NCBI GenBank assembly: GCA_023055425.1
Contig: JALGPY010000003.1
Span: forward strand, 69,424,991-69,488,990
Length of the DNA stretch: 64,000 nt
From: Linanthus parryae
Taxonomy: Eukaryota; Streptophyta; Magnoliopsida; Ericales; Polemoniaceae
Direction: 5' to 3'
The notes below the pieces were generated by a model. The model saw only the letters and a program-made list of their open reading frames with translations. It searched no databases and had not been told where the DNA came from. Every line of letters starts with the position of its first letter. Positions within the stretch are counted from its first letter, which is position 1. Of this stretch, positions 1 to 64,000 are shown one piece after another. The position numbers were made by a program, and so were the translations under genes.

Positions 1-73
1 ATTTTGACAGCGTTTTTCGGCGTTTTGAAAAAAAAATATTTAATTTCTGAATTTTCTGCTTTCGTTAGCTGTT

Positions 74-799
74 ATGGACTGGCTTGAGAGACCCGCGACG
101 TCTAATTTTCGTTTGCCTTCTGCCATTGACATCCCGTACGAGCAGATTACCGAGACCTACTTTGACAGTTTCCGGTTTGTGAGTTACCAGGCCCATCTAC
201 ACTATCTAGAGACTTTAGAAAGAGGGTTGACACCGGACTATAGGTTCGAGGTAGATGACGAGAGGATGTCGTTAGCTATGAGAAATTATGCTAGACGGCA
301 CGATCTCTTTGGCTGTGCCTTAGAGAACTTCCCCAAGAGGGCTAGTTCCGCGCTCACTAGGGAATTTTTCGGTAACCTCATCTATCAGGAGTTCGGGGAG
401 ACAGAGTTGTACCCGAACTGTGTATACTGTCGTAGGGGGTTTATTTGGCTTACGCCCCTCGCAATCCGCTGGGCGTATGGTATACCTGGCGAATTCGAGG
501 GTCGGTGTGTGTACGATATGCTCGTTCAGGACTCTCCTCCGCAAGAGGAGCTCTTGAGGACTCTGTGTGAAGGGGAGGATGAGGTCCGCTGGGAGACCAA
601 CGGGAGGTTACATGGCACGTTTTTGAGTCCGCCAGCCCGGTGGTGGTTTGATTTTGGAGTGAACCGGGTAGTAGGGATTCAGCATATCACTAAGCTGTCC
701 TACGAAGTGGTACTTAAGGTATACTGCTTCATGTCCCGACGCCGGGTCGACATAGCGGCCCGGATCTGGTCGAACATTAGAGAGAGCCAACACGCATAG
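74..799 (+). CDS. Plant transposon-protein-like ORF of a non-autonomous Gypsy-type element
   Basis: An uninterrupted 241-codon ORF starting at an ATG 73 bases into the window. It is rich in aromatic and charged residues and resembles the family annotated as putative plant transposon protein, which occurs in large non-autonomous Ty3/Gypsy-type elements. No catalytic motif (DDE, YXDD or zinc knuckle) is visible, so I give it no enzymatic role. Residues such as the stretch RRGFIWLTPLAIRWAYGIPG are typical of this family. A Pro/Arg-rich ORF, A-rich spacers and an LTR-like region with a TATA box follow on the same strand, which supports a retroelement setting. The family call comes from recall of its general appearance; I rate the ORF as real but the family as moderately sure. 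Confidence 0.55.
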   Translation: MDWLERPATSNFRLPSAIDIPYEQITETYFDSFRFVSYQAHLHYLETLERGLTPDYRFEVDDERMSLAMRNYARRHDLFGCALENFPKRASSALTREFFGNLIYQEFGETELYPNCVYCRRGFIWLTPLAIRWAYGIPGEFEGRCVYDMLVQDSPPQEELLRTLCEGEDEVRWETNGRLHGTFLSPPARWWFDFGVNRVVGIQHITKLSYEVVLKVYCFMSRRRVDIAARIWSNIRESQHA

Positions 800-836
800 C
801 CGACGAGGTTTTGGGTTTTGCAGCCTGATTACCAGA

Positions 837-1457
837 TTGGCTGCCCAGAACGAGATTGTCATCGAGGGTCAGAGAGATTTAGACCCCTCCTCTTTCCGGC
901 CATTCTGGCGAGTAGGTAGACGGGCCATAGGAAACCATAGGGCACCCGAGCCGGCCGATGCGTTTGTGGACCTAGATGAGGATGAGCCGGGTGATGGCCC
1001 GATGGACGAGGATGAGCACGGTCAGTCTAGTGGGCCCGTCGAGCCTGAGCCTAGCCGGCCCACTCGCCCGTCCAGGATCCCTGTTCCCGAGCCTGAGCCT
1101 AGCCGGCCCACTCGGCCATCCCGGACCCTAGTTCCCGAGCCTCCCAGACCATCGAGGGCAGCTGCCACTGAGCGTAGCAGGCCATTTCGTGCCGATGCCC
1201 CCGAGCCTTCTAGACCGTCCCGGGCTGCTGCCCCTGACCGTAGTCGGTCGACCCGAGCTTCTGACACTACCATTCCTCCGTGGACTGCCTTTGAGCAGAA
1301 ACTTACCCAGATTGATGAGAGGGCCGAGTCTGGCAGAGCGTCCATTAAAGACATGTGCAAGAAGAAGTTGGGTAAGATGTGGAGACTGCTAAAGCACAAC
1401 CTGAGGACCAACTACAAGAGGGGAAAGGATCAGGCTGCTACGATGACCGCGCTTTGA
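837..1457 (+). CDS. Proline/arginine-rich second ORF of the same element
   Basis: A 206-codon open frame with no ATG near its 5' end (the frame opens near a TTG at 837), beginning 37 bases after the first ORF stops. It contains an acidic stretch near residues 45-60, then several copies of a degenerate EPSRPTRPSR-type repeat (about residues 68-140), then a Lys/Arg-rich tail. After the TGA at 1455-1457 the same frame stays open for about another 90 codons of Ser/Pro/Ala-rich sequence, so the stop may be a point mutation. A basic, proline-rich repeat protein next to the first ORF could be a nucleic-acid-binding or structural protein of the element. It could also be the second exon of the first ORF, since TTTTGCAG precedes it. 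Function unknown. Confidence 0.4.
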   Translation: MAAQNEIVIEGQRDLDPSSFRPFWRVGRRAIGNHRAPEPADAFVDLDEDEPGDGPMDEDEHGQSSGPVEPEPSRPTRPSRIPVPEPEPSRPTRPSRTLVPEPPRPSRAAATERSRPFRADAPEPSRPSRAAAPDRSRSTRASDTTIPPWTAFEQKLTQIDERAESGRASIKDMCKKKLGKMWRLLKHNLRTNYKRGKDQAATMTAL

Positions 1458-2944
1458 GAGGAGCAGAGAGAGGCAGCCCGGAGCGCGGGCCGACAGGTCC
1501 CGCTACCGTTATTCTTTCCATCGACTTACTCCAGTGAGTTCGATACCAGTTGGTCTGGTGAGGCGGAGTCGAGTCACCATGACGATGCCCCGGCTCCGGC
1601 CCCGGCACATTCTGACAGTTGGTCCGACTCCGGGCCATACTGCCCACCCCAAGACACTCAGTCATACCAGACGCCGCCAGCGCCAGCGCGCCGAAGGGCC
1701 CGTTGCACGAGACCCACTGAGCCTAGCAGTCTAGGTTTCGGTCTACCAGCAGTTCTGTCAGTAGCATGTCCGGTACTTCCGAGTCCGGGTCAGACCCGCC
1801 CTATGTTCCAGACGAGTCCGAGTGAGTGCCATGAGGGCATGCCACCTCTTTGGTGTGGGGGTGGTGGTCGTGTCTGCATTAACCAGGTCTGCACGTTTTT
1901 TCATGTTCATTTGCAGTTTTGAGTTTATTTATTGAGTCAGCACGTTTTTATTTTTGAGTCTACCCACCACAAATTTCTGGCCTTGCATTGTATATAGTTA
2001 AGAAAAAAAAACAGAAAAAAATTAAAAATATTAAAAAATTTGAAAAATAGAAAATCAGAAAATTTTGAGAAAAGGGCAATTAAATTAGCAAAAGAGGGGA
2101 AATAACCAATGATAGTCTTTTCACTGGAAGGAAAATCACACGGAGGTGTAGTAGATTGAGTGAGAGCTTGTGCACCTAGGAATCCACGAGTAGTTATCAC
2201 TTGGGCGAAAAATCAGACTAGTTGCTACACCACCGTCACTTAGGTAGTCGACGACCCGCCTTTGGGCGCCATCACGGTCATCGCATTTTTCGGTGGAGTG
2301 ATTGGCTCATAACGTGCCCACTGCCCTGTTTCTTAGCCCTAGGTCCACTTAGTAAACCCCGTGAAGCCGTTTACCCCTTTTATTCATATCATCCCGTTAG
2401 CCTAGGAAGCCTTCTTCATGACCTACATCATTGTTTAGTTGGCTGTTTCTGCGCGTTACGACGGAGGGAGTGAGTTAGGGAGGGTGTTCTGACAGGGAGA
2501 GCTTCATGACAGATTTTGTGGACAGTTTGACATTTGGCACGTTTTTCGAGGGTGAGACAGGGTGAGTTAGAGGCGACTGCATTGATTTGCGTAGGTGATT
2601 CACTGCACTACATAGTGATCACAGGAGGAGAAGTCGCGTGCGAGACATCTTTCGGCACAAAACGGGTACCGAGGGTTGTGGGATTTTATTGGTGGTCGTG
2701 CCGGGTTTCTACGTCTTTGGTGATGAGGAGGTTCGGTGGGACTGCACGTTTTCTTATACGACTACAGGATCGACGCTTCATGACTAGCGCAGGGGTGATT
2801 TCATTCGAGGACATTTTACGTCCCCCGCCACATTGATATTTTGTACTAATCAGCTTTAGTTCGTATTTTATTGTGTATGTAACGTTGTGTATATAAATTT
2901 TTGAAAAAAAAAGAAAGAAAAAAAAACGAGAAAAGAAAAAAAAA
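1458..2944 (+). other. Non-coding tail of the Gypsy-type element
   Basis: No credible gene. Two A/purine-rich blocks (about 2001-2075 and 2906-2944) bracket GC-richer sequence. Such A-rich spacers between the coding region and the 3' LTR are usual in Tat/Athila-type elements. The second block could include the polypurine tract, but I could not place the exact LTR start. Confidence 0.4.
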
Positions 2945-3954
2945 GTTCTATTTTACAGTTGTACAGTTTGTTTCGTAGTTTAAAAAGCTGAGTAGGTACT
3001 TTGTTCTAAAATTGACACCGCTTCACATTCGTGGCCGCGAGAACGGCGAAGACACACCGGGGACTGGGAATTGAGTTGTAGAAACTTAGGTGTTTCGGTC
3101 AGTTTCGGGAACTTGGTGAGGGGTGTGAGTTGGGAACAGTGAGAATGTCGTAACAAGTGGGAACTTGTCGTACCCTGATATACACTTACACATCCTGCCT
3201 GTTAGACTTAGGATCCCAGATTCGGAAATAGCTCGGATGGTAGGTATACTAGGGATTTGCCCATGTTGAGTACGAAAGTAACAGTAATAGGTGCCAGTGC
3301 CGGATATCCACTCGTATAATCTGTTATCTCACCGATCCTGTGTGGGTAGGTATTTCCTGGTGAAAAGGTGAGGTTTGGTTGATGTACCATTTTGCGTTAA
3401 TGAGATTGCCCGATCTCGCCCAGAAAAATATTTGTTTTGTAAATAATTTAGTCGGTATTTGAGTCTGTATATATTCTTTCTGAGTCAGTTTCTGATCGAG
3501 TCGTCTGGTTTATATGGACGCGTAGAAAGAGTATGCAAACTGATGGAAGGTAAAAGGTCTTGGTTCGAACTTGCATGGGGTATTTGCAAGACAGATATGT
3601 ACGCATTTCAGGGCAGTATTCAGGATGTTTGCTCGGGACGAGCAAAGGTTAGTGCGGGGGTAGTTTGATAGCTCCTCACTAGGAGTTATCGGTTAACCCA
3701 ATTTGAGGGGTATTTTCGTCCTAAATGAGCATTTTAGTCGATTTCTGCCCCGTTTGACTCGGGAATTTACGGTTTGCTGTTTTTATCTCCTAGACGCATA
3801 AACTGCTTTATTTCACGTATATCGAGATATGATCACGGGTTTTGTTTCGTGTCGTTGATGCAGGGACAGGACTTGTGCAGGAGCCGTAAATGAAGCAGGC
3901 ATGCGGGTGAAGGGTCCAAGAAGGCTGACAAGCCGAGCATGCAAGTCAAGAAGA

Positions 3955-4115
3955 TTGGCACGTTTCCCGAGGAGATGGGCACGCATCCCGAGGAGCCTGG
4001 CACGCATCCCGAGGCATCCCGAGCAGTTTGGCACGCATCCCGAGACGGACAAAACACACTCCGAGAAGCTCCGCAGTCATCCCGAGACATCCCGAGGCGT
4101 TTGGCGCGCAAACCG
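3955..4115 (+). repeat. Short tandem array with GGCACGCATCCCGAG core
   Basis: A 15-base core, GGCACGCATCCCGAG, recurs in at least three near-exact copies, with further degenerate CATCCCGAG copies, all just upstream of the TATA box of the Gypsy-type LTR. It may act as a promoter-proximal repeat in U3; this is inference from position only. Confidence 0.6.
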
Positions 4116-4246
4116 AGGAGGCAGCTACCTACGCAGGTAGCTACGCAGCTATCTTGCGCAGTTGGCCCGTTTCCCGAGGTGGTGGCAGACGGCCCGTCCC
4201 GAGGCTGTTTCGGCCCAGTGGCAGTTTCGTAATTTCGGCCCAGCTA

Positions 4247-4256
4247 CCTATATAAA
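4247..4256 (+). promoter_or_regulatory. TATA box in the Gypsy-type LTR
   Basis: CTATATAAAG lies in the middle of the LTR-like region, right after the tandem repeats, as expected for a U3 promoter. Transcription would then start near 4280. Confidence 0.5.
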
Positions 4257-5214
4257 GACTCGTCCGGTGCTCATCACAGGACACAACAACTTACTGAAGG
4301 AGAGATCGCAGAGCACTCTCGGTGAGCACGGAAGCAGGAATTCAGAATCTACAACACGCGTTTGATTTCACTATCTCTCTTATTCAGAAACGTTGTTATT
4401 TAATTATTTCACTTAGTAGCTAAACCTTTTACCTAGGTTCTCAGTGAACCTAGGGTTTCGTATCCAGATTTGTTATAGACGTTTGATTATGGATTCATGA
4501 TTGTTATCTTAAATTCAGCAGCTTTATCTGTTATTCTGTCTTTGACTGTTATCATATATGCATGATCGGAGTCGCGAACCAGAATTGCTATAGACCCGGG
4601 CCTGTAGGTGAAAACGTCAGGTTAGGGTTAGGAAGAAAAGACAGGATTTAGTACCTTACCCTGATGGACCGACCAGAGAAAGGGAGATAGGGCTAGCATA
4701 GAAAAACGTGAGACCGACTGTTGGAGAATCTGACCCGGGCCATTAGGACAGGTTAGAAACCCTAACAGGCTTAGAACGAGATTGCAGACTTTTAACAGGA
4801 ATCCGAACGTCTGTAGGATCGGGATTACGTGTGGAATCTGAAAGGTCACTGCACAACCGGTACGTTGCACAGATAACGAGACTACTGAGTGTTTTCATAT
4901 CAAACCGAAAAACGTAAAATTTGTAGAAACCCGAGGGGATCCTGGAGCCTAGTTCCCATCAACCCTAGAGTACAAAAAGCAAGTTTATTCCAGAAAACGT
5001 CACAAAAAATATATTTACGTTTTTGCGTTTTTAGTTTTACGTAGTTCCGTAACAACAAACACAACCCCTTTTCCTCGTTTTTTTACACTTTGTCAACCAA
5101 AACTGATTACTCGAGAAAACCCGAGACAGTCCCTGTGGGATCGATAACCCGAGTTGAAATACACCCGGTACTACTTGATTTCGTATACTTGCGAATAGCC
5201 CGTAATTTGCGCAT

Positions 5215-6608
5215 CAATGCGCAACGGAAAAATAAATATAATCCATGAAATACCCTCCAAGGATCACAAGTCAAGAGACATAACGGTGGTAAGGGAAGAA
5301 ATCAATTCACACACTTTAGGGTTTCTCCTGTGATGACTTCTCACGTTCTCTATAGTTGATCCACTCCTAGATTTGAATTCTAGATCTTCCTACTCCTTTG
5401 TGCTAGCCCGGAATGGAGGAAGAGGAAGTTGAAATCACACAACGCGAGGAAACAAGGAGGTTCGGCCTCCTTGTTTGGGCCGACGGGATGGGGCGGCGGC
5501 AAGGGGGCGTGCGCCTCTCTTGCTTGCTTGCTCTCTCTGTTTTGTTCTCTCCCACTTAAGTTATGATCAAAAGGGTCATAAGTGTGGGAAGGAAGGAAGG
5601 AGCATCCTTTATATAGTCCAACAAATCCTTGCCAACTACCTAAAGGACCCATTCTAGTCCTAATAGAATTCGGTTTAGTCCCTTCCTTGCAAATTAGTCC
5701 TACTAAGTTTGCAAGGTGTTGAAAAGTGATCCTTCTAATTAATTAATTAATCATATTAATTAATTCCCAAATCTAGTTCAACTCTATATAGCGTGTGACC
5801 CCATAGGTTCTATCTAGTTGGTAGCAACAATTTGCTAATATGGAGCGGTTTCTAGCAAAACATCCATTCTAGCCAACTAATAGAATAGTCATCCGACAAA
5901 CCTTGTACAAGTAATTGTCTCATCCATTTGTCTCTATATCCAGATTGGACACGAGACATACAAGTCACACTCGTATATCCAATCCATAGTTTCTCGATCT
6001 ATGGGAATAGCCTTATTCGTGCAAATAACATCAATATCCCATATTGATTTATTTGAGTCTGGCCAGACATTCTATAAGCACTATCCCTCGAGTGGACTAG
6101 GATATTTGCTCCCGTTATGTGGGAGGGACAAACTATCTACGTCAACTACGATCTCTAAGCTTGCTTCTTATTGTATCTGGTACTTGCCTTTATAACTACC
6201 CAGTTACTAGGTAGCGTTTAACGCTACCAAAATCACAATAATCCACAACTAGAATATCTAGCGACTTCAAGTCTAAGGATGACAATACCATTGCACCACG
6301 AGAAGCACTTGTGACTTAACGTAACGTGTATGTAGCCTTCTCGGAGATAGGTCAATCTGGTGCGCCATTACCCTTAATGCACACCCATGTGTTGGATCAT
6401 GATATCTCTATATCAATCCAACCCCATACTAGTCTATAGATGATTGTCCCATTAATAATTATACTGGACTAGGGATATTTAAGATAAACAACACAATTGT
6501 AAATCTAAGGACTTCATTATATTAAATATCCAATAAATAATACAATGAATTTTCTAGCCAAAATAAATTCATACGAAACTAGATTGCCTCTAGGCATCTA
6601 TTCCAACA
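5215..6608 (-). mobile_element. Solo LTR of an Angela/Tork-type Copia element, reverse strand
   Basis: Read on the minus strand it starts TGTTGGAATAGATGCCTAG at 6608 and ends CCGTTGCGCATTG at 5215. It aligns along most of its length with the 3' LTR of the Copia element at 15327-16560 plus 26357-26479, sharing blocks such as GGCTAGAAAATTCATT and TTTAATATAATGAAGTCC. The 5-bp sequence CGCAT occurs directly on both sides (5210-5214 and 6609-6613), a perfect target site duplication. No internal sequence is attached, so it is a solo LTR left by recombination between two LTRs. Length is 1394 bp. Confidence 0.85.
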
Positions 6609-6613
6609 CGCAT

Positions 6614-8197
<1,584 letters not shown>

Positions 8198-9656
8198 ATG
8201 CCAAACAATCAAACATCGACTCTATCATTGCGATTTGTCCTTGAGAATGACAAGTTGTCAGGATTCAATTTGCCAGACTGGTAAAGAAACTTGAGAATCG
8301 TTCTCAAGCAAGACAAGAATGTGTACATTTTAGACAATCCTGTTCCAGAGGCACCAGGAGAAGATATTGTTCTTTCTACTACAAGGGCACATCAGAATAT
8401 TGTAGATGATTCTAATGATGTGACTTGTCTTATGCTTTCACCATGAACTCTGAGCTTCAATAGCAACATGAGAACATGGAGGCGTATGATATGATCGTAC
8501 ATTTGAGACAACTCATTCAAGAGCAAGCAAGGCATAAGCGGTATGAAGTGTCTAATGCACTGTTCAAGTACAGTCTGCCAGAGGGGTACCCAGTCGGGCC
8601 TCAAGTACTCCGTATGATCGGATACATGGAGAATCTCGAAAGTTTAGGCTTCTCACGCGGCCAAGAGTTGGGCATTGATCTCATCCTGCAATCGTTGTCG
8701 AATAGTTATAGTCAGTTCATCATGAATTATAACATGAATGAGATCAACAAAACTGTGCCAGACCTACTCAATATGTTGAGGACCGCTGGACAGAGCATCG
8801 ATAAAGGCAATTGCAAGGCCATAATGATGGTCAGTAAAAGGAAGAGCAAGCGAGTTGCTTCTACCTCTAAAAAGAAAAATCAAGGCAGTTGCAAAACCCA
8901 AGGAAGTTGCCTTAAAGTCTGTTGGTGGCGTCTCTAAGGGAGCATGTCACTATTGTAGTCAGACAGGCCACTAGAAGTGGAACTGCCCAAAATATCTGGA
9001 AGATAAAAGGCTTGGAATAGTGATTCCACCACCACCACCAGGTATTTTGTTATAGATGTCAATTTTCTGGCTCTTCATCTTGGGTATTAGATACTGAATG
9101 TGGATCTCACATTTTTCGAAATGTGCAGGATCTAAGGAAAACTAGACGACTGGCTAAAGTGGAGGTAGACTTGCGCGTTCGGAATGGAGCAAGAGTTGCT
9201 GCATTAGTCGTTGGCGTTCATAAGTTATATTTACCTTTAGGACTTATTCTAGAATTATAAAACTGTTTTCATGTGCCTGTAATGAGCATAAACATTATTT
9301 CTATTTCTTGTTTGGACATGAAATGTTTTCTATCATAATTAAGGAAAAATGTTACTCCATTTATTTTGATAGTATGCATTATTGTAATGCACTTTTGTCG
9401 AATGAATTGTATGTCCTTGATCTAGATAATTCCGTCTATAACATAAATACCAAGAGGATTAAAACTATTAATTAAATCCTACTTATCTATGATTTTCGTT
9501 TAGGCCATATAAACGAGAAACACATTTCTAGACTCCAGAAGGATGGATCCCTAGACTCATTTGATTATGAATCATATGAGACATGTGAATCTTTTTTATT
9601 GAGGAAAATGAGTAAGTCCCCTTTCAATAAGAAATTTAAGAGGAATAGCGAGCTAC
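8198..9656 (+). pseudogene. Copia gag and protease region (decayed)
   Basis: The ATG at 8198 begins a gag of the Retrotran_gag type seen in Angela/Tork elements, with YNMNEINKTVPDLLNML late in the domain. A CCHC zinc knuckle (CHYCSQTGH, stop, KWNC) lies at 8945-8989, a protease motif WVLDTECGSH near 9082 (the usual DTG is DTE), and a pre-integrase region with GHINEKRISRLQKDGS near 9500. In-frame stops occur after residue 28, inside the zinc knuckle and later, so it is a pseudogene. The reading frame is cut at 9656 by a CACTA element and resumes at 12879. The region would encode capsid and protease of the retroelement. Confidence 0.85.
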
Positions 9657-9669
9657 CAGTACAAGAATT

Positions 9670-9970
9670 CAGGGATGTACCAGCGGTTCAAACCGCTAGC
9701 AAATCACCGCAAAACCGTTGGTAAGAGAATCTCCAGCGGTTTCCAAAACCGTCGGCACTGTAGTTTGAACCGTTGGCAGATATCCGTTGGCAAAAGCTTT
9801 TCCCGACGGTTTTGCAAACCCCTATAGCAGACACTTTTTCCCGACAGTTCTAAGAAGCATTGGTATATACACGCAAGCCGCTGGTACAGAGCTATATCTC
9901 CCAACAGTTGTAGTGTTCTAGATAAGTTTGACTAAACGCTGGTAAAACAATAGCATCTTCCGGTGGTTAG
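9670..9970. repeat. Subterminal repeats of the CACTA element
   Basis: Repeated short motifs of the type CCAGCGGTTT, AAACCGTTGG and CCGACGGTTTT occur in both orientations across about 300 bp next to the left end. Arrays like this are the binding sites of the small DNA-binding product in En/Spm elements; the role here is inferred from position. Confidence 0.7.
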
Positions 9971-11298
9971 AGCATATCCATTTCGCAAAAGAAAATGTCT
10001 ATTCTTGCCTAGCCCTGAACTAGGCAATGATAAGATTTTATGACTGATCTTCTCAACCAAATTACTTTATCACAAGTACACTATTTGAATTTTATTGCAT
10101 GAGAAACAAAAAAAAAAAAAAAAAAAAACTTCATATAATTTACGAAAAAATACATCATGGTTAGAGCCCAAGTGATCCAGTGCTAGCCAATAGCAATTTT
10201 ATTTCCAAAAAAAGGTTTCATATACATCTTATTGCGTAAATCAAATGCATAATAACTCCAATTGTTTTCTGAACTTGTCGCATACAAATTATTGGTTCCT
10301 AATCGCATTCTAAAATTATTTCCACGGATCAAAAGCTACTCGAAGGGATTCCACTTCTTGGAACAAGAAAGCCATCGTCTTCACCAACACTATACAAGAC
10401 AGTACAACCACCTGACTTGTATGCGTCATTTCCAGCTCGTTTTCCTTTCTGAACCTACAATGAAGAAAATTATCTCACTTTTAGGCAATTTCAATGTAAC
10501 AAAGTAATTAAAATACCATACTCAGGAAATATTGAATGAAATACTCAAACAATGATCATGGTCGTAAATGAAAACGAGGAAGCTCATCAAGGAACGTTTC
10601 ATACTCTAGAATATGGAAACTATTAACTAACAATACACTTCACAAATCTAGTGGTATTATACTGATCATTATTTTAAGACAAAACAAAAAATAAGTAAAC
10701 ATCTCTTTTCGATAAGAAAAATATCAAGTAATCATCTCTCCAAATAAGTTATGAATGTTCTTTTACTACAGTTGTTGAAATGTAGCTTACAAGCTGCATT
10801 TTATAGATTTCTCACTGACAAAGCATTTTCCTTAAAATAATGGGTGGTCATAGTTTTTCTTTTTTACCTAATTTTGAGCTGTAAAGGAAATTTGATTCAC
10901 AACCCAACATCACATCACATATAAAAGCATCATAGAAGTGTGCTAACTTATTATATCTGCTAGTAAATTAAATTCCATTTGAAATTTACATTTAGATAAA
11001 GCAATCAAGAAAAACTTACCTTGATATCCACTAATTAATTTCGCTCTCCAGATCAGTTGGAATTCGGCGGTCCTGAGCCTGGTTCAGATATAGATGTAAT
11101 AATTTAGCATAAAATAATTATAGCATAAGTATGATAACACAAAAGATGAAGTTATCTAGCATTGTAACCTGATTGTTGATGTTAGTTTGTGTAGGCTCGA
11201 AACGTGCAAAATTTTCTTCCGAGTATTCTATTCTCTTTTGCACCAGACGTATTTGTTAGTCCTTGGCATTTTCCTCTTCCGAAATCATGTTTAATATT

Positions 11299-12718
11299 CT
11301 AGAAGATTTTGAAGTAGTGCCACCAAACATTGCAAGGTGTCGGTCCAAATCCTACACCACGAATCCTACCAGGTCGCTCTTTTCCGATTACTTGGGCATA
11401 TATATCATCAGGGCTCCACATTGGCACATCAACCGTAATTCCATCTGTGCCCTGAGGTTGTTGTGATTTCAGCTCTTTCAATTTTCTCTACACATTTGAA
11501 AAGTTTCAATGTACGTTAAAAAAAATTTAAAGACTATAAACTCAATCACATGTTAACAAATATGAGAAGTACATTGTTCTCTTCAGCCGTTTGTGTAACA
11601 TATGTTCCATCTCTTGTGGTGCGAATTTTCTTGTACATACTTGTCATTGTTGGGTTCAGTTCGCCCTCGTCAGCCTATATGATACAAAAAAACATTACAT
11701 CCATGAGAAAGATAGCGGTATGTGTTATAAGATGATGAGAGGTGTATAAATGTTATCTAAATAAGAAAAGATATCCCAATACCAATTTAGCCGCTTGTTG
11801 GGTTATGGATCTTGATCCACTAGTGTATATTTCCTTTTGGTTGCGTCTTAGCTCTGTTCGTAACACTGCGCTTCTACATCCACATATTCAATTCCAAGAT
11901 GATTATAAAGACACAAATAGCAAGACTGTTGAGAAACAATTTAGTTAACTATCACGTACCTTTCCTTCATCCGACAACCAAAATTCAGCCGACTCATTAA
12001 ATTGGGTTACATTAACAGTTGGAGGCGCATTTGCCACAATTTCACATTTCGGTAGAGTTATGTCAAAATACTTTGCCTTGAGTTCACATTTGTAGTTCCT
12101 CAACAATCTCCTATTTTTTGCATGACATATTCTTTAACTCTTTCTTGTTTTGGTAGAGAGAACTTTTTCTGGAAAATGCAATTATATCAACTTCTAGACT
12201 AGTATGAAAGCTAAAGTACCATGGTAAATTGAAAACAGATGCTTCAATATTACCTCAACAATTTCCCAGAGCGATTCTTTCTTATCAAATTTAGTGCCAA
12301 TTATAGCAATTAATAGGCACTAAGTTATGTTTATTGGCCATTGTACCCAAGAAACGGTTAAGTACGCCACCTTCAGTACCAATGGGTTGAAATAGAGGGT
12401 TGAAATCAACTACGACGCGTTGATCAGTCGGGAGATTCCAAATGTCTCCCAAAAGAGTAACTCCTCGTTTCCTGGTGGTACTTGATCCATCTTTCACATA
12501 AAGTATCAGACAGTGGTTACAAACATTTAAGAAAAAATATTCAAAAGAGTATTCTAGCAATTTCCGTTACCAGATGTTTCAATCTCAACATGTTCACTCG
12601 TTTCATCTTCGTTACTGTTTGTTTCAATTTGAGCCTCAGACTGTACAAAAGGTACGGGGCCGACAAGTGGCTGCTCGTTTGCTAAAACCTGTGTTGTGCG
12701 TATCTTCCTCCTTGCCAT
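11299..12718 (-). pseudogene. Ptta/En/Spm-type plant transposase (Transposase_24) gene of the CACTA element
   Basis: The minus-strand exon-like blocks, in order, are: an N-terminal block from the ATG at 12718 (MARRKIRTTQ); a block at about 12291-12460 with RGVTLLGDIWNLPTDQRVVV and FNPLFQPIGTEGG; a block at about 12100-12190 with FSLPKQERVKEYVMQK and RNYKCELKAKYFDITLP; one near 11580-11680 with ELNPTMTSMYKKIRTTRDGT; and one at 11299-11480 with GRIRGVGFGPTP. This order and the motifs are those of the Ptta/En/Spm plant transposase family (Transposase_24), an accessory protein of CACTA elements. Intervening stretches look like introns. Single-base frame changes after the NWH residues (about 12292) and near 12115 show decay. 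No TNP2/Transposase_21 catalytic protein is seen, so the element is non-autonomous. Confidence 0.75.
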
Positions 12719-12878
12719 TGCTGAAAAAGAGAAAAAAAATGTGTCCCATATAATCAAATTTCCCAATTGATAGGACCAAAGCATAATACACTAATGAACA
12801 AGCAAACAACAGTGTGTAATCAGTTCATGACCATATACAACTCTTCACACATGACATTAGCAATTTCTTGTAATATAT

Positions 12879-15326
12879 TGGCACTCATACATAGTGACGT
12901 GTGTGGACCATTTGTCACACCTGCAAGAGGTGGTTATCCCTACTTCACTACATTTACTGATGACTTCAGTAGATATGGATTTGTGTACCATTCAAAGAAT
13001 TCAAGAATGAAGTAGAGAAGAAACTTAACAAGAGTATTAAGGCTCTACGATCGGATCGTGGATGAGAATACTTGAGCCAAGAGTTTGATGAATCTCATGG
13101 AGAGTGTGCGATCTTGTCCAACCTCACCACCTGGAACGCCAAAATGGAATGGCGTGTCCTAGAGGAGGAATCACACATGTTGGACATGGTACAATCTATG
13201 ATGTGTTAAACTGATCTTCCAATGTCATTTTGGGGACACACTCTATTAACTGCAGCTTTTTACCCTTAACCGTGTTCCACCCAAATCAGTCATGAATACC
13301 CCATATGAGATACGGACTGGGAGGCGTTCTATAGTTTCTTTTATGAAGATTTGGGGTTGCAATGTCTATGTAAAACATTTACAATTAGACAAGCTCGGAC
13401 CTAAGTCGTATAAGTGTAAGTTTGTGGGATATCCTAAGGAAACGAAAGGATATTATTTCTACAATCCAATCGAGAATAAAGTGTTTGTTGCTCAAACCGG
13501 TGTGTTTCTACAAAAAGAGTCTGTCTCTCACGAAGCCAGTGGGAGGACTGTAGAACTTGAAGAAGTTCAAGAACCACAAACCAGTAATCCTACTATGGAA
13601 CATGAGCAGGAACCACAAGTTGTGGAGCATCCTACTCAAGTAACACAAGAATTTCGTAGGTTGAGTAGCGTACGTCAGGATCCAATGATGTATGGACTTC
13701 TTGTTACTGAGCCCGGTGACGTATTACTCATGGATGATGAGCCTACTACCTACGGAGAGGTCATGAAAGGCCAGACTAGCAAAAGTGTCTTGAAGCCATG
13801 AGATCCGAAATGGAATCCATGTATACCAACAAAGTATGGACTTTGGTGGAACCACACGAAGGAGGTCGGCCCATAGGGTGCAAGTGGGTCTTCAAGAAGC
13901 AGACCAACATGGATGGCAATGTAGTTTCCTACAAGGGCCGACTGGTGGCAAAAGAATTCAAATAGATTCATGGTATTGACTATGATGAAACATTTTCTAC
14001 AGTCGTGATGACCAAATCCATTTGTATCTTACTTTCTATTGCAGCTTATCACACCTATGAGATTTGTTAGATGGATGTCAAAACAGCGTTTCTGTATGGG
14101 AACCTCTTTGAGGATGTGTACATGACACATCCAGAGGGTTTTGAGGATCGAGAGAATGCAAACAAAGTCTATAAGTTGTAGCGATCCATTTGTGGATTAA
14201 AGCAAGCTTCTAGGAGCTGGAATCTACATTTTGATAATGCGATCAAAGAGTTTGGCTTCATCACGAATGAAGATGAACCTTGTGTCTACAAGAAGGTTAG
14301 TGGGAGCTCTTCTGTGTTTCTGGTCTTGTATGGGGATGGCATACTACTCATTGGAAACGATTTCCCTACCTTGTAATCTATTAAAGATTGGCTAGGGAAG
14401 TGGTTCTCAATCAATGAATTAGGGAATGCAGCTTATATACATGGTATCAAAATCTATAGGGATAGATCGAGGAAGTTGCTCGACCTAATTCAAAGTACAT
14501 ATATAGAAAAGGTGTTGAAGAAGTTCAACATGCAAGAATCGAAGAAATGATTCTTTCCCAGGTCGCATGGAGTCACCCTTACGAAGGCTGAGTGTCCTTC
14601 CGATCTGCTTGAGAAGGACCGCATGAGTAAGATCCCATATGACTCGGCCATAGGATCTATCATGTACGCCAGATTATGTACTAGACCAGTCATACGCGTT
14701 TAGTATGGAAAGAAGATACCAGTCCAATCCAGGTGAGATTCGCTGGATTGCTGTCAAGAATATCCTTAAGTACTTGAGAAGAACGAAGGATGCATTCTTG
14801 ATATATGGAGGGGAGGAAGAACTCAGTGTAATAGGTTACAATGACGAGAGCTTCCAAAACGACAAAGATGATTAAAGATCGCAGTCGGGTAAGTGTTTTG
14901 CCTAAATGGAGGAGCTGTGAGCTGGAAGAGTTCCAAGCAAGAGACAGTTGCTGATTCTACAACTGAAGCTGAGTACATTGCTACGTCAGGTGCAGCAAAT
15001 GATGTTTTTTGAATTAAGAAGTTCATCACTGAGTTGGGTGTGGTTCCTAGCATAGTGGATCCCATTGCGTCGTACTGTGATGACACTACGGCGATCACAC
15101 ATGCCAAGGAACCATGGTCACACCAGAAATCCAAGCACGTGCTCAAGAGATTCCATCACGTTCGAGAGATCATCGATAGATGAGATGTGAAGATATGAAA
15201 GATTCCAACAGATTATAATCTTTCAGATCCACTTACAAAGCCGCTTGTTCAACGAAAGAATGAAGGGCACACTAGATCTATAGGCATACGAGATGCACCA
15301 GATTGGCTCTAGTGCAAGTGGGAGAC
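12879..15326 (+). pseudogene. Copia integrase, reverse transcriptase and RNase H region (decayed)
   Basis: The frame resumes with the integrase core (HSDVCGP near 12895, FTDDFSRYGFVY near 12955), then a C-terminal integrase part (KLGPKSYKCKFVGYP). Reverse transcriptase follows (GCKWVFKKQTNMDGNV near 13880, MDVKTAFLYGNLFEDVYM near 14070). The catalytic YVDD box reads YGDG (near 14330), so the enzyme would be dead. RNase H carries VADSTTEAEYIA near 14950 and DPLTKP near 15230. Many stops and frame changes are present. Sequence style places it in the Angela/Tork group of Ty1/Copia. A purine-rich AAGTGGGAGAC runs directly into the 3' LTR. Confidence 0.88.
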
Positions 15327-16560
15327 TGTTGGAGTAGATGCCCAAGAGGAAATCTTATTTTAGTATGAACAAAGTTTTGGCTAGAAAATTCATTAATTAT
15401 TATGGAGATATTTAATATAATGAAGTCCTTAGATTGAAATTGTTGTTTATCTTAACTGTCCCTAGTCGTGTACATTGATTAATATGACGATCACTATGCA
15501 TGGAGACTAGTATGTGGGTAGATTGATATGGAGATATAAAGTCCAACCCATAGGTATGCATTGGATTGACCCCCCACGAGAAGGATACATATAAATTATG
15601 TTAATGTCACAAGTTCTTCTCGCCGTGACAATGGTCTTGTAGACCTTAGACATGAAGTCAATATATACTCTAGTTGTGAAATATCATGTTTTGATCTTTT
15701 CAAACGCTACACCGTAACTGGGTAGCAATAAATGCGGTAATCGGACATGATAGGAGGTAAGATGAGATATGGTAGTGTCGTAGAGAGGATTTTTCCCTCC
15801 CACATAATGGGAGAAAATATCCACGACCACTCGAGGGGTAGTGCTTATGGAATATCTGGCCAGAATCAGATAAATCAATATGAGATATTGATGTTAGCTG
15901 TATAGATAAGCCTATTCACAAGATCGAGAACAATGGATTGGATATACGAGTGTGACACTTATGTCTCGTGTCCAATCCGGATATAGAGACAGAGGGACAT
16001 ATTCAACACGGTAACAATAGGCACAAGGTTTGTCGGATCACTGACTATTTCTATTAGTTGGATAGCAATAACGTGTTGCTAGACACCGCTCAATGTTTGT
16101 AATAGTTACTGCCAACTTAATAGAAACCTATAGGGTCACACGACAAAAGGATTAAACTGGATATGAACGTTAGTTAGTTGGAATAATTAATCAAAGGGAT
16201 CAAAACGCAACCACGTGCAAAATTAGTTGGACTAAGTTGCAAAGTTGACTATTCCGTGTATGGATATGATTAGTACTGAGGCAAGTTTGTAGATAATAAG
16301 GAGTTATTATCCATAAAAGGGGAGTCCCAGACTTATTAATGCACACAAGAGTCATAATCGAGTGAAATAACAGAGCAAGGAGACAACACCAATTGGTGCC
16401 CCCCATACCCGTCGACCACCAAGGAGGTTAAGTCTCCTCTCCGTTTCGCGTGATCCTTTGATCTCTTCTTCAAAGTTTCTAGCACAAAGGAGTGAAGGAG
16501 ATTCTAGTTTCCAATCCCATGGTATGGATACCATAGGGACGAGAAAGTCATTATTCTTTG
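15327..16560 (+). repeat. 3' LTR of the Copia element, first part
   Basis: It starts TGTTGGAGTAGATGCCC directly after the polypurine tract and matches the solo LTR at 5215-6608 on the opposite strand. It is split at 16560 by the SIRE-like element and continues at 26357. The summed length of 1357 bp agrees with the 1394-bp solo LTR. Confidence 0.85.
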
Positions 16561-17813
16561 TTATAAGTTCAACTCAGTTTCAAAGGCTTGAAATAGCTAG
16601 TCTATTTCAAGGACTTGAAACAGCTTTCAAAGCTTTGAAACTGACTATGCTTTATATGCATAAACTTAGGGGGAGTTTCTGATCTTGATTCAACTCCTAA
16701 ACCCCTGTGCCTAATCATTTGTTATTTGATGATGAAAGACAAAGTATTTTGACACTTTAAACTTTATCTAATCCACCTGTTTGACTTAGTTTTGCAGGGA
16801 TATTATGTTTCCTATATTACAGGATCTATTTCCTAACTTGAGTCTTGCAGAAGGAAACTAAGTGTTGATTTGATTCTGTGATCAATCTGTTGTGTTTGAA
16901 AGTTTCCCAACTTATGTTTACACAAGATCAAATCAAAATCCTTGAAGATACTGACCAATCCGTTGGAGAAGTTGTTAGAGAAGTTAAAGATGAAGCTACA
17001 ATATAGGGAAGCTTGTTAAGAAGAGATCTTGAAGATCTGCAATTCAAACTGCTCTATAAAAGAGGGAAAGCTGAAGCAATACAACTGGACAATTAGCAGA
17101 TACACTCAAACACATTCAAGGATTGACAAGCAACAAAAAAGCAGACTCATTTCTCTCAATCCAAGCATTTGAAGAACACTGGATACTCACTGCAGATTGA
17201 GTTATAGTGTTCTTCTATTCTGAGGTTAATTTGTATATCATTCTGATATTCCTTCTAGTTCTTATTCTCGTGGAATGTTCAAGGTGAGCAATAGAGAATT
17301 CTTAGTTAATCAGTTAGCTAGAGCACGTACTAGATGAGTTAGTGAGAACAACAAGCTGTAACAGAGTAAGGCATCTCTCTGTGCTTGAGATCTTGGGCTT
17401 AGCTTTTGATTAAAAAGAACTGAGTTGGAAATCCTGCACAGAGAAGATCCCTGAGGTAGAGACATAGGTCCAAGTGGACTGAACTCTATGTATCTTGTGT
17501 CTCTTGCATTTACTTTTCAGTTCTATACTTAGTTCTTTTGCAGCAATCAAAACAATTTCATTTCAAGGGTTTGAAACTCATTTCAATGGTTTGAAACTCA
17601 TTTCAAGGCCTTGAAATAGACTTATCTTTTATACTTCAAGTGTTTTTATTCTAAGGGCTTGAAACTCATTTTAAGGCCTTGAAATACTCTTCACTCATTA
17701 TAATTCTTTTTGAAACCACTATTCTTGCAAGTTTAGCAAAAGTTGGCATACTCTATTCAACCCCCCCTTCTAGAGTTTTGATCCTGTATTTCTACCTACT
17801 GTACACCCCTTCA
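16561..17813 (+). repeat. 5' LTR of the SIRE-type element
   Basis: It begins (T)TATAAGTTCAACTCAG and ends ACACCCCTTCA, directly before the primer-binding site. It is very similar to 25115-26356 throughout, with scattered substitutions and small indels. It carries many copies of the TTTCAAGGCCTTGAAA-type palindrome at both ends. Confidence 0.9.
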
Positions 17814-17815
17814 AT

Positions 17816-17827
17816 TGGTATCAGAGC
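17816..17827 (+). other. Primer-binding site of the SIRE-type element (tRNA-iMet)
   Basis: TGGTATCAGAGC is complementary to the 3' end of plant initiator tRNA-Met plus CCA, two bases after the LTR end. The same tRNA is encoded at 52770-52841 in this window. Confidence 0.92.
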
Positions 17828-17862
17828 TTGTATCACTGCATATTTATAACCATCTTATGATT

Positions 17863-19076
17863 ATGAGTACTGTAGGTGATGGTGGTTTCTCTCATGGAAG
17901 AGCTGCTAACAGACCTCCTCTCTTATGTGGAGACAATTTTGTTCACTGGAAAGCCTTGATGAAATTTTTCATCATTGATCAAGATATAGAGCTTTGGAAT
18001 ATCATACAGAATGGTCCTGACACTTTCTTCACAGAGAAAGATGGGATTAAAACTCCCAAATCTGAAGATTCTCTTTCTTCTTCCAACTGAAACAATTTCC
18101 CAAAAACTATAAAGCTATGAATGTCTTATATTGTGCTTTGAGTGCAAATGAGTTCAACAGGATCTCAGGTTGCAACACCGCCAAGGAGATCTGGGATAAG
18201 CTTGTGGTGACTTTTAAAGGAACCAGCCAAGTCAAGCAAACCAAGATAAACATATATCTCACGCAATATGAGATATTCAAGATGAATGGAGAAGAGTCAA
18301 TCAGAGACATGTTCAAAAGATTCACTGACATTTTCAACAATCTTGATTCAATGGGAAAACATATTTCCAATGGAGAAAATGTTAGAAAGATTCTGAGAAG
18401 TCTTCCAAAGGCAAAATAGGAACCAAAGACTACTGCTATTGAGGAAGCTCAAGATCTTTCATCACTTCAACTTGATGACCTGCAAGGAAAACTCCTTACA
18501 CATGAAATATCCATGAATGAAGTTGATAGAGAATTACCAGAAGGTGTCAAGAACCTAGCTCTCAAGGAAAAGGATAATGAGCCATCTCAAAGCCTTGAAA
18601 CAGAAGATGATGATCAAGATCATATTGCTTTGATTTCCAAAGCCTTGACCAGAATTGTCAAAATGAAGAAGAACTTTGGAAACCAGGACTTCCGTAGAGA
18701 TAGACAAAGATCCTCCAGTCGCAAAGACTACAAAGGTAAATCTTCTTCACATGGTAATAAGCCTAAATTTATTAATTGCTTTGAGTTTGGTGATGCAAGA
18801 CATTTGATCAGAGACTGTCCCTACAAAAAAAGAAAAAACTTTCAGAAGAAAGATCATGATAGAAGAAAGAAAGCTATTATAGCTTCCTGGAGTTATTCAG
18901 AAACCTCAAGTGACTCTGAATCTGAAGAAGAACATGCCAACCTATTCTTTATGACCAAGAATGATGAAAGTTCTGAAAAGAACATTGAGGTAATGGTAAA
19001 TTGTTTAATATCAAAACCAACAGAAGCCCTCTCTGATTACCTTAGAATAATGCTTTTAAATGAAGGTGATAACTGA
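17863..19076 (+). pseudogene. SIRE-type gag (decayed)
   Basis: The ATG at 17863 starts a gag with the LLCGDNFVHWKALMKFFI motif, then a UBN2-type capsid region (AKEIWDKLVVTFKGTSQVKQ near 18180), a charged linker and a zinc knuckle at about 18774-18840. In the knuckle the second cysteine is replaced (CFEFGDARHLIRDC), and stops at 18088 and 18417 break the frame. The product would have been the capsid/nucleocapsid protein of the element. The C-terminal acidic SDSESEEEH stretch is also usual in this group. Confidence 0.82.
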
Positions 19077-19379
19077 AAAAGATTAGAGTTTTGAAAGAAA
19101 AAGTTCATGAGCTGGCAAAAGAGAACTTTCATCTTGTTTGTCTGAATCAGAACCTTGAAATTTCTTAGAAGAAAACTCACAGTGATTTCAAGGCCTTGAA
19201 AACCAGTTTCAAAGCGTTGAAACACAAGTCAAGGAAGTAGTCACTAAGAACTCTCTTCCGAGTGACAATATTGTGACTCAAAGACATCAAGTTGATGAAC
19301 TGGATAAACAAAAGACTACTCTAACTGAGAAACTTCAAGAATCTAAATCAGTCAAGACAAAGAACACAACTTGAACTTG

Positions 19380-22300
19380 ATTCTTGGAGGTAGCTTAAAT
19401 TCTGTTCACAAAAATGGTATTTGATAAAATCAATATGAAGGTTCAATTACACTTGGTGACAAAGGCAAATGCATCATTCTAGGTATTGGTAAAGTTGGTA
19501 CAAATGCTGAAAATTCCATTTCTGATGTGTATCTAGTTGATGGTTTGAAATTCAACTTGCTTAGTGTATCTCAGCTTTGTGATAATGGTAGTAAGGTTAT
19601 TTTTGACAAAGATAAATGTGTGGTGCAAGATGAGAAATCTGGCAATTGCATCCTCACTGCCTCTAGGTCAAACAATGTCTATACTTTTCAAACTAACAAA
19701 GTTGCAGGAGAAAACTTGAAGTGTCTCAAGGCCTTGAAATAAGATTCAAAGCTTTGACACAGAAAGTTGGGGCACATTATCTTGCATACCTTGAACACGC
19801 CAGTTTCCAAGAACTTAGTAAGAGGTCTACCCTCTATCAAGTTCAAAGATGAATAAGTATGCAAAGCATGTGCACAAGGCAAGCAAACTAGAAGATCATT
19901 CAAACCAAAGAACTTTGTAAGTACTACTAGACCCATTGAATTACTGCATATGGATCTTTGTGGTCCTATGAGAACTCCAACCCCAAAGGGTAAGAAGTAC
20001 ATGCTTATTATTGTTGATGATTTCTCTAGATATACTTGGGTTATGTTTCTCAAAGAAAAATCTGAAGCTTTCACTGAATTTTCAAAGCTTTGCAGAGAAC
20101 TTCAAACCTTGAAAAACCTACATATTGCTTCAATAAGAAGTGATCATGGTAGAGAGTTTGATCAACTTGAGTTTGATGTATTCTGTTCTAAGCATGGTAT
20201 CTCTCAAACTTTTTCTGCTCCTTAAACTCCTCAAGAGAATGGAGTTTTTGAAAGAAAGAACATGACTCTTGAAGACATGTCAAGAACAATGCTTCTGGAA
20301 AACAAATTGCCAAAGTACTATTGGGAAGGAGCTGTGAATACAACAAACTATATTCTCAACAGGTGCTTGATCAGACCTATACAGAAGAAGACTCCTTATG
20401 AGCTGTTTAAAGGAAGAAAGCCAAACATTTCTTACTTCAAACCTTCTGGTTGTACCTTCTATGTACATAATAATGGTTAGGAAAATCTTGGTAAGTTTGA
20501 TGCAAGAAGTGATGAAGGTATTTTTCTTTATTATTCCCAGATAAGGAAAGCCTATAGAGTTTATAAAAAGAGAACCAAGATTTTTGAAGAAAGCATTCAT
20601 GTCATATTTTATTAAAGCTATGATGGTTCTTTGAGTGATAGTTTTGCCGATCATAATCTGAACAAGTATGATTTTGATACTGAAGAAGAAACCTCAAAAG
20701 GTTACAAGGAAATCTTACAGGAACAAAGAAGGCAATTTCAAGGCCTAGAAAATGAGGTTCAAAGCCTTGAAACAAAATCTCCTGAGAAGACAGCAGATCA
20801 AGCTACTACTTCAAGTTATCAAAGACTTGAAAACCAGATTGGAGAGCCTGAACCTTGAAAACCAAGGAGGAGATTTAAATATCTGCCATCTCATCCTGCT
20901 GATAATATTATTTCTAATCCAACTACTGGTACACAAACCATATCACAGTTGAAGAATATTTGTGCTTTTAATGCTTTTATCTCTCTTGTAGAACCTAAAA
21001 CTGTGAAGGAAGCATTACAAGAAGTAGACTGGATCATAGCTACGCAAAAGTGAACTCAATGTGTTTGAAAGGAACAAGGTTTGGAATCTAGTTCCTCCAC
21101 CAAGAAATCAGTCTGTTATTGGCACCAGATGGGTATTCATAAACAAGTTAGATGAGAATGGAAAGGTAATCAGGAACAAAGCTAGATTGGTAGCTCAAGA
21201 CTACAATCAAGAAGAACGTATTGACTATGAAGAAATTTTCGCTCCTGTTGCCAGGTTAGAAGCAATTAGAATTCTACTTGCATTTGCATCTCACAAGAAC
21301 ATGAAACTCTTTCAAATGGATGTGAAGTGTGTTTTTCTAAATGGCTATTCGTAAGAAGACATTTATGTTGCTCAACCTCCAGGTTTTGAAAATGACAAAT
21401 TCCATATCATGTTTATAAACTCGACAAGGCTCTTTATGGTTTGAAACAAGCTTCAAGGGCTTGGTATGAAAGATTGTCAAAGTGTTTACTGGAAAATGAT
21501 TTCAAAAGAGGATTAGTAGATAAGACCCTCTTCATAAAGACTCATGAGAAAGACATGCTTGTAGTTCAAATTTATGTTGATGATATTCTGTCTGGAGCTA
21601 CTAATGATGTTCTTTGCAAGGAATTCTCACGTCTTATGAGAAGGGAATTTGAAATGAGCTTGATGGGAGAATTGAACTTCTTTCTTGGACTTCAAATTCA
21701 TCAGATGAAGAAAGGCATATTACTACATCAAAGCAAGTATACACAAGACTTTTTGAACAAATATAATATGTCTCAGTCCACAGAAATCAAGACCCCCATG
21801 ATTTCAACATTGTCTTTAGACAAAGATGAATCTGGTAAGAGTGTTAAGGTGAAAGATAACAGATGTATGATTGGATCATTACGATACCTCACAGCTAGCA
21901 GACTAGATATCATGTTCAGTATTTGCATGTGTGCTAGATTTCAAGCTGATCCTAAAGAATCACACTTGACTGCAGTTAAAAGAATTTTTAGATATCTCAA
22001 AGGTACCAAAGAATTAGGGCTTTGGTATCCTAATCAATCTAATTTCTCTCTGTGTGGCTATTCAGAAGCTGACTTTGCATGATATAAAGTTGATAGAAAG
22101 AGTACGTCAGGATGCTACCAATTCCTTGGATCATCTTTAATTAGGTGGCATTCAAAGAAGAAAAACCCAGTTGCACCATCAACAGTAGAGGCTGAATACA
22201 TAGCAGCTGGAGCATGCTGTTCACATGTGTTATGGATAGCACAACAAATGAGAGACCTTGGATTTGATTTCAGAGATCTACCTATCAAGTGTGACAACAC

Positions 22301-22526
22301 AAGTGCAATATCAATTACAAAGAATCCATTTCATCATTCAATCACAAAGTATATTGATGTTAGACATCACTTCATCAGAGATCATGCTGAAAAAGGTGAT
22401 ATTGTTCTTGAATTTGTTTCTACTAACATGCAATTTGCAGACATCTTCACTAAACCATTGCAAGATGAAATATTCTCAACCTTGAGATTAGAATTGGGCA
22501 TGCTAAATAAAGAAGCATTGGTTTAG
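19380..22526 (+). pseudogene. SIRE-type pol: integrase, reverse transcriptase, RNase H (decayed)
   Basis: Order of domains: pre-integrase (LVDGLKFNLLSVSQLCDNG near 19540), zinc finger with CKACAQGKQT near 19860, and integrase core with the three acidic positions in MDLCGP (19950), RSDHGREFD (20137) and PQENGVFERKN (20230). Reverse transcriptase follows ([12 protein letters not shown] near 21310; YVDDIL near 21575), then RNase H (VEAEYIAAG near 22190, FADIFTKPLQDE near 22435). The YVDD box is intact, but stops at 20222, 20478, 20613, 21352, 22080 and others break the frame. Pol ends at a TAG at 22524-22526, followed immediately by GGGGGAG. Confidence 0.87.
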
Positions 22527-22558
22527 GGGGAGAATCAGGTAAGTATAAGGTAAGTATT
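22526..22558 (+). promoter_or_regulatory. Internal purine tract and tandem splice-donor consensus after pol
   Basis: Directly after the pol stop lie AGGGGGAGAA and then two consensus plant 5' splice sites 11 bases apart (CAGGTAAGT and AAGGTAAGT). A candidate acceptor TTTGTAG ends at about 22738, upstream of the envelope-position ORF. This could permit a spliced subgenomic mRNA; inference only. Confidence 0.4.
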
Positions 22559-22973
22559 ATGTGTTTCAAAGGTTTGAATTGATTTTCAAAGCCTTGAAAA
22601 TCTTTTCAAAGCTTTGAGTATATGTGCTTTAACATTATAGCTTTTCAAGGCCTTGAAATCCTTTCCAAAGCCTTGAAAATAAGACTGCATGTTGTTTAAT
22701 AATATGGATCTTTAAATGTTGGGTGTTATCTTTGTAGATAATTGCTCAATATTGCCCCTAAATTTTCAAATACCCATTTTTAGCCAATATAGTATTATAT
22801 TATTTACTTCCAATGGCATACACAATTTTTAATCTTTTTGATTCAGCAAATCTTCAAAGATTAGGAAGAATATCCAGTTTCCTTTTCAAACTGAAACTCT
22901 TTATTATTTATCTTCTTCTCTCTTTCTCTACTTCGTATCTATCATACCTTTCTCTTCTATTCCCCAAATCCTA

Positions 22974-24759
22974 ATGAGCACTAGAAGAGCCTCTGACAGA
23001 ATAAAGATGGCTGGTGGTTCAAAGGCTGCTACAGAGAAGAAAAGAAAGGCCACTGTGGAAGAGTTTCAGACCTTCAGTGGAAATTCAAGTTCAAAGACTC
23101 CTACTACAGAATGCATGGCACATCCTCCTCTCAAGAAGAAGGCAAAGAAAGATCAAACACCACTGTCCAGCAAAAAGAAGAAGACAGTGGAGTATGCTCA
23201 AGAAACACAAAAAGGGATTCAGATTGGTAGCCCTAAGAAGGTGAAGAAGAAGGCTGACAAAGCAGACAAGGGAAAAGGAAAATTAACAGAGGATGAACCA
23301 GAGGAGAACATTGAGAAGGCACTACATATCTTTTCAAAGAAGAATATATCCACTGGTAAGAAATCAACCATTAATAAAAAATGGTTCATTACTCATGTTG
23401 CTAGAGGTCAATGTCTAGATGGATTTTCTTCTAGATCAGTTGCACTCTGTAAATTGATCAGTGTTTCTTTGTTGAATGGTATGAATCTGAAGTGCATTAA
23501 AATGTTGAAGAAAATATTTATTTGGTTTGTTCTAAACGCTACATAGATAGCCTACCCCAGACTCACCAGATTCTTTTACGTAAACATGAAATAACTCAAG
23601 AAATATGTTAACCTGGTGATTCAGACCGAAGCTGCTGGCATTGATATGGAACTAGACCACTCTGAGTTTGCAAATGTTCTAGGCTGTCCAAAGAGGTATG
23701 AAACAAGTAATTACCCTCCTAAGAGTGAAGCCCTGGAACTAGCCAAAGAAGAGATCTTTCTACCCAACACCTCTACCCCATCCAAGCAGTTAACACACTC
23801 TGTGCTAAATGTTGAAGCCAAAGTCTTGTTTACAATCTTGATGAGATGTGTGGTACTAAGGGAGAACTCAAAGGAGCTGATAACTGAAAGGGTGATGTAC
23901 TTAATGTATTTGGTTATGTATGGTTATGAGATTGATCTTCCAAAACCGTGATGGAACACATGCTCTGTTACCAAACTAGTCAGAGAAAGCATCCCTTGCC
24001 ATATGCTAATCTTCTCACCTCATTCTTTCAGCACCTTGAAATTCCAACTGATAGGGAAGAAACTATCACTACTGGGTTTGGTATGCTTGAGGAAAAAGCA
24101 TTTGAGAAGATTGGTGTGGTGAAAACCGGTGCTAAGACGTGAAAGTTGTACTCAAATTTGACAGAAGAAGATCAGAATTCCAAGAAGTTTCTTAACCCAA
24201 GGTCTTGACCCCCACTTCAAGCCAAACCTCGTAGCCTCAAGATATCTCCTTGGTCCTTCAGAAACTTGATGGAGTTGACATGGACATGGATGAACTCAAA
24301 GAGAATCAACATTAGTTTGGAACTGAGTTTAAGAAAGTGAAGTACATGGTTGAAAACATATTAAAGAGCATGATTGTGTTTGATGTGCCTGAAGAAGTCT
24401 CTCAAGCTGCAGAGGGATACACAAAGGATGGTTCAACTAATGATCTGCTCAGTGAACACTCAACTCAGGATGAGACTTCTGGGGTAAAGGAAAAGGGAAA
24501 GCAAGTGGTTGAGGAACTAGTTGATGTAGATCAAGAATAAGAAGTTGACAGTCCAGATTCAGAAGCACTACTTAAAGATCTCAAGAAGAAGAAATCAAGG
24601 AAGACAGCCATTCAATAAACTGTGACTGCTGCTGATATGTTTGAGGAAGAAGGTGAAACTGGTAAAGTGACTCAGGAAGAAGAACACATTGATGATGATG
24701 AAGAAGATAGTCAGGAAGAACATGCAGAGCAGCAAGGAGATGGAGACCAAACCCCTTAA
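22974..24759 (+). pseudogene. Envelope-position third ORF of the SIRE-type element (decayed)
   Basis: The ATG at 22974 opens a 190-codon frame (MSTRRASDRIKMAGG) that is very rich in Lys/Thr/Ser, with a basic KKK-type segment (about residues 50-100). Further same-strand blocks follow (23616-23951 with ERVMYLMYLVMYGYEIDLP, 23948-24142, 24337-24540) and end in an acidic tail. Stops and frame changes separate the blocks. In Sireviruses an extra ORF sits between pol and the 3' LTR and has been called envelope-like. I see no clear signal peptide in this copy and only a short hydrophobic run near 23890, so the envelope label rests on position, not on sequence. Confidence 0.6.
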
Positions 24760-24896
24760 CTATTGCCTACTCTTTCTTTCTCTTTCAAGGCCTTCAAATC
24801 CTTTTCAAAGTCTTGAAAATTCTATCTTTTCAAACAATTTTTCTCAAATTTTTCTAAACTCTGATCCAACAGTCTCTCATTATTTTTTGATGAAAG

Positions 24897-25114
24897 TCAA
24901 AAAGGGGGAGAAATTTAGGAAATTATTTGTTTATTAAAGGTCTGGTTTTTGGTTATTAGGATTATCAGTACTTTGCTGGTTTTTAGTAAGTTAATAAGTT
25001 GGATTTCTTTTGGATATAATGTGCTATGATTTACTATAATGTGTGATAATGAGTAAATCTTGCAGAAATATAGTACCAAACATATTGTGGTTTTGTCTTT
25101 CATCAAGGGGGAGA
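24897..25114 (+). other. Polypurine tracts of the SIRE-type element
   Basis: Two tracts, AAAAAGGGGGAGAAAT at about 24899 and CAAGGGGGAGA ending at 25114, the latter touching the 3' LTR. Together with 22527 this makes three related tracts. Multiple tracts are characteristic of Sireviruses. Confidence 0.7.
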
Positions 25115-26356
25115 TTATAAGTTCAACTCAGTTTCAAAGGCTTGAAATAGCTAGTCTATTTCAATGGCTTGAAATAGCTTTCAAAGCTTTGAAACTGACT
25201 ATATGCTTTATATGCATAAACTTAGGGGGAGTTTCTGATCTTGATTCAACTCCTAAACCCATGTGCCTAATCAGTTGTTATTTGATGATGTAAGGCAAAG
25301 TATTTTGACACTTTAAACTGTATCTAATCCATCTGGTTGACTTAGTTTTGCAGGGATATTATGTTTCCTATATTACATGATCTATTTCCTAACTTGACTC
25401 TTGCAGGAAAGGAAACCAAGTGTTGATTTGATTCTGTGATCAATCTGCTGTGTTTGAAAGTTGCCCAACTTATGTTTCCAAAAGATCAAATCAATATCCT
25501 TGAAGATACTGACCAACTATCCGTTGGAGAAGCTGTTAGAGAAGTCAAAGCTGAAGCTACAAAATAGGGAAGTTTGTTAAGAAGAGATCTTGAAGATCTG
25601 CAATTCAAAATGCTCTATAAAAGAGGGAAAGATGAAGCAATACAACGGGACCATAAGCAAAGACACTCAAACACATTCAGGGATTGACAAGCAACAAAGA
25701 AGCAGATCCATTTCTCTCAATCCAAGCATCTGAAGAACACTGTATACTCACTGCAAATTCAGTTCTAGTGTTCTTCTATTCTGAACTTCATTTGTATATC
25801 ATTCTGATATTACTTCTAGTTCTTATTCTCGTGTATTTTTAAAGGTGAACAATAGAGAATTCTTAGTTAATCATTTAGCTAGAGCAGGTACTAAATAGGT
25901 TAGTGAGAACCACAAGCTGTAACAGAGTAAGGCATCTCTCTGTGCTTGAGATCTAGGGCTTAGCTTTTGATTAATAAGAATTGAGTTGAAAATCTTGCAG
26001 GGAGAAGATCCCTGAGGTAGGGACGTAGGTCCAAGTGGACTGAACTCTATATATCTTGTGTCTCTTGCATTTAATTTTTAGTTCAATACTTAGTTCTTTT
26101 GTAACAATCAAAAAAATTTCATTTCAAGGGTTTGAAACTCATTTCAAGGCCTTGAAATAGACTTATCTTTTATACTTCAACTGTTTTCATTCCAAAGGGT
26201 TGAAACTCTTTTCAAGGCCTTAAAATACTCTTCACTCATTATAATTCTTTTTGAAATAACTCTTTTTGCAAGTTTAGCAAAAGTTGGCATACTCTATTCA
26301 ACCCCCCTCCTTCTAGAGTGTTGATCCTGTATTTCTACCTATTGTACACCCCTTCA
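25115..26356 (+). repeat. 3' LTR of the SIRE-type element
   Basis: The pair of 16561-17813, starting directly after the polypurine tract and ending ACACCCCTTCA. Many substitutions and several small indels relative to the 5' LTR indicate an old insertion. Confidence 0.9.
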
Positions 26357-26479
26357 GTTGTGATCATACAAACAAACAAGGTACATAATCGTCTTCCTTT
26401 ATCACATTATGATGGCTTAACCTGTGATTCATGGAGGGTCTTGATCAGGAATCCATTATTGTATTTCCGCTGCGCATCC
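26357..26479 (+). repeat. 3' LTR of the older Copia element, second part
   Basis: It continues the LTR interrupted at 16560. Shared blocks with the solo LTR include TTCATGGAGGGT and the terminal TTTCCGCTGCGCAT, matching TTTCCGTTGCGCAT at the end of the 5215-6608 copy. Confidence 0.75.
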
Positions 26480-28500
26480 TACATCAAAACCCTACACGTA
26501 ACAATTTCAAGTGAGGGCAACTAATGCATTTTAAGACAAGTGAGATCCAACGTTCATAGTCATGAAATCCCACAAATTTTGAATCCCACCTACGACGTAT
26601 GAACTAGAAAGACTGCATGAAAATTGGACAAGGATTCATGGTACTTAAATAATAACATTTAATGCCTCCCTGCAAAGCAAAGAATCCTTGTATATGATAC
26701 CAAGGAAAACAAAGAAGGAAGGTGTTTTGAGGGTCGTGGTAGCACTCACCAAAGAGACTGAATTTCGGTATACTTATGATACACTGAGTTCATAATTAGT
26801 AAATTAAGACCCATAAGTGGTAGTCTAACAGTTAAATCACATGACATAATTGTTGTTCCCACATTTGTTGCAGCAATCCAAACACTTGGAATTGACACAC
26901 CATCAGTGGGTCCATCAGAACCATCCTCATATGCATTAGGGCCTCGTTTGGGTAGCACATAAGTTATGTAGGGATAATGCTCATGCTGGGATAAGAAGCA
27001 AGATAGTTATGTTGTCTGATAAGCCCTGATAAGATATGTTGGTTGTATGTGTTTGGGTGCTGTCGGATAAGACGCAGGATATGATGACAGTTTAATGTGA
27101 AAATGACCGCATTGCCCTGCACTGTCATGATTTTGAATTCCCTGAAGTTCGTATTATAATTGTTTTTATTAAAACACCTAAATTAAATAAACATAATTTG
27201 ATATACTTAATTAACGAACTATATTGTTAAATAATTTGGTTAGTTATTTAACCCAATTATTGGAAGATGGTAACTCATGCGAGCTCCGTATCTAGGTCGT
27301 GAGAGTTCCGGTTTTGCCTTCTTCTCCTCTTTTGGTGTTGGGTGTGGGTTTCAGGCGTTTTCCAGAGAATATGGTGAATTTGGTATTTGGGTTTCGGTGG
27401 TACTGTGGTGTGATGGTTTTGGTCGATTGGAGGTCTTTTCAAGAGATATTGGTGGTTGGGTTGTTGGCGGTGATAGGAGTTATCGGCAGTGGCTGTCAGA
27501 TGGTTATGTGGTGAATTGAAAAATTGGGGGCTGTAATGATGGTTTAATTGATGTTTTGGGTTGGCGGTGTTTTGTTGAAAATTCTGATTTTAGTTTGAAT
27601 AAATGGTGTAGAGGGTGGTTGTTCATGGTGGTTGTGACTGGTGGTTTTGAAGGAGGTTGAAGGAGATGAAGAACATGGTCCACTGGTGGTAGGAGGATGG
27701 TGATGGTGATGGCAGGGATGACACTAGGTTGATGTTGTAGGGTTTGGGGATAAGGGGTAGGAATTAGGGTAAAAAATTTAGCTAGTTATCTTGCTTCCCC
27801 TTACATGGCGTTATACCTCGGGTGAGGTGGTATAAATTTTCTTCACAAAATTGAAAAAGTTCTTTTGGGGGGTATAACTTATGCTCCCCTTATACCGCCA
27901 CCCAAACACTAGATAAAAAAAAGGGAGCATAAGTTATGATATGTTGCTATCTAAACGAGGCCTAAATTACACGTGGATATCATCATCGCCCCCTCAAACA
28001 TGAAAGGATGTTCCCACAATGGACACAAAAAACCAAGCACATATGTTGCACTAAGAATTGTCTTGCCAAAGGTTATGGGTGCATCAGATGCATTGGAACT
28101 ACACACAAGTATCATAATCATACATAAATGGTATATAGCGGACCAGATAAATTCAGATGCAGTAAGTAGCAGCATAGTGTTTTGTTTGATCATATGTATC
28201 AATTTCAAGCGAGGGTGGCTAATTTGTTGGAAGATTACAACAGCTAAATTCAAGCTATAAACACAGTCAAAAGTGACCAGCAAAACTCAGAAAATACCAT
28301 AAAATGAAAAATTACCACCCCTCTCTGTATGATTTGTTCTTGGCTCCGAATTATCTCAAGAGTGAGCTCGAATCACCAAGAAAAAACCTAAAAATTAGCA
28401 GAACTGAGAGAGAAGATAGAGAGAGGCAGAATCTTGTCAGAAATTCGGAGGTCGAGGAGAAGGCCTTCTTCATTTCTTCGATTAAGCCTTTATAGAGCTA
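26480..28500 (-). other. Possible minus-strand transcription unit, product not recognised, interrupted by a MITE
   Basis: At the right end the minus strand shows a TATA-like CTATAAAGG near 28490, then a pyrimidine-rich leader. Exon-like open blocks read leftward: 27975-28100 (NASDAPITFGKTILSATYV) and 26745-26930 (EDGSDGPTDGVSIPSVWIAA, then TNVGTTIM). The MITE at 26939-27962 sits between the two blocks. I do not recognise the family and see no single long frame. It could be a captured gene piece inside the larger transposon whose end lies at 31164. Confidence 0.25.
26939..27962. mobile_element. Non-autonomous Harbinger-like element (MITE-type, 1 kb)
   Basis: The terminal inverted repeats GGGCCTCGTTTGGGTAGCA and, from the other end, GGCCTCGTTTAGATAGCA enclose 1.02 kb without a transposase. 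The subterminal ATAAGTTATG also recurs inverted. Flanks TTA and TAA resemble the TWA target preferred by PIF/Harbinger but are not an exact direct repeat. Confidence 0.65.
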
Positions 28501-30400
28501 AGGAATGGATTGCGTAGCCTACAAGGATATATCTCATCCCATGAAAGTGAACTCAGAAACCCTCAATTGTCGATATGAACTTCATCCTTAGGAACCCTAA
28601 AATTGGGGTTTTCTTAGTTCTTCTCCTTTGGACCGAATTGAGAGTTGTATGCGTTAGAGAGTGGGCTTGCGAGCAATTTGGGACCAATTTTGACCAATTT
28701 GGTGAAGGTTTGGTCGGGTTACAGGGTTTGTTTAAGGCTTCAGATGACTTCCATGGTAGCTTTGCATTATTCATCGTCGGGGAGAGTGCATACGCCTCTC
28801 TGTTGATGAGCTGTTGTGAAACAAATTGCAATATGGTCCCTCTTTTGTTGGAGGCTTCTAGAATGTCCCCCAACAATTCCTTAAGAGTGCTAGAGTGACC
28901 CCAAATTCAGAATAAGTGCACAAGAATCCCCCTTGCTGATAGAACTTCTACATTGTAGCCCTTAAAATCTCTGGAAAACTACAATTAAGCCTCAATCAGT
29001 TAGAACCTTCTATATTTTGCCCTCCACTTTGACTTTGACTTGCGATTTGGTCTTTGATTTTAAATCTTCAATAATTGCACCCCATTCTTCTTTTTTCTTC
29101 TTACATAGTCCCTTGAATCTTCAAGTTAACTTGCAATTTAGTCCTTTAGCTTGCTTTATCTTCAATCTTGGCCTCTATATTCACTTTTCTTGCAAATTAG
29201 CTTCTTGAATCTTCAAATCAAGCGCTCGTAGATCTTTTTTCACGTCTCTTGTACCTCGAAAGCTCTTTCAGTTCATCATTTAAGCTCCCCAAGCTAGCCT
29301 CTTGCGTTTCAAAGCACGAATTCTCCTACAAAATAAGAGAAAACAACCAAAACTACGAGAAACAAACATAAGTCTAGAAATTGGGATAAAAGAAACAAAT
29401 TACACATACAAGCAATTTGTGAAGAGCTCATTAACCTACTAAAATATGATTACAAATCATTACCAGTGCCCGAATTCGTAGTCTAGAAATCACATGAACT
29501 TGGGCTCCCACCTGCATCTAATAAACTAGCAAGCGTGAGTGAAATAAGAGATCACTTCCTCTTCCCGAAATTCATATAATAACAAGTAATGCCTCCCTGC
29601 AAAGCAAATCATCCTCACATATGATACCAATATACCACAATATATTGAAGTTAAAACATGCTCTAAAAATGGGCTTATATATTATGAATCTTATTGTTAA
29701 TTTTATATTCTAAGTATAGTTCCCCACACCAATTACTATCACGGACAAGAGCATATTTATTATGCATCGTATGCTTACATGTATATTCTAAGTATAGTTT
29801 GTCTAAGTTATATTTTAAAAAGATTGTCAAACATATATTTCCATCTTATCATAGTACATAATAATAAGTAATAAAGACGTTTACCGGCTCATTTGGGTTC
29901 AACCGCAGGGGATAGTAGCACGAAGCGACACAGTACCACTAGAGGCTGTATAATCCACATTGAGATCACCTTCACAAGGATCATTTAAACCGATCCACCC
30001 TGCCGAAGAGAGAACAATAACATCTTCAATACTTATATTAAAACTATTACAACAATTATATGCTTCCAATGTAAGTCATTATAATCCATAGATTGATGAA
30101 TATCGTTTTAAAGGTTTTGAATGTTAAGTAACACATATGTGAGTATCAAAAGCTACTGTAAAGCAACCAATTTTCAATAGATACATCGAAAAAAGGGATA
30201 CAAGATTTAAACTTCTGAATTAATTGTTTAAACATAAGTTTTGTTTCAGAAATACATAGTAATTGTAAAAATGGGCAGAAACTCACCACAAGAATCGACA
30301 GATCCAAAGTTGGAAGAACATATCTCCAAATTACGAATTCCGCTTTCAAGATTGCAGTTTGAAGATTCATAATCGGATTATGTGGTGCACATGATCAGAT
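28501..30400. other. Mosaic non-coding sequence, no gene recognised
   Basis: About 28900-29300 has the monotonous style of LTR sequence (repeated phrases such as CTTGCAATTTAGTC). About 29490-29640 repeats with divergence the segment at 26560-26710 (shared AATGCCTCCCTGCAAAGCAAA and ATATGATACCAA). A minus-strand open block at 29890-30000 (SSAGWIGLNDPCEGDLN) is not recognised. Confidence 0.3.
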
Positions 30401-31164
30401 TGAAGGGTTAGAATAAATGGGGAAATAGGAAAAATCAAGTAAATCGAAAACCAAATAACAAGATTTGAGAACCTAGTTTTTCTTACCTGAGTACAAACTC
30501 CGTATAGTGACCTTTAATTTGGCTGATTTGAGAGCCGACGACCACCATGGACGAGCTGATGTTCGGTTCGCTGTATGTTCTCTAAAACCCTTCGATTATC
30601 CCTATCCCTCCCTCCTTCAACTTTTCTAGGGTCCATCGCCGATTGAGATATGAGAGAGGTGAGAGAGTTGAGAGAGAGACGATAGATTTGAGAGAGATAT
30701 GAGAGAGTTTTGAGAGAGCCAGAGAGGACTGAGGGATCAATGAGGAATTCTAATTTGATCGGGAGAGTGTAAGTTTGATAAAACCCAAATAAGTTGTTAA
30801 GTTTCATGAAATTTCATTTCCCCCCAAATGAAACAACAATTTTTTTCCTCCACAATTTGGCAACAAATCTTTGTTTCCCCCAAAAAAACTTCACAAAGAA
30901 AACTATATCATGTTTCATTGAGTAGTTGTGTGACCGTTTTCGTCTTTTATATTCGTGAAATATGATGTTTTTAGTCGTACCTTAATTTGGTATTTTCAGA
31001 AAATATTTGGTTCTTGAAGGACGATTAGAATATGGTCGGCAAATAGTTAAAGAATGACGGGCATAAAGACAAAACTGAAAAATGATCTTTCTTACTGCTT
31101 TCAACCATGAAAAACCATTTCCTCCTTCAGAAAATGGTCGTAACGGGTATGTTTTGTTGTAGTG
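30400..31164 (-). mobile_element. End of a second CACTA-type element with start of its minus-strand gene
   Basis: The sequence ends TGTTTTGTTGTAGTG at 31164, the complement of CACTACAACAAAACA, a standard CACTA terminus, after about 400 bp of subterminal sequence. On the minus strand a (CT)n-rich leader is followed by an ATG near 30642 and a short frame (MDPRKVEGGRDRDNRRVLEN) that stops after about 40 codons near a possible splice donor. The opposite terminus was not found upstream. Confidence 0.55.
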
Positions 31165-31379
31165 CCTAAACCTCTCAGAAAGGCATTAAGACCACATAAA
31201 TTTCCCTTACGTATGAAAGATTATTCTCTCACCAAGCAACATCAAAGAAATAAGCACACCCAGTCGGGAAGCCCATAATTCATCATAAAAAATCTCAATA
31301 TACATCTCATGAATCCCTAGACATCATTCACACAACGTTTTCATCACTCAACCATCCAACTACCACTAAGCCTCTCAAT

Positions 31380-32540
31380 CACTAGAATGGGAAGGGACAT
31401 GAGTGTAGAGCTACAAGCTTTAGAAGCCAACCATCGATGGAAGTTCATGGCATTGTTTTCAAATAAAAATATTGTGGGTTTCAAATGGGTGTTCGGGTCA
31501 AGTATCATTATAAGGGAAACATAACGAGATACAAATCCGAACTAGTAACCAAAGGCCAGCCTTAAGTAGAAGGGCCAAATTATTTTTATACTTTATTTAC
31601 CAATGGAAAAACTTTAAACAATGAAATGTTATTGACATTAGCAGCTACAAATATCCGGTATCTTCTGAAAATGGGTATTTGTGACAAACTTTTACGTAGA
31701 AATTACATGAAATAGATGTACCAGAATAAGCTCAAATTCAATCTCACGTTAAAGGTTCATCTCAAAACATTGTGTGTAAGCTGGAAAAATTAGTAAATAG
31801 TTTATAGCAAGTCTCCAGATATTTGTTTACATGATTAAATAACACCACTCTTGACATGGGATTTACCCAGTCCAAGGCTGACGACACCATGTTTGCAATT
31901 TAAAGAGACAAGACAACCACTTTGCAGCCTTGTATATGTTTATCATAGAGTTATTTTTTTTGGGTATGATATGGGTATGCTCACAACATTGAAGAAAGAA
32001 CTCAACTACCATTTTCACTTGAAATATTTTGGAATCTTGAGTTATTTCATTAGTTTTAAATTTCTTATATATGAAAATGGATGTATATTGTGTCAAAGAA
32101 AATGTACTCTTGACATATTAACTGATATGGTTTACATGGCATGCAAGCCTGAATCATTATGTGTGGAAATGTTTGGTAAATAAAATACAAATGAAGGAAA
32201 ACTTCTTAGTGACAGAGATGCATCATCATACATAAGACTTGTTAGAAGACTGCTTTACTTATGCTGCATGGGACCTTTTACATACAACTCAGTTCACGAG
32301 CTATCTCAATATCTCGATCATCTAAGATCACATCATAATGGAAAATGTCAAGTTCTGAGATACTGAGAAACTTCACCAAAACAAGGCAGATACTTCATGA
32401 AACACACATAAATACCTTTAGCCTCATTTGCATACTTAGGATGGGCTAGCTTTACAACCACAAGGGATCCAATTCTGATTTTCTACTTTATTTTATTAGC
32501 TCTTTGATTTTATGGAGATCAAAAATAGTAGGAAGTTGTT
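31380..32540 (+). pseudogene. Copia reverse transcriptase/RNase H fossil
   Basis: Heavily decayed. Recognisable pieces in order are ELQALEANHRWKFMALFSN and VGFKWVF near 31410-31490, the fragment with LKKELNYHFHLKYFGILSYF and CQRKCTLDILTDM at 31985-32130, and an RNase H-like AYLGWASFTTTRDP near 32430. The order and spacing match RVT_2 followed by RNase H of Ty1/Copia. It is broken by many stops. It begins about 200 bp after the CACTA end. Confidence 0.7.
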
Positions 32541-33149
32541 AAAAGGAGCATAGATTAATATAGAACCATGTAATCCTTTAGTTGTGAGTTATAGTCAAAT
32601 GACTACTTGCTCATAGAATTTTCGGTCCATCTTAATTCTTCACTTGTGATAAATTTCATAGTTAGTTGGATGTTCGTATTGCTAGAAATTGTGTGATCTA
32701 TAAGAAAACAAAACACACTGTTCTTGATTGTCATACACTGAGATACGTAGTTCAAGATAACGAGTCAAAAACTTCTTAATGTTCAATCCAAACATTGGCT
32801 TTCATATATGCTTATAAAGCCTCTGCGGCATAGTGCTTTCCAGTTTTTATCGGAGGGCCAATAGTTTAGTATGGACTTAGTTCTTTATATATGTAGATAC
32901 ATGGTTTTGGGTGCGCACCATCAGTCGGGGAATCGCCACTAATATCGTGCTACATAGAGCATAGGTTGCAGAGGAACACGTCCCCTCCACCATAGGGACT
33001 CGCCATGATCAGTTAACCCCACGAGTCACATCCCGAGTGGGCTCCGCGATCATAATGGATCATAACATAGGGTCTATTGGCGACACATGAGGTATTTATA
33101 CCACGTCTCACTATGCTGCACACATTGGGACTGGGGAAGTCCAGTGAAG
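32541..33149. other. Unassigned spacer
   Basis: No ORF or RNA gene recognised. The segment 32905-33140 is richer in G+C than its surroundings and may be another element remnant. Confidence 0.3.
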
Positions 33150-36100
33150 TGAAACAACCCAGGATCCCGGTTCAGGGTTAAAGAGACAATCGATAACCAA
33201 AATTAGAAATATGTTTACAAATATTACAATTTAGCTAATAAATATACAATCTTTGAGAAGACAAGTTTACAAAATTACTATATTTAAAGAAAAATTGTGT
33301 GATCTAACTTAAGCTAACGTCCGCGTCTCAATCCGCGTTCCATTCCCCCTCCCCCACATTGATTGATGACCTGCGGTTTTAAAATGGAAAAAGCCGACGC
33401 CGTTTTGAAGAAAATGATCAGTAAAAACTGAGTAAATACACACTACGACATGTAAAGCATTGAGTCGCACACAAGCATAACTTATAATAAATCAAGAAAT
33501 TTGAAAGAATTATAAGTAATAGAATTGGGAACACTTTGGAATAGTTATAATTAATCGTGTAGCGAGAAATCTCAACTTTAAAATATTTATATACCATGGG
33601 TATTCAAATATTCTTATACAAGTAAAATATCAACACTAAACACGTTATTTTGAACTGATAACGATATTAAGTCACGAGTAGCCAATATTTTTCAACTCAT
33701 TTCAATCGATTATGGCATATCCAGAGCCACAAACAACATCAATAGAGTAGTCAACGTTCTCTCAAGTTCAATTAACTGTTAGGTTTAGCTGAGGCATGTC
33801 CAGAGCCACCAGCATGATCGATGTAGACAGAGGGTTCACAAAGTAATCATAAATGATTCCTTCTAGGGTATATCAAACCCTATTTCACCCGAGCGTTAAG
33901 GGAGCCCATGCGTCAATATCCGCTCAAAAAAATAGCTAAAAGGCCTTAGGTGTCGACACCCCTATACCGTAGTGACCCTAACAAGTATAAGTAGCACTCT
34001 ATAGCTCTACAAACCCCTTGGCCGCAATACCTTGGTACATTTTGGCTCTTCGGGGGCGGATTTGTGAACAATTAAGTTCTATCCTATAATACGTAGCATT
34101 GCTTCAATGGTCGTAGCCATAGGCAAATGGGAGGATCGCTTGGCGCCTCCGGCTGGAGCCACAAATAAACACAACTCTGTACATCGTCTTAAATCTATTC
34201 GAAGTGTTTTATTAATACTCTTTATCGTATTCAATATTTCACAAGTCATTTACAAGGGTTCTCCAAAGAGATCAACAAAATATTTCAAAAAACTTTCGAG
34301 TTTAAATCATGCATTCTCATACTCTCCCATATAACAAAGTATTCATTTAAAACATCACACACATAAACCCATTTTGATAAGCAAAGGCCGCACATATGTA
34401 CTTACCACTGAGATGAAGCACAACCAAAAGAAAGAAACTAAGCCTAGCACTCCAATGAAAACCGCTCTCTCCTATGAGGCCGATGTCTACAATCACACGT
34501 AAAACGTACACACGTATAACGTACTCGTTACTACCAATTACACATCGATAATAAAAATGCAACCTTACATGCCACATAGTCCTATACATCACAGATGCTC
34601 ATATAATGATTTTCACTTATCAAAATAAATCCAACAAATCACTTAGAATTCAAAATTTTAAGTTTTCTAAAAAATGTGAAACTACAATTCCGGACAGAAT
34701 TGTAGATCTGACTTTAGAGGCATATTTACCATATCAAAACATCTCTTAAAATCATGAAATAAATATATGATGAACCTAATTGTGTCTAATTTCAGAACAT
34801 CAAGAAAATAATGCATATCCATTGTAAAATTCAAGCTAAAAAAATAAACAAACAATGCTGTACAGAGACAAGTTTGGCAGAAGGTTTCAACTTTGAAGGA
34901 CAATTACTACTACTTGGAGAATAGGAAGAATGCCCGTCTTCTCCAGAATTAATCCTCAATGTATTAGTTACAACAAAAGAAAGAGGAGGTGCTAAAAATT
35001 TCTGAAAACGAGTTTCTTAAAAAAAATGCCAAAAATGATCCAGAATCAGAGTTTCAGAAAACATGCAAGTTCAAATGACCATATCTCATTAAATAAAAAT
35101 GCTATTAAGATCATTGTTTTTCTCAAAATGACCCTATCTAAGTCTAGTTTCAAAATATGTAAGATTTGAAAATTTCACAGAAACAAAATTTGGAGATAAT
35201 CAATGTTTTTCACAAACTGGTCCGATTGTTTCAACAAACAAATTTTCCGAAAATCAACAAGAATGGTTATAGTAGTACATGCAATTTAAGAAGGCTTGAT
35301 TTTCACCCAAATAACATCATTTAAAACATGAAATTAGATATTTACATGCTCTTGGAACAAATTATCAAAGTGTTCTCGACATGCAAGTGAAACTACCAAG
35401 AAATTTACAAAGTGGGTGTGTGTTCTAGTTTGAGTTTAATGAATAGAGAACATTCAAATGTAAAACTTATGATCAAGCCAAGAAAATGAATAATTAAGTT
35501 TGGAATGAAGAATTCTAAGATGATGTTAATAAGTCAATGCTAAATATAGACATGCAAGTATGAATTCAAGGCTAGAAGAAAATTTTACCCAAAGAATTAA
35601 GAAGATGGTGAGGAAAAGAGTGGAATTGGCCTTCAATCCAGGAGTAGAATGATGGAATAATTCCCCTCCATGGTTATACCAAGCTTGGAATCAAGTTTCC
35701 ATGCTCGTGAGACTGGAAAATACAATTTCGATGGTGTTTTTGTGAGGTCAACAAAGTGGGAATGTAGTTAACGAGAAAGAATGAAGCTATCGAATGATCT
35801 TCAATGGAGGGATTGAGTGGAGAAGAAGATGATAATGATGCATATGGTGTGAGGGTTAGTGTTGGAGTGTGTATGTATAGGAGTAGTCATGAGGACATTA
35901 TTTTATTGATGTCGAGCAAAATGATGGTGAGAGTACTTGGGGTGAAAGTATCCTTTACATGAGTTGATGAATGGAGTTGAAATAATAAAACCAAGAGTAA
36001 AAAGTGGGTGAAAATATAAGTTCCAATTAATAGCTATCACATACGTAGTACAAGGTAATTTTCATAAATTACAAAACTGCAAAATAATTTCAAATAAACC

Positions 36101-36372
36101 AATTTGTAAATAACTATCAAAATCAAATTTTTAGAAAATAACAAGTATCTCTCACGTATACAAAATGAGTTTCATATCGTACTATCCAAGTTTTTAAAAC
36201 TACAAAATAAGCTCAAAATAAAATTTTACATAATCATAGATGTCCAATGACATCCTTATACTTCAAAGGTAAGAAGAAGTCAAGAACAAGTTTGAAATCT
36301 AATTGTTTTAAAACTCTCAAATATTTTCCAAAATTACTAAAATAAACCCCAACTAAAATACGGGGTATTACG
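33150..36372 (-). repeat. Long LTR of a Tekay/del-type chromovirus (Gypsy), reverse strand
   Basis: Read on the minus strand it starts CGTAATACCCCGTATTTTAG (canonical TGTAATACCCCG with one change) at 36372 and ends GGGTTGTTTCA at 33150. These termini and the 3.2-kb length fit Tekay/del chromovirus LTRs. Just outside the start, on the minus strand, GATTTCGGAAGAAATTAT resembles the end of the internal region, so this is probably a 3' LTR with a short internal stub and not a clean solo LTR. No matching target duplication was found. Confidence 0.65.
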
Positions 36373-37059
36373 ATAATTTCTTCCGAAATCCTCACCAATG
36401 GGGCTTTGGTCTAGTTACTCAATGAGAGAAGTTCGAGGGAATTTATAGGGGGAAGGCTTATGCTAGGTGCCGATGGATCTAGGACCACATAATGTGCTTG
36501 AGAGGATTAGATGACACTGCGTAAATCGGAGTGAAGCTGACCCCCCCCCCCCCCCCCCCCCGATGCTCAGTGCATGTAGCCCACTACCACGTAGCATATG
36601 CTTATTGAGGTCAAGTCCCATTGCCTGAAAGCTTACATGAGACTCGCCACTCTGAGTAACTGTGGAGTATGCATACTATCCCCAATTTGTCTCTCTTCTT
36701 CTTTCTGAGTAATCAACTTATTCTCATTTCGTTCTTCTTAATTTTTCTTCCATCCTTATTTCATTTTTTACTCTTCCCCAATCTTAACATATACCCGAAT
36801 CTACCAGTTTCCCCTCACACAATAAATTACCTTGAAAGCTAGTAGCAGGCATAGCTCTTGTAGCATTCCACTCATAAGAAGGCGGAGCCACTTTTTGGTG
36901 CGGAGAGACGGATGCCATGTCGTTAGCAGAGCATAGAACGTCAAGTATCCTAACATTCAACTATCCTTATGCCTCGAACATAGCTTTTGATGATACTTAT
37001 GAAAAAAGATACCGGACATGCCATCACGGCCGGAAAATTTATAGGGCCCTAAGGAAAAA
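36373..37059. other. Spacer with poly-C tract, no gene
   Basis: It contains a run of 21 cytosines at 36541-36561 and no recognisable coding sequence. The first 20 or so bases are probably the internal stub of the adjacent chromovirus. Confidence 0.45.
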
Positions 37060-37410
37060 ACTGTCTAGTCGGTTTCTTTTTTCCTGAAAAGGTGGCAGAG
37101 GTTGTGAACTTGGATGCTGTTGATTCTTGGGCCAAGGAAGTGCTCCTCCCAAGTAGAGATGTCATCCTCACAAATAGAGGCTAGAGAAGAAAAGAGAGTT
37201 TCGATAAGTAGACATGACCTTAGCAATATTGTCAGTACATGAGACCTTGCCTCTATTGGCATCGAAGATACCCTCTATCATGTTGCGGGCAGACTTCTAC
37301 AAGCTTGGCGGAAATAAACGAGTGTTTCTGTCGCCCTGTTTAACCCAATTAATTTTGGCTCGTTGTGCCCAAAAAGTTCTTTTGGGTAATAAGCTCTTCT
37401 AATTCGAGGC
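37060..37410 (-). pseudogene. LINE (L1-type) reverse transcriptase fragment
   Basis: On the minus strand, with frame changes, it reads EELITQKNFLGTT, then NWVKQGDRNTRLF, then RNMIEGIFDANRGKV and DNIAKVMSTYRNSLF. This is the conserved segment just N-terminal to the reverse transcriptase core of plant L1-type LINEs (usual form W...GDRNT.FFH, then I..I.D..G). It is a short truncated remnant. Confidence 0.7.
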
Positions 37411-38399
37411 GTAAGCTACACTATTAATTTTGTTTGTTTAGTTCATTTAATGATTAAAAAATGACGAAAAATGCCCTCAAGTGACGCCTTCCGTTAGTCT
37501 CTTTCGACACTGTTAATGATTTTAGTTTAATTATCACCATAAGTAAAATTGTGGGAGCTGTAGGGGTAAATCATCGCGTGTGAGTTCAGAGACAGTGACC
37601 CTTGTTAAGTTGTGGATAAATTGACCCTCAAAGAGTTTTACAAGCTAAGATGTGTTCATTAAAGACGGTTGGCAGTTGTGGACAAAGACATGTCTATATC
37701 GGAAATAGAAATCAAAGATTCTGTACTAGCAATCTCACTTCCATAAAAAAGCCCTAGAGATTAACCTAACGCAAATGCCAATGTTTTAAGTCAAGCTCAA
37801 GCATATCTACAGAAAAGAAGCAGGTGAATGTACAGACTCAAACTAAAAAGATACAGAATCGTACTACTTCTCTTGGAAGAGAATAAAAGAGCGGACCCTG
37901 CTGAACAATAAAAGGTGAAAACTAGAAACTGTGCAAAAGAATCGAAACCCAGAAACTGGTAACAGAACCAGTTTACCAATTTGGATGCACCAGGATCTTC
38001 ACCTCATAGGGACACCGAAAACAGAATAAAAGAACGATGAAAACGGATATAAAAACAGTTACAATACAGAATTTTATAACAGACTGCTGGTAACTCTCAG
38101 CTTCGTCGTAAATTTAGAAACATAAACACACAACTCCATTTAATGACATCTCAAAACGCTGTATCCACTCGGAGTAAGAGAGACGGCTTTACACACAACG
38201 AAGCAAATAGGAGCTCATTCACAGTTTGATGATAACAGTTTCAGCAATCCAATAAGCAGTAGTCAGCGCACACGTATGTTCTATAGATGAATTTTCCTTG
38301 AATCAATTCCACTTTCTCATTGAAAACCTGGTCGTAGCCGCGGCCCAGCAATAGGGAATCATCCGACTTTTGCTAAACTAAAGTCTGTAAATCAAACAG
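37411..38399. other. 3' flank of the IST1-like gene
   Basis: No ORF of interest. The part next to 38399 should include the 3' UTR of the minus-strand IST1-like gene. The polyadenylation site cannot be fixed from sequence alone. Confidence 0.5.
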
Positions 38400-41300
38400 T
38401 TAATAAGTCTTTTGGTCTTCAACTTTGTGGGTGCTGGTCAATGTGATGTTAGCCAACAGAGCAGCTGCACGGGCAGCAGCTGTAGCACGATCTGCAGCAG
38501 CAATCGCAGCTTGAGCTCTCTCCAACACATCAGATGACTGTGGTCTCGTGTCCGGGGATTCTCTAACACGAATCGCATCGTCTTTCTTAGATATTGACTT
38601 TGCTGCATCTTTACCATATGAGTGTTTGATATTGCTAGGGATTGAATGCTGAAGTCCTTGGTTGCTCCGTTGTGATTCAACAGGTTCCTTTCTGGAGGAA
38701 GCTTTAGGAAGCTCTGCGACACTTTGTACTTGTTTTGGTCCATTCTAGAAGCAAATGTGATAATTCATCATATAATACAGCCAACTAACATCAACCAAGT
38801 AGGTCTTAAGATATTTGTACAATCAGTGCATGGCAGTTGGGAACATACATATGAATTCAATTAACGAGATAAATTACCATAACTTAAATATGGGCAGTTA
38901 GGTAGCCGAAAGACCAATAAATAGTTGCTGAGCCTACATTTATAAATTTCTAGTACTTCTTAAAAAGTACGATGACAGCATGATACCAGTAGATGATAAT
39001 AAAATTGGAACCCCTCATGTTTTGAGTATATGAAGATGGGGAAACACAACTTGGTTTAAAAGATAGGGTCAATAAATGTGTCCATTCCTGAAATTACTTT
39101 AGCAAAACATAATTTTGTTTGTGAGTAACTGCAGGAACTTGTCTTGAAGACACATGTGACTATTTACCAGCAGAACCAATTCGGCAAGAACTTTTGCATT
39201 AGATGATAATGTCTTTCCACATAACCTATAATGGCATGCTATTCTTCAAAGAAAATACGACAGCTACTTTGCAGCATGTGGCACCTCGTGGTGGGCTCAA
39301 TCCTTTTGGTGAACTGTTTAAAGAAGCAAATCTGTCAAATCACCATATTTCCAATCGAAGATATTGCAAATCCAACGCTTTTGAGCGTTTGGAATTTGCT
39401 CCAAGACCCCATCGACACTTCTAAATTCTACCTATTACATCAAAGTCCCAATTTTTAGTTCCCCGAAACAACTATAAATGTCTATATTTTTCCGAAACCA
39501 CTGCATTTTGGTCTTCAAGTCGGCCAACTACCATGAAATCTTTCAAGAAAAATGTGGCAAAACAAGCTTCTATTTGGTAACACGATCAGAAAATCTACAA
39601 ACAAAAGAAGAAAGAATATGATATTCGTTACTCATGAGGAGCTGAGGAGCTAACAGGTGAAGATAGATTATACTGGTTATTACAGCATTAAGCAGGTGCA
39701 GATAAAACATGCTCATGGCTTAAGGTCTTAAGGTCATGTGCGAATTCCAAAGTTTCGTATCACTCCGTCCTTTGATGCTAATGACAATAATGATTAATGT
39801 ATAAATATGCTCTGATGGGATACTTGGCTCTGAAGATATCTGACATAATTGCACTAATTTGACTGCGAACACTCTCAAAAAAAGAAGAAAAATGTGGCAA
39901 AATAAGCTCCTATTTGGTAACACAATCAGAAAATCTACCCACAAAAGAAGAAAGAATATGATATTCGTTACTCATGAGGAGCTGAGGAGCTAACATGTGA
40001 AGATAGATTATACTGGTTATTACAGCATTAATCAGGTGCAGATAAAACTTGCTGATGGCTTAAGGTCTTAAGGTCTGTGCGAATTCCCAAGTTTCGTATC
40101 ACTCCGCCCTTTGATGCTAATGACAGTAATGAATATTGTGTAAATATGCTCTGACACTAATGGGATACTTGGCTCTGAAGATATCTGATATAATTGCAAT
40201 AATTTGACTGTGAACACTCAAAAAAAGAAAGGAATCAAAAGATTCTACGATGCATAAGGGCATGTCCTGATTCTTCCCAAGTCCGATCTCAACTAATGGA
40301 GCATCTAGATTGTCCTTCCAACTTCTAATACTGCTTCTACAATGGAAATACAGCACCTAGACAGGTGGATTGTCCCGTGCATAATATACGTCACTCCAAC
40401 CATACTAAGTTCAGGGTGTAGAGGGTCATGTTCAAAGATTTATCAAGCTGACCGACTAGGCGACTACCAAGAAGGTTAACCAAGTCTTTGAACCACCAAC
40501 AGAGAGAAGAGAGTGAGAGAGCACCTCAGTGATCGCTAAGCATATGGAGCACTAACATGGAGTTCTAGGTACCACAACCCACACCCTCACCCATAAAGGA
40601 TGAGCAGTTGAAGATATTTGACCAAGTCAACTATGACCTCCAACTCTAAGGAGGCGTGCCGAGGTGATTGACATATACAAGGGAGCTACTGTATGGACTA
40701 CCAACTACAGTCTGTTAGTATAGGCGTTATGATAGCTAACCCTGAGGCATTAAAAGGATAAATAACATATTGGACTGAGGTTTGCTGGCCGGTGTCTCTA
40801 TTTGAAGGGACACTCATTCCTCACACAAGAGAAGGATCAAAATAATTTGACTGCAAGTGCTAGTTCCAACTCTTCATCTTCCACCTCTCACAATAAAGGG
40901 TGAGTTTGGTATGACTTATTTGTAGCTTAAGTCGACTTCTAAGTTTATGTCGAAAAAGTCTGACAAAAAAGTAGAAGAAAAAAAGACGAGTGTGTAAAAA
41001 AGTTTATCCACTGAAAAGGTCCAAGAAAAGTTTTAAAAACCCAACTTTTTTTTACACTCATTTTTTACACTATGGACTTTCAAAATCCAAAATTCCAGCT
41101 TATAAGTCCATACCAAACACTTCATATAAGTTAGCTTGAACTTATTATCCAAAACCGACTTACAAGCTGCTTATAAGTCAAAATCTCTCTCTCTCACTGC
41201 CCAGATCCTACCCTGGTAGTATTGTTGAGTTTGATCCAAATAGGAAGGTCGTGCGCCTACTGCCCTCATTACCAATTAGTTTTGAGGAACCCCAAAGGAT

Positions 41301-42869
41301 TCTTAACAAGCACTTATGCTTTCTGAATGACTTTCTATCCCTCTTTTACTAGTCACATCCGGAGAGAACAGTGTTGAGAAGTCCCACATCGGGCATTCAG
41401 AAAAAAAGATCCAGTGTTGAGCAGGTTCACACACATGTGAATGGTCTAACAACCCACGTGCTCACCGCCACCCGCAGAAAAAAAGATCCACGTGTAGGCC
41501 AAAGGATGCCACATGTGAGGGGGCGTGTTGAGAAGTCCCACATCGGGCATTCAGAAAGAAGAAGAATAATTAATAAGTTTCCTGGGCTACTCCCCTCATT
41601 GCCAATTGGTTTTGAGGTGGAACCCCATGGATTCTAACAAACACACCTATCCGTCATAGTCTATGCAGAACAACCATGTCAGACCCAGAACAGATAGCAT
41701 GAGAGGGAAATTCAGCTAGATTCAAATATGAGTAAGGGAAATAAAAACGAACGGCATTTACCAGCAGGTCTTCAGGATTCTTTCTAAGTTCGGCTTCAGT
41801 TTTGGAGTAATCCCACTCCACATTGTGTTCTTGAGCAATATCTTTCAGTAGCTTCAGCCTGACTTCAGCAGATGGAGCATTGACTGAAAGTTTCTCCACT
41901 ATCTGTAGAATTTATTAAAATCAAATTCGAAGACATGAAATCAGCTTGTCATTAATGTAGCCACTATTCCAAGTACATCAAAATTCACATATGCAAACCC
42001 AACATATGCTGGAGCCAATTAACTGTACGGTTGACACTAGTATCAGGCCGAAGCTCAGATGCAGCTGCTATGAACTCCTTTCCATACTTTGAGGCAAATA
42101 AATTCCTCACTTGCAACAAATCTGGGACATCTGAGCATCTAGGTGCTGCAAATATAATGCTCGCAACAGCTTCACGCAACTCTGAAGGGCAGTCCCTGTG
42201 ATATACAAAGAATAAGGTAAGAACAAGGTGTATTCCACATGAATCGTTGGCATACTAGTTCATTCTTAAGCACCCATGAGTTTGTTGAGTAGCCGAAGAT
42301 CAGTTCAGCAGAACCAAAGTAATCTAGACCTTAAATACCATCGAGTGACAGTCTGATTTATCACATTGGCCGTGCTAAACACCCTGGAAGTTATCAACTT
42401 GCCATTATAAATGTTTGAGAATGCCTTCAATTTGTTGTTTTTAAGATTATATAATTTCCAAATGCGTTGCAGAAAAGCCCCAAGGGGTTGGCCTTGTGGT
42501 AAAGGCCTGAGTGTCAAGGGTGTGCACCCCTTGAGGTTTAAGGTTCGAGCCCCACGAATGTCGATGCAGCTATACCTATTCGTACCACTGTGAACTTAAC
42601 TGACCATCTACAGTTTAATGCAGGTATACCTCTGTACCTCGTGGAATTAGTTGAGGTGTGAACAATCTAACCTGGACACCACTGTTGTAAAACAATTTTA
42701 GCTAACTATGACCTTTTTGTTCTAGTTACCAAAAAACAACTATGAACTTTAACGGAACTTCCTCCCAGATAACTTCTATATTTCAAACATGATTGGGAAC
42801 ATATTACTCTCGAACTAAAAATTGCTTGCATTTGAATGTACTCACTTGTTCAGAAACCGATATAAAGCA

Positions 42870-42913
<44 letters not shown>

Positions 42914-43848
42914 TTAAGTCTCAATTTTCCTCAGGAGTACAACTTCTACTATTCATTCGGCATAAAGTTCGTTCATTATCTATTGGGCTCATCATTGTGG
43001 TCCTTGTTCCACAAATAGAAAAGAGTTTTCTCTTCAAGTAAGAGTGTATGACAATATTTTTCTGATAACTGGCTGTTATACTGTGAAGAAAGTACAAAAA
43101 GGAAGAGGTTAACGCCTTAACGGGTTATATCTCAAAAGGTGGAAAAGAACAGGCTGGGAGAAACTGCTGAAGATCAATGCATCATGAAATATTACGCATA
43201 CCAGAGAGAAAAGACACAGATAAGCAACATGTACTATAGAACTCTTGCAAAGGTCCAGAATGTGTCTGGTTAAAGTTTACTTCAAGTAGGGTGTAAATAA
43301 GCAAGCTATTTTTGACTCATTAGCACCCTCAGCCGAAACCCTCCTCCAAGGTCATTAAGTAATGAGCTGGGCCTGAGCCTCAGCTTAGGTCGACTAATGG
43401 AGGCTCAACTCCTTACGTTCAAAGAGAGCTGTGGATTATTTTATCAAAATGTTTACAATCTATCAAGCTACCATTTGGATTACAAGTTTCAGAAAATGTT
43501 CTGTTGTTCTGAAAAAGTGAGCTCAGTGACCCAAATGACCCAAAAATCTATTACTTTAAGAGAACCAAATGAAGAATAGTATTGTTTCTTGCCTTTAGTT
43601 GAACATCAAGGCGAAGGAAATGTAGTTGTCTAATTGGTTACATTGATGTGCTTTTGAGGTAATGGTAAAGGTTAGCGAGGCACTCTCACAAAATAACTCA
43701 TGTTTAACAAAATTCAGTAATCTGGATAGAAAAACTGCAATTAAACATATTAGCTGATTAAGTGCACACTGATCCTTCCAGTGTGGGGTATATATATATA
43801 CACTTGATTACAGATCCATTGATCTGAAAAGTAGGGGCTCCTTTACAG

Positions 43849-43880
<32 letters not shown>

Positions 43881-46800
43881 ATTTTTCTTTTTTTGTGTGC
43901 AGCTCATGAAAGGATCTTGACTATTGACAACTTTATTTGCCATCGTCAAATGTTATGAAATCGGTGTCGTTTGTGCAGATCTAGAGCTAAATGGGTTAAC
44001 CATCTTCAGTTGTATCTTATGACTGTGCGCTACTTACAGATCTGGTTCTAGTGACTTTAAGAATCAGTTGGATTGCTCCTGCTACGGTGTCAGAGTTTCT
44101 TATTGCTTGGGGTGGAATTTGAGTGGACAAAAAGAAGTGTTGGCGGTTGGCTCCATTGGTCGTCATGTGGGTAATTTGGAGGGCGTGTAACAGGAAGACA
44201 TTGATGTGAGGCGTGTGCCTGATGCTTTTGTCAGAGGTCTTATCATTCAGGTGCTATTGGAAAGGCACGCCCGCTCGTCGATTTGTTCGATGTCCTTTTC
44301 CATTTATGACAGTTTTTATTAATATCCCAAAAATGTGCACACCATTGCTTTTAAGTCTTTCAATGGTCTCAATCTTCTTTTTCTACCGATAGCATTTTTA
44401 TTTACCTGTAAATGAAAAAGACAGATATGACTTGATTACAAGTACTCAATTTACAATACCTATGTTATTTTGGGGCCACTGTTTTATTCTATTTATGACC
44501 TGTAGTGAATAAGATGCTTTATGAAACTTCAAAGACGAACCACAGTGTGTCCATTATCTTGTCCCACGTCCGCAGTGTGCTGTGTGCCTGTGCCCATCAT
44601 TGAGAAAGTACTGATATATTGAGGGAGTTTGGTATGACTTATAAGCAGCTTATAAGTCAGTTGTGGATTATAAGTTGAAGCCAACTGATAAGTAGTGTTT
44701 GGTATGGACTTATAAGTTAAAAAATTTTGATTCCAACCTATATAAGTTCATAGTGTTAAATGAATCTAGAAAAAGTTGAGTTTTTTAAGCTTTTTTTTGA
44801 GCTCTTGGACTTAAACATCTTTTTCACCAAACACACCTAGATTTTTTGTTCATCTTTTTTGTCGTAGACTTTTTTGACATAAACTTAGAAGTCAACTTAA
44901 GTTGCAAATAAGTTGTACCAAACTCGCCCATTTAGACACTCCACGTAGAGTATCTGACACATTTTGATTTGCAGAAGCCATATCGTACATGTTTGCGTCT
45001 TTTACTGTTCAACGAAGGTACAATTCCTACTTTGAAATGCACCTACTTCATGGTGTTCAAGTGTAGACTCTTTCAACAACTATAAAGAATGAGGGCAGAA
45101 GGATGCTTCACCTTGTTAACGAAACTGAAGCTTACACCTTGCCGGGGTGTGGTACAGAGAAGAGAACTCCAATTCGAAGTCCTACTCTGATTGAAGAAAG
45201 CCATATTTAATTACAAAAGAAGTCGAATAAAAAGTTCAAAAATCAGGCCCAGTAAACCCGACGAAAAGAGAAGAGCAGAGACAGAAATGAAGAATTCTTG
45301 TTCCGGGTTGCAAACTATTTTTCTCTCCCTCCTCTCTTGTGACCGACCCACCACCAAGAACACGTTACTGTGAATCCACCTAGTAGTGGTATTCCCACGT
45401 GGTGGATGTTGGTGGGTGGTTGGCGGAGGAACCCCCCTCAGAGATCCATGCTTCACAGGCTCAGTTCCTGTAAGCTTTTACAACGGATAAGCGAATTATT
45501 TGCAGGCACGCAACATGCAATTTTTGAGTGGCACGGAGCAACACCTAGGCATTGCTAGATGCCAGTGCCACTATGAAGAACTGAGCAGTTTTCCGAAGAT
45601 GAGGAGACAAGTCATTAGCAGAGCAATCGTCTTTCTTATGTTTGTTAATACTAAAGCATCCAGTAAAAGGAATAGAGAAACGGTTCACAATAATTTTCTT
45701 AGTTCCATAGTTGCTTGTATCATAGCACTGACAGCAACGAGCTTTATTATTTGCCAAATCAGAAGAGAGAGAGAGAGAGGGGTGGTTATGTTATAATCTC
45801 AGGAAGTAGAGGAAGTTGCTGTTGCTCAACAAAAAAATATATTGTTATCGAGGCACAGTGGCGGATCCACATGGGTTTAAGTGGGGGCCATTCCACTTTT
45901 GGAAAACCTAATTTTACACTTATTTGGTTTAGCTTTTTCAGTTTAGTCCCCTCAAAATTGCACTAAAGCCCCCAGTCAATTTTACACGATTAAAAATTTA
46001 CTGTTATTTCCCAAAATTTTCCAATTTAGCCCCTACTGTCGCGAAGTCCTGGATCCACCCCCTGCTTATGCGGTTTCAGAATGTTGTATCATTTGGATAG
46101 CAGAAGGGGATTGGAAAACTAGCTATTTTTACGAGGAAACGTTTGTCAAAAGGAGGAGACATTCAGACTCACGAAGACTCGTGTTGACTTTCCAATCATG
46201 AGGGTCTTAAGAATCTTATCCAAAAATCAAAAAAACTTGTAATGAATATGGCCCTCTTCTTCAAACACTCAGCTCAACTTTGACTGGTACAATGGATAAG
46301 GAGAGGCGTCGCAAATAACAAATCTTGTAAATTTTCTGCACAGGATGGTTTTCAGGCGCTTTATTAATGATAGTATTGAAATACTGTAGGAGTTTCTGTT
46401 AGCCTATTTATAAGATATTATTTGAAGAACAGGTAATACTGACACGAGATATTCATTCTAATGCTCTAGGTCCTGAGTGTGAAAACCTTAAAAAGCTTAA
46501 AAATTAAGCCAAGTATAACCAAACCAGTGTTACCACAATTCACTCATACCCCCGCGAATTGCGAATTGGATCGCGCGTTCCGAAACGTGGAACACCAGCG
46601 ATCCAGATCGCTTAATTTGACGATCCCAGCTTTGTTCCCTACTTTCACCTGAAGTATCTATTTAGAAGGGAAAATTAAATTTGGAAATGTTAAGTTACAT
46701 ATATTTTTAGAGTATTGACTTTTAAATGTTGTATAAATTGAGCAGTTTTATACTTCATGATTTGTGGAAAATGGTATAACTCCTATAAAGGTATCCAAAG

Positions 46801-49800
46801 AAGCCTACCCTTGGCGTACCGAATTTCATAGGGTATGGCGTTCCGCGATCCCGTTCCCGTTCCACGAACCGGAACGATCCGCGTTCCTGGTAACTTAGAA
46901 CCAAACGACTAATTCAAGACTTAGAGCTCCAAAACAATCAGAGGATATACCTGCAAACAGCTTTATAGCTCTATATTTGGTAGATCCACTGGAATCAACA
47001 TAATCATTAGTCTGAGAGGTCATCCACTTGTTTAAGAGGACGAAAGGTAAATTTGAAGGTACATTTATGATTTATAATGATACACCTTGGGAAAGCCAAT
47101 GATACAATTGGCTGGAGTTTCAATACTCAGATTTATTGTTCTCCAATCTTCACATTACCTGGATTAGAGATAAAATTGTGTGGTTTCTAATAGCATCACA
47201 GCTATTTGAAATCGTAATTATTAGAGATAGCAGGTTTTATCACTAAGGAGAAACGGCGTAGTTTTGGTATAAGTACAATTAGTTACCCTAAGTCATCTTA
47301 TTATTGTTAATTCGTTACTTTAGGATAAGTCTATATAATAGCTATTGTATTTCCTTTTTTTAGTATCAATTTGAAGAACTCATTCAGATCCCCTTTTTCT
47401 CTCTATTTTTCTTCGATTACTCTTCTCTCGATCATCTCCTACTTCTGCGATTACTCTGTTGATCGGACCTGGTTATGGATTTTCAATATGGTATCAGAGC
47501 CTGGTTCCAAACGAGGCTGAGATGATTCACACTCGAAGGTCCTTTTCAGTCCGATTTGCATCACTCGTCGTCGGCGATCGGTTGCTCTCTATTGAAACCC
47601 TAAGCACGAAGATTTGATTTCAAAGGAAGATGACGAGCGTTCGTAATGAAGATTGTCTGTTCCTTCCGCTGTTGCTACTGGCTTGTTTCTTTGAAGAGGA
47701 GGTGGATTTGAAAATTGTGAAGCCAAAGTCGATTTGCGAGAGAGATTTTCTCGGTGATCGGTCAGGAGTGACCGCCGAGGAGGCAAATCAAGTAGGGCAT
47801 GGTTGCGGAGATCAGGTGGTGTTTATTGGTCTGGTGGTGTTTATTGGCCTGTGATTTGGTGTTTCTGGTTCATTTTTTGGCTGGATTTTCGGTCCTTGAG
47901 ATTCCAGGTTTGGTTTCCAGGTCTTCTCCGGTTGCATAATGATGATATTCGTGATTGCTTATTTGAGTTTGTTTCCACTATATGTGGATTTTTGGAAGAT
48001 ATTTTGCTTCTTCTTTTGATGGCTTTGGAGAGCTCTGCTATCTCTCAGTTTGCCTATGATTTGCAGCAGCAGGTGGTTGCTGATTTCATTTTGTTTCCAC
48101 TATTTGTGGATGTTATTGAAGCCTTTGTGCTTCTTCTTTTGATGGCTTTGGAGAGCTCTGCTATCTCTCAGTTTGCCTATGATTTGCAGCAGCAGGTGGT
48201 TGCTGACTTCAGTTTGTTTCCACTATTTGTGGATGTTATTGGAGCCTTTGTGCTTCTTCTTTTGATGGCTTTGGAGAGCTCTGCTATCTCTCAGTTTGCC
48301 TATGATTTGCAGCAGGTGGTTGCTGATTTCAGTTTGTTTCCACTATTTGTGGATGTTATTGAAGCTTTCGTGCTTCTTTATTTGATGAGGTTGGAGAGCT
48401 CTGCTATCTCTCAGGTCGCCTCTTGTTTGCAACCAAGTTTGTTGCTGATTGTCTTTTGTCATGAGTTGATGTTCAACTTCTAAATTGAAGTGTTTTGCGG
48501 TGGGTGTGCTGATCCCAGCCTGCGTACTGGTTGCTTGAATCAAGTAGTTGTGATTGTGCTTGAGAATTTAGTAGGTTTTCGCACTAGTTTGAACTCGCTG
48601 ATGGTGGATGTTCTGTATTTTGTGTCCCTGATTTTGATTGAGGATTCTAGCGTTTATGGAGGTTTTGTGATGGCGTTTGATGCTTCCTCAAGATATTACC
48701 TCTGTAATTCAGTCTCTTTTGTTGGCTCCAGCTCGGTAAATATGGTGATTCAACTCCTGAATCAGAAGGTGAAAGTGCTCAATAAGTCTGCAGTCCTGCA
48801 TCGGATAGGTAACAGAAACCAGTTTGGTGGTTACAGGTTGGATTGGGCTGAAGTTAAGGTCAGTAAGAAGCTAGAAAATCTAGAACATCCACTGCCTGTT
48901 ATTGAAGAAGTGAAACTATTGCTCAATTGCAGTTACCATGCATCCATTGTAGTGATGACTGATGAACCTGTGCATGACATTGACAGAGCATCTCAAGCTG
49001 ATCGTAGTCCAGAACCCATAAGATATGCTGTTGTTAGTATGGCGAATGGACGTGCCATTCGATTATCAGCTGTTGGTATTAGCAATTCAGGAAAAGCATT
49101 TGGGAACTCGTCATCTCTATCTTCGATGAGGAAATTGAGTGATTGTGCTGTTCTGGCATCTTGGGATAGTTCCTATGATCTTATGACATCGAAATCCAGC
49201 TGGAATAGGTTTTTGGTGTTGCACAATGCATCAGGATTGTGCATTGTTCGTGCTATTGTTATCGGGTTGTCCAATAAGGGTGATAGTCATGCTTCAGACG
49301 TGCTCTTTAAGATTGTCGAGACTGTTCCTCTTGTTTCCGCTTTAAGAGTTGATCCGGAGTACAGCTTATTGTTCTTCAGTACTCATGCTCAGTTTAATCT
49401 CTCAGTTAAGGGAGGGAACTGTTTCTTGGAAGCTGTGGTAAATAACTCGCAAGTTTTACAAGTAACTCAGTCACCATCAGGTTCACAATGCTCACAGTTG
49501 GTGCTGGTTCCTAAAGGACTAGGAACTGCACTTGTTACGATATATGAAATTGCACTCTCTCCTTCACTTGCTGCAACTTCTGTGGTTCAAGTTGCTAACG
49601 TAGATGGGGCTAAGATTATTTCACCAGAAGAACTAAGTCCTGTGGAAGGAAGCCCGCAGTCTATTGAACTTTTGGCTGGAATTTCTGATGGAAGTACTTT
49701 TGGCTCTTCCCATTACTTGTACATGAAAATTTGTGCCCATATTGAGGATCACGGCGTTGAGCTTGTAGATAGTTATGGCATTTTGCTTTCTACGGACGGA

Positions 49801-52613
49801 TATTGTGAAGGTGTTGAACTTTGTAATTTGTGGTAAACATATTGGGAATACTATTGTAGTTGCAACAGTCAATGGGAATGGTGATAACAAGATTTGTCAG
49901 GCTCAGTGCGAAGTAGCAGTTGGGATCCCTTCTTATGCAGCAGCAATGAATGTTCAGAGTGACCAGTTAGCTGTTGGACGTAAGATGCCTACATTTCCTA
50001 CTTTCTCTGTGAGTAATCTAAATTCAAGTTATGAATTCTGCAAGAATTACTGGTGGACAATCAATGATGAGAAGATATTGAAGATGGTAGCAAGAAAAAC
50101 ATTGAGAACAAAGTTATATGAAGCATTGGCAGGTCATACTGACATCATTGTAAATGTGGTATTATGCGTTCGGAAGCCCGAGGAAGCTATTGATATGTTT
50201 ATGTTTGCGATCATGCACATGCACCACGATAATCTGTCAATGGCAATGGTGTATTATGCTCAAGCTGCTGCTGCAGTTGGTGGTGGACAATTATCATGGG
50301 CTGGGAGAGGTAATGTAGATCAGCATAGACAAAAAGGCTTGATGTTGAAGCAGCTCCTCACAAAGTTGTTATTTCACGATGGTGGGATTTATTTTTCGCT
50401 TGGTTCAAGAGGTGCTGTAGAAGAAGGCGAACTCGGAAGTTTTTTGACTGATGGGTTTAGCATACAGCAGTTTTTGTTTAACGCTGCTTGCCTGTGTCAG
50501 CAAGTTGGGCTATATGACAAGCCTATTCAAATTCAGAAGAGAGTTGGGGCATTTGCATCGGCCTTGGACATAATAAATAAGTTCCTGTCACAAGCAATTT
50601 GTGTTCTATCACGCGGGCGATTGGATGGTGAAAGTGGGACTGCTGCGCTCATTCATTCTGAGAATGATACCTTAGGGACATACAAGTACTCACCTGACAT
50701 TAGTCTCCAAGAGAGGGAACAAGTATTGCTACAAGAAACTGTGCTGAGGCAACTTGAAGCCATATTATCTGTACTTAAGCTGGCAAGGGGTAGCCATCAT
50801 TCAAATGCTCTAAGGGAGGTGGCAAACCTTCCAGTTCTGAATGCTTCTTGTGGTGCTTGGGAGAATGCAAGTTGAAGGTGGCAAGCATACCCTCTTCAAC
50901 TTGAGGGGGCATATTAGAGATAGCAGGTTTTATCACTAAGGAGAAATGGCGTAGTTTTGGTATAAGTACAATTAGTTACCCTAAGTCATCTTATTATTGT
51001 TAATTCGTTACTTTAGGATAAGTCTATATAATAGCTATTGTATTTCCTTTTTTTAGTATCAATTTGAAGAACTCATTCAGATCCCCTTTTTCTCTCTATT
51101 TTTCTTCGATTACTCTTCTCTCGATCATCTCCTACTTCTGCGATTACTCTGTTGATCGGACCTGGTTATGGATTTTCAATAGTAATATTTTGGAAGAAAT
51201 TTCAACATGAAGGGCAAATGGCCAAGCAGATCTTCTGTCATCTTTCATCCTTCATATTTCAATCAAAGGGTACTCTGAGGAGTGAGGACTCACCTGATAG
51301 TTGGTAGGTTGGAAAATCGAACTTTGAAGGTGAAAAAACCGTCTGGGATGCCCCTACCTTGTCTCATTTATTCTAAGCTGGCTGTCCCATGTTGTTCGCA
51401 AAGCTAATATTACAGCCACGGAAGAGATAGTTCTAGATAGTTGATTTCTGTTTCCTCTTGACTAAGTACCATTCGCAATGTGTCAAAACTGCAAGGTTCT
51501 TCAAGTTGGATAAAGATCAAAATTGTGTCATCAGGTTGCAAACTTCACTTTCTCTTGGCTCACTTGACTGGTTTGCTCAACAAGTTATGTTCCTTGGACC
51601 TTAGTTGTTTGGAATCGTAGGGTAAGAACGTAGATTGCGATAGGCTATGGCTTACAGGATTCAGGGTAACAGGCGTGGACTTCTCAGATGAGAAGAAATA
51701 AATACTGGCGGGACATAGAAGCGAAGCATTTACCAGTATATGTGATTCAAATTTGCAACTGCCTAGGGTACAAGGGAACAGTAATGACTGAAACATCTCC
51801 CCAACATGAAATCAATGATCATTAACAGAAGTTAGGGTAATTCACCTCTGGCTTTCCAGGATTGGAACACGTGCAAGGATGAATTCACAGAAGAGCTCCA
51901 GTATTTCATAAGCAGCCCATATATTTTGTTCTCGTATGACATGCTCCACCTACACCATAGACAACAATAGTTACATACAAAGTGCTTCCAAAAGCAAAAG
52001 TAGGGGTTAAGTAAATCTGATCTTGGGACCTACTCGAATACGAGCAATTGCTTCTTGCCCAGCCTGCAGAAACTGGGCTATCTCTCTGCGCATATGTTTT
52101 AGCTGCATATCCCTTTTGTTTTGCAGCAATTTTATGCGTGAAATCGCCAGATTCAAGCATGTTTTACTGTAAAAGACAAGGAATTAACACCTTCCCAGAT
52201 GGTGAAGCATACAAATCAACACATAACAATGAATATAATGATGAGCAAAGTGATAAGAACTCCAAGATCATCTCATACCAAAAGAATCAGCTTACGATCA
52301 CAAAGAGCTTTGTGATATAATGATGAGCAAAGTGATTTTTTTTTTTTTTTACAAAAATAGGGCAAATCAAAATTGGGTTTTGAGGGTTTCAGTGAACTGC
52401 GTCTGATAGAGCTCATAATCATCCAAACAGGTCATCGGAATTTCAAAAGACGGGTGAAATGAACATACAATCGGGCGATCAATTGAATGAATTAAACTGA
52501 AATTCGATTTGAATTAACGCTATGGAAGGTGAATGAGTTTAGCAAAAGATGGAATCTACTAACCATTTAGCACCAAGTAGACCTCTGTTGAAGAGCTGAT
52601 TCAGAAGCGACAT
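38400..52613 (-). CDS. IST1-like protein (regulator of VPS4, ESCRT-III associated), six exons
   Basis: The minus-strand exons are 52613-52564, 52166-52034, 51949-51846, 42195-42024, 41902-41762 and 38744-38400. All junctions are GT-AG, the phases agree, and the total is 945 bp (314 aa, TAA stop). Residues about 12-175 form the IST1 domain: RRGLLGAKC-like start (NRGLLGAKC), RREIAQFLQAGQEAIARIRV, ILELFCEFILARVPILESQ, ASIIFAAPRCSDVPDLLQVR, FASKYGKEFIAAASELRPDT, EKLSVNAPSAEVRLKLLKDI. The last exon is a low-complexity tail ending in an Ala-rich helix-like stretch. IST1 proteins bind ESCRT-III and the AAA ATPase VPS4 in multivesicular-body sorting in the cytoplasm and on endosomes. Intron 3 is 9.65 kb and intron 5 is 3.0 kb, both filled with repeats; intron 3 holds a retrotransposon in antisense orientation. 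The frame is intact, so the gene is probably functional. Confidence 0.93.
39551..40230. repeat. Tandem duplication of 340 bp in intron 5 of the IST1-like gene
   Basis: Copy one (39551-39890) and copy two (39891-40230) begin with the same AATGTGGCAAAA and share long identical runs, including a 60-bp block around ATTCGTTACTCATGAGGAGC. Only scattered substitutions and small indels separate them. Confidence 0.9.
40908..41185 (-). mobile_element. MITE, copy A (intron 5 of the IST1-like gene)
   Basis: It starts GAGTTTGGTATGACTTATTTG and contains TTTATGTCGAAAAAGTC. Its reverse complement matches the element at 44628-44930. The distal terminal repeat is truncated next to a CT-rich stretch near 41186. 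Confidence 0.65.
41223..41639 (+). mobile_element. TRIM-like terminal-repeat element remnant
   Basis: A 114-bp LTR-like unit at 41526-41639 begins TGTTGAGAAGTCCCACATCG and ends GATTCTAACA. The first 30 bases recur at 41372, and the distal part (TTGCCAATTGGTTTTGAGG) recurs, diverged, at 41263. A purine tract GTGAGGGGGCG precedes the 41526 unit. This layout fits a small terminal-repeat retrotransposon in miniature, rearranged. Confidence 0.55.
42477..42690 (+). mobile_element. tRNA-derived SINE in intron 3
   Basis: The 5' part has pol III A-box-like GGCCTTGTGGTAAAGGCCTG (about 42490) and B-box GGTTCGAGCCCC (42542). A non-tRNA body of about 130 bp follows, ending near CACTGTTGTAAAACAA. The spacing of the boxes and the length fit plant SINEs. 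Target duplications were not resolved. Confidence 0.7.
42873..42911 (+). repeat. (GA)n microsatellite
   Basis: A pure GA dinucleotide run of about 19 units in intron 3 of the IST1-like gene. Confidence 0.97.
43000..44039. other. Part of intron 3, no gene
   Basis: Unique-looking intron sequence with a short TA run near 43794 and a TTTA-rich tract near 43850-43880. Confidence 0.5.
44040..44205 (+). pseudogene. LINE-derived zf-RVT fragment
   Basis: One frame reads ISWIAPATVSEFLIAWGG, stop, VDKKKCWRLAPLVVMWVIW, RACNRKT. This is the conserved W...P...W.IW.E.N.R segment found C-terminal to the reverse transcriptase in plant LINE-derived proteins (zf-RVT). It is a short fossil in intron 3. Confidence 0.6.
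44628..44930 (+). mobile_element. MITE, copy B (intron 3 of the IST1-like gene)
   Basis: The termini GGGAGTTTGGTATGACTTATA and, inverted, GGGCGAGTTTGGTACAACTTA enclose about 300 bp. It is the same family as copy A at 40908-41185 in the opposite orientation. Confidence 0.72.
45847..46062. mobile_element. hAT-type MITE in intron 3
   Basis: It starts CAGTGGCGGATCCACATGG and ends CTGGATCCACCCCCTG, an imperfect inverted pair of the CAGTGGCGGA type common in plant hAT MITEs. No clear 8-bp target duplication was seen. Confidence 0.55.
46063..47213. other. Part of intron 3 with an unclassified repeat
   Basis: 46550-46640 and 46810-46900 hold GC-rich phrases in opposite senses (GATCGCGCGTTCCGAAACG versus GGCGTTCCGCGATCCCGTTC) around an AT-rich middle, suggesting a MITE-like or foldback repeat. 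No gene is seen. Confidence 0.35.
47219..47488 (+). repeat. 5' LTR of the nucleoporin-carrying retrotransposon
   Basis: It starts TATTAGAGATAGCAGG and ends GGATTTTCAATA. A TATA-like CTATATAATAG lies at about 47332 and a long pyrimidine-rich stretch follows, as expected for R/U5. Confidence 0.95.
47489..47501 (+). other. Primer-binding site (tRNA-iMet)
   Basis: TGGTATCAGAGCC directly abuts the 5' LTR and is complementary to the 3' end of the initiator tRNA-Met encoded at 52770-52841 with CCA added. Confidence 0.95.
47803..48483 (+). CDS. ORF with 41-residue tandem repeats inside the nucleoporin-carrying retrotransposon
   Basis: A 226-codon frame without a clear ATG at its start. From about 47975 to 48415 it holds a 123-bp (41-codon) tandem repeat with units at 48018, 48141, 48264 and a degenerate one at 48384. 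The third unit lacks one CAG codon, so every unit stays in frame. The repeat core LMALESSAISQFAYDLQQQV alternates with hydrophobic LFPLFVDVIEAFVLLL. It ends at a TAA (48481-48483), after which the GP210-like ORF continues in the same frame. I do not recognise the repeat. It may be element leader sequence that happens to be open, or a third captured fragment. Confidence 0.4.
   Translation: MRRSGGVYWSGGVYWPVIWCFWFIFWLDFRSLRFQVWFPGLLRLHNDDIRDCLFEFVSTICGFLEDILLLLLMALESSAISQFAYDLQQQVVADFILFPLFVDVIEAFVLLLLMALESSAISQFAYDLQQQVVADFSLFPLFVDVIGAFVLLLLMALESSAISQFAYDLQQVVADFSLFPLFVDVIEAFVLLYLMRLESSAISQVASCLQPSLLLIVFCHELMFNF
48490..49836 (+). CDS. GP210: Captured GP210 (nuclear pore membrane glycoprotein 210) fragment
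   Basis: A 448-codon frame in phase with the preceding repeat ORF, separated by one stop. From residue about 155 to 437 it reads like plant GP210: DEPVHDIDRASQADRSPEPI, ANGRAIRLSAVGISNSGKAF, TSKSSWNRFLVLHNASGLC, LVSALRVDPEYSLLFFSTHA, PKGLGTALVTIYEIALSPSL, VQVANVDGAKIISPEELSPV. GP210 is a large nuclear-envelope protein with repeated Ig-like lumenal domains; this piece would be lumenal, with no membrane anchor. Residues 1-150 are not assigned. No introns interrupt the homologous stretch, although plant GP210 genes have many, which suggests capture from spliced RNA. A frame change near 49800 moves the homology into the next ORF. It is a partial copy, not a functional nucleoporin gene. Confidence 0.8.
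   Translation: MFCGGCADPSLRTGCLNQVVVIVLENLVGFRTSLNSLMVDVLYFVSLILIEDSSVYGGFVMAFDASSRYYLCNSVSFVGSSSVNMVIQLLNQKVKVLNKSAVLHRIGNRNQFGGYRLDWAEVKVSKKLENLEHPLPVIEEVKLLLNCSYHASIVVMTDEPVHDIDRASQADRSPEPIRYAVVSMANGRAIRLSAVGISNSGKAFGNSSSLSSMRKLSDCAVLASWDSSYDLMTSKSSWNRFLVLHNASGLCIVRAIVIGLSNKGDSHASDVLFKIVETVPLVSALRVDPEYSLLFFSTHAQFNLSVKGGNCFLEAVVNNSQVLQVTQSPSGSQCSQLVLVPKGLGTALVTIYEIALSPSLAATSVVQVANVDGAKIISPEELSPVEGSPQSIELLAGISDGSTFGSSHYLYMKICAHIEDHGVELVDSYGILLSTDGYCEGVELCNLW
49775..50875 (+). CDS. Captured GP210-NUP93 fusion frame
   Basis: A 366-codon open frame, +1 relative to the preceding ORF. Residues 13-100 continue GP210 (VLNFVICGKHIG, then VVATVNGNGDNKICQAQCEV, NVQSDQLAVGRKMPTF, NYWWTINDEKIL). A stretch of GP210 seems missing between KHIG and NTIVV. 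Residues 152-350 read like plant NUP93 (Nic96 family): NLSMAMVYYAQAAAAVGGGQ, LSWAGRGNVDQHRQKGLMLK, QLLTKLLFHDGGIYF, LYDKPIQIQKRVGAFASALD, CVLSRGRLDGESGTAALIHS, EREQVLLQETVLRQLEAILS. NUP93 is a scaffold nucleoporin of the inner ring. Residues 101-151 are of unclear origin. Both host fragments are in sense with the LTRs and fused without a stop. The frame ends 26 bp before the polypurine tract. The fusion is seen directly; any product is inference. Confidence 0.82.
   Translation: MAFCFLRTDIVKVLNFVICGKHIGNTIVVATVNGNGDNKICQAQCEVAVGIPSYAAAMNVQSDQLAVGRKMPTFPTFSVSNLNSSYEFCKNYWWTINDEKILKMVARKTLRTKLYEALAGHTDIIVNVVLCVRKPEEAIDMFMFAIMHMHHDNLSMAMVYYAQAAAAVGGGQLSWAGRGNVDQHRQKGLMLKQLLTKLLFHDGGIYFSLGSRGAVEEGELGSFLTDGFSIQQFLFNAACLCQQVGLYDKPIQIQKRVGAFASALDIINKFLSQAICVLSRGRLDGESGTAALIHSENDTLGTYKYSPDISLQEREQVLLQETVLRQLEAILSVLKLARGSHHSNALREVANLPVLNASCGAWENAS
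50912..51181 (+). repeat. 3' LTR of the nucleoporin-carrying retrotransposon
   Basis: It directly follows the polypurine tract TTGAGGGGGCA and is identical to 47219-47488 except for one substitution. It is followed by the target duplication GTAAT. Confidence 0.95.
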
Positions 52614-52769
52614 CGATTCCCCGATATGAACACGCCCACTTTCCGATTGAATTCAGCGAGCCTACCTTGACCCAATTGATCGAGAGTGGAGTGGTTTCAA
52701 TTGCAGACCTCTTTCAACTGATGGAGTTCATTAAGAGATATATTTATTCATTCTACTGTAACAACACAA

Positions 52770-52841
52770 ATCAGAGTGGCGCAGCGGAAGCGTGGAGGGC
52801 CCATAACCCTCAGGTCCCTGGATCGAAACCAGGCTCTGATA
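52770..52841 (+). tRNA. trnM-CAU (initiator): Initiator tRNA-Met (CAT)
   Basis: A 72-nt cloverleaf. The acceptor stem ATCAGAG/CTCTGAT is fully paired, the anticodon loop is CCCATAA with CAT at 52802-52804, and the T loop is ATCGAAA, the initiator signature (A in place of TTC). The anticodon stem is GAGGG/CCCTC and the T stem CCTGG/CCAGG; both differ from the usual plant initiator (GTGGG/CCCAC and CCAGG/CCTGG) by paired, compensating changes, so the fold is preserved. An upstream CAACACAA motif and a T-run terminator flank it. It supplies initiator tRNA for cytosolic translation and its 3' end matches the primer sites of the retroelements at 17816 and 47489. Confidence 0.96.
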
Positions 52842-52847
52842 GGTTGC

Positions 52848-52873
52848 TTTTTTTTTTTTTTTTTTTTTTTTTT
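52848..52873 (+). terminator. RNA polymerase III terminator
   Basis: A run of 26 T residues starts six bases after the tRNA end, far longer than the four or five T needed for pol III termination. Confidence 0.9.
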
Positions 52874-54161
52874 CTTTGTTAAAACATATCAATTAATTAG
52901 AAAAACAATGATTAAATATCTTCTTTTCTCCTTAAATATTTTTTTCTTATTTTTCGTTCAGAGAAAAATAAATAGTGAATAAACATAGATTCCATACAAC
53001 AACAAAATAGAAAAACGGGTTTCCATTCTTTTTGTTGATTTTGAAAAATGTTGCTAGTTATTAGAAAAGCAACAATTTAAGCTTTTCTTATTTTTTTCTA
53101 AAAAAATAAGCTTTTCTTTTTTTCATTTAAAGAGAGAATAACTAGTAAATATGGAGATGTTTCGATTCAAAAACTATACTTAGCTTTTCTCAAGAAAAAA
53201 TGAATATGCACAAGTTCAATTCAAATTCAAATTCAAATTCAAGAAATTAGATGAAGTAATTATTCGCAGCAATAAGAAACAACCATCCAAACAAGTCACA
53301 TTCTTGTTTATCTTTTTCTCTCCTAATGCTTTACCACAAGAGTGAATTTGATGTTTTAGGAATTGAAGTTAAATCTTTCATAAATCACATACTGGAATAT
53401 TTTAGGAGTATGTTTACTCACCCAGCGATGTTTTCTTGAGATTTTGTTGGACAAAATTGGAACATATTTCTTTTATTCTCCTTTCTTACTAAAACATAAA
53501 CTGAATAAATATAGAAAACTGACAGATACATAGTCACCCACCATAGTTCTTATTATTGAGTGTGGAAAGTTCACATAGATTCATGCATATCGACTTCTTT
53601 TTAAATTATAAGTACCATCTTTCAATCTTTCTGGTGTATATATTTACTAATTGCATATTATTCACCCGCCTTTTATAGGTGCTCCTCGAGAAATGATAGA
53701 TGGGGAATAGCACCATCAAATGTGAGGAGTTTGAACATTCCTCATTTTAACCAAAACATTCCAACCTTTCAAAGTTTTGGGATATTTTCGAGTTTGTTGG
53801 TAATATTATTGGGATAGTAGGGTCAACGTAATCATAAATATGACAATTCTAACATTACGACAATATATTTGTCTTACCATTATATTTTCTTCCATTGAAT
53901 CACACCGAATCATGTACTGATAATAAGTGATAAGTTTTTCTCAAATAGAGATTACAAAATTGAATTTTAAATCTCGCAAATGCGCAATCACCCAGCTTAC
54001 AAATATTCATTTAGTGAGATTTCCTAAACTCAAAATATAAAAGAAAAACATACTCATTAAATTTTGTCGTTGAAGGGCACTACTGGAATGATTTTGCAAA
54101 TCCCTCTGATTTACTCGTGCATGCAAGGTTAAACATGATTACACAACAATATTCATGAACA
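52874..54161. other. AT-rich intergenic DNA
   Basis: No gene or RNA recognised. A short AATTCA tandem run lies near 53217-53240. Confidence 0.6.
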
Positions 54162-54542
54162 TCAAGGAAGTTTTGCGGAAAAATACAACCAATCATGCAG
54201 TTCGATCACGTTCCTACATATCGATAAGTCGTTGAGAAGAATAGAAAAAGCCGTGTTGTCATAAAATTCAAATACAATTTCCACACTAATAAATTTGGGT
54301 AAGCAAGTTTGTCTGTAGTGATGGAGATACCACTTCATATTGAAATCTGAGTCTGTGATTATTGTTGTTTGAATGGCTCTATACACACCAAAATGTACTT
54401 CATCATACCATGAAAAGGTGGGAGGATCAATTATCCATATACTATAACCACCATCACCATTAGCACTTCTCAAAGTGCCCAAGTTGTGTTCTTGGGGGTT
54501 CCATCTCTTCACAATGCTAGCTAGCCCCCCACCTTGAAGCAT
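54162..54542 (-). CDS. Unrecognised ORF, possibly a gene remnant
   Basis: A 126-codon minus-strand frame with coding-like composition: KRWNPQEHNLGTLRSANGDG, YSIWIIDPPTFSWYDEVHFG, TIITDSDFNMKWYLHHYRQ. Upstream on the same strand (to about 54860) further coding-like pieces occur in shifting frames (HFKCVDVAILSNGFVSGHT; RRWVWINPNEAEFENPLYQ), so this is probably the 3' end of a decayed gene or transposon protein. No known motif was identified. The frame ends at TGA after the KLP residues. Confidence 0.35.
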   Translation of the reverse strand: MLQGGGLASIVKRWNPQEHNLGTLRSANGDGGYSIWIIDPPTFSWYDEVHFGVYRAIQTTIITDSDFNMKWYLHHYRQTCLPKFISVEIVFEFYDNTAFSILLNDLSICRNVIELHDWLYFSAKLP

Positions 54543-55141
54543 ATGGGAGAATAGCAGTTGTACAATGCCATCCTAGTCAAAAAAATATTCAAGAATGTGT
54601 ACCATGGCATGCTTGACATGGGTAGTTTCACCATTTCTAGTATGGCCACTAACAAAACCATTGCTTAATATGGCAACATCAACACACTTGAAATGAGAGT
54701 GAGGTACTGCCACTAGATTTCTGATATAATGGATTCTCAAATTCCGCCTCATTTGGATTTATCCACACCCATCTTCTTCCACTAATCTTTTTGCTTTCCA
54801 ATGAATATGACTTGGGGTAGCTTGTTCATTGAACTTCATCCTATGAGCGGCTAAAAGGAACCTCGTTTTTTCTAGGATAGACTAAAAGGAGCACAAATAT
54901 GGAAGAATAAACTTACTTTAAATTATTCACGATGTGCAAAGATCGCACATGATGAGTTCGCTTGACGTAAACTCATTGAACATTTACAAAAAAAAGTTAC
55001 TCAAGATGAGTTGTGTTTATTCGACGTTTGACACGCTAGCCTAGCCTATGGAAGGGCAAAGTCCATTGAACATGGTGAATGATGTGGGTTAAGATACTTT
55101 TCATGTTTCTCCTTTTGCTTAAATCTATTTTTGGTAACTTA
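54543..55141. other. Upstream continuation of the unrecognised ORF, then spacer
   Basis: 54545-54860 contains minus-strand coding-like fragments with stops (see 54162-54542). 54870-55141 shows nothing recognisable. Confidence 0.35.
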
Positions 55142-56488
55142 GAGCATCTCCAACAGCAAAATTATCTTTGGACTAAATTTGTACCTGCCTTAAATTTTAC
55201 AACAGCACTTTTTGAGTATTTGCTACTGCAGATGACCTAAATATAGGCCACAAGCATTATTTTTTGGTTCGACTAATTAATCAAACAAACTCAAACATGA
55301 AAATGTGTTCGTTTGCTAAACGAGCCGAACACGAGCCGAACAAGGAGCTCGTTTGTTAGTGTTCGCGAACAAGTTACAATAGTATATATGTATATATATA
55401 CTTAGAAACCATTTCATTATTTTCTCTTCTTTATGAGTAATTTCTTAAATTCGGTCCTAATTAGTGTAGAGTTTCTATTTTAGTAGAAGTTTGACTTCTT
55501 AATTAGGATTTGAAAAGGTAATTCTTTAATTTATAGTACCATAAATATTTACTATATAAGAATAAAACCGGATGATTTGATCTTTTCATAGCACACATAA
55601 AGCATATATCTATAGTAACACATTTTATGTTATTTGTTTCCTTAATATAATCATTTTATCTTAAGTAATACCACCAGGATATTTTAATTCAGCAAATATA
55701 TATTATCATATATATCTAATAAAATACAAGTTCGTTGAGCCGAACTCGAGCCGTAAACGAGCTAGCTAAACGAGCCACGAGCCGAACAACGAACAACTCG
55801 AGCCCTAAACGAGCCGAGCTCAAACAAAGTTTTTTTGTTCGACTCGAGTTCGAGTTCGAATCGTTTAGCAGCCAAGTTAAACGAGCCAAACTCAAACAAG
55901 CGATATTTGGTTCGGTTCGGCTCGTTTACAGCCCTACTTTTTGAGTATTTGCTCCAGCAGATGACCTAAATATAGGCCACAAGCATTATTTTTTACTTTA
56001 TAATTTTCATTATTACACAATCATGTACCTATATCTATTTAACAACGAAATGTTCTTTTACAAAAAAAAAATAAATATGAATTAAATAATTTGTTAAAGT
56101 GGGCAAATTTATTTTTATTTTTTAAATTTTTTATTTTTTATCTTTTTATTTGAAACAATATCTTTATGTTTGTGATAATTCTCTGCAACTCTCTTCCAAA
56201 ACGAGTGGCCCTTCTGTTGATTCCCAGTGATTGGATCAGTGGATGTGAACGTTGGAGATGGCAGAGGAGTTGCAGGAGAGTTGTAGGAGGAGGGAGGTTG
56301 AATAAATCTGTGTTTTTTAATGGATTTCCACCAGCTACAGTAAACTTAGTTTTTCTCCAGTTTTGCCCAAATTTTGGCCTGGTGTAAATTTACACCAGGT
56401 TTTACACCATCTGTTGGAGACAGATTTTGGCCAAAGCTGGCCTATATTTGTGCCAAAGAACGTTTTTGGCCAACTGTTGGAGTTGCTC
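55142..56488. mobile_element. Tourist/Harbinger-type MITE (outer), with an internal insertion
   Basis: The termini GAGCATCTCCAACAG and CTGTTGGAGTTGCTC are inverted and flanked by the 3-bp direct repeat TTA (55139-55141 and 56489-56491), the target preferred by PIF/Harbinger. The interior has no transposase. A perfect 22-bp palindrome, CCTGGTGTAA/ATTTACACCAGG, lies at 56378-56399. Confidence 0.78.
55266..55936. mobile_element. Inner insertion rich in CGAGCCGAAC motifs, flanked by 58-bp direct repeats
   Basis: The insertion ends in clusters of AAACGAGCCGAACACGAGCC and, on the far side, GGTTCGGTTCGGCTCGTTTA plus CAGCCCTA, giving inverted ends of the TAGGGCTGTAAACGAGCC type known from common plant hAT-like repeats. 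It is bracketed by two copies of a 58-bp segment of the outer MITE (55208-55265 and 55937-55994), differing at about two bases. Confidence 0.6.
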
Positions 56489-56491
56489 TTA

Positions 56492-57261
56492 TACGAAGAA
56501 AAAAAAAAGCCGGAAATTGCATCTCGTATTATGTCCCAACTCCATATGCAACATGTTAAATACATGCGTGTCAATGATATTCACTAACCGTAACCGGGAA
56601 TGTTAACTTTACACGATAGTCAGAATATCATCTTATATCGAGATACACTCATACACAATGTATTTAGATATGAATTGGAGTATTTATAATTTGTTGGTAA
56701 AATATATCATCGTTGGTGAATGGTTTGATAAGTGATCTCTAGCATCAAAACATAATCTCGGCAATATGCATAATTTTTTTTCCCTCAATTTGTAATGCAA
56801 TTTGCTCTACCCATGTACAAAGGCAAGAAGAGCCAGCATAAGCAAATTAATTTTCACAAATGCCAAATGGTTCATCGAATAATCAATCCAGCTAGAACAC
56901 ATTCTTGTATCTTCACTAATAATTATAAGGTGTAAAGATAAATGAGAAATAACTCTTTAGTTTGTAACCCCTGCTGGTGCGTTCCACGTTTAATGATATT
57001 TCTTACCTTATTATCAACAAAAAAAAAACTATATATTACATATTAAAACATGAGACAAAAAGTATCACACATAACTACAGAAGATAACATAAGCTCGTTG
57101 GCAGAACTATGTAGGCCGTTTTGTCTGTGCGCGCGGATGCCCAGGGGACTCAACCTTCAATTGATTGACCATATTACTTAAATATATATCAGTATAACAA
57201 TTAAGCTCAATTGTGTCAAAAATTAGATCCGCGTTGTTGTAAGTGGCATTTTTGTCCCTAA
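56492..57261. other. AT-rich spacer
   Basis: No gene or RNA recognised. Confidence 0.6.
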
Positions 57262-58010
57262 GATCATCCACAGCAGTGGGGGGATGGAGGTCGGGGGCGT
57301 GATTAGGAGCTGCAGTGGCGTGGGCTTGGAGGCGAGCTATTGGCTAATCGGAGCTCGGAGGGCTTGGAGGCGAGCTCGGAGGAGACCGCAGGCGAGCTCG
57401 AGCTCGGTGGGGCAGGGGAGAAACAGGAGAAGGGTTTCATCTGTATAATAGTGTTTTGTTTGTTCTCAGTAGTGGTGGGTGAGGGTATTAGTTTATGTAA
57501 ACTACATTTTGACCCCCCCTCTGTAAATAAAAGTATTTTGTATTTATTACAAATTTGACCCATTTATTTAAATGTTGTGTTTGAATAATTAATGTTTAGG
57601 GAAATGCATTTATTGAAACTAATTAAAAAGCTAAATAATAAAACCAAAAATTACATGATAAAAATTATGTTTTACCTACGTTTTTGTATTATTAATGTAA
57701 CATTTTTTTATGTTTATTAATGTAACGTGTTTTTATATTTATTCTTGAAATTTTATGGGATAACATAACAATAGTCAATAATGGTGCAATTAATCAAAAT
57801 ATAGGGTTGTGGTTGTCATATAGACTAAAATTAGGGTGCTTAGTGTATTTAACTATATAATAGTGTAGTTACAATAAAATATAATAGAATGGGAGAAATA
57901 GTGTTTTGACTATTGTAGCTATTATGGTAGAATTGTAAATATTAAGAAGATTAATAGTGGAGTAAGGTGGGGATCGGTGGGCTTGGGGGAGCTCGCGACT
58001 GTGGATGGTC
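57262..58010. mobile_element. Tourist/Harbinger-type MITE
   Basis: It starts GATCATCCACAG and ends CTGTGGATGGTC, and is flanked by the 3-bp direct repeat TAA (57259-57261 and 58011-58013). GC-rich ends (GGAGGCGAGCTCGG-type repeats on the left) surround an AT-rich centre. No transposase. Confidence 0.8.
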
Positions 58011-58504
58011 TAACCACCAAAATTTTAACTTGACAACTAAAAAAATGATGCAAGATAAAATGTAGTGACGCACCGAGATTGATTATTATGATGCAAGATA
58101 AAATGGACAGTGACGTACCGAGATTGATGTTTTATTATTAAAAAGTATACAGTATTTAGATAGGAATTATCAAAAGTAGAAATCCATATTCCCCTAAAAA
58201 AATCAGTAGAAATCCATATAGCTACCCAATAATAGAAAAGAAGAACGTTGAAAGTTGCAACAGTACGGCTGCAGCCCTACGCAAATGAACCACAGAATGC
58301 CTGCCTTTGCGTCATTTGAAGAAGTTATGTAGTCAATCACGTTTCTCTTCTCTTCACATTTGTGGAGCATCCAAAAACGTAAATTGACGGAAAATTGCAA
58401 GGAATATTATGAAAACTTATCACTGGAAGTATTGCCAAGTACTACTCTTTGTGGTTCATTATTCTTTTGCACAGACAAGTACCTTCCAAGCTACTGCCTC
58501 CGTT

Positions 58505-58755
58505 CTCTCTGAATCTCCACTTTTTGATTTTTTCTTCCGTAATCGGGTCACTTTGACCCGGTGATTTGGATAGTCAAACGATGCAATTTTTGGATAATTT
58601 TTTGATGGTCTTGTAGAGTGAAGTTTACTCTACAACATCGGGCAAATATTATCAAATTCGTGCATCGTTTTACTAATCAAATCACCGAATTAAAGTGATT
58701 CAGTGAATAATGGTAAAATGAAAATGGTGAAGATTCAGAGAGAACATATTAAGTA
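58505..58755. mobile_element. MITE upstream of the MYB gene
   Basis: The inverted ends GTTCTCTCTGAATCTCCAC and, from the right, GTTCTCTCTGAATCTTCACC enclose GGTGATTTGGATAGTCAAAC and a GTAGAGT...ACTCTAC hairpin. The central part is repeated, diverged, in intron 2 of the MYB gene. Confidence 0.6.
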
Positions 58756-58989
58756 CTTCCCTCCTTGCACATTCATGAACAGAACCAAACAAATCAAAGT
58801 CACGACACGTCACGCCAACAAACTTACTACACAAAAGATCATGTAGAGGTCATCTATCTCATGCAACTAATCTATCAAAGTATGAAGTTAGTATAAGCAA
58901 TTCTTCACGCTAAAGCAGGAGCTAGGGCAAGTGGCAAGTGGCAAAATGTTTGCAATATTTGGAACTTTTTTCTAAGAACAATTTTTTAC

Positions 58990-59057
58990 GTCTACCAGGT
59001 TCGAGCCTCAGACTTCATGCAAGGGCTTCAAATGCTCTACCACTGAGCTATCACCCA
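58990..59057 (-). repeat. tRNA-like SINE head or tRNA-Cys pseudogene
   Basis: On the minus strand GATAGCTCAGTGGTAGAGCA (A box) and GGCTCGAACCT (B box) are spaced as in a tRNA and resemble plant tRNA-Cys in the 5' half. The acceptor stem does not pair, so it is not a functional tRNA. A SINE is the likeliest explanation. Confidence 0.6.
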
Positions 59058-59437
59058 ATTGAATTTGAAACTTTTTCTTGAGAAAGGAAAACAACCTTAC
59101 TAAAAATAATGGCAGCGACAAAGATAACACGGAAAATTGAATTAAATTTTGTATATACAGTTTTTTTTTTTTTTATGATATTAGAGATGAAAGATACTTA
59201 AAGTAGGAGGAATGGGACTTGAAAACCAGTTTCATCTAAACAGAGAGAGAAGAAAATTCCATTTGGGTTGTATGTAGTGTTTGATTATCAGTCCAAAAGA
59301 TCATGTGGAGAAACTCTTACTTTTCAAAACCATCACTCACAGATGGAACCTTGGCAGCCCCTCTATAAGTCCTTGGTTGCCTTTATATTCCCTTTCACTG
59401 GCTTTACCTTCAACCATCAAACACACACAAACTTCAA

Positions 59438-59458
59438 CTCTCTCTCTCTCTCTCTCTC
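59438..59458 (+). promoter_or_regulatory. (CT)n tract in the MYB 5' leader
   Basis: A run of about ten CT units ends four bases before the start codon region at 59463. CT-rich leaders are common in plant genes. A possible TATA-like CTATAAG lies near 59362. Confidence 0.5.
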
Positions 59459-59462
59459 AGAA

Positions 59463-60766
59463 ATGGTCAGGAGCACAAGTGAAGAAGAGTTTGAGCTGAG
59501 AAGAGGGCCATGGACTGTTGAGGAAGACTCACTTCTCATCAACTACATTACTTGTCACGGCGAAGGCCGCTGGAATCTGTTAGCCCAATGCTCTGGTAAG
59601 TAGTTATCAAGTGAGCGACATCGTGTTATGTTCTCCTTCTCGGGTCATATCTCTAAAAGGAACTTGTATTTCCTCATTTTCCAGGTTTGAAGAGAACTGG
59701 GAAAAGCTGTAGACTTAGATGGCTCAATTACCTAAAACCAGACATTAAGCGCGGAAACCTCACAACACAGGAACAGCTCCTGATTCTTCAACTCCATTCC
59801 CGGTGGGGTAATAGGTAATTAAGTATCTAATTTACCATATACCACTCCGTGTCTTCTCTTTATCATCATTCTGACTTTTACCACTATTCACTGGGTCACC
59901 AATGATTTGGATAGCAAAATGATGTAAATTTTTTGATAATCTTTTCATAGTGTTGTAGAGTAAAAATTCTCTATAACACAGTGAAAAAAGTAATTAAAAA
60001 ATTGCATCGTTTTGCAATTCAAATCACCCGGTCAAACTCACTCAGAGACGAGTCAAAAAGTCAAGATGGGAAGAAAGAGAAGAGACATAGTGGTAGCAAA
60101 CACATTTTTTGAACTTGATGACTGATCTGTTTCTGCATATATTTTTTTGTATCTTATAGGTGGTCGAAGATTGCTCAGCATTTACCTGGACGAACAGATA
60201 ACGAGATCAAGAACTACTGGAGAACAAGAGTGCAAAAACAGGCACGTCATCTCAAGATCGAGTCCAACAGCAGAAAATTCATCGATGCAATACGATGTGT
60301 CTGGATACCGAGATTACAAGAACAAATGGAGCAAACATTGTCATCATCATCGACCTCGTCAACTACACCATTCTCTAATGATCATTCTATTTCTCCAAAG
60401 ATGGAAGCCAGAAACTCCTTGGTGGAGTCTCTGATACCCCACCTTCAGACTCCAACAGAGTCATCATCGCAAGAACAACCACTATCAAATGAAAGTTCGG
60501 TTTTCTGCTTCTCAGATTACAGGACAAGTTCACAGCTGCCTGAAATAGTGGAGAACCAAACTAGCCCAGCCCCTGACAGTGCAATTTCAAACCATGGCTA
60601 TTATGTAGACCCCAGTGGCTATGATGTGGAGCTAAATTTGGACGACACTTCAGCGGTGGGGTCTCGGGGATGTTGGTTCACGGACGACCAAGTTGCCGGA
60701 AACCAGTGGATAAGTAATAGCACGGCGAGCTCTTTATGGAGCCCGGATGAATTGTGGCAGTTTTAG
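59463..60766 (+). CDS. MYB62: R2R3-MYB transcription factor, subgroup 20 (MYB62-like), three exons
   Basis: The exons 59463-59595, 59685-59814 and 60160-60766 have GT-AG junctions and total 870 bp (289 aa). R2 spans about residues 13-63 ([39 protein letters not shown]) with its three tryptophans at 17, 37 and 57. R3 spans about 66-115 ([59 protein letters not shown]). The exon junctions are those usual for R2R3-MYB genes. After R3 the motif [14 protein letters not shown] and the C-terminal SPDELWQF are as in MYB62/MYB116. The protein binds DNA in the nucleus; Arabidopsis MYB62 acts in phosphate starvation and gibberellin responses, which I infer only by family. The frame is intact. Intron 2 contains a MITE. 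Confidence 0.92.
59885..60065. mobile_element. MITE copy in MYB intron 2
   Basis: It shares GATTTGGATAG, AAATGATG and the GTAGAGTAAA/CTCTATAACAC hairpin arrangement with the element at 58505-58755. Inverted ends are GGGTCACC...GGTCAAAC-like and partly decayed. Confidence 0.55.
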
Positions 60767-61390
60767 GATGACTTCATAGGACCCATGTTGTAGCTATCGT
60801 CTAATCCGGAAAATAATCTGTAAAAGATGGTGCACTAGTGCAACTGAAACAGATATCAGTGATCAGTCAAGTATTTCAAGCTGATCATACTCTGCATAAG
60901 TATTTGAAACTATGCAATTCCAGTGTTTATCAGAAGCACGTGATTCCATTCAAGTTTGTTTACTGAAATCTACTTCCTTTTGTTTCACCCAAAGGATTGA
61001 TAGTGAGACCCAATTAAACTTATTTCACTGTGTTGACTGTCCTACTTAAGAGTTATGTACTTGTGTCCTATTTCAGCGTTACAGGGTGAGGTCATTATTA
61101 ATGCAGGGCACATATTTTAGACGAGTCCTTAGCTGACAATTGAAGGGCAGGGAACCTACGAATGCACCAAATCAAACATAATTGGATCCTTTACCCCCGA
61201 ATTGATATTAACTTTGCTTACAGGTTCTCACTTTTCTATCTTAAGACCAACATACGAGTCTAAGAAGGTTGCATTTGAACTTTCAACCAAAAAGTTGCTT
61301 CACATGAGCTATTCAAGTCCATTGGAGAAGAACACTGTTTTCTGAGTGGGTTTGTACACAGATAATGTACGAATTTGCAGCTCTGCTTAC
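60767..61390. other. 3' flank of the MYB gene
   Basis: It contains the expected 3' UTR. No further gene is recognised. Confidence 0.6.
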
Positions 61391-61730
61391 CCTGTGTTTC
61401 CTCCGTCGTTCTCATTCATCTAGTACTCTTACATTGAACAATTAGCTTTTCTTTGGCCGGGACTTAATGTTAGTATAATCCCTCGTGCCCTCCCTTTTCG
61501 ACCTAATAAGTCATAAAACTGTTGTCTTCCTCTCATAAAACTATTTTTTCCTTCCACTTACCTGTGTTTCCTCCATCGTTCTTGTTCATCTACTACTTTT
61601 ACATTGAACAATTAGCTTTTCTTTGGCCGGAACTTAATGTTATAATCCCTCGTACCCTCTCTTTTTGGCCTAATAAGTCATAAAACTGTTGTTTTCCTCT
61701 TTCGGACACAATCTGTCATAAAACTACTTT
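61391..61730. repeat. Tandem duplication of about 170 bp
   Basis: Units start at 61391 and 61561 with CCTGTGTTTCCTCC and share TTACATTGAACAATTAGCTT and CTAATAAGTCATAAAACTGT. Differences are few. Confidence 0.88.
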
Positions 61731-61985
61731 TTTCTTCTTCTTCTTCTTCTTGACATAATCTATCATAAAATTATTTTTTCTCTTCTTCTCGACACAATTT
61801 GTCGTAATTTTTTTTTATGTCTTCTCGACACAATCTGTCATAATAACATTTTCTTCTTCTTCTTCTCGACATATTCTGTCATAAAAAAAATTATATTTCT
61901 CTCTCGACTCAATATGTCGTAAAACTATTTTCTTTTCCTCTTCTCGACACATATCGTAAAATTACTGCTCTTCTTCTTCTCAAAA
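61700..61985. repeat. Degenerate minisatellite with TCTTCTCGACACAATCTGTC units
   Basis: Five to six units of about 50-60 bp, each with a CTTCTT run, TCTCGACACAATCTGTCATAA and an A/T-rich end. It abuts the 170-bp duplication, whose end (CATAAAACTATTTTTT) resembles the unit. Confidence 0.75.
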
Positions 61986-62153
61986 GCTGACAAACCCGGC
62001 TCTTTTTCTCCTCTTCTCAGCCGTCGGCAAATCCGGCCATATCACCCTCATATGCTGGTTTTCTCCCCACTGTCCTTCAAACCCAATTGGCCTTCTCAGG
62101 AGCTGCTTTGGTATATTGGATTTTTTTTTTGGTACACTGGAGGGTTCAAGACC

Positions 62154-62836
62154 CTAGAACAACATCCTAATCTTCCCCAATCCCTCGATGTCAGCCATCA
62201 AGTGGTCTTGGCAGAAGTCAGGAGCAGAAAACAGAAAACATTTGTTATAGCTACTACAAGAGTGATGAGAAACAAGCAAATCAGCAACTGAGTTGCACTC
62301 CCTACACACATGATGAACTTCGTTGCTGGTAATGCTGAGGAGATCTCGGATCTTGGCGATTTGGCTCCAAAGGGGGTGGCTAGAAGAGGCAGAAGAGACC
62401 AAAGCCACAGCCTCAAGAGAGTCAGATTCTAAAATTGCATTGTCATACCCCAACTCCTGGAAAGCTAGCAGCCCTTCCAACATGGCCCACAATTCCCCTT
62501 GGACGATGGCTCTGATGCCAACTCTGCGCTGTAAGCCCCAAATCCATGTAGCATTGTTGTCCCTGCAAACAACCCCAATGGCCCCATAATTCTTCCACTG
62601 GGAAAAGGAGAAGTCCACATTAATCTTCAGCTTCCCTTGAGGAGGGTGGATCCATCTGACTAAGGTAGGCCTGGCAGTGAGATGGCCAGGAATAACTGAG
62701 AGATTTTTGGCAGTGGTTCGGACCTGGTAGTAGATGAAGCTTTCCAGGTTTGGGGGGAGTTTAAAAGAACTATCATGGAGACGGAAATTATGCCACATCC
62801 AAGCATAATTGACCGTAGTGGTGAATATCAAGGCCT
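62154..62836 (-). pseudogene. LINE-derived RNase H domain (RVT_3), 5'-truncated
   Basis: A minus-strand open frame of about 225 codons without an ATG at its 5' end. It reads WIHPPQGKLKINVDFSFSQW, GVVCRDNNATWIWGLQRRVG, QGELWAMLEGLLAFQELGYD, LESDSLEAVALV, EVHHVCRECNSVADLLVSHH, the conserved order of the RVT_3/RNase H domain of plant LINE proteins (acidic positions in NVD, GELWA, ESDS and VAD). The 3' side includes an A-run (about 62119-62130 on this strand) as in a LINE tail. The frame is cut at 62836 by a stop, and the sequence at 62860 by an LTR. The domain itself has no internal stop. Confidence 0.8.
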
Positions 62837-62859
62837 AGTCCGAGTTTGGGCGAGCACTC

Positions 62860-64000
62860 TGATAACTCTCTTTTAGGAGCTATTAATATACTTCCATATT
62901 ACTTTTATTAGGCTTATTTTACATGATTTAGATGTTATGTTTGTACAAATATGTGAATTTGAAGATTTATAAGCCTAAGAGTCAAAAGTTGTGTTTCTAG
63001 CTCATTTGAGCATGATTTTTATCATATTTGCGATGATAATTGCACGGGTAGTATTTTGTTGTGTTTCTCAGGTAAAATAGGTGCAATGAAGCTTATGAGA
63101 GGCTTGGATACACTTGGTATGGAGCTAGATGAAGAGGAGAAAAGATGACGCAAAGATGAAGAAAAGTTGAAAAAGTCACTCCTGACCAGCCTGTACTATT
63201 TTCGATGCTCAGGAAAATCTATAAATAATTTTGGAGCAAGGCCTGCGCCATTTGAAAGTAGACATCCGTAGCTTTCCAACGATATATGGTAGGCCCGAAG
63301 AAGAGTCCGGATGAGGGAGATACAGCCCGCGCAAAATCAGCTTACAATTCTGTCCGGGAATTACAAACTGGAGGGGCTGAAGTGCAAATTCGGCCAAAGT
63401 TCATTAAAAAACGTGCCCAGGCCTTATGAAACGACTTCTAAGACCTAAAACAGAGTGGGGGACGCTGCTTTGGAGCTCTCGGAGCTTAGGGAACAATTGG
63501 AGAAGCTTGGGAGCACTTGGATCATTCGTTTGGCTTCTAAAACTCCGTTTCTTCTCTAGTTTTGATTATTGATCATGAAAACTTGTACTTTGATCATGTC
63601 TAAGCGTAGCTAAACTTCTATTCGGGATATCTCATAGGTAGCTAGGGTTTAAACACCATGTTGGTGATTTATGGATTCTTTTTCATGCTTTTAGCTTAAT
63701 TGAATGTGTTTTTCTTAGCTATGCTTGATTTATGTACTTAATTCTATCGTTGCTATTGTTTGAGCTCTCAATAGGATGATTATAGGTATAGGATGTTAGA
63801 GGAATCAACATTCTCTACCCGGAAACTTGAATCAAGCACTAGCCGTATCTAGGGTTGAGGAATCTTGCTAGTTAGCTAGAACTAAGAGTAGACCACAACA
63901 ACATAATGCTTATTTGAACTTGAGTAGGCTAGAGGAATCAGGTACAAGAGTTTGAATATAGGCTTTGGTTGAGGAATCTTCAAAGTATAGGTGCTCGTTT
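62860..64000 (+). repeat. Start of a Gypsy (Tat/Athila-like) LTR, running off the window
   Basis: It starts TGATAACTCTCTTTTAGGAG at the break of the LINE fragment. Features usual in Tat/Athila-type LTRs or leaders follow: GGTGCAATGAAGCTTATGAG, CTTTCCAACGATATATGG, TTCTGTCCGGGAATTAC, and a stretch with TAGCTAGGGTTTAAACACCATG. No ORF is seen. The other end lies outside the window. Confidence 0.55.

Follow-up and report, generated by a model that had tools for sequence, protein, structure and literature searches.

A young LTR retrotransposon of Linanthus parryae with segments of three host genes and older copies pointing to serial capture

Most accounts of how LTR elements capture genes rest on inference from the end products. 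Such capture is already known from maize Bs1, an LTR retroelement that carries segments of three host genes in a hybrid frame (as summarized in PMC13317346). In rice and sorghum, a survey described host genes lying in LTR elements, with neutral and constrained cargo mixed (as outlined in PMC3726574). For LTR elements of the Triticeae, Sabot and Schulman (2007) explained chimeras by switching between co-packaged RNAs (as summarized in PMC13317346). No description of an LTR element that captured nucleoporin sequence, or of a comparable family, was found by title or abstract in the literature searched, which includes few subscription journals.

The window analysed here, a stretch of 64,000 nucleotides of Linanthus parryae DNA, contains an LTR element which, like Bs1, carries segments of three host genes. 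In contrast to Bs1 as it appears in the summary of PMC13317346, most of the interval from the leader to the polypurine tract (PPT) is captured sequence, the genome preserves older copies that predate the last capture and show its precursors, and the leader is joined to many different cargos. As in rice and sorghum, host genes lie inside an LTR element, but the survey, as outlined in PMC3726574, takes captured genes singly, whereas the window holds a serial mosaic with intermediates. As for the Triticeae insertions in their summarized form, the chimera can be explained by switching among co-packaged RNAs, with the difference that the foreign RNAs can be named as particular host mRNAs and that the joints can be read against both the donor and an older copy. 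The real finding is serial capture with preserved intermediates, together with a leader family of varied mosaic cargo. The element is very probably a non-autonomous LTR retrotransposon of a serially capturing family, its cargo built stepwise by copy-choice reverse transcription and its pairing of two nuclear-pore genes most likely due to chance.

The element occupies positions 47219-51181 on the forward strand (3963 bp in total, 3423 bp between the LTRs). Its 5′ LTR (47219-47488; 270 bp, with ends TA...TA and a TATA box at 47332) and its 3′ LTR (50912-51181; 270 bp) differ only at LTR position 36 over the 270 bp compared, and sequence comparison places a GTAAT target site duplication on either side (47214-47218 and 51182-51186). 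The primer binding site (47489-47506) consists of 18 nt that are the reverse complement of the 3′ end of initiator tRNA-Met plus CCA. It begins a leader (47489-48786) containing about four tandem repeats of 123/120 bp (47951-48478). A coding role for these repeats, whose unit lengths are all multiples of three, was dropped because their differences are evenly spread over codon positions. At the other end, the element tail (50830-50911) comprises two hairpin arms (50868-50877 and 50894-50903) and the PPT (50901-50911), which lies ahead of the 3′ LTR. The hairpin, CAAGTTGAAG/CTTCAACTTG at 50868-50903, stands immediately ahead of the PPT and has a folding z-score of -1.26. An initiator tRNA-Met gene (52770-52841) sits 1.6 kb downstream of the element; it appears to be a variant in the T arm and anticodon stem relative to the plant sequence, and the primer site fits this variant over 18 nt.

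The LTRs, target duplication, primer site and PPT had been listed in a preliminary description of the locus, together with the lack of any retroviral gene, and all four were present on re-measurement. The near-identical direct LTRs, short target duplication, tRNA primer site and PPT identify an LTR retrotransposon. An autonomous Copia or Gypsy element would carry gag and pol domains, and Pfam gave neither in the open frames scanned. TRIM elements have a very short internal region and measure about 1 kb or less overall, and LARD elements combine LTRs of several kb with a conserved non-coding interior; the 3423 bp between the LTRs and the overall length exclude the former class, and LTRs of 270 bp the latter. 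Several intron-free host gene fragments between the LTRs place the element with the Bs1-like, gene-transducing ones. An LTR tag scan of viral contigs and an Rfam search of 46500-53500 gave no match. Elsewhere in the window, a direct repeat of about 1.26 kb (91%; 16561-17823 and 25115-26366) around Copia-like RVT_2 fragments (18420-22082) probably represents the two LTRs of an older Copia element. Other transposon fragments (Transposase_32, a weak copia gag, SH3_retrovirus and RVT_3) occur at 44-796, 8464-8934, 13250-13798 and 62157-62834, and an exon with a Myb DNA-binding domain at 60122-60763 probably belongs to a host MYB gene.

The cargo lies in sense orientation between leader and tail. 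GP210 sequence occupies about 48787-50074 in three stretches, A (48787-48885), B (48886-49843, with a change of reading frame near 49.8 kb) and C (49844-50074), separated by two internal deletions, the second of which, between B and C, removed two donor exons. It is followed by a piece of CCT6, the TCP-1 zeta chaperonin subunit (within about 50073-50226, annotated as 50075-50220), and by NUP93 (about 50219-50838), each consisting of three donor exons joined without introns. The preliminary description had recognized GP210 at 48952-50075 and NUP93 at 50228-50825; both identities stand, while both extents are corrected here. It had also regarded the entire cargo as nuclear-pore sequence, which is false because CCT6 fills the gap between the two nucleoporins.

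Protein comparison strongly supports the assignments. At E<=1e-3 the GP210 cargo has 79 protein matches, the best at 1e-110; many of these are named hypothetical, and the specific name "nuclear pore complex protein GP210" occurs in Camellia, Diospyros, Theobroma and others. The NUP93 cargo matches Arabidopsis NUP93A in the PDB (E 3e-81), and the CCT6 piece matches NCBIfam TIGR02347 (E 2e-12) and a PDB entry (E 1e-6). By these E-values and by exon-by-exon matches to host genes, the similarities exceed chance, and the lack of similarity that would have refuted the preliminary description does not apply. In a GP210 tree the cargo falls on the Ericales plus Cornales side (support 99/95) and a rosid placement is rejected (p 0.009), which gives no more than a hint of the host; a NUP93 tree gave no resolved placement of the cargo.

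A search of the window's own genome (1.51 Gb in 121 contigs) located intron-bearing donors for all three pieces. The GP210 donor exons are 85-93% identical to the cargo and occur on contig C38 (1415165-1424009) and again on C37 (4085338-4094133), perhaps as two haplotypes. The CCT6 donor (C90:20179414-20180163) has exons 87-95% identical and the NUP93 donor (C1:56143081-56146234) exons 91-93% identical. Read exon by exon against these donors, the cargo lacks 12 introns (eight of GP210, two of CCT6 and two of NUP93), and the captured templates were therefore spliced mRNAs. Many capturing elements of plants operate on DNA (as summarized in PMC13317346), and DNA-level capture or nested insertion (Pack-type, Helitron, gene conversion or gap repair with filler DNA) would be an alternative. 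Such an origin is extremely unlikely in view of the spliced exons from three genes, the anatomy of LTRs, primer site and PPT, and the short common sequences at most joints.

The older copies show in what order the pieces arrived. GP210 cargo was found at three places besides the window. A sibling near C1:93.34 Mb, with a mismatch of about 1%, has the leader, the GP210 stretches A and B and also the deletion between B and C; this copy breaks off at 49915, ahead of the place where NUP93 would lie. Two older copies, one on C37 (1.96 Mb, 87%) and one on C1 (152.65 Mb, 83-89%), retain the two GP210 exons lost from the window element and, at the point occupied by NUP93 in the window, continue into one more exon of CCT6. 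The tail that follows in the C37 copy is that of the window element, in its ancestral form across the later NUP93 joint. Genome DNA searches score the best candidates only; among these, NUP93 was matched outside the window solely in the host gene, and its absence from other copies is hence a lower-bound statement. Because the older copies keep two more GP210 exons and a longer CCT6, with no NUP93 found, the order was GP210 and CCT6 first, the deletion at TTGGGATTACTACT/TTGGGAATACTACT next and NUP93 later, and the entry of NUP93 replaced the 3′ part of CCT6.

The same copies bear on a simpler origin, in which a host fusion gene or read-through transcript with the three genes already joined was captured in one event. 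All pieces are in sense and the joints A/B, B/C, GP210/CCT6 and CCT6/NUP93 are all in frame (a chance of about 1 in 81 by our own arithmetic), apart from the one frame change inside GP210, as such a transcript would predict. However, the older copies hold more CCT6 without NUP93, and the donors sit on different contigs, which also excludes the adjacent donor genes that the preliminary description had named as fatal to its reading. Moreover, in the best 120 of the 286 proteins matched by the NUP93 cargo, none covers more than 64% of a GP210-CCT6-NUP93 query and none is a close relative of the chimera; among 7999 candidates none was found at E<=1e-3 except one Camellia GP210-like protein. A host fusion is therefore exceedingly improbable as the source.

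The joints themselves are consistent with copy-choice reverse transcription. The CCT6/NUP93 joint falls inside TGCGCCAT, which is common to both donors, and the NUP93/tail joint falls at TCCAtTTCT/TCCAgTTCT, a short sequence common to both sides. Common sequence at both NUP93 joints is the trace to be expected if a reverse transcriptase moved over to a host mRNA and then returned. The GP210/CCT6 joint lies at TGATGAGAAG/TGATAGAGAG, alike at 8 of 10 positions, the GP210 B/C joint lies at TTGGGATTACTACT/TTGGGAATACTACT, a 14-nt near-direct repeat, and the A/B joint has little sequence in common. Exon skipping was dropped as the cause of the A/B deletion, the joint of which falls inside exons; alone it is also insufficient for B/C, where the joint lies within the near-repeat and the end of the second exon is retained. 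Under stepwise copy-choice, the element RNA would presumably depend on the enzymes of an autonomous element for its packaging and copying. The reverse transcriptase would leave the element RNA at a short common sequence, copy a portion of a spliced host mRNA packaged along with it and return to the element RNA at another short common sequence, as the joints suggest. The two GP210 exons were deleted later at the 14-nt near-direct repeat, and the 3′ part of CCT6 also gave way later to NUP93, two steps shown by the comparison of copies. The joints of such an excursion are directly readable here because donors, pre-capture and post-capture elements share one genome.

With LTRs differing at one position in 270 bp, the insertion in the window is recent, in agreement with the preliminary description; youth applies to the insertion only, since the chimera itself is old, with a dS of 0.13 to host GP210. 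More precisely, the GP210 cargo differs from the host gene by a dS of 0.134 with a dN/dS of 0.70 (327 codons, no stops) and the NUP93 cargo by a dS of 0.122 with a dN/dS of 0.57 (203 codons), the host branch being included in both. At a substitution rate of 6.5e-9 per site and year, the insertion would have occurred about 0.3 million years ago and GP210 would have been captured about 10 million years ago. Fast evolution of the host genes was dropped as the source of the divergence, the host donors being only 90.4% (GP210, 992 nt) and 92.2% (NUP93, 612 nt) identical to the cargo. Because the host branch is under constraint, the branch of the element is near neutral. GP210 changes affect 10 of 48 sites that are invariant among orthologues and 39 of 246 variable sites, and NUP93 changes 12 of 62 and 20 of 141, respectively; amino-acid constraint on the cargo thus appears weak.

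The leader of the window element recurs in at least 57 matching stretches of its own genome, a number that comes from the 40 scored of 105 candidates. Ten leader loci besides that of the window were examined with flanks of 1.5 kb, and these are the best-scoring ones and not a random set; two of them (L051 and L052) overlap, leaving nine places. Two carry GP210 (L049 and L050). The others carry an H+-PPase (L052, E 9e-25), CDC45 (L053, E 7e-48), beta-tubulin (L054, E 7e-101), EMP70/TM9, RCC1 and RPL5 in a single 606-codon frame (L055), and importin beta-1 (L056, E 1e-23; PDB E 6e-18) with an RPL5 piece scoring below the Pfam cut-off. L057 and L059 have cargo in common (about 85% alike), which gave no PDB match and one weak Pfam match and is VPS13-like and antiporter-like by eye only, and L058 shows just the beginning of the leader. 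A cold-shock domain stands at the start of the frame in L054 and L055 (Pfam E 2e-7), in agreement with a PDB search for L054; in L056 and L059 it is seen by eye only, Pfam having reported none, and the window leader has none.

A primer-site-like sequence directly follows an LTR-like end in eight of the ten loci (all except L050 and L059), and all three siblings for which the far side was fetched have matching LTRs: L053 (99.0% over 193 bp), L054 (100% over 190 bp, without a clear target site duplication) and L055 (99.1% over 213 bp, GAATG on both sides). The mobile family that the preliminary description had anticipated is thereby borne out, and the window element appears to belong to a family that captures host sequence serially and carries mosaic cargo of many kinds. 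The tubulin piece of L060 (with L054) lies by eye inside a transporter-like piece with both joints in frame, comparable to NUP93 inside CCT6. By eye, the last piece ahead of the PPT is BTB-like and similar in L053 with L062 and in L055 with L061, and because of these similar ends cargo parts may be exchanged among family members.

The family also bears on the proposal that the element gained from nucleoporin sequence, for instance in the entry of its cDNA into the nucleus. GP210 and NUP93 in the window and importin beta-1 in L056 are nuclear transport genes, 3 of the 11 family donors identified by tools, yet this is a post hoc count over a handful of loci and no evidence of cargo choice. CCT6 lies between the two nucleoporins and was in the element earlier than NUP93, invariant sites of both nucleoporins changed as often as variable ones, the dN/dS ratios to the host are those of relaxed constraint, and the remaining donors include tubulin, RPL5, CDC45 and H+-PPase. 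The choice of nuclear-pore cargo envisaged at first is accordingly not upheld and was dropped as the leading reading; it is very unlikely, and because related elements carry quite different host genes the theme is probably due to chance.

Cargo pieces are often fused in frame, and some of the resulting frames are long. In L054 an uninterrupted frame of 1158 codons starts at an ATG by the primer site and ends 119 bp short of the 3′ LTR. It is open although 51 of 210 residues in its tubulin piece are different from those of a Chlamydomonas chain, a figure to which ordinary plant-alga divergence contributes. In a neutral simulation, 5.6%, 0.4% and 0 of 1000 runs stayed free of stops at 5, 10 and 15% residue change, respectively, and a simulation of the window cargo was stop-free in 0.1-4.7%. 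Long frames also occur in L053 (633 codons, one stop separating it from a same-phase frame of 257), L059 (614), L055 (606) and L056 (444). These observations argue against chance or ascertainment, by which the pieces would drift neutrally with nothing translated. That reading nevertheless has a probability only just short of even. The window copy is broken by the frame change near 49.8 kb and by a stop at 48481 that precedes a frame from 48484, sibling GP210 copies carry two stops (C37) and one (C1:93.34 Mb), and the ATG frame of L055 is interrupted by 14 stops over 992 codons, of which 13 lie downstream of the RPL5 piece. In addition, leader dN/dS ranges from 0.39 to 1.57 in the 41 pairs computed (mostly between 0.6 and 1), the 123-bp repeats are without codon-position bias, and the loci came to notice by best score.

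Because amino-acid constraint looks weak, the openness of the frame rather than the protein sequence may be what is kept, as the simulations and long frames suggest. Tentatively, gag-pol might have been replaced in this family by one mosaic frame taken in phase from many host mRNAs and beginning at an ATG by the primer site, its first part being in some members a cold-shock (RNA-binding) domain that was itself captured. Selection might then keep the frame open, for example if translation protects or packages the RNA, while amino acids drift, making the family a continuing generator of in-frame exon shuffling. If the mosaic frames are kept open, the family would be a natural exon-shuffling machine, and, if this is true, the role of cargo translatability in the spread of a non-autonomous element becomes testable.
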